Below are positions 1 through 64,000 of a DNA stretch of 64,000 nt, piece after piece (within the stretch, counting starts at the first letter, position 1; each line of letters starts with the position of its first letter). Made by a program: the position numbers and the translations under genes. The notes beneath the pieces were generated by a model that was not told where the DNA came from, searched no databases, and worked only from the letters and a program-made list of their open reading frames with translations. The DNA is taken from the NCBI GenBank assembly GCA_030847615.1, contig JAUMIR010000003.1, positions 282,218,265 to 282,282,264 of the forward strand, given 5' to 3'. The DNA is from Gambelia wislizenii (Eukaryota; Chordata; Lepidosauria; Squamata; Crotaphytidae).

Positions 1-323
1 CAAAAACCAGGTAGGGATGCTCTTTTTATGAACCTCCCTGGCTTACTTTGAACTTTTTTAGTGTGTTTCTGTGCTTGTGTGTACTTTTTGTGTGTTTCTT
101 TTGCTGTATTTTAAATTTTTACCACACTTGCATCTTCTCACAAGAATCACCGAGATCATGGACATGGAAGTAAACAGAGCTCTGCTCATGCTCTGCTAAT
201 GCTGAGGCTGCCTTTTCATGCTGTTAAAGGTAGGTCTGATAAAAAGGGTTCTTTTGCTGGCAGAAAAACACTGCAAAATATGGTGCTAAAGAGACGTTTT
301 CAGCAGTTTGTCTGATAAAGTCC
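1..323 (+). mobile_element. Family C DNA transposon, right part (copy C1)
   Basis: The left end of the window is inside a non-autonomous DNA transposon. Its body matches copies at 5498, 39740, 46064 and 56944: shared blocks are a GGTAGGG..CTCTTTTTATGA segment, a TTAAGTGTGTTT-like run and a GGAAGTAAACAGAGCTC-like block. It ends with GTCTGATAAAGTCC at 310-323, the inverse of the GGACTTTATCAGAC left terminus seen at 56944. No coding capacity. GGAC/GTCC termini and the 3-bp target duplication of copy C5 suggest PIF/Harbinger; that is inference. Confidence 0.75.
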
Positions 324-1404
324 AACGTCTAGCAGAGAAATAAAGGAGGTTTAGTTTTCTATATATATAAAAATATGTAAAGTTTACGTACAAATACCAA
401 AGCTTTCATAGCATTTTACAATATAATGTGCTCTTTAAATATGGCAGAGAAAGAAAGAACAGCAAACTACTAAATGGAAGATGAACAAACCCAGACTAAC
501 TGGTGCAGGAAGAGAGATACTGTGGCTAACACCAACAAACAGAAAATGACATGAGTATATGCTATGCCTAAACTCTTAGGGAAACATGCAAACTAGCATC
601 TACTGAGTAAAGGCATGTTAAGGTTGCAACCACTAACATTTTTGTCCCAGTTGGGACAAAACACATACCACATGTACCTGGTATGGGTGATACTTGGGGA
701 ACATTGTTTATAATTCTTCCAGTGACACTGTCGTCAAATCCCTACCCTAAAGGTTTAGTTCTGCAACAAAACATGACCCCAGGGACTACAAAGTCCCATC
801 TACCTCAATAAAGTTTAAACATATTTTGAATTGCCTTGGGTTCTAATTTTGAGAGAAAGGTGGGGTATTGATTGATTGAATGTACTAAACCTGGTTAATG
901 CTAAGTACTATTAGGTTGGAGTCTAACCCATTATTTTGTCTAGTTCTGTTGCAACCTAAATGTAATGGCCAGATAGCCCATCCAAAACAATATGATAGAT
1001 CCGTATAATTGATTCTGTTCGTGGTGAATTGCTTCCACCCAAAGCCTGGCATACAGACAAGCTGATGTTAAACTGAATTGTGGTTTGCTTTTGTCTTTTA
1101 ATTTCCTTTAGTATGAATGTTTAGAGAACTGGTTCATAAGAAGGACTGCAAACAGAACTCTGTGGGATTTACCACACCAGGGACAACTTTGCAAAACATG
1201 TTCCTGTGGCCCTCAATGACCTAAGAACCAATCTGCTAGAACTTGAGTTGAATTTAATGTACCAGTCTGAAATCCTGCACTATGTGTGTAACACTGAACC
1301 AAAACCTGACCACTGTTCATACAAGTGCTTCTGATGTGAATGCTCAAACAGGAAACATTTGGAACAGGTGTTGAATGAAGTCTGATGTTTATGGCTGGCT
1401 CCAC
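324..1404. other. No recognised feature
   Basis: AT-rich sequence with no ORF of note, no clear repeat shared with the rest of the window and no splice-bounded open segment that I recognise. Confidence 0.5.
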
Positions 1405-1407
1405 ATA

Positions 1408-1736
1408 GGACTTTTTCAGACGCGTCAAAAATAACGCAAGCAGCCTCGTCGTGTTGTGAGGTTGCTGCGCTGCAGAACGTCGGTTTCGGATGACGCTCTC
1501 CCCTGCCGGTACTGTTGCGGTACCGCGGGGAGGTTTGAGCATCATATTTCATTGGTTTTTAATCACAATCAACTTTTGTGCTTAAAAATAGATGAAATAT
1601 GACGCTCAAATCTCCCCGCGGTACCGCAACAGTACTGGCAGGGGAGAGCATCATCCGAAACCGACGCTCTGCAGTGCAGCAGCCTCGTAACGCGACGAGG
1701 CTGCTTGCGTTATTTTTGATGCGTCCGAAAAAGTCC
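1408..1736. mobile_element. Hairpin MITE, family P (copy P1)
   Basis: A nearly perfect 329-bp inverted repeat. The left arm starts GGACTTTTTCAGACG and the right arm ends CCGAAAAAGTCC. Both arms carry the GCAAGCAGCCTCGTC-like and CGGTACTGTTGCGGTACCGC blocks in opposite orientation around a short AT-rich loop near 1550-1590. The right flank is TTA (1737-1739) and the left flank ATA (1405-1407), which fits a slightly decayed 3-bp target duplication. A sister copy at 53882 has a perfect TTA duplication. No protein coding. Termini resemble family C, suggesting one transposase served both. Confidence 0.85.
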
Positions 1737-1739
1737 TTA

Positions 1740-2067
1740 GAATGCTTGTGGGCTACGGACTGATGAACTGACTATTACCACAAACAAAGGGTCTCAGATA
1801 CACTTTTTTAAAAAAGAAGAAATGGAAAAGAAAAAAGGATGAAGTAATTGTCCTATTCTTTGGTAATGCAATTGGTAAAAAGCTGTATTTTTAAAAAAAC
1901 ACAGAAAAGATGACACAATGTCTTCATATTACAATTATTACATATATTCACTGATAGAAATCCCACTCCAAAAAGGCAGGTCAAGGTAAAACTATTATAT
2001 GTTTGTGGGATCTACAATCTTTTTTTTTTTTTCAAAAAGAAAAGTTAACATAGATAATATGCAGAGT
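1740..2067. other. No recognised feature; poly-T at 2021-2032
   Basis: AT-rich spacer with a poly-T run just upstream of the CT repeat that forms the tail of the minus-strand LINE. Confidence 0.4.
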
Positions 2068-2758
2068 ACTCTCTCTCTCTCTCTCTCCCGTGCTTTCTGC
2101 AAGCGTGCTGATGACGAAAAAGGCCAATCCGAGATAAACAAGTCTGGTTGCAGAAAGCACAGCAGAAGGTCTCCTTGGGTGGTGTTTCTGGGTTGTGATT
2201 CTTTCTGCATTGTAGTTTCTCTTCAAGACTTGTTCGGCGTGAGTTCTCAAATAAGGCTGCAGCATTGTGGATAGTGTGTCTCCATGACTCCTGATCTGAG
2301 GCCAGGGCAGACCATTGTTGTTGATCAATTTGGCTGAGCCTGAGATGTTGTTTCAGGGAGTCCTTGTATTGCTTTTTTGGAGCGCCCCTCTTACACTGAC
2401 CCATGGCAAGTTCACCGTAGAGTACTATTTTTGGGAGGCGATGGTCCTCCATCCTAGAAACGTGCACTGCCCAGCGCAGCTGTGTTCTCAGTATCATGGC
2501 CTCAAGGCTGGTGATCCCTGCTTGCTCAAGGACAGCAACATTCGTCACATAGTCAGTCCAGTGTATATTTAGGATTGTGCATATACAGCGCTGATGAAAG
2601 CATTCAAGGAGTCGTAAGTGGTGGTGATAGGTGACCCATATTTCAGATCCATAAAGGAGAATAGACAGTACAATGGCTCTATACACACTGATTTTTGTGC
2701 TTCGCCTCAGGTGTTTATTACTCCAGACTCTTTTGTAAAGTCTTCCAAATGCACTATA
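2068..2758 (-). mobile_element. LINE 3' half (copy X1), reverse transcriptase C-terminus
   Basis: Minus-strand non-LTR retrotransposon fragment, open from the Tigger insertion at 2758 down to the tail. The ~225-residue peptide carries SAFGRLYKRVWSNKHLRRST, SILLYGSEIWVTYHHHLRLL, a GELAMGQCKRGAPKKQYKDS block and a C-terminal finger of form C-x2-C-x12-H-x3-C near 2115-2175. This is the thumb and tail of a LINE endonuclease/reverse-transcriptase polyprotein; the RT catalytic core is absent. The element ends in a (GA)n tail, seen as CT repeats at 2068-2087. Copies X2 (51616) and X3 (20918) belong to the same family. The open frame suggests recent insertion. The clade is not certain from this part alone. 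Confidence 0.85.
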
Positions 2759-3502
2759 CAGTTGCCCCTCCACATTTGCGAACTTGGCATTCGCGGTTTT
2801 GATTATTTGCGGTTTTGGGAGGGCCCCCCTGCCCTCCCAAAACCACGACACGGGGCCTCTGGAGGCCCCGTGAAGGCCCTGGGAGGGAGGGGGAGGGCTG
2901 CAGAGGCCTCCATGGAGCCTTGCGCAGCCCCGTGAAGGCCTTGTGGGGGAGGGGGAGGGCAGCAGAGGCTTCCACGGGGCCTTGTGAGGCCCCATGAAGG
3001 CCCTGGGAGGGGGGAGGGCCGCAGAGGCCTCCACAGAGCCTTGCATGGCCCCGTGAAGGCCTTGGGGGGGAGGGGGAGGGCCACGGAGGCCTCCACGGGA
3101 CCTTGCGAGGCCCCGTGAAGGCCTTGGGGAAGAGGGGGGAGGGCCACGGAGGCCTCCATGGGGTCTACAGAGACGCTCCGTAGGCCCCATGAAGGCCCTG
3201 GGTGGGAGGCAGGAGGGCCACGGAGGCCTCCATGGAGCCTCCAGAGACGCTCCGTAGGCCCCATGAAGGCCCTGGGCGGGAGGGGGAAGGGCCACGGAGG
3301 CCTCCATGGGGCCTCGGGAGGGTCTCCAGAGGCCCCGTGAAGGCCTTGGGAGGGAGTGGGGAATCCGGGGAAAGCGACTATGGGGCCTCTGGAGGCCCCA
3401 TGGTTGCTTTGGCGGGGTAGGGGGGTCAATCAATATTCGCAGATTTTTCACATTTGCGGGGGTCTGTGGAACCTAACCCCCATGAATGTGAAGGGGTGAC
3501 TG
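2759..3502. mobile_element. Tigger-like DNA transposon T1 with internal minisatellite
   Basis: Termini CAGTTGCCCCTCCACATT and its inverse (..AATGTGAAGGGGTGACTG) are flanked by TA on both sides (2757-2758 and 3503-3504). This is the signature of Tc1/mariner elements of the Tigger type (CAGT ends, TA target duplication). No transposase remains. The element sits in the LINE X1 and is itself mostly filled by a GC-rich tandem array. Confidence 0.8.
2860..3350. repeat. GC-rich minisatellite inside T1, 62-bp then 74-bp units
   Basis: The landmark (C)GTGAAGGCC / (C)ATGAAGGCC recurs at 2869, 2931, 2993, 3052, 3114, 3188, 3262 and 3336. Spacing is 62, 62, 59, 62 and then 74, 74, 74 bp, so a longer subtype replaces the shorter one part way. 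Units have a purine-rich GGGAGGGAGGGGGAGGG core and a GGAGGCCTCCATGG palindrome. The array is stop-poor on both strands and generates proline/glycine-rich false ORFs. Confidence 0.9.
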
Positions 3503-3504
3503 TA

Positions 3505-4796
3505 CATAGCGGCAAAAATGACACTACATAACTGTGAGCAATGAATTAATTCTTTTTGTTACCTTCTTGTTTCTTGAATGTGAATAAAAATCTAAATATG
3601 CAGAAGCCTGATTCCATAAGTCTTTTTAGTCATTCTGCAATTAGCAATAAGAGGGAACAACTGAGTATGATCAAATTTAACCACAGAACAACTCAGGTTT
3701 GTTTCAAAATTATTTTAAATGTACAGTAACTATATACTACTAATGAAAAAGTAGCTGAAATTAAACACTTTGAACTGTTATTGATTTTAATAAGATTCTC
3801 AACTACCATGGAAATGAATGGGAACAGTAACCTGGGGTGGATCATATCCCATATGCCCACATCCACCAAATGAAAGAAAGAAGAATTGATTCCAAAATTA
3901 CATCTTTATAATGCAGTTATTGCTTCACTGTCAGAGCCAGACAAAAATGATTACCACCTCTTACACAGTCCAGAATCTCAATTTCAGTTCACTGTAGAAC
4001 ATGAAATGAGCATATAAGTGGGAGGTTTAGAATTAACTGAATTGTTGCCATTTTTTGTTAAACAAGCAGTATTTGTTCAGTATACTTTAATTAGTTTCTA
4101 TGGTAACACCACCTCAGTGTATAGTATTAGTGCTGATTCATCTAAATATATGAGCCTGTCCCAAGGAGAAAGGCAGAAAGACAGAGGAAAACAGTCAGAG
4201 ATGAATAAAATCATGTCTAAATTTGTTTCATTCATTCATTGTTTCCCCATCCCAGGTCTTTCTGCTTTGGGGCAGGGTGGGCGGGCGGGTTGGGTAGGTA
4301 ACCCTTGTCTTCCTATTAAACCAGTGGAACACTCTCTGCCAAGCTCAACAATCAACCTCCTTCAATCTGAGATGACGCACAGGTACCCATTCATCCCATT
4401 GGCTGGGCATCTTCTCTGCAGAATGCCTCCTGCTGTTTTCCTGACAGCACTAATTTTATTACTGCCCAGTAATTTGAAGCACTAACCACTGTCCCCACAC
4501 TCATTTCTGTTGAAGGTAGGAGAGCCATATTTCTTCCCAAGTGAATTCTTTCCATCTGCAAAGAAGAAGGAAGCATTGTTAAGTGTTTGTAATTTGTTTA
4601 TAATGTGTCATTCTTTCTTAACAATAAGAACTTTTCCTGGCAAATGCATACATGCCCAGAACAATACTATAAAACAATCAGCTGACTAGCTGCAAAAGTT
4701 AAATTGCAGTGACTTCAAAAGTGCTTTACACAAACCTGTATAAAGAAGATAAAAACTGTGGCTCTCAGAACAGTTTACATCTTGATATATGCCCTG
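3505..4796. other. No recognised gene
   Basis: Low-complexity AT-rich sequence. A 155-codon open frame at 4018-4485 has no domain or composition typical of a protein and no splice context I recognise. Confidence 0.4.
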
Positions 4797-4955
4797 TATA
4801 AAGAAGACACATCCAGGGGTAGCCATGTTGGCCATGCAGCGAAACAAAATGCAATCCATAAAAAAGTGATGCCTTTGGTGGGCAACCAAATTGCTAAACA
4901 CATGACGCAAGCTTTCAAAGTTCTACTGGCTTCTTCATCAGGCAAAAGTTAAAAA
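4797..4955 (+). mobile_element. Family B repeat fragment (copy B2)
   Basis: Contains GTAGCCATGTTGG, GCAAGCTTTCAAAG and CTTCTTCATCAGGC. The same landmark order (a 'which GTTGG', AAGCTTTC, and 'CATCWGA' style) occurs in the copy around 39657-40455 and in many reptile repeats. Non-coding, probably a short DNA transposon; terminal repeats are not clear here. Confidence 0.45.
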
Positions 4956-5497
4956 ATAAAGACAGAAAAGTGATGGTGTTAAGACCACAGGCCTACATAT
5001 CTCAGATGTTGCTTGTGTTCTTGTTCAGGTGAGGGAACTCATGCAGGCAGAGGCCACTCCTACTTCTTGGCCATGTGGGGCTGAGACAAAGGACAGTAAA
5101 ATTTAAATCCTTTTGCAGCAGTGTGGCAACTTCTCTGGTATTCAGGATGTCCTGTTCCTCGGGCCCTTTGGTAAGCAGAGATCACTGGATCTTTCAAGAA
5201 GTCCCTGTACTGCTGCATCTGGAAAGAACTTTTATGTGTTGTATAGGTAAAACTAGTCAATTATACTTCAAACAGAGGTTTTACCTTTGTTGGAGGTAGA
5301 AACCTCAGAGAGTTTAGTCCCAGTCCATATGTCCCCTTGTTGTCAGTTGAGCCCTTGCTGAGCTCTAGAAGAAAATTGCAGATCTCTCTACTGGGAATAT
5401 CAATGAACTCACTAGATTACTCAAAATTCATTCCAGCACTGCTAAAGATCTACCCACCTATTCCCCTCCTTTAATTTCTTAGATATTGCCAGCCACA
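4956..5497. other. No recognised feature
   Basis: Unique-looking sequence between B2 and C2 with no supported gene. Confidence 0.4.
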
Positions 5498-6075
5498 GAA
5501 CTTTATCATATGCCGCAAATATGGCATCATAATGACACCTAATTAATGCAAAAGGGTGCACATACCAGACAATGACATCCTTTTGTGATAATGTCTTAAA
5601 AATAAGGCTTTTTTATATTACTGATGGGCCAAGCTGTCAATAGATCTCCCATGGGCCTTTTTTGCTGGTATTGCCAACATTTGAAACCTCACACCATTGT
5701 CCTCTCGTGATTTCAGTGTCAATGGGCAGAACACTTCCGGATGAGAACACGAAAGCCAGGTAGGGGAATACTCTTTTTATGAACCTCCCCAGTTTACTTT
5801 TAAGTTTTAAAGTGTGTTTGTATGCTTGTATGTATGCTTTTTGTCTTTCTTTTAGTGAATTTTTACAAATTTACCACTCTCACGTCTTCTCACAAGAATC
5901 TGCAAGATCACAAATGCGGAAGTAAACAGAGCTCCGTTCATGCTCCGTAGGTGTGGGGGCTGCCTTTTCACTCTAGAGAAGGTAAGGTCTGATAGAAAGG
6001 GTTATTTTGCTGGGACAGTTGCACATTAAAATATGGTGGGAAAGAAACATTAATGGAAGGTGGTCTAATATACCA
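5498..6075 (+). mobile_element. Family C DNA transposon (copy C2)
   Basis: Full-length but diverged copy of about 580 bp. The left end GAACTTTATCA and the right end GTCTAATATACC are decayed forms of GGACTTTATCAGAC / GTCTGATAAAGTCC. The body shares ATGGCATCATAA, GTCAATAGATCTCC, GTAGGGGAATACTCTTTTTATGA and GGAAGTAAACAGAGCTC blocks with C1, C3, C4 and C5. No ORF. Confidence 0.75.
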
Positions 6076-7644
6076 GTAGTCCATAGTGTCTCCCATTCCT
6101 TTCATTGTGAAATTACCCTAAATATTCTGTTTGACTTTTATTTCTCCAGAGCTGAAGAACTTCTCTGGTAGTTGCATTTCTGAGTCTTTATCTGATTTTA
6201 CAGCTTTTGAAGATTTGACCACATAGCTTGGCTATAGTCCTATATCCACTGTCCTATATCCACTGTCAGGATCGGTCCCAGATATAACCTTTTCCTGCCA
6301 AGTTCAGTTCTGTTGTACCGCTTTGTGGCTAATTGTGTTTGCATTCCTCTGTACTTGCTAACAAGTATGTAGTCTAACTGGGAGAAGGGAGGATATGCTC
6401 TATGTCTGTAACGGTTTGATTAAAATTTGCACCTGGTCTTTGCTCTGAGAAAAATGGGATGTGCCCACTGCTGGTGGGAACTAGGAGTGGGGATGATGGA
6501 TAACCAATGACTGTGGAGCCTGCCAGATTTTGCAGATTGTAAATACTTTTTTAACTTATGGCTTCATAGATAGGTTTCCTTCTGAGCTACGATATTGTAA
6601 GGTTAGCTCTTTAGATTACAGTAACCGTAAAGTGTACTGTTTTAACTCTGAAACTGCTTGTCACTGAGTCTAAAGAAGCCAGTACATGACAATCCAGTTA
6701 CCTAAGAACAAGGCCCATTGAACTCAGTAGTGTTTGGGTCTGAACCAATATTCATAGGACTGTATTGTTAGTCATTTTCACAGATGCTTAAAAATCTGTA
6801 ACATTAGGTTGAATCCAGACTAATTCATAGCTAGAATAGATAAACTGAAATCCATGGTACTTAGATTAAAAATTCCATAGGGTTTAATGGGCTTGCTGTG
6901 GCTAAGCCTGGATTCATCCTTTCTTATTTTTTTCCCCTTTAAGCAATCTTCTCCTAGATAATTAGAAAGGTGGTGCACCCACATGTTCTAATTTGGCTTC
7001 TGCCCTAACAGTCTACTCAACTATGCTGTTGGCTGGAACCATCTAAGATTTTTTGGACAATTCATAATTGAGGAAGCAAGTCATTTCAATACCAAAAAGA
7101 AATGTATGCTCCAGTTAAGACATTATAATGAAGTGCAAAATTTATCCCATATTTGATAAGAAATATACTTCTGTCTAAAGTGATATTCCACAAAGAAAAT
7201 TAGCTTTTCAGCAAAAAGGTTGCCTATGTTGGTCTATGAGAAAAAGATACATATGTTTTACACACTAATAACATGCTGTGTCTAACCACTTCATTTGTTC
7301 TGACAACTTAAACCCTTTGGCAGGTAGTCTCACACTAGAGTAGATTACCCTTTGGTTTAATGAGGGAGTTCATTAAGAAGATTCAGTCATACTATGAAGG
7401 AGAGTAGAAAAGAAAAGGGGGGGAAAGTGTGTTTAAAGCTTCCAACGAGTCCTGATTAAATTGTACTTCCTATTGCAGTATTGGAACCTGAAGATGTACT
7501 TCATATTCCAAAATGACTGTTACATGTATTTTGCCATTTGATAATCCTTCCATTCTTTAGTCATGATTTTAGTAATCAGTGGACTCCATAAGGAAAATCA
7601 AATAAGAAAAATTAAGTGTCTTATGTAACATTACAAGATGTCTT
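6076..7644. other. No recognised feature
   Basis: AT-rich sequence with scattered short ORFs only. No repeat shared elsewhere in the window was noticed. Confidence 0.4.
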
Positions 7645-8065
7645 TCTAACAATTTATTTATTTATTTAATAAATATGTCACCTTTCTCCCAGAATGGGAC
7701 CCAAGGCAGCTCACAACATATAAAATACAATTCAAAATAATAAAAAAACCTATTACAATTAAAATAATGATAATTTAAAACACATAATAGAAAAAATATA
7801 AAAGTTAAAATAACAATAAAAAGCATACCCCAGTAAAAGTCTCTGTGCCCACAGCTACAAATTAAATACCTTCTGGAATAAAAATGTCATTGCCTGCTGG
7901 TGAAAGGAAAGTAGGGAGGGGGGAAGCCTAGCCTCCCGTGGGAGTATGTTCCAGAGTATGGGAGCAGCTACTGAGGAGGCTCACTCTCATGTCCTCACCA
8001 AGGGAGCCTGTGATGATGGTGGGACCGAGAGAAAGCCTTTTCCTGATGATCTTCAAATTACTTAA
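7645..8065 (-). mobile_element. L2-type LINE 3' end
   Basis: Starts with a TTTA repeat that is the reverse complement of a TAAA tail. It continues with ATGTCACCTTTCTCCCAGAATGGGACCCAAGGCAG and, after an AT-rich 3' UTR, GGAGTATGTTCCAGAGTATGGGAGCAG, the complement of the APRLWN-type reverse-transcriptase C-terminus common to the L2-like copies at 11275 and 59396. Degenerate. Confidence 0.65.
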
Positions 8066-8754
8066 AACTACATGTTCCAAAGATATATCTTTATTGTAAA
8101 GAAAATCTAGTTAGAGCAAGTCTTAGGTGTTATCTACACGAGCAATTTACCCCAGCTTGCCCCCATCTGAGAGCCCTGCATTCCATACAATGCAGGTTAT
8201 TTGCCCTGATCTGCCCCTGGGCAGTCCTTATGACTCCCGGAGCAGAAAGAGGGCTCAAACAGGAGCAAGCCAGGGTAGGGCCTGATACAGAAATCTAAAA
8301 TAATACCCTGTTCACTCTGCTGCGGCCAGAAAGAAACAAAGCGAGCCCTGCATGTCCACAGGAGCCCATCCCAGCAGGCCATCCTTTTGCTCCAGCTGTC
8401 AGTTGCCCTTACCCTTCTGGGTCCAGGAAGGGATCCTGAAGCATATGATTTGGCCACATGTTGAAGCCAGGTTCCTCGATGCTAGGAGGGCAAGGAAAAA
8501 GGTGGTGGTGGCAGCTGTAGCAATTGGCCGGTGTTCCTGTCTGTACTCGGTTCCATTCTGTGGGGGTAACAGGGAGACACAGGCCTGATCTGTGGGCAGG
8601 ATATGTTGGTTGGGAGCCATCATATCCTGATCCATGTAGGTAAGCCCTTAATCATATTTAGAGTAGGCTCAGTAAATTTGATGGAAATTACATATGCCAT
8701 GATTAACTAAAACCTCATCAATTTCAGTGGATCTACTCTTTGCATGACCAGACC

Positions 8755-8850
8755 TTAGAGATGTTGCTATTTGGACTACAACTCTCAGAATCCACCAGCT
8801 AGCATGGCTGTTTGGGATTCTAGATATTGTGACCCAAAAGTAACATTTCT
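8755..8850. mobile_element. Short hAT-like MITE remnant (family J)
   Basis: Contains TTGGACTACAACTCTCAGAATCC and TGGGATTCTAG-like sequence, the recurrent core of a small palindromic repeat also found at 44540, 51012 and 53010. Very diverged. Confidence 0.4.
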
Positions 8851-8859
8851 AAGCTCTGA

Positions 8860-10094
8860 GACAATATTACCTGAGAATGCAGATATGGGGACTGCCTTAT
8901 TGAATGCACCAGTATATAAAATTATTCAATCCTGAGCATGAGGAATAGAATGACAAACACGCCAAAAAGAGAGTTCTGTACTTGTAATAACATTTAACAC
9001 AGAGTCAGAGCTAAATTTCATTTCAAAAACAAAACAAAACCCAAGTATATGAGCCTGAAAACTGTCACATGTTCACTTCTATCCCTCTAGGTGTCTTTGT
9101 CCTTGAAGATCTGCAAGATAGGCTAATTTGGTTCCCTCTCTGTTATGCCACTCTGATTTCCATTTTTGTTTTAAGTGAATTCTTTTGGTCACAAGAAATG
9201 CTTTAGGTATTAAATTCATCTTTGAAGAAGCTCACAAATTTGGCAACTAACCAGTTTCTAACTTAGAGCAAAACATATGATAGATGTGGAGAACTGGAAG
9301 GACAACACAAACTCACCATGGGCATGTTCCATTAATTTTAATTACGTCAAATAAGTGAGGACACATGATGCACATTTTTTTTAAAAGGCAGGACTTAAAA
9401 CTCTTTGAAATTTTGCACAAGCAATTATAGGACAGCATGGTTTCTGTTTACTTATAGATCAAGGGAAATTTTTCAGAAAAATAAAAATCCTGTTTGTCCT
9501 AAAAGTATGGTGTGTATTCTTTAGATAGATCAATACGGCAATGATATAATGCAGCACTCAGAACGTTCAATACCCCCTTCTCCATTCCTTGGCTTGTCTT
9601 CTTACCTTATAAGAACTATATGAATATTCTTGTCCTGGTATCATTTCTATAGTTTTGTACTAAAATAGAAATACTACAAAGCAATAAGATTGGCAAGATG
9701 GCCCAGAAGCTCTAGTGTGCTGGTAAACAATTAAGGAAGCACACAGTTTTCCATTTCAAGGAGAAGGTAGCTTCCCTTAAAGGTAAACAGTGCTTTTGCT
9801 GTTGCTTTTGTTACATCAGTGGCAGCAGCATGAATAACCATTCCCTCGTTGACTTATTCATAAGCAAACATCAATAAGACAACTTAAGGAAGTCACTTGT
9901 TGAGCAGAAAACATTATAATGAATTTGATCTGAGGTCTAACCACATACTGGTTCACGTATTGCTTTGGGAAGTACAAATTTAGTATGTTCATATCAAAAA
10001 ATTAAGCCACAGCTGGCTCTTATGGTTGTATATGTCTATTCAAATGTTTCAGATGAATAGTTCTGAACTAGTGCTTTTGCGGATGTGTCTTACT
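8860..10094. other. No recognised feature
   Basis: AT-rich, no supported gene or repeat. Confidence 0.4.
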
Positions 10095-10480
10095 TAATTG
10101 TTGTTACTTGTCATTGAGTTGGCTTTGACCTTTGATGGACCTATAAATGAGACACCTCCAGGATACTTTGCTATTAACAGCCCTTCTAAGATCCATAGAA
10201 CCTACTGTCTTTCACTTTACCAAGCATTATAATCTTTCCTAATGAGTCAAGTCATCTCATGAGATGTCTAAAGTACAATCGCCTCAGTTTAGTCATGTGG
10301 GCTTCTAAGGAGAATTCAGGCTTGGTTTGCTCTCAGACCCATTTATATATCTTTTTGACAATCTATGGTATCCACACAACTCTCCTCCAGCACCACGTTT
10401 CAAATGAGTTGATATTCTTCCTTGTCAGCTTTTGTCATTGTCCACTTTCACAACCATACAAAGAAACTGGAATTAAGTTT
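10095..10480 (-). mobile_element. LINE fragment, decayed (clade uncertain)
   Basis: The reverse complement resembles the reverse-transcriptase C-terminal region of a non-LTR element common in reptile genomes. Landmarks on + are GTCATGTGGGCTTCTAAGGA, TCTCCTCCAGCACCACGTTTC and GTCAGCTTTTGTCATTGTCC. Frames are broken, so it is an old insertion. I cannot name the clade with certainty. Confidence 0.5.
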
Positions 10481-10564
10481 GTAAAATCCTAGAATTAAGC
10501 TGTAAATGTATCTGTAAATCCCATTCTCATTTGTATTCTGAGCAAACAGTTGTATGCAATAGTT

Positions 10565-10680
10565 GTTGTTATCATCCTCCTCATTCATTGATTTATATCC
10601 CACCTTTCTCTCAATAGCAAGACTCAAGGCAGCTAACAACATAATTTAAAACAATACAGTTTAAAACTATACAAAATATG
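10565..10680 (-). mobile_element. L2-type LINE 3' tail, first piece
   Basis: ATTTATATCCCACCTTTCTCTC followed by AAGGCAGCTAACAACATAA is the usual complement of an L2-like 3' end. The matching upstream part of the element resumes near 11275, so about 0.6 kb of foreign sequence appears to separate the two pieces. Confidence 0.55.
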
Positions 10681-11274
10681 TTGGGAGAAAATCTGAGGTC
10701 CCAGGATGTTAGCCCTTTTGGGGAACTTCTTAAAAGTTAAAACTGTCAGGAATTAACTTTTTTGTAGCAGAGTAGAGCAGAGACAGGAGTGGGACTCAAT
10801 TAGATGCAGTGCTTTGACACCCAACCATGGAGAACAAAGGAGGCAGGCAATCTTCTTGATAAAAGAAGTACTTAAGCTTTACTAATAGCTTTAAATCTAT
10901 ATGTGCATTGGAGGCTACATCCTAACAAACTAGAGAACAGATTTCAGATACAGTAGAAGTCCTTAACTCACCATCTCAGTGAGACGTGAAGGCATTTCTA
11001 TGGAGTAAGCAGGGAAGGCAACATGCTTCTCTGAAGGCTTGAAACAAAGAGTCAAAAAATCTAAGACCATAAGGTTAGTAAACCTAGGTCATGTGATCTT
11101 GTAGCATGGTTGTATACTGTTTACAACCATGCCAATTAAAGATAGGATAAGGAGAAGGGGGAAAGACTCTTTGCATAACGGAGACCCTGACCTCTCTAGA
11201 CTTACTTGCTCTAATAGCAAGCAAATGGGGGGAGAAAGAATGCTGGATTTTTCCAAGGAAATATCCAATAAAAG
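10681..11274. other. Insertion of unknown type between L2 pieces
   Basis: About 590 bp without recognisable coding or terminal repeats separates two parts of what reads as one minus-strand L2-like element. It may be a retroelement fragment, but no terminal duplication could be confirmed by eye. Confidence 0.3.
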
Positions 11275-11620
11275 CATAAATATTAAAGTTATTCTAAAAA
11301 CAATTTATAAAATTAATGAAAACATTAAAAGATTACATACATACCTTAAAAACAGCACTGCAATGCAATAAAAGCCCATTCCAGTCAGTTTCGTAAAGAC
11401 CTGAAGGCATAAAGAGATTTTAATTTGCTGACAGAAGGAGAGCAAGGACTGGGCCATCCTGGCCTCCCTAGGGAGGATGTTCCAAAGCCTGGGAGCAGCC
11501 ACCAAGAAGGAGTGTGGTGGGACAAGAGAAAGACCTCTCCAGAAGATTTTAGAGTGCTAATGGGCTCATAAATAATGTCCTTCTGCCAGTGGATCAGACA
11601 TCCCTGGTATTTCCCCCCTC
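11275..11620 (-). mobile_element. L2-type LINE, RT C-terminus
   Basis: On the minus strand from 11505 a frame reads VAAPRLWNILPREARMAQSL followed by LSFCQQIKISL, the conserved end of L2-like reverse-transcriptase polyproteins (compare VIAPKLWNGL at 59570). It then enters an AT-rich 3' UTR. Truncated 5' and frame-broken. Confidence 0.75.
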
Positions 11621-11726
11621 CAAACATGAATGGAAAGAATGGCCAAGAAATGAGTTTTCTAAAACTCTGTCAAGGAGAATAAACAGCAGTGAGATTTCTG
11701 CATTCCCTCCTCCCTCTGGGGCCTCT

Positions 11727-12045
11727 TCACACTACACAGTTATAGCACTATGATTCCATTTTAACTGCATTGGCAACACCCTTATGGTAGCCCCATCATA
11801 GGGTTTTTATTGCCTTCCTCTTAGGCTGAAAAAATGTGACTTACTGAAGGACACCCATTGGGTTTCCATGGCTGAGCAGAGATTCAAACCATTCTGACAT
11901 TCAAACCAGTCTACCATGTTGACTCCAATTTGCAGTTTAGGAAGGGTATCTAGAATTCTCAGCCAGAGAGCCCTCTAGTGCCTCACCAAATCACAAAGCC
12001 CAGCATTCCATAAGATGTAGCCATGGCCATTAAAGTAGAAGACTT
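11727..12045. mobile_element. Family F hAT-like MITE (copy F2), interrupted by a SINE
   Basis: Left end TTCACACTACACAGTTATAG with the body CCATTTTAACTGCATTGGC, and the distal part CTCTAGTGCCTCACCAAA..GATGTAGCCATGGCC, match the complete copy F1 at 55343. Between them lies a minus-strand tRNA-derived SINE (about 11788-11932), which explains why this copy is longer. Confidence 0.65.
11788..11932 (-). mobile_element. tRNA-derived SINE inside F2
   Basis: CATAGGGTTTTTATTGCCTTCCTC, a GTGACTTACTGAAGG-like block, CCATTGGGTTTCCATGGCTGAG and ATTCAAACC are the complement of the SINE copies at 15150, 29478 and 56655. The tRNA-like promoter end lies at the right. Confidence 0.65.
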
Positions 12046-12458
12046 GCATCCCTAGCATACTTTTCACCCATGCTCCTAGATGTCCCTTGTCCACAGCATA
12101 TTGGTGATGGGAGAGGAATCTGGGTCCCTTCCAGACAGCTTGAATTCAATTCTTCAATTCAGGACAGAGAGGAGAAAACACAAGGCAAGGAGAGAAGTTG
12201 TTGAAGCATGGGCGGAAAGTGAATTCCATACAGTAGAAGCCTAGAAGGAGAGAAGGGGACATAGAAAGAGTGAAAGATACACAGATGGGTAGGAGTAAAA
12301 GAAAGAGTAGAGAGGTGAGAGAGAGATAAGAGGAGAGAGAGAGAAATGGGGTAGGAAGGTCAAATGGGAATGGGAAATTGGCCATTCCACATGTACAGTC
12401 CTAGGGATAGAAAGAATATTGAATTTTCTTTTTAAAAAAAAAAAGTTGGAAAGCATGT

Positions 12459-12499
12459 GGTTGTTTGGTTGGTTGGTTGGTTGGTTGGTTGGTTGGTTG
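12459..12499. repeat. (GGTT)n microsatellite
   Basis: About ten copies of GGTT/TTGG. Confidence 0.95.
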
Positions 12500-12559
12500 A
12501 GTATTGGAAAACCCTGACAAAAAGAAAACTGGACTGATGAGAATTTTTGTAGTTCAGGA

Positions 12560-12775
12560 CTTGTGTCTGTGTGTGTGCCTGCAAGTCATCTGTTGACGTA
12601 TGATGACCTCATTAATTTCATGGGGGTTTCATAGCTCAGAGGTGGTTTTTGCCAGTTCCTTTCTTCCTACAGCACCTGGTACTCACTGGCAATCTCCCAT
12701 CCAAGTACTAACTAATGCTGACCCTATTTAGCTTCCAAGATTAGACAGGATCTGGTGCCTTTAGGGTATTTAGAG
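12560..12775 (-). mobile_element. 5S rRNA-derived SINE (SINE3 type)
   Basis: The right part reads GGCAATCTCCCATCCAAGTAC, TAACTAATGCTGACCC and TTAGCTTCCAAGATTAGACAGG, the complement of the internal control region of 5S rRNA (..TACTTGGATGGGAGACC..). The left part, with CAGAGGTGGTTTTTGCCAGTTCCTT, is the body that 5S-headed SINEs share with the tRNA-headed SINEs. A SINE that uses a 5S-type pol III promoter; diverged and not a functional rRNA. Confidence 0.85.
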
Positions 12776-13430
12776 ATATAGGACTTATTCTGTGCAAAAT
12801 TTCAATCTGGTATTTTTGTGCAGAAAACAGTATTTTCTGTGCAGAAAATATCTGTTCACAGAAATAATGTTTTCCATACATTTATTGCTGGTTATTGTGT
12901 CAAAAATGCCGTAGTGGAAACTTACTCTGTGCAAAATTCATACATGTGATCTTTTGCATAGAAGACAGCATTTTCTGTGCAGTACAGTTGTCCCTCCACA
13001 TTCACGGATTTGACATTCACGGATTTGAGTATTCACGGCTTGAAAAATATTCTTAAAAAAATAACAATCCTAATAGCAAACCTTGATTTTGCCATCTTAT
13101 ATAAGGGACACCATTTTGCGCTGCCATTGCATATAATGGGACTTGAGTATTCACGGATTTGGGTATTCACGGGGGGTCCTGGAACCAAACCCCAGCGAAT
13201 GTGAAGGGACAACTGTATATAGAAAATATATAATACAATTCTGTATTATAGCATTCTGTAATGCTATTTTTATGCAGGAAAACCCACATGAAAATTTTTC
13301 ATGGAATCCTGAACTACAAATAGTCTTCAAAAACTTTGCAGTCTTAAAAGATTTTCTTGCAGTAGGATGAAAATTGCTGAAATTACTCATTACTTTCCTT
13401 GAGAACAAGACTAGCAAAGAATTACCTCAG
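12776..13430 (-). mobile_element. Family A AT-rich DNA element (copy A1) with nested T2
   Basis: Built largely from TTTTCTGTGCAGAAAA-like palindromic words. The right end GAAATTACTCATTACTTTCCTTGAG is the inverse of the GGAAGCAATGAGTAATTTT left end of copies A3 and A4, fixing the orientation as minus. A Tigger-like element (12985-13215) splits one TTTTCTGTGCAG..AGAAAATA word, with TA on both sides. Confidence 0.7.
12985..13215. mobile_element. Tigger-like MITE T2
   Basis: CAGTTGTCCCTCCACATTC at the left and GAATGTGAAGGGACAACTG at the right are near-perfect inverted termini, flanked by TA (12983-12984, 13216-13217). Length 231 bp. Internal ATTCACGGATTTG repeats are shared with T1. No transposase. 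Confidence 0.9.
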
Positions 13431-15149
13431 TATTTAATTCTAACATATAGTCCTGGAGGTTTAGGCAGAAATCCAGTCTTTCGGCTGAAAAAGTTGCTCT
13501 AAACCTGTTGTAAGATATCAGGGTGAACTGCTCAGAGTCACTGTTGGACAAAACTTAAAGTGGAAGACGGTTTATAGGCCACACTGTTACCCACCCTGAT
13601 ACTCCCCAACTTTTCCAATAATTCATCCATTGGCTATATTTCATAAATTGGCATATTACTGGCACTCCATGTGATTGGTAATAAATAGACCAGGGACTCG
13701 CTAGTACAAGGAATCAAGGTTTCCTCAGAAAACCTAAGGAAGTAGTCTACCCAAATTCCTAAAAGAAACACCCGGGTAGTAATTGAGTGAACCCCCCTGG
13801 AACTGATGAGTTAGGGAGAAAATGGGCCAATTCTGCTGGACGTACATGGAAGTCAGTCATTCACTAATCCAATCAAGGTAGCTGGACACTCATTGCCTTG
13901 CAAAACTGATTTTGCAACCAGCCAATGGTCAGCCATTAATGATCATTAACAAACCCAGAGAATCCATTGTTTAAACCTGGGAAACTCCAGCAGGCATTGT
14001 ATTCCACTCAAAATGCTCCTTCAGGGGGAATACTGAATCTAAAAATCACCCCAACACAGTCAAAATGTGCACAGCTTCCTTTATCTTGTCAGTCTGTGTC
14101 ACCATGGTTCACATGTTCTACATGAATCTCTGCTTGTTGGACAGGTATAGTATAACCCATCATCCTGAACTCTTTTTCTCTGTCCCAATATTTCCTACTT
14201 TATTTGTTAGCCTTGTGTGACTGCTTGAAGCCTCTGTGTGTGTGTGTGTGTGTGTGCATTCCCTTGATAATTTTTCAATAAAAAAACATTTTATTTTCTC
14301 CCCTGGTTTGGAGTTTCATCAGTGAGTACCGGTATACATAGGTCAAAATATCCCGCTGTTACCTGACCTCTTGCAGCCACTGTTTAAGCTAATTAACATT
14401 CCCCATAGAAATATCTACTTTTGGTAGACATGCGTAGAATTTCCATGGACCTTAGTAATTTAGATAGCAACATAACAAATGGAGTGATTTAAGCCACCAA
14501 CAGAGCCATATTTAATAGCCTATCTTGGTGAAAACAGAAGAAGGTGAGAACAGGAAGTAGGATCTTATCCTCTTTTTTTCTCCAAGATACAGATGCAGAT
14601 ATCATAGTAGCTCTGTGTGTGCAGTGCATTAACAGCCAGCTCTATTCTGGGAGAAAGAGGGAGATGCATTAAAAACATGTGGTGAGGAAGCTGTGGGTGA
14701 TTTGCTTCTTCTGAAACTCCAACCATATTTGAGAAAGCATGGGAATATGTGAATTCTCACACATTCTCTTGAGGTCTGATTTTTCTGGGGGGTTTTCCCC
14801 CCAAGAATATTAATCTCTGGTTCTAATGTCATCATCATTATCACAATTCATCTATTCTGATGATTATGATGTTCTCTGACTAACATGGTTTGACCACTGG
14901 AAGTTTGGCACAACATAAAATGTGATTCACTTCACCTCTGGCTGGGGAAAAAAGAAAATTAGAACCTCCAGGTCTTGGAAAACTTATATAGCTGTTAAAG
15001 CCATGAGTGTTTCTCCGAGGCTGGCATAGAAAAGAGGTCTAGTCAGTGAAAAACTGTAAAATTCATATACAAGTCTTTGTTACTACAATAGGATTGAGAG
15101 AATAGGCTGGTGATAAGGTATCTGCAAAGAAAAATATGATATCTGAAAA
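13431..15149. other. No recognised gene; (TG)n at 14234-14256
   Basis: Holds a TG dinucleotide repeat followed by CAATAAA near 14276. The stretch 13.55-14.38 kb with a late polyadenylation-like signal could be an old LTR, but no TG..CA boundaries or target duplication could be fixed. Confidence 0.35.
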
Positions 15150-15336
15150 AAAAGCCAGCATGGCATAATGGTTTGAGTGCTGGGCTGCAGCTCTGGAGAC
15201 AAGGATTAACATTCCCACTCAGCCATGGAAACCTTCAGCAAGTCACACACTCTGAGGTTCAGAAAAACCTGTGGTAGCTTCACCTTAGGGTCGCCATAAG
15301 TCGAAAATGACTTCAAAGCACACAATAACAAAACCT
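15150..15336 (+). mobile_element. tRNA-derived SINE
   Basis: Starts GCCAGCATGGCATAATGGTTTG (tRNA-like A-box region). It continues TGGAGACAAGGATTAACATTCCC (B-box region), ACTCAGCCATGGAAACC and TTAGGGTCGCCATAAGTCG, and ends near CACACAATAACAAAA. Full-length in layout; no coding. Confidence 0.85.
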
Positions 15337-15440
15337 GGAAATGTCTTCATGGGGATAACTAAAAATGCTGAGGTCATGTTGTCCTCAGCCTATTTCATGC
15401 AAGATAAGCCTATCGGTAGCTACTAGTCATGATGGCTCTA

Positions 15441-15702
15441 CAGTTGGACCCCTGTATCGTGGAACCAATATCCATGGTTTCAGTTATCCACAGAACACAA
15501 ATTAGCACACCTATCATAAAGTCTTCCTAGAAAATGCCTAGAGCGGCATTCTCTCTAGACATTTTCTAGGTCCTCCAAGGCAACTCTATGGTATTTGTAA
15601 CTGGAGGTCCCATTATTTCAATGGTGTTCATTGTTATCTGTGGTTTCTGGTCCTTGTGGTAAATCCGGGAACTGAACCCCCATGGATATGGGGATCTGAC
15701 TG
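15441..15702. mobile_element. Tigger-like MITE T3
   Basis: CAGTTGGACCCCTGTATCG left and ATATGGGGATCTGACTG right, flanked by TA at 15439-15440 and 15703-15704. A different subfamily from T1/T2: it uses ATCCATGG rather than TTCACGG words. Confidence 0.8.
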
Positions 15703-15704
15703 TA

Positions 15705-16898
15705 TATTACTTCCAAATCATTAATGCCTCTGAATGCCAGCTGCAGGGGAACAAGATTCCAAGGGTGCTAATGAAAAGATGGTCTACTTCTTAGCTTCCC
15801 ACAGCCACTGGGTTGGTCAAAATGAAAACAGATCAGAACACTGGACCAGAAAGTCCTTCAGTCTGATCCAGAACAGTTTTTAATGTCTTTGTGATTGAAT
15901 GATGTTGAAACTATCCAACTAGAGTGGCCTTGGGGATTTCTGTGGCAGCTTTGATTCAATTCAAAATGAAGATTATTCTTCTCATCTCCATGTTTGCTGT
16001 TCTGAATGCAACATTTACCATATTGTGGGTGATCAATATTTGTTGTAAACTGAATGTGCTTTCAATTGTCAAGATACAACATCATGGCAAACTTTTAATG
16101 TATTTATCTATGGAGAATACCAGATCTTAGCACAGGGGGGTGTATAATTACAAATCCAAACTGATATATTTAAATAGATGAACAAAATGACAGCATCAAA
16201 AATCATATGAGAAGCAACATCAGAACTCAGTAATATTTTCAAATTGGGGAACTGGTAGAGATCACAGAGCTTTAGTTATCTGAAAAATTCACTTTGGACT
16301 TCTATTTAATCCTATTCCCGTTGAAAGCAAAAATCCACTTAGTATATGAAGATAAATACATTTTTATATAGCATTTGATTTCAAAACACAGATAATTCAC
16401 ATGTATACATGTTGACACTTAGTGAAACATACATCTTCAGACTGGGTTCTTCCAGAAAGGTCTAAAGAAGCATGACTTCTTACAATGTACCTCTTTACAT
16501 CTTCCTGCATTTTTCTGGTTGTTGGCACCTCTGCCTTATTCATTTCATAGCTTGGGAGGGGTTGTTTGCAGTGATTTCTTGGATCTGCACTACAGCTCTA
16601 CCAAAGGTTTGTTTTAAAAAACCAAGCAAACTGGGGTGTGGTTTGCTGAACCATCTTGTTTATGAAATACAATGGCATAAGTCTGACCCATGTCATCACA
16701 ATTTGCTTTCATGGTTGTTGCATAGATTCGAAGTTTCTTCTGACCATGCAATGACCAAAAAGTCCCCCCAAAATCTACATTTTAAGCAGTGCAGCCTCCC
16801 CACACACACAACATAGCCGTTTTTCATCTTCTTCAGAGAGCAGGGGAATTAATGGGGAAGCATCCAGTTCTTTCCCCATACTTGGACACATTGAGGAG
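15705..16898. other. No recognised feature
   Basis: AT-rich unique-looking sequence. Short ORFs at 15924-16130 and 16472-16816 have no recognisable domain. Confidence 0.4.
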
Positions 16899-17541
16899 TT
16901 GTCTATACAGCAAAAATACTCCTCATAGAATTTGAGGAGAATATGTTTTGTCTTAATGAGATCCCACAGCAATCTGCCATATTTGGAAGAAGAGGGGGCC
17001 AAAAACACCAAACACTCTGTGGGGAAAGTTTTTGCAGCTTTTCCTGTATTAAAAAAAAAAAAACTCAGAAGGAAATGTGCATTAACACTAGTTGGGACAA
17101 CCGATTCACTTTGCTGCACGTTCCTGATAAAACCATAAGTGGAAACCTGATTTGCCAGACATGCATAGGGGGCAGAGCTTTCTAGTAAGGATAGTGCTCT
17201 GAACCACCATGTTGGATTTTCACCATAATGATTGTGCAGTGAGGTGACAAAACTGCCGTTTCTTCCTATTTTTTTATTTATTTAAGCAGAATATCGCACT
17301 TCCACACATTGGATATGCATTTTTTTAAAAAGTGTTTGACAGCTGCAACTGGTGGGAATAAAAATGTGAGTAATTCACTCATGTCCACAATCTTGATTTG
17401 CAGGAATGCCTGTTTGAACAATGAACATGGATAGCTACACATGCCTGCAATCATGGCAAAAACCCATGGAGACAAATGAAAGCTTCTGCAAATTGGCATT
17501 AGTGCACATCAATCTACATTTTATAGCATTGTACAGACAAC
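16899..17541 (+). mobile_element. Family E DNA transposon (copy E1)
   Basis: About 640 bp. Left end GTTGTCTATACAGC and right end GTACAGACAAC are inverted. The body has TTGTCTTAATGAGATCCC, ATTTGGAAGAAGAGGGGGCC, CTGATTTGCCAGACATGC, GTGCAGTGAGGTGACAAAAC and CATGGAGACAAATGA. Sister copies lie at 19928 and 45191, with partial copies at 26818 and 54568. No ORF. Superfamily unknown. Confidence 0.75.
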
Positions 17542-18887
17542 TGCTGAACCAAGAATCTTGGCACAGCTTGTCCATCTACAGAAAAAGAACTGGATGCATC
17601 CCTGCTCATCTTGCTGCTCCTCAGCAACATGGAAATGGGGGCATGATGGGGGTGGGACTGCACTGCTTAAAATGTAGATTTGCAGGGGTAGCAGTGGGAG
17701 ACATAGCTATGGAGATGTAGCTATGACTCCATAGCTATGTTTTCCAATGCAAAACCTTGACCTATATCTTTTTTTACTATCGCAGAATGCTTATTTTCCC
17801 TTCTATTCAAAAAAGCTTCTCTTTGTTTATATGAATCAACAATGTTTAATAAATCTTCAGTTTTCAATTGTCTATAATTTAAAGGGGTTATTCAGACTGC
17901 AAGGCAAGACATAAATGTGTTATGTTTTCATTGGTAGAAATTCTTTTTTATTATGTTCTCATTTAGCCTAAACAAAGTCATGCATTAAGGGATGCAGTGT
18001 TTTCAAACCCAAGACAATTTCTTTTAATATTAATACTGCTCTTCATCCTTAAGTGGAAAGGAGTTAAGAGTAAAAATAATTCCTAGCAGAACAAGTCAAT
18101 CAGTTGCAAAGGATGTGCAGTTCTGCTAACTATCAACCTTGGATTATATATCTTTGGATTATCCAAAATAGGGAGACTATCCCACATTCAATCGTTTTTA
18201 TTCTCCTTCACTTGATTCAGTTCCTAATGATTTTATCACTGTCACACCAAACAGTCCAACTATCACTGGCCTTGTTGAGACATAATCTTGGGCTCATAGT
18301 TTGATGAACTGAGTATAAAAAGTCTGGCTAACATGTCTTCTCTCCTTGCTTCTGCCTCCACACTTAATACAATATTTCTGGGGTATGTTGAACTTCAGTT
18401 TCCCATTTCATTCAAACTGAGAAACTGTGGTTTAAGTCCTGACCACAATCCTGGTTTACAAACTAAGATTGAACTTTGGCTTAATGACACCAAGAAGTGT
18501 TGGCTAGAGCTTGGAAACAACACATTAAAAAGTGTTATGTTAATTGCTTGAGGGGAGGGTGAGTAATGAGGGTAAATGACTTCACATTTTGCTTTAAGCT
18601 AACATGGCTAAAGTCGTTTGTATTTTTGGCATAATGAATAGGAGTTTTGTTATTTCATTATTCTTCTACCTAGGTCAGTGATTTGAGATTGGAGAGAAGG
18701 TTTTAGAGCCTAGGAAGGTTTCATAGTGAAAAGAGCTCCAGTTTGCAACCCAGGAAGGTTTTGCATGGAAGACATACTCTGGTGTACAGACCGGCAAGCT
18801 TTTGTATAGAACAGGAGCTCTGGTTTGCAGTGTGCCAATAGGTTGGAGGTTTTTTAAAGCAACAATTAACAAAACAAAGCAAAGATT
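17542..18887. other. No recognised feature
   Basis: No supported gene, RNA or repeat. Confidence 0.4.
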
Positions 18888-19925
18888 TTCACTATTTATT
18901 TATTTAAAGTATTTCTGCATCACCTCCCAGCCCACAAGGGCGCCTAAGGTGATGAACAAGTAAAAATATTTAAAACAATACAAAGATAAAAACATTTTAA
19001 AACACATAAAATACTCTTTAAAAACTTCTAAAAGCAGTCTAAAATGAATCCTAGAATCCAATTTGAAACAATTAAAACAGCAATTTCAAACACTGAATGT
19101 CATGAGGAATAGCACTGTTTTGGCTGCCCATTGGAAGCTTAGAAGAGATGGTGCCAGCCTAACTTCCTTGGGTAGGGAAAGCCATAGTCATAGCACTGGT
19201 ACAGAGAAAGCCCTGTTCCATGTACCCACCAGCCTAACTTCACAAGTTATTGGGACATGCAACAGAGCCTTCTCTGGAGATCTCAACTTTCTGGCAGGCT
19301 CATATGGGAGGAGACAGTCTTTCTGATGTCTTGCCCCCAAGACATTTGGGGCTTTATAGGTTGACACCAGTACTTGAATTACTTAATTACTTAATCTACT
19401 GAAGTACAGTATAACCCCCATATCCATGGGGGATTGGTTCCAGGGGGCCCCGTGGGTGATGAAATCCATGGATGATAGCAAATGCCCCCATCACCATTCC
19501 CACCATGGGAGTTATCCCAGGGGTGAAGGGAGAAGGGAGGCAAGATCTTATCCTCCCCTCCCTTCACCCCTGCATCACCATTCCTGCTATGGGAGTGATC
19601 CTAGGGGTGATCCCGAGGGCAAAGGGTGAAGGGAGATTATATCTCCTTCTCCCCTCCCTCCCCTGTCCACCACCACCCCTGCTGTCATCATCTGTGGATA
19701 ATTGAATCAGCAGATGGTGAATCAGCGGGTGCAGGGGTGCTACTGTACTCGAATTAAGCTCAGAAGCAAATTGGAAGCCAGTGTAGTTCTACTGTTAAAT
19801 GGTCTCTTAAATGCACACCAGACATCAATCTGGCTGCTGCATTTTGCACTTGCTGCAGCTTCTAAACACTTTTAAAGGACAGCCCCATGTAGAGCACATT
19901 GCAGTAATCTAATCAAGAGGTGACT
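18888..19925 (-). mobile_element. L2-type LINE, RT and 3' UTR, interrupted by T4
   Basis: Left end is the TTTA-tail complement and CATCACCTCCCAGCCCACAAG. At the right, the complement of 19790-19920 reads roughly LDYCNALYMGL...KLQQVQNAAARLM, the conserved RT block of L2-like LINEs. A Tigger-like element at 19407-19745 splits it. Frame-broken. Confidence 0.75.
19407..19745. mobile_element. Tigger-like element T4 with internal tandem repeat
   Basis: CAGTATAACCCCCATATCC left and GGTGCTACTG right, flanked by TA at 19405-19406 and 19746-19747. Internal ATCCATGGATGA words place it near T3. The centre has two to three copies of a unit containing CATCACCATTCC..GGGAGTKATCC..AGGGGTGA and a pyrimidine/purine block, a smaller version of the array in T1. 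Confidence 0.75.
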
Positions 19926-19927
19926 AA

Positions 19928-20560
19928 GGGTCTGTCTAAATGGTGAAAATAATTGTCTTACCTGTCCTAATGGGATCCTGCATAATTCCACCATATCCAG
20001 AAGGAGGGAGTCAAAATCTACCATAAACCCCAAGGGAACAGCCTTTGGGGCTTTCCCCAATTTTTTTTTTAAACTCCATGGGGAATGTGCATGATTGACC
20101 ATTAGGACAGGCAGTTGGATTTATCCCCATAGCCCTAGAAAACCAGAAGTAGAAAGCTGATTGGCCAGACAGGAGCAGGAGGCAAGGCTTGCTAAGAAGG
20201 CAAGCACCACAGAACTGCTATCTTGGATTTTTACCTAGCGATCATGTGCTGAGGCAATGAAACAGCCTTTTAATTTTTTTATTTTTTTACATTTATTTAG
20301 GTGGAATATCGCAGTATTGCACTTTAACACCTTAGATATGCCTCTTTTTTAAAAAAAAATACTGTTTGGTGGCAGCAACTGATGAAAATAAAAATGCAAG
20401 TCACAGCTAACATCTTGAATCACAGGCACGCCCATTGGGACAGCAAAATGGATAGCCTCACATGCCTGCAATTTTGCCAAACACCGTTTGGCAAAGTCGA
20501 TCTTGCTTCAACTTTGCACGAGTCTGCATCAATTCACATTTCCCCCCTTGTATAGACCAC
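19928..20560 (+). mobile_element. Family E DNA transposon (copy E2)
   Basis: Left GGGTCTGTCTAAATGGTGAAAAT, right CTTGTATAGACC. The internal order (GGGATCC, CCAGAAGGAGGG, TTGGCCAGACAGG, TGCTGAGGCAATG, GGTGGAATATCGCA) follows E1 and E3. Non-coding. Confidence 0.7.
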
Positions 20561-20917
20561 CATGGCCTGATCTACTTTCTCCAATAAAGGGCACAGCTGG
20601 GCAAAGGCTTTCCTGGCCACTGCAGCAACCTGGCTTTCCAGAAGCGGTGCTAGTGAGAGTAACCCCATCCAAAACAGGCTGTGATCTCAATCCCAGGTTT
20701 GTTTTCCTACTGGCTACTAACATTAACAATGACAATTACTTTTTAAAGCTGAAATTTCAAACTTATCTTGTTAAGAACATGCAGAAAAGAGGGGGAATGA
20801 ATGTCTGTGTATGACATTTATTCTCAGTCCAATAACCATGGTTTATCAGACAAGCCATTTACATCTGAGCAGAGCCATAGGGCCAAAGTAAAGCATGCTT
20901 GTACAAAACATGCAGGT

Positions 20918-21350
20918 GTACTCTAGGATGGAGGACCATTGCCTCCCCAAAATAGTACTTTACGGTGAACTCGCCATGGGTCAGCGTAAGAGGGGCGCTC
21001 CAAAAAAGCGATACAAGGATTCCCTGAAACAACATCTCAGGCTTGGCCAGATTGATCGCCAACAATGGTCCACCCTGGCCTCATATCGGGAGGCATTAAG
21101 ATGCACTATCCACAATGCTGCAGCCTTATTTGAGAACTCACGCTGAAGAAGTCTTGAAGAGAAACAACAACGCAGAAAGAATCACAAGCCAGAAACATCA
21201 CCCAAGGAGACCTTCTGCTGTGCTTTCTGCAACCGGACTTGTTATCTCCCATTTGGCCTTTTCAGTCATCAGCGTGCTTGCAGAAAGCGCGGGATGAGTC
21301 CTTCCTGAATCTTCATTTGCAAAGAAAAGCCAGAGAGAGACTCTCACAAG
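20918..21350 (+). mobile_element. LINE 3' end (copy X3)
   Basis: Same family as X1 and X2, 5'-truncated. The frame from about 20925 reads SRMEDHCLPKIVLYGELAMG and continues to AALFENSR, then a TGA (CGC TGA) replaces an arginine codon. The finger CAFCNRTC.. follows in the next frame-consistent part. The 3' end reaches AAAGCCAGAGAGAG and shows the fuller tail (GATGAGTCCTTCCTGAATC..) missing from X1. Dead copy. Confidence 0.85.
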
Positions 21351-21563
21351 AATAGATAGTGAAATCTGCTCTTTGCTTCTGCTGTCACTGCTACTGCTAC
21401 TTTTTGTTGTTGTTGTTTTTTAAAAAAATTCTAATATCATCTCCTATTTAACATTCCTTTTGGCACTATAAAACAGATGTTCACCTTCCAAATTTCTGGC
21501 AGAGGAAAGAAGAAGTAAGTTGTCTGAGACATTTCAAAGGTGAAACAAACAATATTTCCTCAA

Positions 21564-21564
21564 A

Positions 21565-21599
<35 letters not shown>
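21564..21599. repeat. (AAAG)n microsatellite
   Basis: About nine AAAG/GAAA units. Confidence 0.95.
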
Positions 21600-22233
21600 T
21601 CCACAAGATGTACTCCTGTCATGTTGTGGGGGAAAAGGAAAAGGAGAGAAAATGTATCATGTTGAAGACTGCATTTCTGTCTGTTTGTTGAAAAGGTTTC
21701 CCCACCCCCTGGAGAGAGTTCTCATCAGATGTACATTTTAAGTTACCATGCTGCTATTTCATTGTTGTAGTCATCATGTGAAAGACACCATTTTGCAAAT
21801 CCATTCTTGAGAACATAACACTAAAGTCATATTTTTTCAAACCTCTAAGGACATAAACCACCTTTAGTGGATGAGAGGGGAAGATGGAGAACAGGAAAAG
21901 TCAAACTGGCATGGAAATGCTTTTTGATAGGAAAATACAAGCTTTTAGACTCTCATTCATTGCATATTATATTTGGAGATCTGTCGATACGTTGCTATTT
22001 GCATTATTGCCAGATATACAAATGCTAGCAAAATACATGTCCTTTGTTTACCAGGTCTAGCAATAATTAACATGGAATTTCTTTCAGTAGCCAAAGCCTT
22101 AATGAATATTGACCTGGATAAATAGAACTTTTACTAAGATGAGTTACCATGGCAAGCAGGCCTTCAGGTAAGGAACATTCAAACATTTGCTGTAAAATGT
22201 CCATACTGATCTAGTTGCAAACTCCTTGATGCC
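21600..22233. other. No recognised feature
   Basis: AT-rich; nothing supported. Confidence 0.4.
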
Positions 22234-22426
22234 GTTTACATGATGAAAATGTCCCTGGAAGAATTTGTGTCGATCCCTGGCAGTTTACACGTACATCGGG
22301 TCGGGTACGTGATTTTCAGAAGGGGGGGGCACCTTTTATCCCTCAACCTGCGGGACTTCCAGTCCCGCGGGTTGTGCCAGTTTTTAAAAAAGTCACTGGA
22401 GGATTTGGAAAATCGGAAATGTAAAC
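22234..22426. mobile_element. Family D short DNA element (copy D1)
   Basis: GTTTACATGATGAAAATGTCC at the left and GGAAAATCGGAAATGTAAAC at the right are imperfect inverted ends. The left end and the phrase GATCCCTGGCAGTTTACACG match the left end of the element at 59203. Target duplication not clear. Confidence 0.5.
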
Positions 22427-22933
22427 AGCCTGGGACAAAATATCTCGGTACTAGGGGATGACCGGAAATGGTGACTGGGGGTGGGCTTAGAGCTCAGCGA
22501 CCAGAAAAGGAGGGATCAGTCACCCATTCAACAGATCCAGCCTCACCAGCCGAAAACAAAGGCATCCCTTCCAGCTGCACGAATGTTGGTGTGTGCACGC
22601 GCGTGTACTCAATCACCTTTTTAAATGGATTTCTACACTGCAAACCCTTCAGCTTTAACCTCTTCCTCAACTGAATGTTACAAAGAGATTGTGGTGGGCA
22701 GAGAGTCATCCATTCATTCCCTGCATGGATCCCCTCTCTGGGTCTGAATGGATAATCAAACATTCATAACCCCGCCCCAAGGGACAGTAAAAAAATGCCA
22801 GCCAAAATGCCTTGTGTGACACTGGCTTGAAATCTTCACTCTGCAGCTCCCTCTGCTTTAAGCGTCAACATTGTAAAAGAAATCCCAAGCCTCTCCTCCC
22901 CGCCCCCACTCGGCTTGATTTCAAAAGGAAAGG

Positions 22934-23267
22934 ACATGGTTTAATTGTTCCTCCATCTGAGCGAAAGCTCACATTCTTGGTCTTTCAAAATGCCTTCTCC
23001 TCTGCTTAAAGGGTTAACATTTTTAAGAGACAGGATAAACACAAGCCTCTGCCCCCTCCTTCCCCCTCCCAGCCAGCCAATAGCATCGCTTGTGGCACGG
23101 ACATGGTTTAATTGTTCCTCCATTTGAGTGAAAGATCACATTCTTGGTCTTTCAAAATGCCTTCTCCTCTGCTTAAAGGGTTAACATTTTTAAGAGACAG
23201 GACAAACACAAGCCTCTGCCCCCTGTCTCTCCTCCCCCCCAGCCAGCCAATAGCATCACTCGTGGTG
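22934..23267. repeat. 167-bp direct tandem duplication
   Basis: Two adjacent units, starting at 22934 and 23101, share ACATGGTTTAATTGTTCCTCC, TCACATTCTTGGTCTTTC, CTTAAAGGGTTAACATTTTT and CAGCCAGCCAATAGCATC with few differences. A third, decayed partial copy lies just upstream (22850-22930, TGCTTTAAGCGTCAACATT). Each unit has a CCAAT motif. No ORF of substance. Confidence 0.85.
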
Positions 23268-23419
23268 CAGAACTCTAAAGGAAGTACGTCACCGAGGTTG
23301 TGAAAACACGAGTAATCGCATCTTTGATTGGCAGCCAAAAAAAATATATATCCCGGTAGGCTAAACATGTGTAAACAACAAAAGCACGGGATATAAGAGT
23401 GCGGGACCTATAAAAAGAA

Positions 23420-23812
23420 AAGAAACTGGGAGCCAGATTTTGTTTACTTTTAAGTTTTCTTCTTTCCTGTTGAAGTTGTCAAGGTGTTTGAGGATTTCAA
23501 TAGCTTCTCTGTGCATTCTGACATGATAGTTGTTGGCCTGGTCCAGAATTTCTGTGTTTTTAAATAACATTTTGTGTCCAGGTTGGTTTATAACATGTTC
23601 TGCTACTGCTGATTTTTCTGGTTGGCCCAGTCTGCAGTAGCTCTCATGTTCCTTGATTCGTGTTTGCACACTGTGTTTAGTGGTCCCTATGTAAACTTAT
23701 CCACAGCTGCATGGTATGCGGTAAACTCTTGCAGCTGTGAGAGGGTCTCTTTTGTCCTTTGCTGAGCATAGCATTTCTTGGATTTTCTTGGTTGGTCTGT
23801 TGAAACAACCTA
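23420..23812 (-). mobile_element. Penelope-like element fragment, GIY-YIG end (left arm)
   Basis: On the minus strand the frame from about 23810 holds a CSCG..VYIG-like GIY-YIG start (with a stop between), then RIKEHESYCRLGQPEKSAVA, HVINQPGHKMLFKNTEILDQ and REAIEILKHLDNFNRKEENL, ending near KIWLPV. This is the endonuclease domain that follows the reverse transcriptase in Penelope-like retroelements. The RT domain is absent. The arm faces an opposite-strand copy at 23814. Confidence 0.88.
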
Positions 23813-23813
23813 C

Positions 23814-24536
23814 AAACAATCTACAGACCAACCAAGAAAATCCAAGAAATGCTATGCTCAGCGAAGGACAAAAGAGACCCTCTCACAGCTGCATGAGTTT
23901 ACCACATAACATGCAGCTGTGGACAGGTTTACATAGGGACCACTAAACGCAGTGTGCAAACACAAATCAAGGAACGTGAGAGATACTGCAGACTGGGCCA
24001 GCCAGAAAAATCCGCAGTAGCAGAACACATTATAAACCAACCTGGACACAAGATGTTATTTAAAAACACAGAAATTCTGGACCAGGCCAACAACTATCAT
24101 GTCAGAATGCACAGAGAAGCTATTGAAATCCACAAACACCTGGACAACTTCAACAGGAAAGAAGAAAACTTAAAAGTAAACAAAATCTGGCTCCCAGTTT
24201 TGAAGAACAATAGAATCAAAACTCAACACTTACAAAGGAATTCCACCCAGGGACAGGGGAAGTTCCAGCAGATAATGGCCCATCAACCAACCATTAGCCA
24301 AACAGACACTAACAGGCCTTGCATTTCAATACCCAGAAACTAACCATTCAAATACACAAATTTACATATACTCCCCAACAGGGCTTCACAGCATATAAAC
24401 TACACATACACTCCTACCCAACCATTCTTGAAGATGCCAGCCACAGATGCAGGTCAAACGTCAGAAAGAAACTATTCCAGAACACCGCCTCACAGCCCAG
24501 AAAAAAAAACCAAGGAAAATCTACCGTTGAAATAAA
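23814..24536 (+). mobile_element. Penelope-like element, GIY-YIG end and 3' tail (right arm)
   Basis: Inverted copy of the left arm. The frame has ITCSCGQVYIGTT (the GIY-YIG core), then QIKERERYCRLGQPEKSAVA, INQPGHKMLFKNTEILDQAN and FNRKEENLKVNKIWLPVLKN. Downstream it continues into the 3' tail, with CTTGAAGATGCCAGCCACAG and AACGTCAGAAAG, the region that carries hammerhead-like motifs in some Penelope elements. No RT. The two arms are head to head with almost no spacer. Confidence 0.88.
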
Positions 24537-24544
24537 GATTTTAA

Positions 24545-24765
24545 ATAGCGATAGCATTTATATTTCTATACTGCTTATCAGTGCAAAGTACTCCCTAAGC
24601 AGTTTACAATGTGTTAGCTAATTGCCCCCAACAAGCTGGGTACTTATTTTACTGACCTACAGAAGGATAGAAGGCTTAGCCAACCTTGGAGCCCTGTAGG
24701 ATCCAACTCACGACGTTGTGGCTACAGTACCAGCATTTAACCACTGTGTCACCAAGGACTCATGT
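24545..24765 (-). mobile_element. tRNA-derived SINE, second family
   Basis: The complement starts GGTGACACAGTGGTTAAATG (A-box-like). It includes CGTCGTGAGTTGGATCC (B-box-like) and GTAAAATAAGTACCCAGC, and ends in AAGCAGTATAGAAATATAAA, a LINE-like tail. Layout as in squamate tRNA SINEs with a GTACCCAGCTTG body. Confidence 0.65.
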
Positions 24766-25724
24766 ATTTAAATACCTTTCTAAAAGATAGCATTGAGGGG
24801 GTAGACTGAAACACCTAGAATCCCTCAGCCACCCTGGTGACTTTTCTGCTGCAGAGTGACCAAGGAGAAGGCCCCTTCATCTGCCTCCCCATCATGTGAT
24901 AAAGGTACCACAAGCAGATCTTGGAAACCAAGCAGGTCTGTATGGAATTACAAATTTGCTGGGCAATTTGGCATAGAACAGAAATGGAGAGAACAAAATC
25001 TACAACCAGGAACCACACTCACTTCTAGTTGTCATTGTGTGGACACCCTCTGGGTTATATTTTGCCTCAGTGTTATTCTGTGCTTGTTTAAATTAAATCT
25101 GAAGGATCTCCAGCAAAAGCAGGTGACACAAAGCTTTTTCATGCTTTATTTAATAAGCTTTTTATATCCAGTGACTTGCTGTTGCAAAGGGCCCCAATAA
25201 ATGATCCTGTGTCAGAATTGTGTTGTATATCTGGAAGTCCTCAAGAGACTAAGGGGATTCTCCATGGAACAGAAATTGAAAATTGAGACCTCTGGTATCA
25301 ATGAAGGAAAGAAACCCACTCTCTATTTATAGCTGGCCACTTGTGGGGCAGATGGAGTGAAAGTGAGCTTCCATGCATTACGCCTTAAACCATAATCCTT
25401 TCCTTGAGCTGAAATACACAACAGAAATCCTCACTCCATTATTCCTTGGGGAGTTTGTAGACTGTGGTTTGGTTTGTTTTGCAAACTGTATGCTGTTTTG
25501 TTTGCAAGTGTGGTAAAGGCGGGTCTGTGAGATGATACAGGACTATCCTGTGGCTTTTTAACAAAAGCAATTGTTTGACTGTACAGATTGGCAGGGTAGG
25601 TCCTATCATTTGGCAAAATGAGGTGGTCACTTCAGGGAACAGATGCTGGGAGGCACTAGCAAAGCAGTGGAGAAGAGGGCAAAGTACCCCCATCCAGACG
25701 AGGAGGCTTCCTTCAAGTGCAATG
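24766..25724. other. No recognised feature
   Basis: No supported gene. An open stretch at 24856-25200 has no recognisable domain. Confidence 0.4.
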
Positions 25725-26145
25725 GAATAGGGATATAATTCTTAATTTCATTCTCAAGGGAATCAATAAGTAATTTTAGTAATTTTCTTCCTGTCATGAG
25801 AAAGTCTTTGAAATCTGCACAGTTTGCAGTTTGGGTCTTAGTGCAAAATTCACACATTTTATTTCCCCCCAATAAACAGCATTGCCTGTGCAAGAAACAG
25901 CTTTTTCTGTGTAGACAACAATATGCAATGCAGTTTCCTTTACAGAAAATTTGGTTTTTCTGCACATGTGTACATGCAGACACACACACACACACATGTA
26001 CAAACTTTGCATAGAATAACTCTTGAACTGCTTGTGAGTCCAGAGTTCTCCTCATCAGGGTTTCCTGACACTCAAGAAAAAAAATGTTCAACCATTTTTT
26101 GAATATTTAAATTATTCTTTCCATCCTTACCATGGAATATATTGT
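25725..26145 (+). mobile_element. Family A AT-rich DNA element (copy A2)
   Basis: Left end AGGGATATAATTCTTAATTTC with CAAGGGAATCAATAAGTAATTTT. Centre has CTTTTTCTGTGTAGACAAC-like words and a CA repeat (25979-25997). Right part GTTTCCTGACACTCAAG and TTTAAATTATTCTTTCCATCC matches A3/A4. The 154-codon minus-strand frame here is spurious. Confidence 0.7.
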
Positions 26146-26159
26146 CCCATCACCAGTGT

Positions 26160-26240
26160 GTATTTATTGATTTAATTTGATTTGTATCTTTCAGAACTGG
26201 GATCTAAGGTGGTTTACAACATAATTTTTAAAAGTACCAA
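26160..26240 (-). mobile_element. LINE L2-like 3' tail remnant
   Basis: TTGATTTGTATCTTTCAGAACTGGGATCTAAGGTGG is a decayed version of the L2-like 3' end seen at 7645 and 44708. Confidence 0.4.
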
Positions 26241-26817
26241 CAAAAATACAATTACTGAAATCCTGCTTTGCGCTTTCCTACTGTACTCGCATAGTTATAT
26301 GGTGATTGTGCTACACCGCCTTCTACAGAATACTCGCGTTATGCAACTAACTTTATTTGCCCATGTGCCTGCATATTATCCCATCATGTAATGGGGAACA
26401 TACAGTGGCTCTTTCTACTATTCCAGCGAATAAAGTGGTACTTGGATGGCACTGAGTAATAGTTATGCGTCATCCAAGAATGAAAAACTGCATGGCTAGA
26501 ATTCTGTTGGTCAGTCCCAAATAGACTAGAGCTATTGAATCAATTGTTGAATGGTGAGTCATCATGCAGATAAATACAATTGAATAATGGCTCTATTGTA
26601 ATTGGAACTAACAGTAGAATTTAGGGCCATGTGAGACAGTTATGCTTGTATAACTCCGCTTATGCAGCCATGAACCATGAACCAGCCATTTTACAACAGT
26701 CAAAACAGTACAACCACTTGTGTCAGAAAACTGAAAGGATTTCAGCCAACACATGAACATTAAAATACATTTAAATGAGTTATAATTGTATAACAGCCAT
26801 CAAGTTAAGATAGGGGC

Positions 26818-27025
26818 GAGAATGTATGGCGAAAATACTCCCCATAGAATTCGAGGAGAAAACAATTTGTCTTAATGAGATCCTGCATCAATCCACTGTA
26901 TTTGGAAGGAGCGGGGCCAAAAATGCCAAAAATTTCACAGGAAGGAGCCTTCACAACTTTCCCCATAATAGTATCCCCAACACTAATGGGATACTGCTGT
27001 GTTTTAGTGACAACAATAAAACCAT
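26818..27025 (+). mobile_element. Family E fragment (copy E4)
   Basis: Shares GCGAAAATACTCCCCATAGAATTC, TTGTCTTAATGAGATCC and TTTGGAAGGAGCGGGGCC with E1 and E3. Covers only the left third of the element. Confidence 0.65.
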
Positions 27026-27107
27026 TGTTCACAGTAATATTACTCCAAATTTTTATTTATATTCTTTATATTCTTCTGTTAAAAGAGCTAGAATGTTGTA
27101 GAAGTTT

Positions 27108-27312
27108 TAGCATTGCACTATGACTGTGGAGACCAGGGTTTGAATCCTTACTCAGCCATGAATACCCACTGGGTGACCTTGGGCATCACACTCTCTCAGC
27201 CTCAAAGGAAATCAAAGGCACACCCCCTTTGAACAAATGTTGCCTAGAAACCCCCATGGTAGGTTGGCCTTAGTCAGAGATGACTTGAAGGCACATAGGC
27301 AAGCACACACAA
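27108..27312 (+). mobile_element. tRNA-derived SINE
   Basis: Holds TGGAGACCAGGGTTTGAATCC (B-box region), TCAGCCATGAATACCCACTGGG, TGACCTTGGGC and GATGACTTGAAGGCACATAGG. The A-box end is diverged. Confidence 0.8.
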
Positions 27313-27441
27313 ATTCCTTTTGCAGGTTGAACTCAGTTGGCATCAAGGGGAGGAAGCTGAGGAGAAAGGGGGGAAGGGAGGGGGAAGAGAAACCAAGACA
27401 TGTTAAGAGAAGCTGGAAAGATGGGGTGGAGGGGATCTATG

Positions 27442-27499
27442 TGGAAGGAAAGGAAAGGAAAGGAAAGGAAAGGAAAGGAAAGGAAAGGAAAGGAAAGGA
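27442..27499. repeat. (GGAAA)n microsatellite
   Basis: Eleven or so tandem AAAGG units in a purine-rich stretch (27340-27540). Confidence 0.95.
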
Positions 27500-27833
27500 G
27501 CCCTTTCTAAAGAGAGAACAGGGGAAAAAGAGACAACCCTCACACTTGCTTCCCTACCCCCCTCTCTCTCTCACACACACACACACTCACCCCTCTCTGA
27601 CACACCTGGCTGGCTTGCCTTTTGACAATCCTGAGAGGAGGGGGCAAGGGAGCAGCAAACTCACTCCAGCTTCAGCCAGACAGGGAGGGCAGGTACTTCT
27701 TTCACTGTCTCTTTCTAGTTTGGGAGATGCTTTTTTTTTAAAAAAAGCCAGCAGGAGAGGGGGTCCTGGCTATGAGGGCCCCCCCCCTGCAGATGCTGAT
27801 TTGGCAGTTAACTGATTTGGTTAAGCCGGCCCT

Positions 27834-28325
27834 GATCATAGAGCTGGAAGAGACCACAAGGGCCATCCAGTCCAACCCCCTGCCATGCAGGAACACACAA
27901 TCAAAGCACTCCCAACAGATGGCCATCCAGCCCCTGTTTGAAAACCTCCAAAGAAGGAGACTCCATCACACTCTGAGGCAGTGCATTTCACTGTCGAACA
28001 GCTCTTACCATCAGGAAGTTCTTTTTAATGCTTGGGTGGAATCTCTTTTCCTCTAGTTTGGGTCCATTACTTGGTGTCCTAGTCTCTGGATCTGCGGAAA
28101 ACAAGCTTGCTCCATCCTCAATATGACATCCCTTGAAACATTTAAACATGGCTATCATGTCCCCTCTTAACCTTCTCTTCTCCAGGCTAAACATATCCAG
28201 ATCTCTAGGCCACTCCTCACAGGGCATGGCTTCCAGATCTCCCACTGTTTTGGTTGCCCTCCTCTGGATGCGTTCTAGCTTGTCAATATCCTTCTTGAAC
28301 TGTGGTGCCCAGAACTGGAAATACA
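27834..28325 (-). mobile_element. CR1 LINE 3' end
   Basis: The + strand starts with CATAGAGCTGGAAGAGACCAC, the complement of the CR1 3' terminus. The minus frame 28344-27988 gives KLERIQRRATKTVGDLEAMP, LDMFSLEKRRLRGDMIAMFK and DGASLFSADPETRTPSNGPK, the conserved end of the CR1 reverse transcriptase. 5'-truncated, frame largely open. Confidence 0.9.
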
Positions 28326-28699
28326 CATCCAAGCACTGAAACAAACATAAAACTTTGTCACCAAAATGGGAAAGTTAATAAAGAGCATCCTATCGATCAT
28401 CTTCATGTTGTCACCCAGAAGTTTTCTCGGTAGCAACGGGGATGGGGGAAAGAGGACTGCCCATTCATGCTATAATCTCATGACTACAGTGGGACGTGGT
28501 TTTACACGCCTTTGATATAATGAAAAAGTGGTATTGAAGGTCTATTCGAGGGTTAACCCATGAATAAAAAACGACGCCTTATCCGTGGCTGGAGCACAGA
28601 CTGGCCACAGGTTCAGGACAATGTTGTGTGATAGTGGGAACCTGTCCCTGCAAACATCTCATCGTAATTGTGCTATTACAGCCCCATCTGATAAAATCC
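28326..28699 (+). mobile_element. Family H DNA element, right part (copy H2)
   Basis: From AAGCACTGAAACAAAC through GGTCTATTCGAGGGTTAACCC to the terminus ATCTGATAAAATCC, followed by TTA (28700-28702). Matches the right half of H1 (38672). Its left half is missing, replaced by the CR1. The terminus resembles family C. Confidence 0.65.
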
Positions 28700-28702
28700 T
28701 TA

Positions 28703-29477
28703 GTCCCAGGTATGTGTGTGCAGAATTATGGCTGTACGGCATGATCCTAAGCAGTTTTCTTCTAAATTAAGCCACACTGAGTTACATGGAACTTACTCTC
28801 AAGTTATTGTTTTTTTCTGATTGAAACAGGCTGCAAACTAGGAGTCAGCCCAAAGAACCTAGAAAGAGTTTTTTCTCAGTACACAGGCAGAGGGTTGCAC
28901 TGTATTGATGTGAATGTAGATAACTTCATTTTAACCTGGAGTCAAATGGCATGGCCATGCCCTTGCATTGTCAAGATCTAATTATCTGAGTTCATCTTCT
29001 AGTTAATGACCCCAGCTAATAGGGTCATATTCTCTAGAGTAACTGTGGGAATGTGATTCCTCGGCATCAGTGGACCTTTGACCTAATATAGTGGACAATG
29101 AACGTTTTTGTTAAAAAAATGTATGGAGTAATACAATCACACTTTGTATAACTGAATTGTGTAGTAGGCTGCAATTTTATCTATATGTTTACTTGAAGCA
29201 TGCTCCACTCAAGTAATCAGGACTTAATTCTGAGTAAATCAAAGTAAATTACATTGCTAATCACTTAAAGTTGTAATGTTTTGTTTACTTAGGGCAAGGG
29301 TATTTGTTTGTAGATGCCAACTTATCTTATAACTCTAAAGAAGACCCATTTTAACAAGGATGCATGCAATCTGTACTGAGCTGTTTATTTTAAGAGTCTT
29401 AAATAGAAATATTTGGAATGAAATCAGAGATCAACTAAATTAATTATTAAATAAATATATTCCTGGTTAAAGTTCGA
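28703..29477. other. No recognised feature
   Basis: No supported gene or repeat. Confidence 0.4.
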
Positions 29478-29730
29478 AGAGCCAGTGTGGTGTATTGGTT
29501 GTTGGACTAGGATTTCAAGAGACCAGGGTTCAGCCATTGAAACCCACTAGGTCCTCATAGGCAAGCCCCACTCTTTCAGCTTCTGAGGAAGGCAATGGCA
29601 AAGTTCCTTTGAACAAATCTTACCGAGAAAAACTCATGATAGGGTTACAATAAGATGGAGTTGACTTGAAGGCACACAGCAGCAGCAACAACAACAACGA
29701 CAACAACGACAACAACAACAACAACAAAAG
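29478..29730 (+). mobile_element. tRNA-derived SINE with (ACA)n tail
   Basis: AGAGCCAGTGTGGTGTATTGG head, AGAGACCAGGGTTCAGCC B-box region, AGGAAGGCAATGGCAAAG, GAGTTGACTTGAAGGCACAC, then a tail of about 40 bp of ACA/CGA triplets (29687-29725). Typical squamate SINE with the tail that the 5S SINEs also use. Confidence 0.9.
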
Positions 29731-32312
29731 TTCCAAACTGTAATCTCCTAGAAAATACTGTATTGGCTTATGGTTTTGTTTTTTAAAATATCTCATTTCT
29801 GTTAAGATATCTTTTCATTCTTTCTTCACATATAGTATTAACCAAGATTTTGACTGATCATAGAAGAATCTGCAGGAGTCATGCTAGAAGAATTCAAGAA
29901 AGGGCTTGTATCAACCACAGTAGCATGATGATGACAAAGCGCCCCAGCTGTTGGTTGACACAAAGCATAGTTATGCTTTGCCAAATGACTGAGATGAAAA
30001 ACATGAAAATGTGTCACATTTAGCAAATATTCAGTTATTCTTATCTACTCTACTATGCCCAAGGGTGGTGGGGCAGAGTTGCTGCTACATGTCTTTTCAT
30101 TTGAGTTTTTCCTTGGTTGTCCTTAGTTGCCCTTCTACTAATCTTATTTGTTTATTTAACCACTTTGTGGTTGCTTCTATGGTTCAGTTTTATTTTTAAA
30201 AGGCACCCAACATGATGTAAAATTGGAGAAGGGCCTACATTCCATTGTTAGTCCAAACTAGAACAGAGCCATTGCATCAATTGGATTTATACATGTGTTG
30301 GCTCACCAGCCAACAATTGATTGAATGGGCCTACTCTAGTGAGAACCAGCCAACAGGATTCCAGCCAATGTTTTAACCAAAGGAACAGCTATTCATTTTG
30401 CATTAAAAATACAAAACAAAGCAAAAACAATGGCAATATGCCCCCACAATGAGTAACCACAGCAACGTAGCAAGAGGTTCCTTTTAAAATTATTTAAAAT
30501 TAATATTAAGTTTCTTTAAAATAGAAACTCAAGACTGTCAGTGATGTCTTGCATACAATTAGGGCATCATACTAATATCAGGCCTGTTGTGTAAGTATTT
30601 TCAGAGTTAACACAAAGATGGTCACCCAAACAAGTTTTAATTTTGCAAGCAATTGTGCAAAATGGTTGTGCAACTGGTTGTGCAGCCATTTGCGCAAACA
30701 CTTGTGCAAAGGTATACTCTAGCACAACAGAGGTGTTACCCTAAATGCTACTGATGTGGAAATTCCACAAGAGATCAAGTTATTAATATTTCCAGAAAAT
30801 TAGCAATAACTTGGCTTAGCAATGCAAGAGGGGGCAACTAGAGGACTTTCCACCTGTGTATACCAGTACAAGCCCGGATGGAACACACACAAAATGTAAA
30901 ATTAATTATGATCTTTATTAAGAGTTCAAAAATAACACCAGTCACGCACACAGTCACGCAAGAAGCATTCACACAAGACTAGCGAGAGTGATGTGAGAAG
31001 AATTTTGATGTATGAGGAGGGTTTATGGGTGATACAACCTCTCCTGTAGATCCAGGGGTCTAAGAGCAGGGGTTCTGAAGGCCCGCATCAAATTGGCAGC
31101 ATGGCGGTAGGGAAGGGTGGCTATGAGCCTTGGCTACACAGGAAGCAGTTCTGTGCACCTGGCTACACAGTATGACGTGGAATTGAGAGGAAGATGGACT
31201 ATGCAAGCTTTAGTGGAGTTTTCAGGGGGTTTAAATAGGAAATATTTGCCTTCTAGGAATGTGATTTTGAGTGGGAAACAATGTGTTCCAGGAGTGTTCC
31301 AAGATTAAACAATGGATCTCTAGATATATTAACTATCCTATGACGTGTTGCTTGTTTGAATTGAATAGCGGTGGCTACCTCCTTTAGTGCCAGGTTTGGG
31401 GATTAGGATAGGTGTAACTTACAAACAATGGTTACTCCAACTATAGGTAGTGAAATTATTGGCTGACACCAGATGTTCTCAGGAAACACCTTCTTATCTT
31501 AATTTTGGAATTTGCCATGGCCCTTCCCTTGGGCAATACATAACTTTGCTATTTTCAGCTAGTGTCTTTGGAATTTTCCAGAGGGTTCCTGATTTACTAA
31601 ACTGTCTTCCCACATGGAAGGCCACATTATTAAATACCTGCCAATTATTGGGGTGCACAGGGGGTATTCTGGGGGTATTCTGGTTGTAATCAGAGGATTT
31701 TCATGGTATTCAGGTTACATTGGATTTGAAATGATTTACTTTTCAAGCCCTTCCTAAGTACTTAGTCTGCAATATGAAGAAGGCTATGAGGCTTGAAAAT
31801 ACAAAAATCCATCACTTGACTGCCAGAGCCATGAGTGCTATTTGCGCCTTCACCTGATTAAGAGGCTGGGAGAGATAGAGGCCTAAATCCAACACTACAC
31901 TCACATATGTCTCCCAGCTCAGCAGGTGTTTCTTACCCAACCATTGTCCCTAAAACCCTCCATGTCTCTGGGAGAAAAAAATGCCATGGGACATCTTCTA
32001 GTCTTCTAAAGCAGGTTTTAAGCCCACATGGGGAGGCTGTATGGGGAAGTCACCCACATCCCAGGTCCACCAACAGAATAATACCATTGGATTCCATCTG
32101 CTAAGAACAGCTTTGACTGCTAATATAATAAAACAGGACCGTTGGGCTGCATAACAGATGAAGCATTTCCATTTGGGACCTTTCATCTACAGTTCATATA
32201 TGCTTCCTCTTATTGAAACATTTGGTGCTTAAAAATGCTGAATATTCATAATTATACCCATGCAGCAGTGAGCACACACTTATAAATATACACAGGATTG
32301 AATTCAGACTGT
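29731..32312. other. No recognised gene
   Basis: Long AT-rich tract. The part from about 30895 to 31430 and that at 33215-33870 share a look (CTTTATTA.., CACACAAGACTAGC / CACAAGAACCATACAAG) that may reflect decayed LTR sequence on the minus strand, but no boundaries could be set. Confidence 0.3.
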
Positions 32313-32644
32313 GGAGATTTTCACACGGGGAAATCATTCCACGGGGAGATCAGGACAAAATTGTTTCTGTCCCGGAAGCAGTGCCGCATTTCACACGCCC
32401 ACTTCCCTCTCCTGATCTTCCATCATCCTGATGCTGTGCTCGTTCTATTTCTTTTTATTAATGACAAACTCTTGTTAATAAAATATCGTGGAAGGTACCA
32501 GCAGGGAAATAGAACAAGCACAGCATCAGGACGATGGAAGATCAGGAGAGGGAAGTGGGCATGCAAAACGTGGCGCTGCTTCCAGGACAGAAACAATTCT
32601 GTCCCGATCTCCCCGGGGAATAATTTCCCCATCTGAAAATCTCC
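32313..32644. mobile_element. Hairpin MITE (copy P4)
   Basis: 332-bp inverted repeat. Left arm starts GGAGATTTTCACACGGGG and holds CCACGGGGAGATCAGGACA, CCCACTTCCCTCTCCTGATC and GATGCTGTGCTCGTTCTATTT; the right arm has the same in reverse and ends CTGAAAATCTCC. The loop is the AT-rich TTATTAATGACAAACTCTTG region. The termini differ from family P's GGAC, and no target duplication is obvious. Confidence 0.85.
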
Positions 32645-32837
32645 TGAGTTAGATGCCACTTAGACCACATAGAAACCACTGTGAAAATATAGTCAAAACT
32701 TATATTTTTTTAAGTCTTACTCATCTGAAGGGCTGAATTTGAATGTCCTCCCCTTGGGGGGCCAGATTGGCACTAACATTGGTTTCTTTTAGGAGACACA
32801 TTAGAACATGGTTTTTGTTTTAAAAAAATCTGGTGTC

Positions 32838-32839
<2 letters not shown>

Positions 32840-32870
<31 letters not shown>
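32840..32870. repeat. (CT)n microsatellite
   Basis: About 15 CT units. Confidence 0.95.
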
Positions 32871-32873
<3 letters not shown>

Positions 32874-34554
32874 GGTTTTAACTGTTTTAGCTTTTTCTGC
32901 TAATTTAACTTGGGGCTCATCTACACTAACAGGAAAATCAAGCTTACCTTCAGGTTACCCTGGTCCACAGTGACCACAGGCTTGTCCACACAATTACCAC
33001 ACACCCCAAGGCAAGTTCAGAAGCACAGTCCACACAGTTCTCCTTTCAGACTTGTTACCCAAATAGGTGGGGATCCGTTGGGAGCCCACTCGTGACTCCA
33101 AATCTCAATTATTATTTGGGGGAATTATTATAGATCAAATGGATGGCTGCGAGAGACTGGGTTACTTCGGGGCCTTTACATCTATGTACACCTGTACTAA
33201 CTGCAGAGACTCTGAGTTAAAGTGAAATAAATGTTTTTTATTGGAAAATAATCATGGAGCATTCACACAAACATACACACTCACAAGAACCATACAAGAC
33301 CAACAAAGAGTTTTGAGACAAAACGTTTGGATAGACGAATAGATTTGGGATATAGGGTAATAATTACCAGTCCTGAAGAGTAGAGTTCAGTGCAGCAAAG
33401 AGACTCAGTCTTGGAACTGAGGGTGGCACAGATTGACAGTGTCCAACTGTGGCACACATGGCTATTGTTTGGGGACTAATATTTATATTGTGTTTTGTGT
33501 CCTGAAGGGTGTTTTTGGCTTAGAACAAAGTGTAGATGGGTTTCCCACCATTAAACAAAGGAAACCATGACTCTGCTGATTGCTGTTTATAGCTGAGCAA
33601 TTGGAATTGATGGGTTTATGACAACCTCAGTATTGTAAAGTAGGAAAGGTGTGAAGGAATGTTTTCTGGGGATAAATGATTGTTTTGGTCACTTGTTTGC
33701 TTGTGGTATGATTCATTGCCAAGGGTGCCCAAGAGAAGATTAGCACATTCCACCTTGATAGCTCTATTTACTTGGGGCTTCACTTAATCCTATCTTGGGT
33801 GCTCTGCTGGTAGTTTTACACCACACCTTCTTTAATTGACCTCCATCTGACCTCATCTATGGTCCACCCCAGTCTACTAGACCTTGTGAAGTGTCTCTAT
33901 ATTGCCAAATAATAAATATTATAGGGAGGGATTTAAGGCAGGGTAACAAACTCACACCAGTCTGATAAATCACAGTATGTGTGCGGCTGCTCTGGGTTTT
34001 TCCCTACTCCCCCCCATGCATGCAAATGTACATATGTCCACATCACCTCTGCCTCTTTTCCCATGGCTCAGAGGGGCTTTGGGCATCCTATTAAGTGGAG
34101 GTATATGCAAATAATTATATGGGCATGCTGGTATGCACTTCTCTGAACAACTGCCGCATATGCAAAATAAATTGCAATGAAGAAACTGCTAAAAAGTGAA
34201 GTTGAAACAGGGAAAGAGGCATTTCCTGATGAGAAAGGTCAGCTGATCATGTGACCCATGGAGCCACCTCCCAACCTCCTCCACCCACCTGCAAAAACTC
34301 GAGCCCCTGGCCCCACACCAGTCACTATGGAGTGCAGTACACACACACAAACACAAATATCTGGATTTTGCACTCAAATCTGGAGTAAATCCCAACTCTT
34401 TTTGGTCTGGATTAAAGCCCTGAGATGCTGAAAAAAACCTAGATTCAAGCCATACATCATCTAGACAGTTCTCTGTGAAAACAAGGTGAGATCATTTTAT
34501 TTGGCCCTTGTAGAGAAACCCTTGGTGATCTAATGTGCTTTTATCTTATTTTAA
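32871..34554. other. No recognised gene; possible old retroelement
   Basis: No supported gene. The region 33.2-33.9 kb has features reminiscent of a minus-strand LTR, including a TTTTTTATTGG complement of a polyadenylation signal, but this is weak. Confidence 0.3.
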
Positions 34555-34675
34555 TTATTTTATTACTTGTATTTGTAATTGTTTTAAATTGTTCATACTG
34601 TTTACATGTATGCCCTGAGATCTCACAATAGGAGATGAGGCAGAAATATTTTAATTAATAAATGCATAAATAAAA
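34555..34675 (+). mobile_element. L2-type LINE 3' tail
   Basis: TTGTTTTAAATTGTTCATACTG, GCCCTGAGATCTCACAATAGG and TTAATTAATAAATGCATAAATAAA give the 3' UTR and tail in + orientation. Confidence 0.55.
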
Positions 34676-34763
34676 GTGTAACTCAGTTAGACTTACTTAG
34701 ATCAAATGCATTAACCCTGAGGTTCTGTACAACCACTGCCCCAGAACAATAAAAGATAGGGGA

Positions 34764-35110
34764 GATTACCAGATACTTAAAAAAAAAAAAACAAGGAGCT
34801 GACGAGAATGACATCACTGTACCATCGAAGGGCCCTGATATCTCACAACGTCATTCTCCTGGTGTGCTTGCTCCATCCTGCCTCCATGATGAAGTGATGA
34901 AAAAGGTGCCACTTTTCATTAGCGGAAATTTCTGCTAATGAAAAGAAGCACCTTCTGCTAATGAAAAGCGACACCTTTTTCATAACTTCAGCATGGAAGC
35001 AGGACAAAGCAAGCACGCCAGAAGCGATATTGGGACCCATTGGTGGTACAGTAATGTTCTCATGAGCTCTTTGGAAGTTGTTTTTTTTTTTTTTCAAGTG
35101 TCTGATAATC
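34764..35110. mobile_element. Hairpin element (copy P5) with A/T-run arms
   Basis: 347-bp inverted repeat. Left arm GATTACCAGATACTT(A)n then ACAAGGAGCTGACGAGAATG, GTGTGCTTGCTCCATCC and GAAAAAGGTGCCACTTTTC. The right arm mirrors these and ends (T)nCAAGTGTCTGATAATC. A short TTCATTAGC unit also repeats three times near the loop. Arms differ by about one base in six, so it is older than P1-P3. Confidence 0.8.
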
Positions 35111-36954
35111 TTCAAGCTTAAGTATAGGCTTGAAACACAAGCCTATACTTAGTTTTATATTAACAGCCTTTATTTTCCACTCAGGTGACCACTTATACCT
35201 TTAAGACAAATATCACCTGAGCGTGCCATTGTATGCATACAAGTAAACCCAAATAGCAGAAAATGTATGCAGCCAAGACTCATACAGATTGACCCCAAAG
35301 CAAGGAACAACAGAAGGTAAAATTTCCTAAAATGTAGAGTATCAAACCTTCTGTTAGCCTTGGCCTATATCCCCAAACCATGACTAGTTCCACTTCTTCA
35401 AGGATGTGGAACTAGTAATTGTGAAACACAGCTATGTGGTCCATGAGCAAATCCCCCCAAAAGGGTTAGGTCACACCTTTAAAAAAATCAAGGTTAATTT
35501 CATAAGCAGTTAATTATATATTTTTAATTCATTATTTTACATATTCATGATGAGTCAAAACAATAATCAGTCCAGACAGATTTTCTTGGAGAAGGCAGAC
35601 AATATGGTACCATGACAGAGAAACCAATGCAGTTGGTTCATCTAGTTCAAAACTAGATGTTTTGCATCGCCCCCTTCAGCAATCCATATGTAGCCAGAGT
35701 TTTGATATACTTTACTGATACTTTAACTATCATAGGTACATCCCATGGTTTCTTGGGATTTGTAATTTGGTGGGACAGCAGAACTCTCTGTTAATACATT
35801 ATTTAGAAGTCTCTGCCAAAGTGGTATAACTGTGTATTATGAAAGAAACCTTAGCCATGCATACAGCCTTTGGAATTAAGGGGGCAAGTTAAATATTACT
35901 AACTTAAAAGTCCCATTGATTTCAGTGACAGAGTTTCATAAAGAAATCTAATGTGGAAGTTCCCAAACCCTGAATGACCATGGCATGGGAACCTGCTATG
36001 GGAATCTGTAACTCAATGGGAAAATACTTTTTTCCACAGCACCAGAGGTGTGGGATGGTTTTTAGAAGGATGCCAGTTGGGAATGGGAAGGATGGGAAAT
36101 GGCTGGTTTCAAAGAAGGGATGGACTGATTCTGAGCTTTCCCTACTATGCCCAGCAGTCTTCTGTAGGCCAGTTTACTAGTGTCAGCTGCTCCTCCTGCT
36201 GCTGTTGAATCAGAATTAGGAGTGCCAATAAACAAAGATCCTTTCAAAGTCCGTCACAGACCACAGTGGGATAATCAGGGACTTTCCAAGAGGAATAAGA
36301 ACTCAGTCTCTAGTCTTGGATACTTTTCCTTTGAAATGAATTTCATTAATATCTGTAAAATCTAGTTCAGGATAAATGGGTCAGGGGCTGGAGTTAACTA
36401 GGGAGCCTGCATGTTAAATAATTACATCAAGCATGTTCCCATTGTAGGAATATTTGTTTTTTATGGGATGCAGAGTGCAACAGGCTAATGCAGCTGAGCT
36501 AATGGTATAAATAAGGAATTTCTCCATATCCTCTAGTAACTTACCAAGAAAGTTTATGATTACTGTTTCAGAAAATCTATCCAAGGGTAGGAAAGGAGAT
36601 AAATAAAAAGAGTTAAGCTATACTTGATTATAAGAGCTCTTAAAAGCAGCTTTCATGTATGGGGGTAAACTAGCAACCATTATTTGTGTTGGAACCCCCC
36701 TCATGATTGCTCCCTTCTCAGACAATAGGGACAAAATGAATGGGCTATCTTCTTTGACAATGACCTGAACAGGTAGGAAGGAAGCCAAAGGTCCTAAGTA
36801 CATAGATCAAAGGAAAGCCAGAGAGAGAAAAAAACTCTAAGCACTCCGTAGTTCCGCATTGCCCCCTTAATAGTAAATACTTGATACATGTGTTGATGCT
36901 CATTTACTCCCAATACTCATTTCCAAAGTGGGGGAGAGAGAACTGCAATTTAGG
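35111..36954. other. No recognised feature
   Basis: No supported gene or repeat. Confidence 0.4.
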
Positions 36955-37065
36955 GAAGGAGATTTAGGATTCTCTTCCAGAGAACTCTAGTGCCTCACCA
37001 AAGTATAAACCCAAGGGATCCATACGATGTAGTTAAAGTGGACTCATGGTGCTACGACTAAGGGC
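36955..37065. mobile_element. Family F MITE fragment (copy F3)
   Basis: ACTCTAGTGCCTCACCAAAG..ATAAACCCAAGGG..ATACGATGTAG..TTAAAGTGG matches the right half of F1 and F2. Confidence 0.55.
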
Positions 37066-38284
37066 CTCTAGATTTTCCTAATTTTTTTAAAAAAAATGTT
37101 CTTAATTTGAAACTATTTATTTTCACTTATTTGTTTTAATTGTTTTACTTTTCAGAAAGAGAGAGAGAGCCTAAGGTATGTGAAGTACTGCTTCACATGT
37201 GCTGGTCACCCTGAGGTCTTCAGTTTTTACCCTAAAGTCTCCAGACTTGGGGTAGTCTTGACCTTGCAGTGCTAACCATTCTAACCATGGCAGCATGTCT
37301 GTCTAGGCTTAAATCCTGCATGTGTGATGCTTTGCCATTTACTGACCTGGGTTTTAGCAGTAGCACTTGAAAACTCAATGGGCTACTGTTATGAGTGAAG
37401 ATTCCATTCTGCAGGAAGGAGAACAGATGGGGAAAGGACCATGTTTTCTAACTTCAGTTCTCCATACCTAGTTTTGGGTACCTCCTTGATCTTATCTCCC
37501 TCAGTCTTCTCAACCACCATAGCATCTGGGGGCAGAGGGAAGGTTTAGACTGGGGGAAGAATAGAGTGAAAAGGGCTTCACTTTCCACATCCCAAGCAAC
37601 CTTTGGTGCTTGCTAATTAGAAAAATAAATAGGATATTTCACATATCTCCCATAGGACATTTAGGTGACCACATCTGGGGATGACACCTGCCCCAATTCC
37701 TACCCACCCTGGAACCCTGCAAACTGCACCCACTATCATTGTTGCTGTTTGGAAATCAGAAATGACTGGGATTATGATTTGGGGCCCAAACAAGATGTAG
37801 GATGTGTGGGAAAAAGCAATAAATTGGATAATTGTTTTCCCCCAGAAGGTGTATTTCACTATTTGAGTCAAAGAATCCAGCAATACAGGGCTAGGTGGGT
37901 GGGGGCACAAAAAGCCCTTATGCACATGGGCCACAGGGTGCACAGTCCCCTCCACTGATCCATCTTTTCCTTCAGATTAAAAAGAAAGAAGACTTCTGCC
38001 CAGCATTTGAAAAATCCTGAAGCTTTTCCTCATAGATCTTTCTTTTTAAATACTGTGAATATTTTATTAAAAGCAGTGTACAAAACATCAGTGCAAACTT
38101 GGTAAGTTCTTGTCAAATGTCCCATAATCTAGAATCCAGAAGCTTTTCCTCATAGATATTTAGAGAAAGACACTTTCTCTACATCCTCTCCTAACATGGT
38201 AACATATTTAGAGAAAGAAACTTTACCACATCCTCTCCTAACATGGTACATTCCAAACATTCATATGTTTAGAACTACAACTTC
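37066..38284. other. No recognised feature
   Basis: No supported gene. The overlapping antisense ORFs at 37617-37958 have no recognisable domain. Confidence 0.4.
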
Positions 38285-38520
38285 CATTAGGGTCTAAATA
38301 CCTTAAAGGCACCAGATTCTGTCTGATCCTGGAAGCAGGGTCAGCCCTGGTTACTACTTCAATAAGAGACTGTCAATACCAGGTGCTGCAGGCAGTATTT
38401 CAGAGGCAGGAACTGGCAAAACCACCTCTGAGTATTCCTTACCCAAGAGAATCCTATTAAATTCCTGGGATAGCCATAAGTTGACAGACAACTTGAAGGC
38501 CCACATTGACATTGACACAA
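38285..38520 (+). mobile_element. 5S rRNA-derived SINE (SINE3 type)
   Basis: GTCTGATCCTGGAAGCAGGGTCAG..CTGGTTACTACTTC..GAGACTGTC reads as decayed 5S rRNA in sense orientation. It is followed by GCAGGAACTGGCAAAACCACC and TAGCCATAAGTTGACAGACAACTTGAAGG, the body and tail shared with the tRNA SINEs. Opposite orientation to the copy at 12560. Confidence 0.85.
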
Positions 38521-38671
38521 CTTTCATTAGCCTGGGCCAGAATGGCCAAGATCAAGGATATCATAAGAATGCTCTACATTTTCTCTAGGTAGCTTGCTCA
38601 ACAGATGGTAGGCATAAAATTAAAAAAAGTTCTGCCTACTTTTAACCTAAATCTACTGTCCTTTAGACTAA

Positions 38672-39306
38672 GGACTTTATCAGACTAGTGTCTAAAGATG
38701 CTATAATTCCATGAATGAAGATAGCAGGAACATCATGGCATTATAACACTTATTATCACATGTAGGTGTAATTAATTGTGTGAAAGAACTGCCACAGAAT
38801 TATCGCACGACGACACACTAGTGCTTTAAGAACAGGAGTTTACTCCTGCAGTTTGGCATGGGTGAGATTTTGGCTGTTCTTGCAAGAAGACACAAGTGTG
38901 CTTAAAGCTAAAAAAAAAAAAAACCACCCCTAAATTAACAAAGCTAATGAACACACAAGCACTGAAACAAACCTAAAAACATGCAAACTAGATCGGACAG
39001 TTCATAAAAAGAACGTCCTATGCTTTGTTTTTGCATTCTCACCAGGACGTTTGCTCACTGAGGGCCACCCATTCACGCTGTAATCTCACAATTACAACGG
39101 GGCATATTTTCGCACACCCTCAATACCATAAAAAAGGAGATATTGGTGATCTATTGACAGTTTATCCCATCAATTAAAAGTGATGCATTATTTGCAGCTG
39201 GGGCACAGGATAACCATGAGATACAATGATGTCATCCAATGATTGTGGCTGTTCATGCTACCATTATATCGTAATCCCATGAGTTTTGCTGCGTTTTGTA
39301 AAGTTC
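38672..39306 (+). mobile_element. Family H DNA transposon (copy H1)
   Basis: Left terminus GGACTTTATCAGACTAGTG after TAA (38669-38671); right terminus near TTTTGTAAAGTTC. The left end is the same motif as family C, but the body (GGCATTATAACACTTATTA, AAGCACTGAAACAAACC, GGTCTATTGACAGTTTATCCC-type words) is different and shared with H2. Non-coding, about 635 bp. Confidence 0.7.
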
Positions 39307-39656
39307 TTTGATTGTGGCTTGTTCTTAGGGGATAAAACAAATACTTCTTCCCATTCTAGCTAGTACAGTATATTTCCAAAATTGTCACCTTGTCCCCTCC
39401 TTCAACATTCATATCTATTTGGACTATAACTTAGTTTCTGTCCTTATCTGTTTAGTTAATAAGTTACTTACATTCACATCCTGTCCTTCCTTCAGCAAGC
39501 TCCAGATAGGGATGTAATTCTTCAGTAGTTTTTGTCTCGAAGGAAGCAACACGTAATTTAAGCAATTTCCTCCCTACTGTAAGAAAGCATTCAAAAACTG
39601 CAGTTTTTGAGGACTATTTGCAATTTCAGGACTTATTCTGTGCAAAATTAGAACAC

Positions 39657-40455
39657 CAGTAAGGAAGGGGATCTTGTAGCACCTTTGAGACTGGCTGAGG
39701 GAAGACCTTGTATGTATAGCATAAGCTTTCATAGACGTGGGACTTTGTTTTAATCAGATTTAGCAAATATGGCATCATAACGATGCCTAATGATCGCAAA
39801 CGGGCATGCATACCAGACGACATCATCCTTTTGTGATCATGTCAAGTTCAAAAGCCATTCTTTTTTATTGACAGCACTCTGCTGTGGCACTTTATTGCTG
39901 GCATTGCCAGCATTTGAATCCTTGCACCATTGTGCTCATGTGAATACAGCGTCAATGGGCAAACGCTTCTGGCTAAGATACCAACAGCCAGGTAGGGATA
40001 CTCTTTTTATGAAACCCCACCCCCAGTTCACTTAGGATTTTTAAGTGTGTTTTTGTGCTTTGCTGTATGTTTTGGGACTTTGTTTTTCTTTTTCTTTTTC
40101 AAATTTACTGCGCTAGCATCTTCTCGCGAGAATTGCCGAGATTTGGAACCTGGAAGTAAATGGAGTCGCCTTTTCACACTGCTCAACATAGGTCTGGTGG
40201 GTTGATGAGGAGCAGCCTTTTCACACTGCTCAACATAGGTCTGGTGGGTGAGGGCACTTTTGCCAGGACAAGTTCACCTTTAACTTTCATGGGACAGAAA
40301 CTTTAATGGGGGACAGGTCTGATAAAGTCTTTGGTCTATGCATCTGAGGAAGTAGACCAAGCTTATGAAAGCTTATGATATAACTTCTTTCTCTCCATTA
40401 GTCTCACAGGTACTACAAGATCCCTTTGCATACTGATATTCCAGACTAACACAGC
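39657..40455. mobile_element. Family B element (copy B1), inside A3, split by C3
   Basis: Left arm AGGAAGGGGATCTTGTAGCACC..TTGAGACTGGCTG and right arm TTAGTCTCACAGGTACTACAAGATCCCTTT are inverted. AAGCTTTCATAGAC and GCATCTGAGGAAGTAGACC are landmarks of a repeat common in reptiles. C3 (39740-40330) lies between them. Confidence 0.65.
39740..40330 (+). mobile_element. Family C DNA transposon (copy C3)
   Basis: Starts GGACTTTGTTTTAATCAGA and ends GTCTGATAAAGTCT. The body has ATGGCATCATAACGATGCC, CAGCGTCAATGGGC, AGGTAGGGATACTCTTTTTATGA and GGAAGTAAATGGAG. A short direct repeat of AGCCTTTTCACACTGCTCAAC occurs at 40170 and 40213. Innermost layer of the nest. Confidence 0.8.
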
Positions 40456-40675
40456 TATGTCTTTGAAAAATAGGACATGGTTGTTTTGTGAAGAAAACAG
40501 AATCTTTTGCACAGAAAATATCATTTTTGTGTGGAGATATTATTTTCTTCACATAAAATGCTGTTTCATGTTAATAAAACTTTGTGCAAATTTTGTGCAG
40601 AATAAATCCTAAACTGCGAAGATTCTCGTCAGTCCAGGATTCTTGTCATCAGTTTCTTAACACTCAAGAGTGTTA

Positions 40676-41008
40676 GAACATTTTCAGACAGCGCTAAACG
40701 GAGCTTAATGCAGGATGAGCTCCCAGGAGAGGAACGGCGCTCTTGCGTGGCGGGGGGTCGTTTTCGGACTTCCGAGATCATCAGTGTCACTTCCGTTAAG
40801 CTTTGGAAGTGGCCGCACCATATTTTAAGCACAGGCAACTTCTTAAAATATGGTGTGGCCGCTTCCAAAGCTTAACGGAAGGGACACTGATGATCTCGGA
40901 AGAGGGACGGCGGCATCCGTAAACGACCCCCCGCCGCGCAAGAGCGCCGTTCCTCTCCCGGGAGCTCATCCCACATTAAGCTCCGTTTAGCGCTGTCTGA
41001 AAATGTCC
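40676..41008. mobile_element. Hairpin MITE, family P-like (copy P3)
   Basis: 333-bp inverted repeat flanked by TTA at 40673-40675 and 41009-41011. Left GAACATTTTCAGACAGCGC, right GCGCTGTCTGAAAATGTCC. The arms hold CTAAACGGAGCTTAATG, GAGAGGAACGGCGCTCTTG and AAGCTTTGGAAGTGGCCGC-type blocks. Same termini and TSD class as P1/P2 but an unrelated interior. The arms are nearly identical. Confidence 0.88.
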
Positions 41009-41011
41009 TTA

Positions 41012-41895
41012 GACTGAAAGGGCCTATGCAGTCTGCTGAATCGCTCCTATTAAACCTGAGAGCATTTTTCAAGTGTTTTTAAAATATGTCCATGTGTGAG
41101 AATCTAAGTATCAAAGAAAGAAAATCTAGTTTCACACTGGGTTAGTGAAAGGGTGCTGTTCAATATACATAGAACAGTTTTAAGGAAGTTGAAAACTGAG
41201 ATAACAATCACTTCTTTATTCTTAAAGGGCGTGTTTCTTTCTTTCTTGTTTATAATTGGTATCAAACCACATGATGTGATATGGACTATCCTCTTAGTAA
41301 AGAAAGATGCATTTAAAATAGCAAATTCTTTGATCAGTGCCTTGTACCTGGTAACTTCAAAATAAGAAAAATAAACCCAGTTTGGGATGTTCGCCACACA
41401 TAAAGAAGTTCTGTCCCCAAGCCCATTTTGCCAGAATAAAATGATAATAAAATGATAATCAGTAATATCAACAAACATTTATAAAGCAACTTCATGTTCA
41501 AAGAGTTTCACACAGATTATGACAGTTATCCTTATAACTATTTAAAATTTATGCCTATCTTTGACTGACTTATTAGGATGATTATGCTTTCAAACCTGTC
41601 TTTAAAAGGTACAGTTGAGTCAATCCATTTTATCCTCTTTTGAGTATGAGCTGTAAAAAAGAGTGCTGCTCCCCACCTGCTGAAGTTTTTTTGAAAAGTG
41701 GCTCCCAAGTTAGATGATGCCATGTATATCCTCTTTCTGCAACAGACTAATGCCAGGGTTTGAATTACTATTGAATAAGCAGCAATGAAATATCTATGAA
41801 AATAATCAGGAGTTCCAGAAACCACAAGCAACAATAAGGCAGAGTTGTCCTTAATCAGCAACGGCCATTTGTAAAACAAGGGCTGTGAGTCTCTC
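41012..41895. other. Upstream flank of RUNX P1, no gene recognised
   Basis: No supported gene. The two opposing ORFs at 41104-41478 and 41538-41909 have no recognised domain. May hold upstream regulatory sequence. Confidence 0.35.
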
Positions 41896-42114
41896 TCCCT
41901 CTCCCCCACCCTCTCTCTGCATACTTTTTCAGGGAGGGCAGGTGGTGTGGGAAGTGCATTGCTCAGAATGCTTTGTGTCTGTTGGTGTGTTTTTTTAAGT
42001 CAGCATCACTGAAATCATGTGATTTTCAAGAACCAATTAAAACAGGCTGTGGAAAGGGGAACAGTTAAATTTGTAATATTGGTTGTGTGAAACACTTCTT
42101 TGGGCCTCATAAAC
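41896..42114 (+). promoter_or_regulatory. RUNX1: Presumed distal (P1) promoter of RUNX1
   Basis: The 0.2 kb upstream of the conserved RUNX-site pair. It has no TATA box at a usable distance and no CpG island, as expected for RUNX P1 promoters, which are CpG-poor. Visible motifs include an AACAGTT Myb-like site (42059-42065) and several GGAA ETS-like cores around 42047-42060. The promoter assignment rests on the exon below; no start site can be fixed from sequence. Confidence 0.6.
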
Positions 42115-42130
42115 AACCACAGAACCACAA
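42115..42130 (+). promoter_or_regulatory. Tandem RUNX binding sites at exon 1 start
   Basis: AACCACAGAACCACAA: two consensus RUNX sites (AACCACA, complement TGTGGTT) directly abutting. This pair is the known hallmark of the 5' leader of P1 transcripts of vertebrate RUNX genes and is thought to allow auto- or cross-regulation. It sits 384 nt before the start codon, close to the leader length known for mammalian RUNX1 P1 transcripts. Confidence 0.85.
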
Positions 42131-42206
42131 GTTGGGTACAGAGGCAGTCACACAAGAGTGGGTCCGGGATATTGGTCAGCAGGCAGGGCGAATCATTTTG
42201 ACTGCA

Positions 42207-42214
42207 AACCACAA
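42207..42214 (+). promoter_or_regulatory. RUNX site in leader
   Basis: AACCACAA in the leader, third copy of the RUNX consensus. Confidence 0.6.
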
Positions 42215-42238
42215 GAGTTTCATAGAGTGGTAAGCATC

Positions 42239-42340
42239 ATGAAACCACAAGTGATCCGCTATTTCTCTCCCTCTCTCTCTCACTCTCTTTTTACAAAACA
42301 GTGTCAGTGTTTGTGTGAGAGAAAAAAAGTGGCTTATTAA
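42239..42340 (+). other. Upstream ORF 1 in RUNX1 leader
   Basis: ATG at 42239, 33 codons, ending TAA at 42338-42340. Its stop overlaps the ATG of the next upstream ORF in TAATG. No recognisable peptide. If the transcript starts near 42115, ribosomes would meet this ORF first. Confidence 0.5.
42243..42250 (+). promoter_or_regulatory. RUNX site in leader
   Basis: AACCACAA, fourth copy, 36 bp after the third. Confidence 0.6.
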
Positions 42341-42468
42341 TGGATTTATTTTGCTCGGCCAACACAAACATCCAAAGTGCAATGGCAGCAAGGAGGTTTG
42401 TTACAATGACCACTCTTAATTTTTTTTTACTTCCCAAGGTGACAGAAAACATATACACCTCTTTTTAA
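42340..42468 (+). other. Upstream ORF 2 in RUNX1 leader
   Basis: ATG at 42340, 42 codons, ending TAA at 42466-42468, 30 nt before the main ATG. It could allow reinitiation at the RUNX1 start. No recognised peptide. Confidence 0.5.
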
Positions 42469-42498
42469 AAGAGAGAATAAGATTTTAAGGAGGAAACC

Positions 42499-42556
42499 AT
42501 GGCTACAGAGAGCATATTTGACTCATTTCCTTCTTACCAGCAGTGCTTCGTGAGAG
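42499..42556 (+). CDS. RUNX1: RUNX1 first coding exon (P1/RUNX1c isoform), partial gene
   Basis: Encodes MATESIFDSFPSYQQCFVR plus the first base of the next codon, then a consensus donor GAG|GTAAGT at 42557. RUNX1 is the Runt-domain transcription factor (core-binding factor alpha) that partners CBFB and directs definitive blood formation; this exon gives the N-terminus specific to the distal-promoter isoform. The exon carries 58 coding bases, as the P1 exons of the three vertebrate RUNX genes do. Residues SIF, SFPSY and QCF match the RUNX1 P1 N-terminus; RUNX3 and RUNX2 fit less well, notably lacking QCF. Start context is AAACCATGG, a strong Kozak, and an in-frame stop lies 7 codons upstream. 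Residues 3, 4, 8, 14 and 18 differ from the mammalian form by mostly mild changes. The Runt domain and all other exons are outside the window or unrecognised. RUNX family is near certain; the paralogue is likely. Confidence 0.85.
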
Positions 42557-42559
42557 GTA

Positions 42560-44200
42560 AGTGCCACTCAAACTTTTAAATAAATTTTGAGTCATCTGTG
42601 TTTAGGAAAATGCATGTTTGCACTTTTTCAATGAGGTCTTATTAGCAGCATATGTTTTTCCACAATTATTTGCTCGGATTGTAACAAAATCTGAAATGTG
42701 AATGGATTTCCAGCTTGTTTCTGTTGAGCCACTGTGCTGAGGATTTGTTTCAGTTGTCCAAATTACCAGCTCATAATCCTTAGTGTTCTGCTTTATGAAC
42801 ATGACTGTCATCAGTCTTGTAAACTGCATGCAAAAGCCAAGGCACAAACCACAAAAGGAGCATCTTGTTGTGCTGGCAGAGTCTATGTTTTGGTATTTCA
42901 GCCATTTAAATACCAAACAGCACCCACCATGCGTGTATCACAGACTGGATAAAGGGAAGAGCAAGCTTGAGTGTCCGGCCAATGGCCTCTGCTGTTGCCC
43001 TATTTATGTATCAGTCTAGATAGATCATGAAAGAACTTCAGGCTGCAATTATTACATGCATATATTGTGCTGTCAAGGGGATTTGTCACCACCCTATGAA
43101 TGAGAAACCCCCAAGAAGGTCATCAACAGCCCTGCTCAGTCTTGTAAATTTGGGATTGTGACGTTCTTGGTTGAGTCAATCTGTCTGTAATATGCTCTTC
43201 ATCTTTCCTATTGCCTTCCACTCCCCCAAATTATTGGGCTTCCCCCCCAAAAGAGCCATGTTGTTTTATAATATGTCCAAAGTACAATAGCCTTTGTTTC
43301 GAAAACCAAAGAGGTGAAGATAATGAAGCAAATGAAACATATTTTCTGGGGTTTTTCTCTGAAAACCATGCTGTTCTCTGTGATTAGAAGTAACATGTTG
43401 CAAACACATTTGGAAGAATGAAGCAGTCCATGGAGGAGGTATCATAAGGCAACCTGTAGAACTGCATCTATCTTGCTCAGAGATTACCCAAAATTGCATT
43501 CTGTCTCTTGCCATTTTCAAACAAGTTGTTCAACCCTGAGAAATTCTTATTAGTAAATAAATCAACCTCTGTTAGTAAATCTGCTGGTGGTTGAGGAAGT
43601 TTAATCCTTGCTCAATAGTGTATAAAATGTTACTCTTTCTCCTGCAGAAGCATTCATAACACAGGTAAAGGCACTTGTTGATTTAATGTGTAATAAATCA
43701 GCATTATAAAGTGGTTATCATTTTTATGCCAGTGCTGATCAGGAGGGAATAGAAGGGAGAAACCTTTCCAATCTCTTCCACTCTGCCCACCTCAGGACTG
43801 TAATATGAGTCAGCCATTATTTGTATTAATAAGCATGCTAAGGAATGTGGAAGGGTCACAAACTGCTCTGTCACAACAAGCCACATGGCTGCTTCTCTCC
43901 CTCATGGACTGGAAATGGGGATGAATGCACAGCAGAAAAATGCTATAAAAGCTTTCTTTTATACTGAAACTCTAAAGGTTTTAAGCTACGTTTTATTGGC
44001 AATGGAAGATAGAGTTTAGTTGAATTGAGTCACTTGGAGTTGTGTGAGTCACACACCTTTAGAGGGGGGCAACATCTTTTTTGTAACAAAGCTAAGGATG
44101 AAGTATGAAGCTGCTAAATCTTCCCCCACTCATTTCCTTTGGGTTACTAACAAGCAAAGGAAGCAATATTACTAGAATAATACGGGTCTTCCTGGATGTA
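42560..44200. other. Repeat-poor first part of intron 1
   Basis: About 1.6 kb without any repeat family seen elsewhere in the window, in contrast to its surroundings. Contains one more RUNX site, AACCACAA at 42847-42854. No ORF with recognisable content. Candidate regulatory sequence. Confidence 0.45.
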
Positions 44201-44220
44201 GTTGGCCTTAGTTTTGTTCT

Positions 44221-44242
44221 CTTTTTTTTTTTTTTTTTTTTT
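44221..44242. repeat. Poly-T run
   Basis: 22 consecutive T. Confidence 0.95.
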
Positions 44243-44539
44243 GCCCATCCAAATGTTTATTTGCTCTTTGTCTACAGAACAGGAAGGCTTTATTGAGGAA
44301 ATTTTATTCATTTAGAATGTAATAAAGAGCGAACTCTGTGGTGTTCTACTTGACACTGCAGTATACATAGGCAGCCTGTTCATGAACTCTGTCAGGAAAA
44401 GAGCTGTAAACAAGGGGGTACGTTGAAGCAGAGTTTGAAACAGGATTGACTGAGGTCTTAATTCTTAATTTGACTGAGGTCTTAATATGGAGGCATAATG
44501 GTTTTTCTATAAGATTAAGTACAATGCCAAAACTTGGGG

Positions 44540-44610
44540 AAATTACCTTTTCAGACTATAGCTCCCAGAATCCCTATAACCATACCAGCTAGTGGGTTCT
44601 GGGAAATGAA
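44540..44610. mobile_element. Family J MITE remnant
   Basis: GACTATAGCTCCCAGAATCCC..CATACCAGCTAG..GGTTCTGGGAAATG is a short palindromic remnant like those at 8755, 51012 and 53010. Confidence 0.4.
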
Positions 44611-44707
44611 CCCTTAAAAATAAAGTATAATACTTTATATTATATTCTGTATAATACTTCCTCTGCATTTTTGTTATAATAAACTAAACCATGTCTATAT
44701 TCCAATA

Positions 44708-44840
44708 TTTTATTTATTTATTTATTTATTTATTTATTGAATTAATATCCTGCCTTTCTCCCAAGATGGGATTCAAGGAGGCTTACAATATTTTGTTAGA
44801 AAATTAAACTAAAAAAATTAAGCTAATACAGAGAATGCAT
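44708..44840 (-). mobile_element. L2-type LINE 3' tail
   Basis: TTTA repeat (44708-44738), then ATATCCTGCCTTTCTCCC and GATTCAAGGAGGCTTACAAT, the complement of an L2-like tail. Confidence 0.6.
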
Positions 44841-45190
44841 TAAAATTATGATAAAATCCAAGGTGACAGTTAACTGGAATTCTGTGCCAGGGTTTTGATG
44901 ATTATGGGGTGCACATCTACCTCATGCACTTCATTCAGTAGCCCTTCATCCAAGCAGATGGTGCTTGTACATTGTCAGTGAAGACATTCTTTTCTGCTCA
45001 CCTTCATTTGCTCACATTTACCAGTCCTGTAGGGCCCACCATAAGCTTCTTGTTTCTCTGCTGTTCTGTCCGATATGTTCTTGTTCTGGGTGTGTGCTTC
45101 GCCTAATAAATATCCTGAATGCTTTTTATTGGCACTTGCTCCTCTGAACATGAATACAAATAATTCTGTTACAGTTGCAAACTCACACTG
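44841..45190. other. No recognised feature
   Basis: Nothing supported; may include more of the L2-like 3' region in decayed form. Confidence 0.35.
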
Positions 45191-45831
45191 GGGGTTGCCT
45201 AGACAGTGAAAACAATCCTAATAGAATTCCCAGAGAATACTTTTTGTCTCAATGAGATCCAACTGAGATTCACAGTTTTTGGAAGGAGTGGGGCCCAAAA
45301 CTTCATTTACTGCACAAGAAAAGTCTTTGTGGCTTTTCCTGAGGTTTTTTGAATAATGCGTGGAAACGCGCATTACTGCTCGTTTTGACATCCCATTTGC
45401 AGTGCAGCACATTCTCAGCAAAGGCTGAAGTGGAAAGCTGATTGGTTGTATGTGTGCAGGGGGTGATCTTGCCGACAATGAAATGGCTAGAAGCACCATT
45501 TGAGTTTTGCATTACCAATTGTGCGCTTTTTTGCTGTGCTGAGGTGACTGAACAGCTTTTTTAAGTGTAAGGTTGCATTTGTACAACTTTGATTTAGAGT
45601 TTAAAAAAATACTGTGAAGCAGCAACAACTTGTGGAGAACAATAAGGTGAGTAATCCACACTCTGCCACCAGCTTGATTCACAGGCATGGCTGCTGTGTG
45701 TACACTTCAAACATGGATAGCTTTGCATACCAGTGACATTGCCAAAGGACTATGGAGACAAATGAACACTGCTGCAAATTTGCATTAATGCGTAGCAGCC
45801 CACGTTATATCTTCACATCTAGACAAGTCCA
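45191..45831 (+). mobile_element. Family E DNA transposon (copy E3)
   Basis: Left GGGTTGCCTAGACAGTGAAAA, right ATCTAGACAAGTCC. Body TTTTGTCTCAATGAGATCC, TTTGGAAGGAGTGGGGCC, CTGATTGGTTGTATGTGTGC, GCTGAGGTGACTG and ATGGAGACAAATGAACAC, in the same order as E1 and E2. Confidence 0.75.
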
Positions 45832-46063
45832 GCAGATGTGAAAAGCTGAAACTGAGTGGTAGTCAAGTTGTTTGCTAAATTACCTTTGAATTGAGCATCA
45901 TGGAATGCACAGCAACCACCTGTCAGTTAGAACTAGGGATGCTAATCATGCAAATAGACATGAGAAGGGGCAATGTTGGCTGTTTGTCAAGATAAACAGA
46001 CAATTTATACTGAAACTTAGTTCCCACTGTAGTTCCTTGAGAAAAAAGAGTGTCCTTATCTAT

Positions 46064-46671
46064 GGAGCTTTTCAGGTGTGTTTAAAGTGGCGTTATAGGA
46101 ATGCCAGGAGATTGCAAAAGGGCTCCCTTATCAGATAACATCATCCCCCATTGTTATGCACCCATTCTGTTCCCGTCCTGCCAGCACTGCTTTTTAATGA
46201 TGGGAGAAGTTGTCAATAGATCTCCCCATTCCGTTTCTGTCACGGATTTGCCTGCGTGTGACAAGGTGCCCCGTTTCGCTGGCGAAATCCCAGCATCAAT
46301 GGGAGGTCCCTGCCAGAACACTTCTGGGTGAGATCGGGACATCCAGGTAAGTGACACACTTTTTATGACCCTCCCCAGATTACTTTAACATTTTAAAGTG
46401 TGTTTTTGTGCTTGCTGTCACTTTTTTTCTGTTCCTTTTATTTTTGAATTTTCTGTGCTCACATCTTCTCGTGAGAATCTGCAGGATTTCGATCCAGGAA
46501 GTGAAGGGAGCTCCGTTAGAGCTCTGTTCACTCCTGGGTTGCCAGAATGATGTTAGAGAAGGTAAGTGTGGTGGGGAGGGTGATTGTGGTGGGTCAGGGA
46601 TGGGACAGGGGCGGGAGTGGAGATTGTGGGACAGGAACACTTTTTTTGTTCCTGTCTGATAATCTGCTAAA
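46064..46671 (+). mobile_element. Family C DNA transposon, diverged subtype (copy C4)
   Basis: Left GGAGCTTTTCAGGTGTG, right TTCCTGTCTGATAATC. Body shares GTCAATAGATCTCC, GCATCAATGGGAGG, CTTCTGGGTGAGATCG, CTTTTTATGACCCTCCC and TTAAAGTGTGTTTTTGTGC with C5. Different terminal bases indicate another subfamily. Confidence 0.65.
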
Positions 46672-47228
46672 ACCTTCTCTAACATCAGAATTTCTTAGCA
46701 TAGCTTATTTGAATCCCCAGCTTCCTAGTGATAGCTTTCCCAATGGCAGTTTGGAGGGAGGTGTTGGACAAATATGCATCTAACAGACATTGGGAATAGG
46801 TTATTACATTTAAAAAAAAAAAAAACCTAGGAGTAATCATCAGAAAGGGGGGGGAGGACTGGATTAGGAAATTGTATGCCCTAATGCTTAAAAAAAAAAA
46901 AAGTATTAGCCAAGGTTCACACATTTCATAGACTGAGACAAGAATAAGGTAATCATCCTCATATGGTAGTGAGCATTATATTTCGAAATATCCACATACA
47001 TCTACATACTTAAGTAGCTATAAACTTGTAGAAGATTATCACTGCATGGATTAGACTGGGCTAGAACCATTATGTAGGTTGTAGAAGCTTTTTGTTCCCA
47101 GAAACATTGTTTTCTTTAGCTTTTCAATACAAGAAAACATAATGGGGGCTCAAAACTGGAAGGCTGAAGTGGTACAGTCCACTTTACACCTTATGGCTTT
47201 ATAACCACTTTCTGTTGCATGTGTCTAT
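46672..47228. other. No recognised feature
   Basis: Two poly-A runs (46810-46824, 46888-46901) but no supported repeat or gene. Confidence 0.4.
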
Positions 47229-47441
47229 AGATTAGGAGCCTTTTCAACCTACATAGTTATAGCACTATGGATTCTATTTTGAAAGCCATCCCATTCAATG
47301 GAATCCTTAGATTTTCAGGGTATTTAGGCATCTAGAATTCTCAGCAAGAGAGCTCCAGTGGTTTTTCAAACTAAAAACCCCTGGTTTCCATAGGATGCAG
47401 CCATGGCAGTTAAAGTGGTAGCACTGTGTAATGTGAGAGAA
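47229..47441. mobile_element. Family F MITE (copy F4)
   Basis: TTTTCAACCTACATAGTTATAG at the left, GCTCCAGTGG, CCATAGGATGCAGCCATGGC, and GGTAGCACTGTGTAATGTGAG at the right follow the order of F1; the ends are inverted but decayed. Confidence 0.6.
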
Positions 47442-47947
47442 TCCCAGGTCTTACTCTCAGATCTGGGACTTAGTGCAAGTCTGGTTCTGTTTCTTGCCTG
47501 TATTTCATGAGGAAAATTCAATTGTTGAGGATATTTTTAGCAGATTGTGAGTCTTCTATAATTACAGCTTTAGCTAATAAATAAAAGTGCATATGGTTTA
47601 TATATGAGAGACTTGATTTATCCTAAAGTTTTGTGTGTGTATGTGTGTCTGCTTCCTCTTTTACTGTGCTTCGAACAGTTTCAAAAGACTTGACTTGACA
47701 AATTCCTAGGCTTTGGCGCAAGAAAAATAATCATTGCCTTGGTTAAATTGTTCTCACCCACATTGCTCAGTAGTGTTTATATAGGCCAGTCATTTGAAAT
47801 GTCCAAAATTGTTCAGTTATTTTTCCCGCTAAAATTTATTACACTTTGTTTCTTAACTGAAATTATGGCCTAAAGGGTAGAACAAACAAGTTGTTTTCTG
47901 CCTAGGTTTTACATTATCAATCCATGCAGTCCCCTCAGACGGAAATC

Positions 47948-48360
47948 CACAATTCTTTCTCAGTGCGATACTCTGTGAAAATTTGGATGAAAAAAGAGTA
48001 GTGGGGGAAGCAAACACTGGTCCCACCCTGTGTAAAAACTGACAGGATCACAAAGCTTGTCATGTTAATTGAATGTGGTACACCACAAAGGATATGACCC
48101 TTTCTCTATCACACCACACCAGGTCCCCTTTTATGCCACTAGGTAAAGAAACAAACATGCATGCACAATTCTTTCTCAATGCTATACTTTGTGAAAAATT
48201 TGGGTGAAAAAAAGAGGAGGGGGAAGCAAACATTGGTCCCCCACTCAGGGAAGCCTGACAGGATCACAAAGCTTGTCATGTTAACTGAATGTGGTATATG
48301 ACTCTTCTCAATCATACCACACCAGATCCTCCCATATGCCTCTAGGTAAAGAAACAAACA
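47948..48360. repeat. Direct tandem duplication of about 0.2 kb
   Basis: Units 47948-48157 and 48164-48360 share CACAATTCTTTCTCA, GGGGGAAGCAAACA, GACAGGATCACAAAGCTTGT, CATACCACACCAG-like and AGGTAAAGAAACAAACA at spacings of 216 falling to 203 bp because of small indels. No coding. Confidence 0.85.
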
Positions 48361-50095
48361 TTATTCTGAACCTTTGAGGTTACCCTATAAATTATAGGGT
48401 TACTTTATAACCCTATATATGCTCCATCTTTTATGCAGTACCTTTAGGGCTTTATAACAATGATCATAATAGCTAAAACTCATTTCAGAACCTTAAATTT
48501 GAAAATATATAAATCAAATAGCAACTAGCCTATAACAGGAGACTTCCCTGAATATTACAAATTCATACTACATTATGACAAGTCATGCTTATTCTGTTTT
48601 CAATTTGTTTTTCATTAACAAGTGTGTGTGTGTGGCAATGGGATATTTTAGAAACAAACCTGAACAATCTAAAGGCAACACCCACTTTGATGCATTTTGC
48701 TTATCTTGTGCCAGATAGAACTTCATAGCTGTAAACCACACATCAGAGTAATCTGGTACATGCCTACACATATTGAGGGCCTTGAGATTTACTCCATCAA
48801 TATGGGCTGGCAGCATTAATGGTTCAGCTCCTTTTTGTTTTGAACAGTTCTGCTACTAGGGCCACACTAAAGAGATCCAGATCACAAACCAGTGAAAACT
48901 CAGCAATTTGTAATCCCATAGATTACTCTGTCTCATTAATAGCACTTTAAAATTAATTGTCACTTAGATTGCACCCAAGTTATATGTGGCCAGCTGTGCA
49001 GCAAAAGGGAATGATTCAGCCTATGGTGAGTTCAGGGTATTGTCTGTATCACCCATGCAGACCAGTATGACCTTCAGTTTGCATTATCCCTACCCAACAT
49101 AGCCAGTGGGATAAGAAAATGGAAATCATAGTCAAGCAACAGCTAAATTGGCACACATTTCCCATCCCTAGTCTTGTAGATACATGAAACAGCAAAAGCA
49201 ACAAGAAGCTAAGCAAGTTTGTGTCTCCAACAGAGCTTAGAAAAGAATCCTTGGGGGTTGTAGTAATCAACAGTAAAATATTTCCAAGTTCCAATGTTCC
49301 CAAGCGGAACACTGCAAGGAGCTCTATGTACAATTCTTAGAGATCTATGGAAGAAAATTAGGGTATCAATTTAAATAAATACATAAAACATATTTTGTAT
49401 CATCATCTTTTGCTTCTTTGGTGCAATGTTGTAGCTGCTATCTCATCAGCTGGGGTAAAGAAGCAACATTTAGTATGAGAACAACCAAGGCTACTCCTTG
49501 CTGTTTCATATTTTCAGAACCATGTGCCTTTGTGATTCAGCTCCCAAGTTAGAGAACAGACAGAATCTTTTAGAATCCAGTCTAACATGACAATAAGTAA
49601 CAAGGCTTTCGACAAGAAGTCTGACTGAGAAAGCAGAGAGACCTGAGAGGCACAGGAAGTGGACTGTTGTAATTTCCTACTAAAGATAGAGACACCAGCA
49701 CTTATATTACATATTATGCCTCATTTGTCATATAGTGTAATACAGTTATGTATGTGTGGTTGTGTTTTAATAAGGGACCCTATTAAGTATAAACCACGCT
49801 CTTTGTTCATGGCAACTACAGCCTAAAGGATACAAAGGGCAGATGGCAAAATGTAGAAGTGAAACTAAAAGTTAGAGGAAACAGAAGAGCTTCAGAAGAA
49901 GGAAGACGCTGGCAGCAGCCTATAATAATTAGTGTTACTAAATTGAATCCTGTGGTTAAAACTTTGATACATGCATAATAATCACTCACCCCTGAGCACT
50001 GTTGTGTGTGGGGAGGTGTTTTGATGGCCTCAGATGAGGACGAGGCATACCATTGGTCCATGCCGTGCCATGCCATGGCATGGGAGAGGCAGAAG
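48361..50095. other. No recognised feature
   Basis: No supported gene or repeat. Confidence 0.4.
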
Positions 50096-50279
50096 CGGAG
50101 CTTACCTTACCTTATTTAAATCCTGCCACCCCGGCCTCTTCTCTTTCGCTTTTGTCAACCCACCCACCCGCCTCTGTTGCAGTATGAATTCTCTGGTTGT
50201 TTTTAGGGCAGGGTAGGAATTTTTACCTTTTTCCACTGGGTTTGTCCTACACCATACTGTCACTTTGGAATTAGAAAAT

Positions 50280-50735
50280 TGGCTTTGGGTGGAGTCATAA
50301 ATAGGCGGTCACTTGACAGGGAGTGTGGGAAATGGGGTTATTTCAGTGGTCACCTATGGCACCCCTTTTGGGTTGAAGGATGGGTCTATCAAACTGCACC
50401 CTGCAGATCATGTGGCTGGGGGCAGGGAGATAGGCTATCCTTGAGGCTGGCACCAGGTTTGAGCCCTCAACAGAAGTCATGTGGCTTGAGGTGTTTCATC
50501 CTGGGGTCTCGCCTTCCAGTAGATGGTGCCCGGGGGACATCCCCCTCGGGTTTCGCCCAGGGAAGCTGGGAGGTGGGTCTTGGGAGACCATCAGCTCCAG
50601 CTTTTCTGGAACTGGGTCTCCCCCCTGGTTTGCATACCTCAAGCAATAAATAAATAAATAGGTTAGATATTCAATAAAGTTGCCCAAATTTCAACCCAGC
50701 TTTTGTGTCTGACTCGTTATTTCATGCGTTGGTCA
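50280..50735 (+). mobile_element. Candidate solo LTR
   Basis: GC-rich block with CAGTAGATGGTGCCCGGGGG, then a run of AATAAATAAATAAATAGG and AATAAAGTTGCCC, followed by AGCTTTTGTGTCTGACTCG and TTATTTCA. The pairing of AATAAA with TGTGTCTGACTCGTTATTTCA resembles the R-U5 end of a retroviral or Gypsy LTR. The 5' boundary is unknown and no internal gag/pol is present. Confidence 0.4.
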
Positions 50736-51011
50736 TTAATCAACTATTTGCCCATAGCTTGACATAAGCTGTAATCCTGTACAAACATATCTGGGAGTAA
50801 GCTTCAGTGATACTGTGGGGCTTACTTTCACATGTACTTTCACAGGATGGCACCTGTTGTATTCCATGCAAGACTCAAGTATATAAACCCATTGATTTTT
50901 GTACAACAAATGATTACTTTCTTGTTTAGTGTCAACGAGATTCAGGCTATTGCCCACTAGTCACAGTAACTTCAGGTTGAGTCAGCTATGGATCACAAGA
51001 CTGATCCAGGA

Positions 51012-51126
51012 ATGGGGAGGCTTTTGCCCTCCAGACATTTTGGGCTACAACTCCATCAATGCTGGGTGGGGTTGGTGGGAATTGTAGGCCAAAACATCTG
51101 TAGGATCACAGGTTCCCCATCCCCAC
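51012..51126. mobile_element. hAT-like MITE, family J
   Basis: ATGGGGAGGCTTTTGCCCTCC..CATTTTGGGCTACAACTCC and GGAATTGTAGGCCAAAACATC..GGTTCCCCATCCCCA form an inverted repeat of about 115 bp, a small MITE frequent in reptile genomes. Confidence 0.75.
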
Positions 51127-51601
51127 TCTAGTGAGTTTGTGTCAAATTATGTCCCCTTTTTTTGCAGTGGAGGATGTTCCACACACCAAGAAAGAAAGAA
51201 AAATATATAAAAAGAGCAGAGTATTTTTTAAAAATCTTTTTACCTGGTTCAGGAGGGGGAGACCAACCTTTCCAAATCTGCCCGTGCTTACCTCTCTTCC
51301 CAAATCCTCATTTTCAGTTTGCCTTCCATTTCCTTTCATCTGTATTCCCACCCTTTCTGGTCATTGCCACCTTCATTCCACTATAATTGTTCAAATCCTT
51401 CTCCTCTTCATTCTCTGTTCCTCCTCATTTCTTTCCCCCTGCTTGCCCTCTGGCTCCTCCTCACTTTCCAACCCCTTAAAACCACCAGCAAGTCCTCTAC
51501 AACTTGCTATCTCTATCTCTCCATCCAACACAAAGGCGGGCAAGAAGGCCCAGATGAAAGCAATGGACCAAAGATTCAAGGTGGAGCTGCTAATGCTGCA
51601 T

Positions 51602-51615
51602 TACCTGTTGAAAGT
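51602..51615. repeat. Target-site duplication of LINE X2, left
   Basis: TACCTGTTGAAAGT, repeated exactly at 52530-52543 on the other side of the LINE. Confidence 0.9.
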
Positions 51616-52529
51616 CTCTCTTTCTCTGGCTTTTCTTCACAAACCAAGATTCAGGAAGGACTCATCCTGCGTTTTCTGCAAGCGCGCTGATAACCAAAAA
51701 GGCCAATCCGAGATAGACAAGTCCGGTTGCAAAAAGCACAGCAGAAGGTTTCCTCGGGTGATATTACCGGGTTGTGATTCTTTCTGAGTTGCCGTTTCTC
51801 TTCAAGACTTTTTCGGTGTGAGTTCTCAAATAAGGCTGCAGCATTGTGGATAGTGTGTCTCCATGCCTCCTGATGTGAGGCCAGGGCAGACCATTGTTGG
51901 TGATCAATTTGGCCGAGCCTGAGATGTTGTTTCAGGGAGTCCTTGTATCACTTTTTTGGAGCGCCCCTCTTACGCTGACCCATGGCGAGTTCACCGTAGA
52001 GTATTATTTTTGGGTGGCGATGGTCCTCCATCCTAGACACATGCCCTGCCCAGCGCAGCTGCATTCTCAATATCATGGCCTCAATGCTGGTGATCCCTGC
52101 TTGCTCAAGGACAGCAACATTCGTCACATAGTCAGTCCAGTGTATATTTAGGATTGTGCGTAAACAGCGCTGGTGGAAGCGTTCGAGGAGTCATAGGTGG
52201 TGGCGATAGGTGACCCATGTTTCAGATCCATAAAGGAGAATAGACAGTACAATGGCTCTATACACACTGATTTTTGTGTTTTGCCTCAGGTGTTTATTAC
52301 TCCAGATTCTTTTGTAAAGTCTTCCAAATGCGCTATGTGCCTTTGCTAATCTGTGATCGATCTCTCAGCTGCAGAGCTGTTTGGGCTGGAAGTCAACCTG
52401 AAGAAAACAGAAGTTTTTTTACCAGCCTGCACCACAGGACTAACACCACCATCCCCACATTGCCATTGGCAATTCTGTGCTTAAGTCCATTCAGCAGTTC
52501 ACCTACCTGGGAAGCATCATCTCCTCAGA
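51616..52529 (-). mobile_element. LINE copy X2 with 5' inversion
   Basis: Flanked by the 14-bp duplication TACCTGTTGAAAGT. The part 51616 to about 52345 is minus strand: RLAKAHSAFGRLYK-type start, the SILLYGSE and GELAMG blocks, the zinc finger, and the GCCAGAGAAAGAG tail. From about 52345 to 52529 the strand flips: on + it reads LSAAELFGLEVNLKKTEV and KSIQQFTYLGSIISSD, which is the RT segment lying just upstream of the FGRLYK block in the element. This is the product of twin priming during integration. 5'-truncated, and not coding as a whole. Confidence 0.9.
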
Positions 52530-52543
52530 TACCTGTTGAAAGT
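52530..52543. repeat. Target-site duplication of LINE X2, right
   Basis: TACCTGTTGAAAGT, identical to 51602-51615. Confidence 0.9.
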
Positions 52544-53009
52544 AAAGAGGCATTAACACTTGTATGGAGTGATTAGTGAGAAGGAGCTGTAGAAAGCATG
52601 CCTGCCCTTTCCTTTCACCTGTTTCTTTCTTTGATCTATGTAATCAAGCCTTTTTGCTTCCTTCCTGCCTTCCCCCTTCTTCAAAAGAGTTACTCCTTGG
52701 TCTTTCTTTATCCGGAAGGTATCATCCATGAGGCTCCCACCTCAGGGATGGCTTACATCCACATCCACGCATGACAGCCAGTTTTAGGGGCTCTTCTACT
52801 AAAATATTGGTAATCTCTCATTTTTGCTGTTGTTGTTGTTTCCTATCCCAAGATGGTTTTCCCCCTTTTTAACCTTACAAGAGCATCCTGAAAATTTCTC
52901 TCTTGTTTTCTAACACAAGTTCATATTACACTAGCTATACTTTATTATGTTTGATATAGATACCAAATATTCCCACATTATCTTGCCAACTCCACACAGC
53001 CTTTTCCTA
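52544..53009. other. No recognised feature
   Basis: Nothing supported. Confidence 0.4.
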
Positions 53010-53117
53010 CCCTAATGCCCTCCAAATGTTTTAGACTAAAAAACCCATCAGCCACTCCTAGCAATGGTGAAAGACTGTGGTGGCTGTAGTCTAAAATATC
53101 TGGAAAGCATTAGGGTA
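53010..53117. mobile_element. hAT-like MITE, family J
   Basis: CCTACCCTAATGCCCTCCAAATG..TTTTAGACTAAAAAACCC and GTGGCTGTAGTCTAAAATATC..AAAGCATTAGGGTAGGG are inverted ends; same family as 51012. Confidence 0.75.
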
Positions 53118-53878
53118 GGGAATGCTAATTTAAAAGACCCTCCTGGGTCAGGGAAATGAAATCAGAGCAATATCAATACCTAAGGGGACTATATATATAT
53201 CCTAAAAGACTTCAGCAAAAGAGGGAAGATGAATTTGAAGGACACACTTAAAGGCATAGTAGAATGCTCATATATTTTTAAAAATGACTTAAGAATTATA
53301 CGCATCCAACCTTATAATAAAACAAGAGAAATATATGATACTTATTCTTGTTAGGCCATAATTCCTTGAGCTGGTCCAATACTTTTTTGTTGCCTGAAGT
53401 AAAATAAAAAATGCTGCTGTATACAGAGCAGCTGACAGGATTGGGATGGGGTGGTATTCTCTGCCATACCAGAGGGCAGCCAGCTGGTTGGGGTGTGTGT
53501 GTGACAGGTTATGTAGCACACACTTCTTTCCTTCAACAAACAGCTGGAGAGTTTGCGAGGAACATGTGGGAAGCTGCCACTACTGCTTCTGAGCATCTGT
53601 TGTCTGAGATCATCACCTCACCCTGCCTAATGATAGAGCCAATCCTGCCATTCCTACACATTCATTCCTGTATATGTGATTCACTCAATAACTTCTCTGA
53701 GTATGCAGAGACCAGCCCACTCAGAGGGACAGTTGTCTACAGAATATTTAGTCAGCACTGGAGTGACATGTTCTCCAAATTCCCTAGGGGCTCGTTACTG
53801 ACAGGCCTTTCAAATATCCTTGTAGATTATTGCTGATCAAGTTGAATATTTATCCACAGTGACTACCTTCTAAGTGTC
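53118..53878. other. No recognised gene
   Basis: A 141-codon open frame at 53411-53836 has no recognisable domain; treated as chance. Confidence 0.35.
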
Positions 53879-53881
53879 TTA

Positions 53882-54208
53882 GGACTTTTTCGGATGCTGA
53901 AAAATAATGCAAGCAGCCTCGTCAGCTTGCGAGGCTGCTGCGCTGCAAAGCGTCCCTTTCGTATGACGCTCGCCCCTGCCGGTACTGTTGCGGTACCGCG
54001 GGGAGAGTTGAGTATCAGATTTCGTCATTTTTTAGTCACGATCAACTTTCTTGAGTAAAAAACAACGAAATATGATGCTCAACTCTCCCCACGGTACCGC
54101 AACAGTACCAGCAGAGGCGAGCGTTATATGAAAGGGACGCTTTGCAGCGCAGCAGCCTCGCAAGCTGACGAGGCTGCTTGCGTTATTTTTCATCATCCGA
54201 AAAAGTCC
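53882..54208. mobile_element. Hairpin MITE, family P (copy P2)
   Basis: 327-bp inverted repeat, perfect TTA on both sides (53879-53881, 54209-54211). Starts GGACTTTTTCGGATGC, ends ATCCGAAAAAGTCC. Interior GCAAGCAGCCTCGTCAGC, CGGTACTGTTGCGGTACCGC and TTGAGTATCAGATTTCGTC matches P1, so the two are the same family in + orientation, one upstream of RUNX1 and one in its intron. The arms are nearly identical to each other. Confidence 0.9.
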
Positions 54209-54567
54209 TTAATCTACATTTGTTCAGACTCTAGTCTTGGCACCTTTGAAACATAAAACTGAAAGAAGAACCCTGTCCTCTTGTTGAGGATGATACCAAA
54301 AGTAATATTGACAGATGGCAGTTCAGTCTTTCAGTGACAGTGGTGCTACATATTTTTTTTTATTGGAAAAGTTTTCATTAACTACATAACATATTTTACA
54401 CATTAAAAAAAACTAATACAGACATCTCAAACACCCATTCAACTCTATTTACATTTACAATGCATTAACATTTAAGTGGTGCTACATTTCTGTACTTCTT
54501 AAATCGGGAAAGTTCAGTCCAAAATGATACTTGATGATGTGGCCAAAAAGTGGGAGATGAAGTAAGT

Positions 54568-54737
54568 AAAGTAACAGAATTATCTCTTCCCCTTCTTTGG
54601 AAATAAAATCTGTGAAGGCAGTATATGGAGTTTCTCCCCCTCTCCAAATACCGCGAATCTCGTTTGGATCTCATTGGGACAAAAGGTACTCTCTGCAAAT
54701 TCTATGAGGAAATATTTTCATCATGTAGACAACCCCA
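54568..54737 (-). mobile_element. Family E fragment (copy E5)
   Basis: GATCTCATTGGGACAAAAGG, CAAATTCTATGAGGAAATATTTTC and ATGTAGACAACCCC are the complement of the left part of E1. Confidence 0.65.
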
Positions 54738-55342
54738 TTGTTTTAGTCCAAAAAAATTCTAGAGCATATTATAAGAACACAGCATTGTAATACCACTCTC
54801 CTTCCACGTGACATGTTTTTCAAACATTAATTACTAAGATGCCATGTGAAGAAGGACTGTCTCACATTAGTTCCCATGCTACCGTTGATACATTCTTCTC
54901 AGGAGTAGCATCCTAGCAATCTTGCTACTTTGCTTGTCAAATCTGAGCTGTTTTTACTACTTTTGTTTTGAACTATGTTTAAAAAAAACACCTTATTTGA
55001 TAGGGCCATAGTGCTCTTCCTCTCTTTTCCAGCACCAGACAGACACTACACAATCTAAAATTTCATCTGTCTGTCTGACATTCCTTTATTGATACAGCAT
55101 CTGGATATGTAAAACACATGAAGGTATCATTGCAAATCCTCAGTGACAGGATTGGCCAAAGTCAGCAGAGATGGGAGCCAATTTTTTACCACTGTGACAG
55201 ACCACACCTCCTGATTTTTGTCACTACATTTGCCAGATGTTGCAACTGGAAGTCACCTCTGATTTCAACTTTTCTCTTTATCTGGCCTATTTTGAGCCAG
55301 GAAAGTGGCAGGGCTCAGGGAGAGAATTTAGCAGTGGTGCAC
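54738..55342. other. No recognised feature
   Basis: Nothing supported. Confidence 0.4.
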
Positions 55343-55539
55343 TTTCACACTACACAATTACAGTACTGTGATTCCACCTTAACTGCCATGTTTCCATCTT
55401 ATGGGATCCTGGGCTTGCCCTTTTGCAATAAGCAAGCCCGGAGCTCTGGTGCCTCACCAAAATACAAACCCCCGTATTCCATAGGATGCAGCCATAGTAC
55501 TCAAATTGGAATATTAAGCTATAATTGTGTAGTGTGAAA
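55343..55539. mobile_element. Family F hAT-like MITE, complete (copy F1)
   Basis: TTCACACTACACAATTACAG and TATAATTGTGTAGTGTGAA are clean inverted termini; length about 197 bp. Interior CCTTAACTGCCATG, AGCTCTGGTGCCTCACCAAA and CCATAGGATGCAGCCATAG is the reference for F2-F4. Target duplication not resolved. Confidence 0.8.
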
Positions 55540-56654
55540 TGGCCCCATATCTTCTGTTCCTGAAAAGCAATATAATATTATTTTGTTACCTTGGGGTAAT
55601 TCCCCCCACATACACACACAAAATAGAGTGGCGGTGCAGGAAGCTGGGAGAGGCTTGGGGTCATAAAGAAGAGGTTGTGCCCACATGTAGCCATAGGCCA
55701 CACCTTCCCACTCCTTCTCTATGATGTAGAGTGAACTGTTAGAATGAACCATAGAAAGTTAATGATCACACAGGAAATTTGCAATATAGCAAGGGCCCTC
55801 CAACAACCTAGCCATTGAACCATTCTTCTGTGCCCTTTTTTTTTTCTTTAATGATAATTTAACAAATAACTTTGCCACAATTGAATGGCAAAGGTCCTAG
55901 GCAAGGCCATAGTTTATGATGCTAAATATCTGAAATGTAACAAAGGGCTACTCAGAAAATCATGCACAGTAGCTTGTGGAAAGGAAATCGAGTGAGAGAA
56001 ACTCATAAAAGACTTGGCATACTTGGGGGGAGGGCAGAGAGAAGAAGGATTGTACAATGTCTGATTTACACAGCCTTCTCACTGTTCTGTGATGCTCCAT
56101 TTTCCATTTTAAAGGCCTGGGTAATCCTGAAAGACCCATCACAGGAATTACTGGAAAGAAGGAGGTGAAATATCAAAAAGAAAACAATGTGCAGTTTGGT
56201 AAGGCTGAGAAGCAGCTCAGACAAGGCTGAGAGACTAGATCCAATGTCTGGGTTTTGAAATAGTGGTACATTTTCTACTTGCATTTGGCAAAGACTGTTA
56301 ATTCATAATTCTTCACTCTGTGCCCCAATACTATCAGTGGAAGAAAGCTTGAAACAGTGTGCCGTGGATTTATATCCTGCCAAAAGAGATGACGCTGTAG
56401 TTCAGTGGCAGAAAACATATTTTGCCAGCACAACAAGGTCCTCTCTTGCCTGAATCTCCATGCATCTCTCTAGCTACAAGGTTCTAGAAAGCTGCTCTCT
56501 GCTAGGCTAAAACAGAGCCGGGGTGGGGAGGATACTTTTTAAAGTTTTGTTTAGAGTATAACTTACAGAAATGCAGCTGGGGGATTCTGGGGAATGTGGT
56601 CCAAAAAAAGTACCCTTTCCATGCTCTAAGTAAAAGAATCCTAATGCTGTTCCT
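55540..56654. other. No recognised feature
   Basis: Short AT- and purine-rich ORFs only. Confidence 0.4.
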
Positions 56655-56875
56655 GTTGTGTGCCTTTAAGTAGTTTCTGACTTAAGAAAAGTCTAAAGGG
56701 AACCTATCACAGGGTTTTCTTGGCATGATTTGTTCAGTGTGGAGTTTGCCATTGCCTTCATCTGAGGCTGAGAGAGTGTAACTTGCCCAAGGTCACTCAG
56801 TGGCTGATTTGAACCCAGGTCTCCCAGAATCCTACTCCAAGACTCAAACCACTGCACCACAGTGTATCTTGATAA
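56655..56875 (-). mobile_element. tRNA-derived SINE
   Basis: TTGTGTGCCTTTAAGTAGTTTC..ACAGGGTTTTCTTGGC..TTGCCATTGCCTTCATCTGAGG..AAGGTCACTCAGTGG..TTTGAACCCAGGTCTCC..AACCACTGCACCACAGTG is the full SINE in complement. Confidence 0.88.
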
Positions 56876-56943
56876 AATAATACTCACTCTAAAAAGATCC
56901 CAATTCTTAATGGAACTCTATATTGCAAAGCAAATGGAAGTCA

Positions 56944-58022
56944 GGACTTTATCAGACCAGGCAAATATGGCATCATAACAATGCCTAATGATCACGAAAG
57001 GACGTGCATACCAGATGACAATCTCCTTTGACAATCATGTACTGTAAATGAGGTGTACTTTTTTATTGACGGCCCAGGCTGTCAATATATCTCCTGTTCA
57101 CTTTTCTGCTGGCATTGCCGGCATTTGAATCCTTGTGCCATTGTGCTCACATGAGTACTGTGTCAATGGGCAAACACTTCTGGGTGAGATCGCGACTACC
57201 AGGTAGGGGACACTCTTTTTATGACCCCTCCCAGTGTACTTGGGACTTTTAAAGTATGTTTTTGTGCTTTGCTGTACTTTTTGTGCTTTTATTTTTGAAT
57301 TTCCCACACTAGTGTCTTCTTGTGAGAATCAGTGAGATTTCAACCCTGGAAGTAAACAGAGCTCCGTTTGTGCTCTGTTATTGCCGGGGAAGCCTCATTG
57401 ATGCTGGAAAAGGTAGGTCTGGTGTGTGTGGGGGGGGTTCTTTTGCGGGCATAAAAATGCCACAATTTATGCCAGAAAAAGAATGTTCATAGAATCATAG
57501 AATTGTAGAGTTGGAAGAGACCATGAGGGCCATCCAGTCCAGCCCCCTGCCACACAGGAAATCACAATCAAAGCATACCCGACAGATGGCCATCCAGCCT
57601 CTGTTTAAAGACCTCCAAGGAAGGAGACCCCACCACGCTCCGAGGGAGTGTGTTCCACTGCTGAACAGCTCTTACTATCAAAAAGTTCCTCCTAATGTTG
57701 AGGTGGAATCTCTGTTCCTGGAGCTTGCATCCATTATTCTGTGTTCCAGTCTCCGGAGCAGCAGAAAACAAGCCTGCTCCATCCTCAATGTGATACCCCT
57801 TCAAATACTTAAACAGGGCTATCATATCGCCCCTTAACCGTCTTTTTTTCAGGCTAAACATACCCAGGTCCCTAAGTCTCTCCTCATAAGGCATGGTTTC
57901 CAGACCTTTCACCATTTTAGTCACCCTTCTCTAGACATCTTCAATTTATCAATATCCTTTTTGAATTGTTGTGCCCAGAACTGGACACAGTTCTGTTAAG
58001 GGAGGGGGGTCTGGTAAAGTCC
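56944..58022 (+). mobile_element. Family C DNA transposon (copy C5), split by CR1
   Basis: Left GGACTTTATCAGACC preceded by TCA (56941-56943); right GGTCTGGTAAAGTCC followed by TCA (58023-58025). This perfect 3-bp duplication fixes the target-site length for the family. The body ATGGCATCATAACAATGCC..GTAGGGGACACTCTTTTTATGA..GGAAGTAAACAGAGCTCC runs to about 57487, where a CR1 is inserted; the last ~20 bp resume after it. Confidence 0.88.
57489..58000 (-). mobile_element. CR1 LINE 3' end, nested in C5
   Basis: CATAGAATCATAGAATTGTAG is the complement of the CR1 3' terminus. The minus frame 57924-57568 reads MTKMVKGLETMPYEERLRDL, GMFSLKKRRLRGDMIALFKY and VQQWNTLPRSVVGSPSLEVF, the CR1 reverse-transcriptase C-terminus. 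5'-truncated. Confidence 0.92.
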
Positions 58023-58025
58023 TCA

Positions 58026-59154
58026 GTGTACAGGTAAAGGGATATTTGCAGAATTTTGTGGTTAGTAGGGCATCTTTCTTCATTTCTTCACAGCTGGGCT
58101 CCAACAGCAGAAGCTGCCTTGGGTCCCTGGTTGAGAGAAAAATGAAATTTAAATCAAACAAAATGAATGAATGAAATTGAAATAATTCTAGATAAAGGAG
58201 ATAGTGAAACATATTTCCAGAAGCAATTGGTAGGCATGGGAAGTGCTAATCTCTGCTCCCCCACCCTGGTTCTTCTTTGCCCACAATACTTCAACAGATG
58301 TGGGTTGGGGAATACATTTCTATTTGGAAGAGCAAGGCACCTCTCTTGAAGTATTATGACAGGGCATCAAATCATTAGTTGCTAAGCACATTAGCCTTAT
58401 CAGTCACCATATTTTTACTGGAAGAAGGAGGAAGGGTTACCAACAAGATCTCTGTTGAAGGGGCTCAAATATTTGACCACCTTTTGGGCCTCTGCTCCTT
58501 AACTTGCCGAGGGAAGGGGATTTACTTGCTGCTCTACCTCAGGCAGCAAAATATCTTGAGCTGGCCCTCCTTTTGCTGAGGTGACATATCATTCCACCCT
58601 CACATTGTCTCCAAAATAAGAAACGCATATTGCTATTTCATATTTGCCTGAAGGCCTGCTCAATCATTTTAAAGTCAGGTTTGCATTTTACATGGACATT
58701 ACAATCAGCCAACCAATCATGCCATTTCTCCAGTGAGGGTTTGTACTATGCTGGGAGATAAATACGTTGGCTACAATGTTTTAAAACAGCAAATAACAGG
58801 ATGTGGAGGAATTTATGAGGGAAGCCTGCAAACTGTCTGCTTTCACATCTGTTAATACAACAACAGAGTAAATGTGAAATCTCCAACTGAACAAGAAATA
58901 AGGAACACTCTGCATGACAACTACAGGTGGAATCATATACTGTAGACCCTAAACTGAGCCAATGTGGATCTCAGTTCTGAATCCATGCCTATGCCCTGTA
59001 TTTCCTTGACAGCATTTGGCCCTTTCTTTTTCTGTCACTACCATCATTCAGTGTCACAGGTTTCCTTTCATTACATATCTTATCTACTGATGGACACTGT
59101 GCCGAGGTCATGGATCACACACGAAAAGTACAAGACACAGGGTACAGGAAAAAG
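58026..59154. other. No recognised feature
   Basis: No supported gene or repeat. Confidence 0.4.
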
Positions 59155-59202
59155 ACAATCAGCCTGATGTAGTAGTCTGAGTGTTGGGCTAGGACTGTAG
59201 GG
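59155..59202 (+). mobile_element. tRNA-derived SINE, 5' piece
   Basis: CAGCCTGATGTAGTAGTCTGAG..GTTGGGCTAGGACTGTAG is the A-box half of the SINE. The B-box half (GGAGACCAGGGTTCAAATT) appears only at 61598, so the SINE was split by a 2.4-kb insertion. Confidence 0.8.
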
Positions 59203-59395
59203 CCTTGTTTACATGACAAAAAAAGCCCAAGAGGAATTCATGTTGATCCCTGGTAGCTCACACACATCACAGGCTATTCAGGAGGGGGTAGCAAAAAGCA
59301 AAAACCCACCCCTCTATTTTTCAGGATTTTCTGAGGAAAGTCCAAGACAACCCGTGCTATTGGTTGTCTGAACAACCAGGAACCATCCCAGGACA

Positions 59396-59922
59396 TGCCT
59401 ATCAGTTTCCGGGCCCAGTATAAGGTGTTGGTTATTACCTTTAAAGCCCTAAATGGCTTGGGTCCAACTTATCTCCGGAACCCCATCCTCCCCGCGCACT
59501 CCGGTCCTCTGGGAGGAATCTGCTTCAGCCACAAAAATCTAGGCTGTCTGCAACCTCCCAGAGGGCCTTTTCGGTAATCGCCCCCAAATTATGGAATGGC
59601 CTGCTGAACGAGATCCATCAGATGACGAGCTTGAGTAGCTTTTTAAAAGCACTAAATACGGATCTCTTTTGGCAGGCCTTTCCTGATTAGATCCCGTCCT
59701 CAGAAGCTGTGTCTCCTGGCCTCTTTTAGTCTTTTAGTCTTGCTTGTATTTGTATTTTATGTGATTTTAGATAGGTTGGTTTTTAACTTTAGATTAGTTT
59801 AATATCTTTTTATGGGGGAGGGTGGGGTGGGTGGTGTTTAGGGATTTTAGTTAGCATTGTTGCATTTTAATTCCTTTAAGCCTCCCCAATTATTTTTAAC
59901 GGAGAGGTGGTGTAAAAATAAA

Positions 59923-59962
<40 letters not shown>
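59396..59962 (+). mobile_element. L2-type LINE 3' end with (ATT)n tail
   Basis: The frame starts YKVLVITFKALNGLGPTYLR and runs, with a frameshift, to VIAPKLWNGLLNEI, the L2-like RT end. The 3' UTR TTTAGTCTTGCTTGTATTTG and GAGAGGTGGTGTAAAAATAAA ends in an ATT triplet repeat (59922-59962). Confidence 0.8.
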
Positions 59963-59975
59963 GGTTGGACAATAA

Positions 59976-61417
59976 TTGGACATTGGAGGGGGAGTGCTTG
60001 CAAGGGAAGCCTTGAAATCGCCATTTTGTTAGGGGGGCCCACAGCCCTCTGCTGGCTCCAAAGCAGCCAGCTCAGTGCCAGGCAAGGTCTCTCCCCTCCC
60101 TTGCCCATGCCAAAGCATCTAGGGAAGCCCCCTGCCCCACAGGGCTTTACCACCACCCTTGCCACTGCACAGGGTGGGGGTGTCTTCTCCGTGACTGCCA
60201 GTCATGGAGAAGACCCCCCACTACCCCACATGGCTTTTCCCCCATCCTTGCCACTGTGTGGGGTAGGAGAGGCTTTCCCCCTGCCCTTGCAGTCATGGAG
60301 GAGATCCACCCGCCCCGCATGGCTTTCCCCCCATCCTTGCTGCTGTGTGGGGTGGGAGAGGTTCTCCCCCCATCCTTGCAGCCACACAGCTGCCAGTCAT
60401 AGAGAACATCCCCCCCACCCTGGACAGATTTTCCCCCGCCCTTGCAGCCATGTGGGCTGGGGGGGTTCTTCTCCATGACTGCAGGCTGGCATGCTCCACA
60501 TGACTTTCCACCCACCATTGCTGCCACATGAGGTGGGGGGGTGTTTCTCTGTGACTGGCAGTCAAGGAGAAGACCCCCCTGGCCTGCACGGCTTTTTCCC
60601 CCTTGCAGCCACACGGGGCATGGGGATATTCTCCGTGACTGCCAGTCACAGGGAAGACCCCTCCCACTTTGCCTGGCTTTCCACCTGCCACTGCCATTGC
60701 ACAGGGCGGAGGGGTGTTTCTCTGTGACTTGCAGTCACAGAGAAGACCCCCCAGCCCGTGTGGCTTTCCCCCCTTGCAGCCGCCCGGGGTGGGGGATCTT
60801 CTCTGTGACTGCCAGTCATGGAGAAGACCCCTCCCACCCCATGTGGTGTCCCCCCTTGCAGTTGCGTGGGGCAGGGTGGATCTCCTCTGTGACTCCCAGT
60901 CACAGAGAAGACCCCTCCCACCCCGCACACCTTTCCACCCACTATTGCTGCCACTCAGGGTGGGAGGGGTGTTTCTCTGTGACTCGCAGTCACGGAGAAG
61001 ACCCCTCCCACCCAGGTGGCTTCCCCCCTTGCAGCCGTGCAGGGTGGGGGGATTTTCTCCCTGCCAGTCATGGAGAAGACTGCTCCCACCCCATGCAGCT
61101 GCAGGGGGGGGAAAGAAGCACGGGATGGGAGGTGTCTTCCACATGACTGGCAGTCATGGAGAAGATCCTCCCCACCCCACATGGCTGCAAGGGAGGAAAG
61201 CCACACGGGCTGGGGGGTTCTGTGACTAACAGTCACGGAGAAGACACACACACACGCATGGAAGGGTGGGAGGCTGTAGCCCCGTGGGGCAGGGGAGGGG
61301 GATTCTAGTTAGAGGCAAGTGTAGCTGTGCCTGGCAGGGGTGGTTCTGACCTTTCCCAAAATGGCAGGTCCAGCCTTGCCAGGCTTCTGTTGTCAGTCCA
61401 TCCCCTCAAATGTCCAA
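59976..61417. mobile_element. Element K: inverted-repeat DNA element with internal minisatellite
   Basis: Left TTGGACATTGGAGGGGG..GCAAGGGAAGCCTTGAAATC..GCCATTTTG and right CAAAATGGCAGGTCC..CCTTGCCAGGCTTC..CCCCTCAAATGTCCAA are inverse to each other over about 60 bp. The whole interior is a GC-rich tandem array. No transposase. Confidence 0.65.
60180..61260. repeat. GC-rich minisatellite, ~80-90-bp unit with palindromic core
   Basis: A CTCCGTGACTGCCAGTCATGGAG-like palindrome recurs about 13 times, at roughly 60191, 60283, 60387, 60475, 60551, 60635, 60724, 60805, 60889, 60979, 61058, 61143 and 61222. Between cores run CACCCCACATGGCTTTCCCCCC-like pyrimidine tracts and GCAGCC.CG.GGGGTGGGGG. Overlapping ORFs up to 283 codons on both strands are by-products of this composition. 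Confidence 0.9.
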
Positions 61418-61590
61418 CCAATCAAAATACTGCTCTGCTGTGTGGCCCTATCCTGGGATGGAGGCACTCAAGAACAAGAACTTTAAAAAACTGAGACTTA
61501 TGCTACTGTGACAAATCGTGTAAACAACACGGGATGAACTCAGGATGAGGGAATCCCGTTTCCCCCTGTGATAAAACTTTCGTGTAACTG

Positions 61591-61771
61591 GTGCCCAGGA
61601 GACCAGGGTTCAAATTTCAACTCAGCCACTGGGTGACCTTGGACAAGTCACACTCTCTGAGTCTTAAAGGAAGGCAATGGCAAACCTCCTCTGAATAATA
61701 AAATTTGGCCAAGAAGGCTGTATGATAGGTCATCACATAAGTCAGAGTCAATTTGAAGGCACATAACAACA
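61591..61771 (+). mobile_element. tRNA-derived SINE, 3' piece
   Basis: GGAGACCAGGGTTCAAATTTC, ACTGGGTGACCTTGGACAAG, AAGGCAATGGCAAACC and AGTCAATTTGAAGGCACATAA complete the SINE begun at 59155. Confidence 0.85.
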
Positions 61772-61884
61772 AGGGAAAACAGTATAAAGCACCATCCTTT
61801 TTACACCAGCATTAAGTCCTGAGGTTAGGGGGAAAAGTGAAGGTTTGATCCACGGGACAGCAAACACCCTGCATCGACACTAGG

Positions 61885-62760
61885 GATATAATTCTTTGTT
61901 AATTGTCCCCTTAAAGGAAGCAATGAGTAATTTTGGCAATTATCTCCCTGCTGTAAAGCAGTCTGGGACAAATTCTGCACACAATTCTTACATGGTATTT
62001 TCTGTGCAGAAAATAGTGCTGTTGTTTCCTAATCATAAAATATTTAGTTGGGAACTTATTTTGCACATAATACACTCAGGATTTTTTTTGTGCAGAAAAC
62101 CACATTTTATGTGCAAGTAACAGCATTTTATCCACAGAAAACAACATTTCTCCCCAGAAATATTATTTTATATGCAGAAAATGCTGCTACCTTGTGCAGA
62201 AAATTTTGTTTTCTGTTCAAAATTACCATGAGAGAATATTGCACAGAATAATGGGCTTACCACACTCCAAAGCGGCAGTGCAGCAGTAAGGTTCTGCCTT
62301 TTGTGCTGCCTTCCTGTATGATGTCTTTGTTCTTCTGGAGTTCTTTCATTCTGCTCCTGTGGGAGACCAAGGTAAGACCATGCCTTTTTGATAACAGGTT
62401 TTTCCAGTGCAGATGGAACCTTCCTGGTGCACTGCCATTTTAATTTGGAGTGCGGTAAGCCCCTAAGTCACCAACTACAGCATTTTTCTACAGGAAATAG
62501 CATTTTCTGTGCAGAAAAATAATATTTCTGAGCAGAACTATTATTTTCTGTGAAAAAATTGCTGTTTCCTGCACAGAAAATGCTATTTTATATATACACA
62601 CACACAATGTGCAAATTTTGTACAGACTAATTTTGTACAAACTAATGTGAAGATTCTTGTCAGGGCAGGACTTTTTTCATCAGAGTTTCTTGACATTGGA
62701 GAAATGTGGGGATTTTTTTACAGTTTAAGGAATGTTTTTTTTAATTCATTCCATCCTTAG
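61885..62760 (+). mobile_element. Family A element (copy A4), split by element I
   Basis: Left CTAGGGATATAATTCTTTG..GGAAGCAATGAGTAATTTTGG; then repeated TTTTCTGTGCAGAAAATA-type words on both sides of a 0.2-kb insertion; right GATTCTTGTCAGGGCAGGAC..TTTCTTGACATTGGAG..TCATTCCATCCTTAG. The longest copy in the window. Confidence 0.75.
62252..62463. mobile_element. Short DNA transposon I, nested in A4
   Basis: TGGGCTTACCACACTCCAAA left and TTTGGAGTGCGGTAAGCCCC right are inverted ends of a 212-bp element, with TAA on both flanks (62249-62251 and 62464-62466). GGGCTT termini with a TAA duplication suggest PIF/Harbinger. Confidence 0.7.
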
Positions 62761-62764
62761 TCAA

Positions 62765-64000
62765 CACAGGGTGTCTATATTGAGCCCATGTTCCCTTTGG
62801 ATGTCCATCTAAAGGAAATTTCCATCATTTCCTGCTGCATATTGTTTGAGAACCTCCAAAATCTCAGTTACCAGTATTCCTGCCCCTGGTGTGTTGAGGG
62901 ATTTATAGTTGGAACTGAAGCTAATAATTAAAATTTGATGTGCCAATATAAATGTTTCCAGTTTAATGACTTTATAGCTGCAATGGATTCTAATGTAACT
63001 GGCTAGGTCATTATTACAGTAAAACAGGGTGTATATTTCATGCGGACATTAGAGCTAAAAATAATAGCTCCACATTAGGCTTGATGTCTGCTAAGGCAGA
63101 ACACACCTGCAGTTGCTGCACAGATTGTAAGAGACTTGCAAGTTATCCTTTATTTGTTTTACAGTGACTACAACTTTAGCAGGAAAGCAAAGCTGTGCAA
63201 AACGGAGCAGTTTTTTCCCCACAGAAATCAGTGACAGATTTGTTTTGGATTTTAGTAGAGATGTAGAGATACAGATCTCACCTACTTGAGAACACTTTGA
63301 GCCCTACATCTCACTGGTCCTAGATTTCAGAGTAATTTTGATTTATTTCTCCTAGTTTTTCTCCAAAGCCATAACATTTTCCTCATTGTCACAAATGTTC
63401 AGAAAACTGTCTCTGATCCAGATGTATGGCAAAGATCTGTGTCATGGCAAATGGTTTAAACTTTTCAGTGAATGTTGCTTGTAAATCACAAGCACCTTAC
63501 TCTAACAGTCCTTTGATGGTGGTAGAACATAAAAACATGTTGCCCACTTGACCTTTTAATTTGTTCCTTTATGGTCCTTAAAGGAGAAAGGAGCCCACCT
63601 GCTACAGCTGCTTTAAAGCAACAAGACCACAAGGTGCAACAAATGCAAACATTATCCCAATGACAAATGTATTACACATTTGAAAACATGATCACCCTCC
63701 CGTCTTTCTTGGTCACATTTTAGATCAATTTTATGGTTCAAATCATTGACATGCCAGCAACACATGGTATTGTAAGATACTCATCAGTGTTATTGTTGTT
63801 GTTTAATGGACAGCCTAATTCTTGACATTTTCAACCAGTAAAAGTGGTGTGAGAGTGAATTTTCATTGATGAGATGCAACATTGGGATTGAAAGGTTTAC
63901 AGATCCAGCTGTGAGTGTAGGGCTTCATATTTAGCCAGACTGCGCAGGGGCAATGTTTTGTTGGAATGTGAAAGGCCAAGATTTTATTGGTTACCTTTAA
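62765..64000. other. Repeat-poor intronic tract
   Basis: About 1.2 kb without any repeat family seen in this window, roughly 20.3-21.5 kb after the RUNX1 ATG. Motifs visible near 63105-63215 include an E-box CACCTG, a GATA-like TTATCC and a GCAGGAAAG ETS-like core. In mouse and human a blood enhancer lies about 23-24 kb after the P1 start codon. Any equivalence is inference. Confidence 0.35.

Follow-up and report, generated by a model that had tools for sequence, protein, structure and literature searches.

In the available excerpt of PMC3974841, the distal (P1) promoters of all three RUNX genes are reported to bear tandem RUNX sites, and a glutamine-rich stretch ahead of the Runt domain is given as a mark of RUNX2. 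For human RUNX1, the accessible part of PMC4762634 places P1 and P2 160 kb apart and describes reporters in which the three RUNX sites of the leader lower activity and the two promoter sites raise it. The length of the human amplicon is stated there as 661 in the text and 667 in the table, corresponding to a distance of 387 or 381 nt between the first tandem site and the ATG. Against this background we analysed a window of 64,000 nt, meaning the whole stretch of DNA at C22:282218265-282282264 (+), and conclude with a probability of about 98% that the part of it summarised in Table 1 is the distal (P1) promoter leader with the first coding exon of a squamate RUNX1. Both belong to a known, conserved kind of promoter and exon, and only small local details are new. 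The gene, promoter, strand and host group proposed in the initial annotation are thus supported.

Table 1. Coordinates of the RUNX1 P1 region and of its downstream partners (positions are those of the window unless a contig is named; human comparisons are with the available excerpt of PMC4762634)
Feature	Position	Strand	Remark
Promoter RUNX site R2 with flank	41804..41827	+	22/24 identical to human R2 oligo
Predicted 5' untranslated leader, ~441 nt	42058..42498	+	start inferred from human spacing only
Leader core	42095..42138	+	44/44 identical to human RUNX1 P1 oligos
Tandem RUNX sites AACCACAGAACCACAAG	42115..42131	+	human R3 and R4
AACCACA, likely counterpart of human R5	42207..42213	+	weak
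Fourth leader AACCACA	42243..42249	+	tentative; human oligo aligned here reads AACCCACA, non-RUNX
Coding part of RUNX1 P1 exon 1	42499..42556	+	MATESIFDSFPSYQQCFVR plus first base of next codon
Splice donor gtaagt, intron 1	42557..42562	+	from sequence
Start of RUNX1 intron 1	42563..64000	+	no Runt-domain or P2 exon in window
Predicted partner acceptor of donor 42557	C22:282443256/282443257	+	inside P2 exon
Runt exons on C22	282443415, 282454255, 282504303	+	downstream of window exon

A 58-nt coding segment with a strong Kozak ATG and a perfect donor had been proposed, and its coordinates and context were each reproduced in the window sequence: 19 codons and one further nucleotide run from the ATG at 42499, which stands in the context AAACCATGG with A at -3 and G at +4, to a donor that reads GAG/GTAAGT. 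The nearest upstream in-frame stop lies at 42478 and the interval between it and 42499 holds no in-frame ATG; translation would start at 42499. As had been predicted, ordinary ORF calling misses the exon, which at 58 nt is smaller than the size taken by the default ORF listing. When the short peptide was compared directly with solved structures, nothing matched, as expected for 24 residues.

At 14 of 19 positions the encoded peptide agrees with the mouse P1-RUNX1 peptide as given in the accessible part of PMC5648507, which bears out the 14-position match claimed earlier. The runner-up among all six frames of the window reaches 7/19, and 100 first-order Markov sequences modelled on the window had best matches of 6 to 9 of 19. 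The exon has the 19-residue N-terminus with Gln15-Cys16 typical of RUNX1 P1 and, to judge from the mouse and human sequences in the excerpts at hand, differs from them at Thr3, Glu4, Asp8, Gln14 and Val18. When the peptide was searched against the RUNX family, a check that the initial annotation had called for, squamate RUNX1 came out on top. The relatives comprised 127 distinct proteins from two protein searches (one listing 8, the other the best 120 of 234); because RUNX1 sequences served as queries, this set is biased to RUNX1 and contains no RUNX2-named row. Closest among the matches listed was isoform X2 of Pogona vitticeps RUNX1 (P0021) at 16/19, from which the window departs by Ser3-to-Thr, Asn4-to-Glu and Met18-to-Val, followed by two gecko RUNX1 clusters and a Rhineura cluster (15/19 each) and by Lacerta and Podarcis clusters (14/19). 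Among the same matches, Thr3 of the window occurs in 0/127 and Glu4 in 6/127.

Could RUNX3 or RUNX2, instead, be the gene to which this P1 exon belongs? The peptides of RUNX3 come near: the 27 RUNX3-named rows among the matches listed share 10-14 of 19 residues with the window, a RUNX3-named protein of Thomomys reaching 14/19 and so equalling mouse RUNX1 as excerpted, and the RUNX3 P1 exons of Zootoca (P0120) and Pogona (P0129) have the MA..SIFDSF start and Asp8 in common with it. Both of these, however, agree with the window at only 11/19 and carry Ser-Thr at positions 15-16 where the window has Gln-Cys. Cys16 is found among the matches listed in 60/82 RUNX1-named rows and 13/18 unnumbered or unnamed rows, but in 0/27 RUNX3-named rows. 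Human RUNX2 is more distant, its P1 peptide matching the window peptide at 7/19.

Some of the listed relatives were peculiar in their own right. The RUNX1 P1 N-termini of birds (FESLPSYQHFLR; rows P0056-P0070, P0073, P0074, P0085 and P0086) are one residue shorter and are devoid of Cys16, and differ in this from those of squamates, turtles and mammals. In two predicted RUNX1 isoforms, P0087 (Rhineura) and P0071 (Chelonoidis), unrelated residues replace DTSTSRRF after the P1 N-terminus, reflecting either prediction errors or extra exons.

We then turned to the leader. A tandem RUNX-site leader had been placed 384 nt upstream of the ATG, and indeed AACCACAGAACCACAAG occurs as a single copy in the window, at 42115 and at that distance, compared to the 381-387 nt obtained for human by arithmetic from the excerpted amplicon lengths. 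The sites are embedded in RUNX1-type flanks: a 44-base core, assembled from the overlapping human oligos around the tandem sites in section 6 of PMC4762634 (the part available), is matched without a difference, whereas the best fit in 100 Markov sequences was 29/44. Tandem sites as such are no privilege of RUNX1, and the finding that they occur in P1 of all three genes, including RUNX3, according to the excerpt of PMC3974841, and also in the human RUNX2 leader oligo, would be compatible with a RUNX3 or RUNX2 exon; that RUNX2 oligo, however, fits the window leader at only 20/26. The core, the R2 site (with its AACCACA at 41820) and the leader length are common to this locus and to human RUNX1 P1 as far as the excerpt describes it. 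By analogy with the human spacing reported there, transcription would start ~0.44 kb 5' of 42499, and the predicted leader contains four upstream ATGs.

Other parts of the human P1 region aligned less uniformly. Out of 19 human oligos from the accessible part of the paper, 7 matched best, clearly and without gaps, where expected, 2 fitted at the expected place with one single-base gap, 2 (R5 and R345_R) were tied with other places, and 8, including P1_F, P1_R1, SCL_F and both +23-enhancer oligos, had no window match above background. The masked R5 oligo matches the 42207 site at 15/20, tied with one other place, and hence weakly. Relative to human RUNX1 P1 as excerpted, the window may also have a fourth RUNX site in its leader, at 42243, but the human oligo alignment at this position is short (ungapped 14/19, tied elsewhere), so that the difference is tentative. 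Two human oligos of 20 bases each were used to look for the +23 enhancer in the window and in the intron sequence that follows it; the best match, 14/20, was equal to background.

These data also bear on the notion that the exon is a decayed or duplicated copy other than the one in use. Such a copy would be at odds with the intact frame, start context and donor, with four RUNX sites in the leader and with a core identical over 44 bases to the excerpted human oligos. There is no second cluster of RUNX sites across C22:282218265-282444000 (225,736 bases, reaching the P2 exon), where three AACCACA/TGTGGTT starts fall within 150 bases only at 42115-42249 of the window. With that stretch covered, we consider a decayed or duplicated copy extremely unlikely.

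To place the exon in its gene, Runt-domain matches were collected from the whole genome (2,466,384,532 bases, 68 contigs). There are eight, all on the + strand: three on C22, three on C1 and two on C2. The three on C22 lie downstream of the window exon on the same strand and are RUNX1-type, as the initial annotation had anticipated for the scaffold. The first is 90% identical to Pogona RUNX1 (P0021, in its P2-exon part) over 93 residues versus 63-65% to two RUNX3 proteins, and the third is 100% identical to Eublepharis RUNX1 over 35 residues versus 94% to RUNX3. In-frame stops in some of the matches are exon-flanking bases, as in the second C22 exon, where LIF* precedes VVALGD. By contrast, the C2 exons agree with RUNX3 at 100% of positions, over lengths of 54 and 35 residues, and in the C1 matches, for which the references were RUNX1 and RUNX3 proteins with no RUNX2 among them, a glutamine-rich stretch precedes the Runt domain, the RUNX2 mark in the excerpted PMC3974841. 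RUNX3- or RUNX2-type Runt exons downstream had been named as what would overturn the RUNX1 assignment; such exons sit on C2 and C1, and not downstream of the window on C22. Unless the assembly is misjoined, this order refutes a P1 exon of RUNX3 or RUNX2, an assignment to which we attach hardly any probability, and the RUNX1 exon does, as first proposed, fix the identity and the + strand of the whole window. The P2 start MRIPVDTSTSRRF is located at C22:282443241, 182,478 bases 3' of the ATG at 42499, such that the order of P1 followed by P2 at a distance of 160-180 kb is common to this locus and to human and mouse RUNX1 as described in the excerpts.

Having both exons in hand, we asked how they might be joined. 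The P2 exon contains an internal acceptor GTAG/AT whose phase matches that of the exon 1 donor, G/gtaagt, so that at the level of sequence the phase-1 donor can bypass the P2 ATG and enter the P2 exon. On the basis of phase and of Pogona RUNX1 isoform X2, in which this junction is present (CFMR-DTSTSRRF), donor 42557 would join, across an intron of ~182 kb, an acceptor lying shortly within the coding exon of P2, ATGCGTATCCCCGTAG/ATACC. The last G of exon 1 together with AT would encode Asp, the junction residue of Pogona, and the predicted protein would read ...FPSYQQCFVR-D-TSTSRRF... ahead of the Runt domain. A phase-1 donor is common to human and mouse RUNX1, but the 39-nt exon of mammals (EC[IV][LH]GMNPSRDVH) was not found here: an ungapped comparison with the + strand of the P1-P2 intron gave at best 6/13 residues. 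This mammal-type exon 2 is absent from Pogona isoform X2 too.

The remainder of the window is consistent with the squamate host that had been proposed. On the minus strand, positions 24679-24544 hold a copy of the Sauria SINE, 78% identical over 139 positions (E 3.6e-25) to a consensus, and Sauria SINEs are reported across squamates in the available excerpt of PMC13295347. Of the 12 protein hits obtained with a transposon ORF (23954-24343), only two carry a species name; these are Phrynocephalus forsythii and Eublepharis macularius, both squamate. The window harbours further repeats. A 5S rRNA-like stretch at 12664-12783 (-) scores 42.5 bits against an Rfam cut-off of 38; because a partner at 38293-38432 is 75% identical to it in opposite orientation, it probably represents a family of 5S-derived repeats and not a gene. 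A palindromic repeat (1406-1741 and 53877-54211, ~83% alike) matches itself in both orientations, and its hairpin gives sub-threshold Rfam microRNA hits. A permissive Rfam search also matched microRNA families of plants and animals; these matches were set aside, being below gathering scores and, in several cases, on both strands of the same palindromic repeats. An interspersed repeat has three copies (2086-2757, 51665-52336 and 20922-21340) that are 89-92% alike and hence fairly young. The first copy overlaps ORF 2045-3451 (minus), which we take to resemble a LINE end. Searched with 8 of the 46 listed ORFs, this one included, Pfam gave no family at cut-off. Finally, GC-rich minisatellite arrays with units of ~62-121 and 84-254 bases occupy 2849-3362 and 60128-61295, respectively.

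Taken as a whole, the exon is an anchor for the gene, strand and promoter of the window, and illustrates that a 58-nt coding exon below the default ORF listing size is recognisable by sequence alone; apart from this anchoring and the constraint on the leader, the outcome is routine annotation. By homology with the human cells described in the excerpt, RUNX protein may bind the tandem and neighbouring sites and thereby tune P1. It is conceivable, though rather unlikely, that the fourth site at 42243, lost or never present in human, entails a different RUNX1 feedback and that squamates, with no mammal-type exon, use the direct junction only. The identity of 44 leader bases with the excerpted human sequence suggests that the leader of RUNX1 P1 is under strong constraint.
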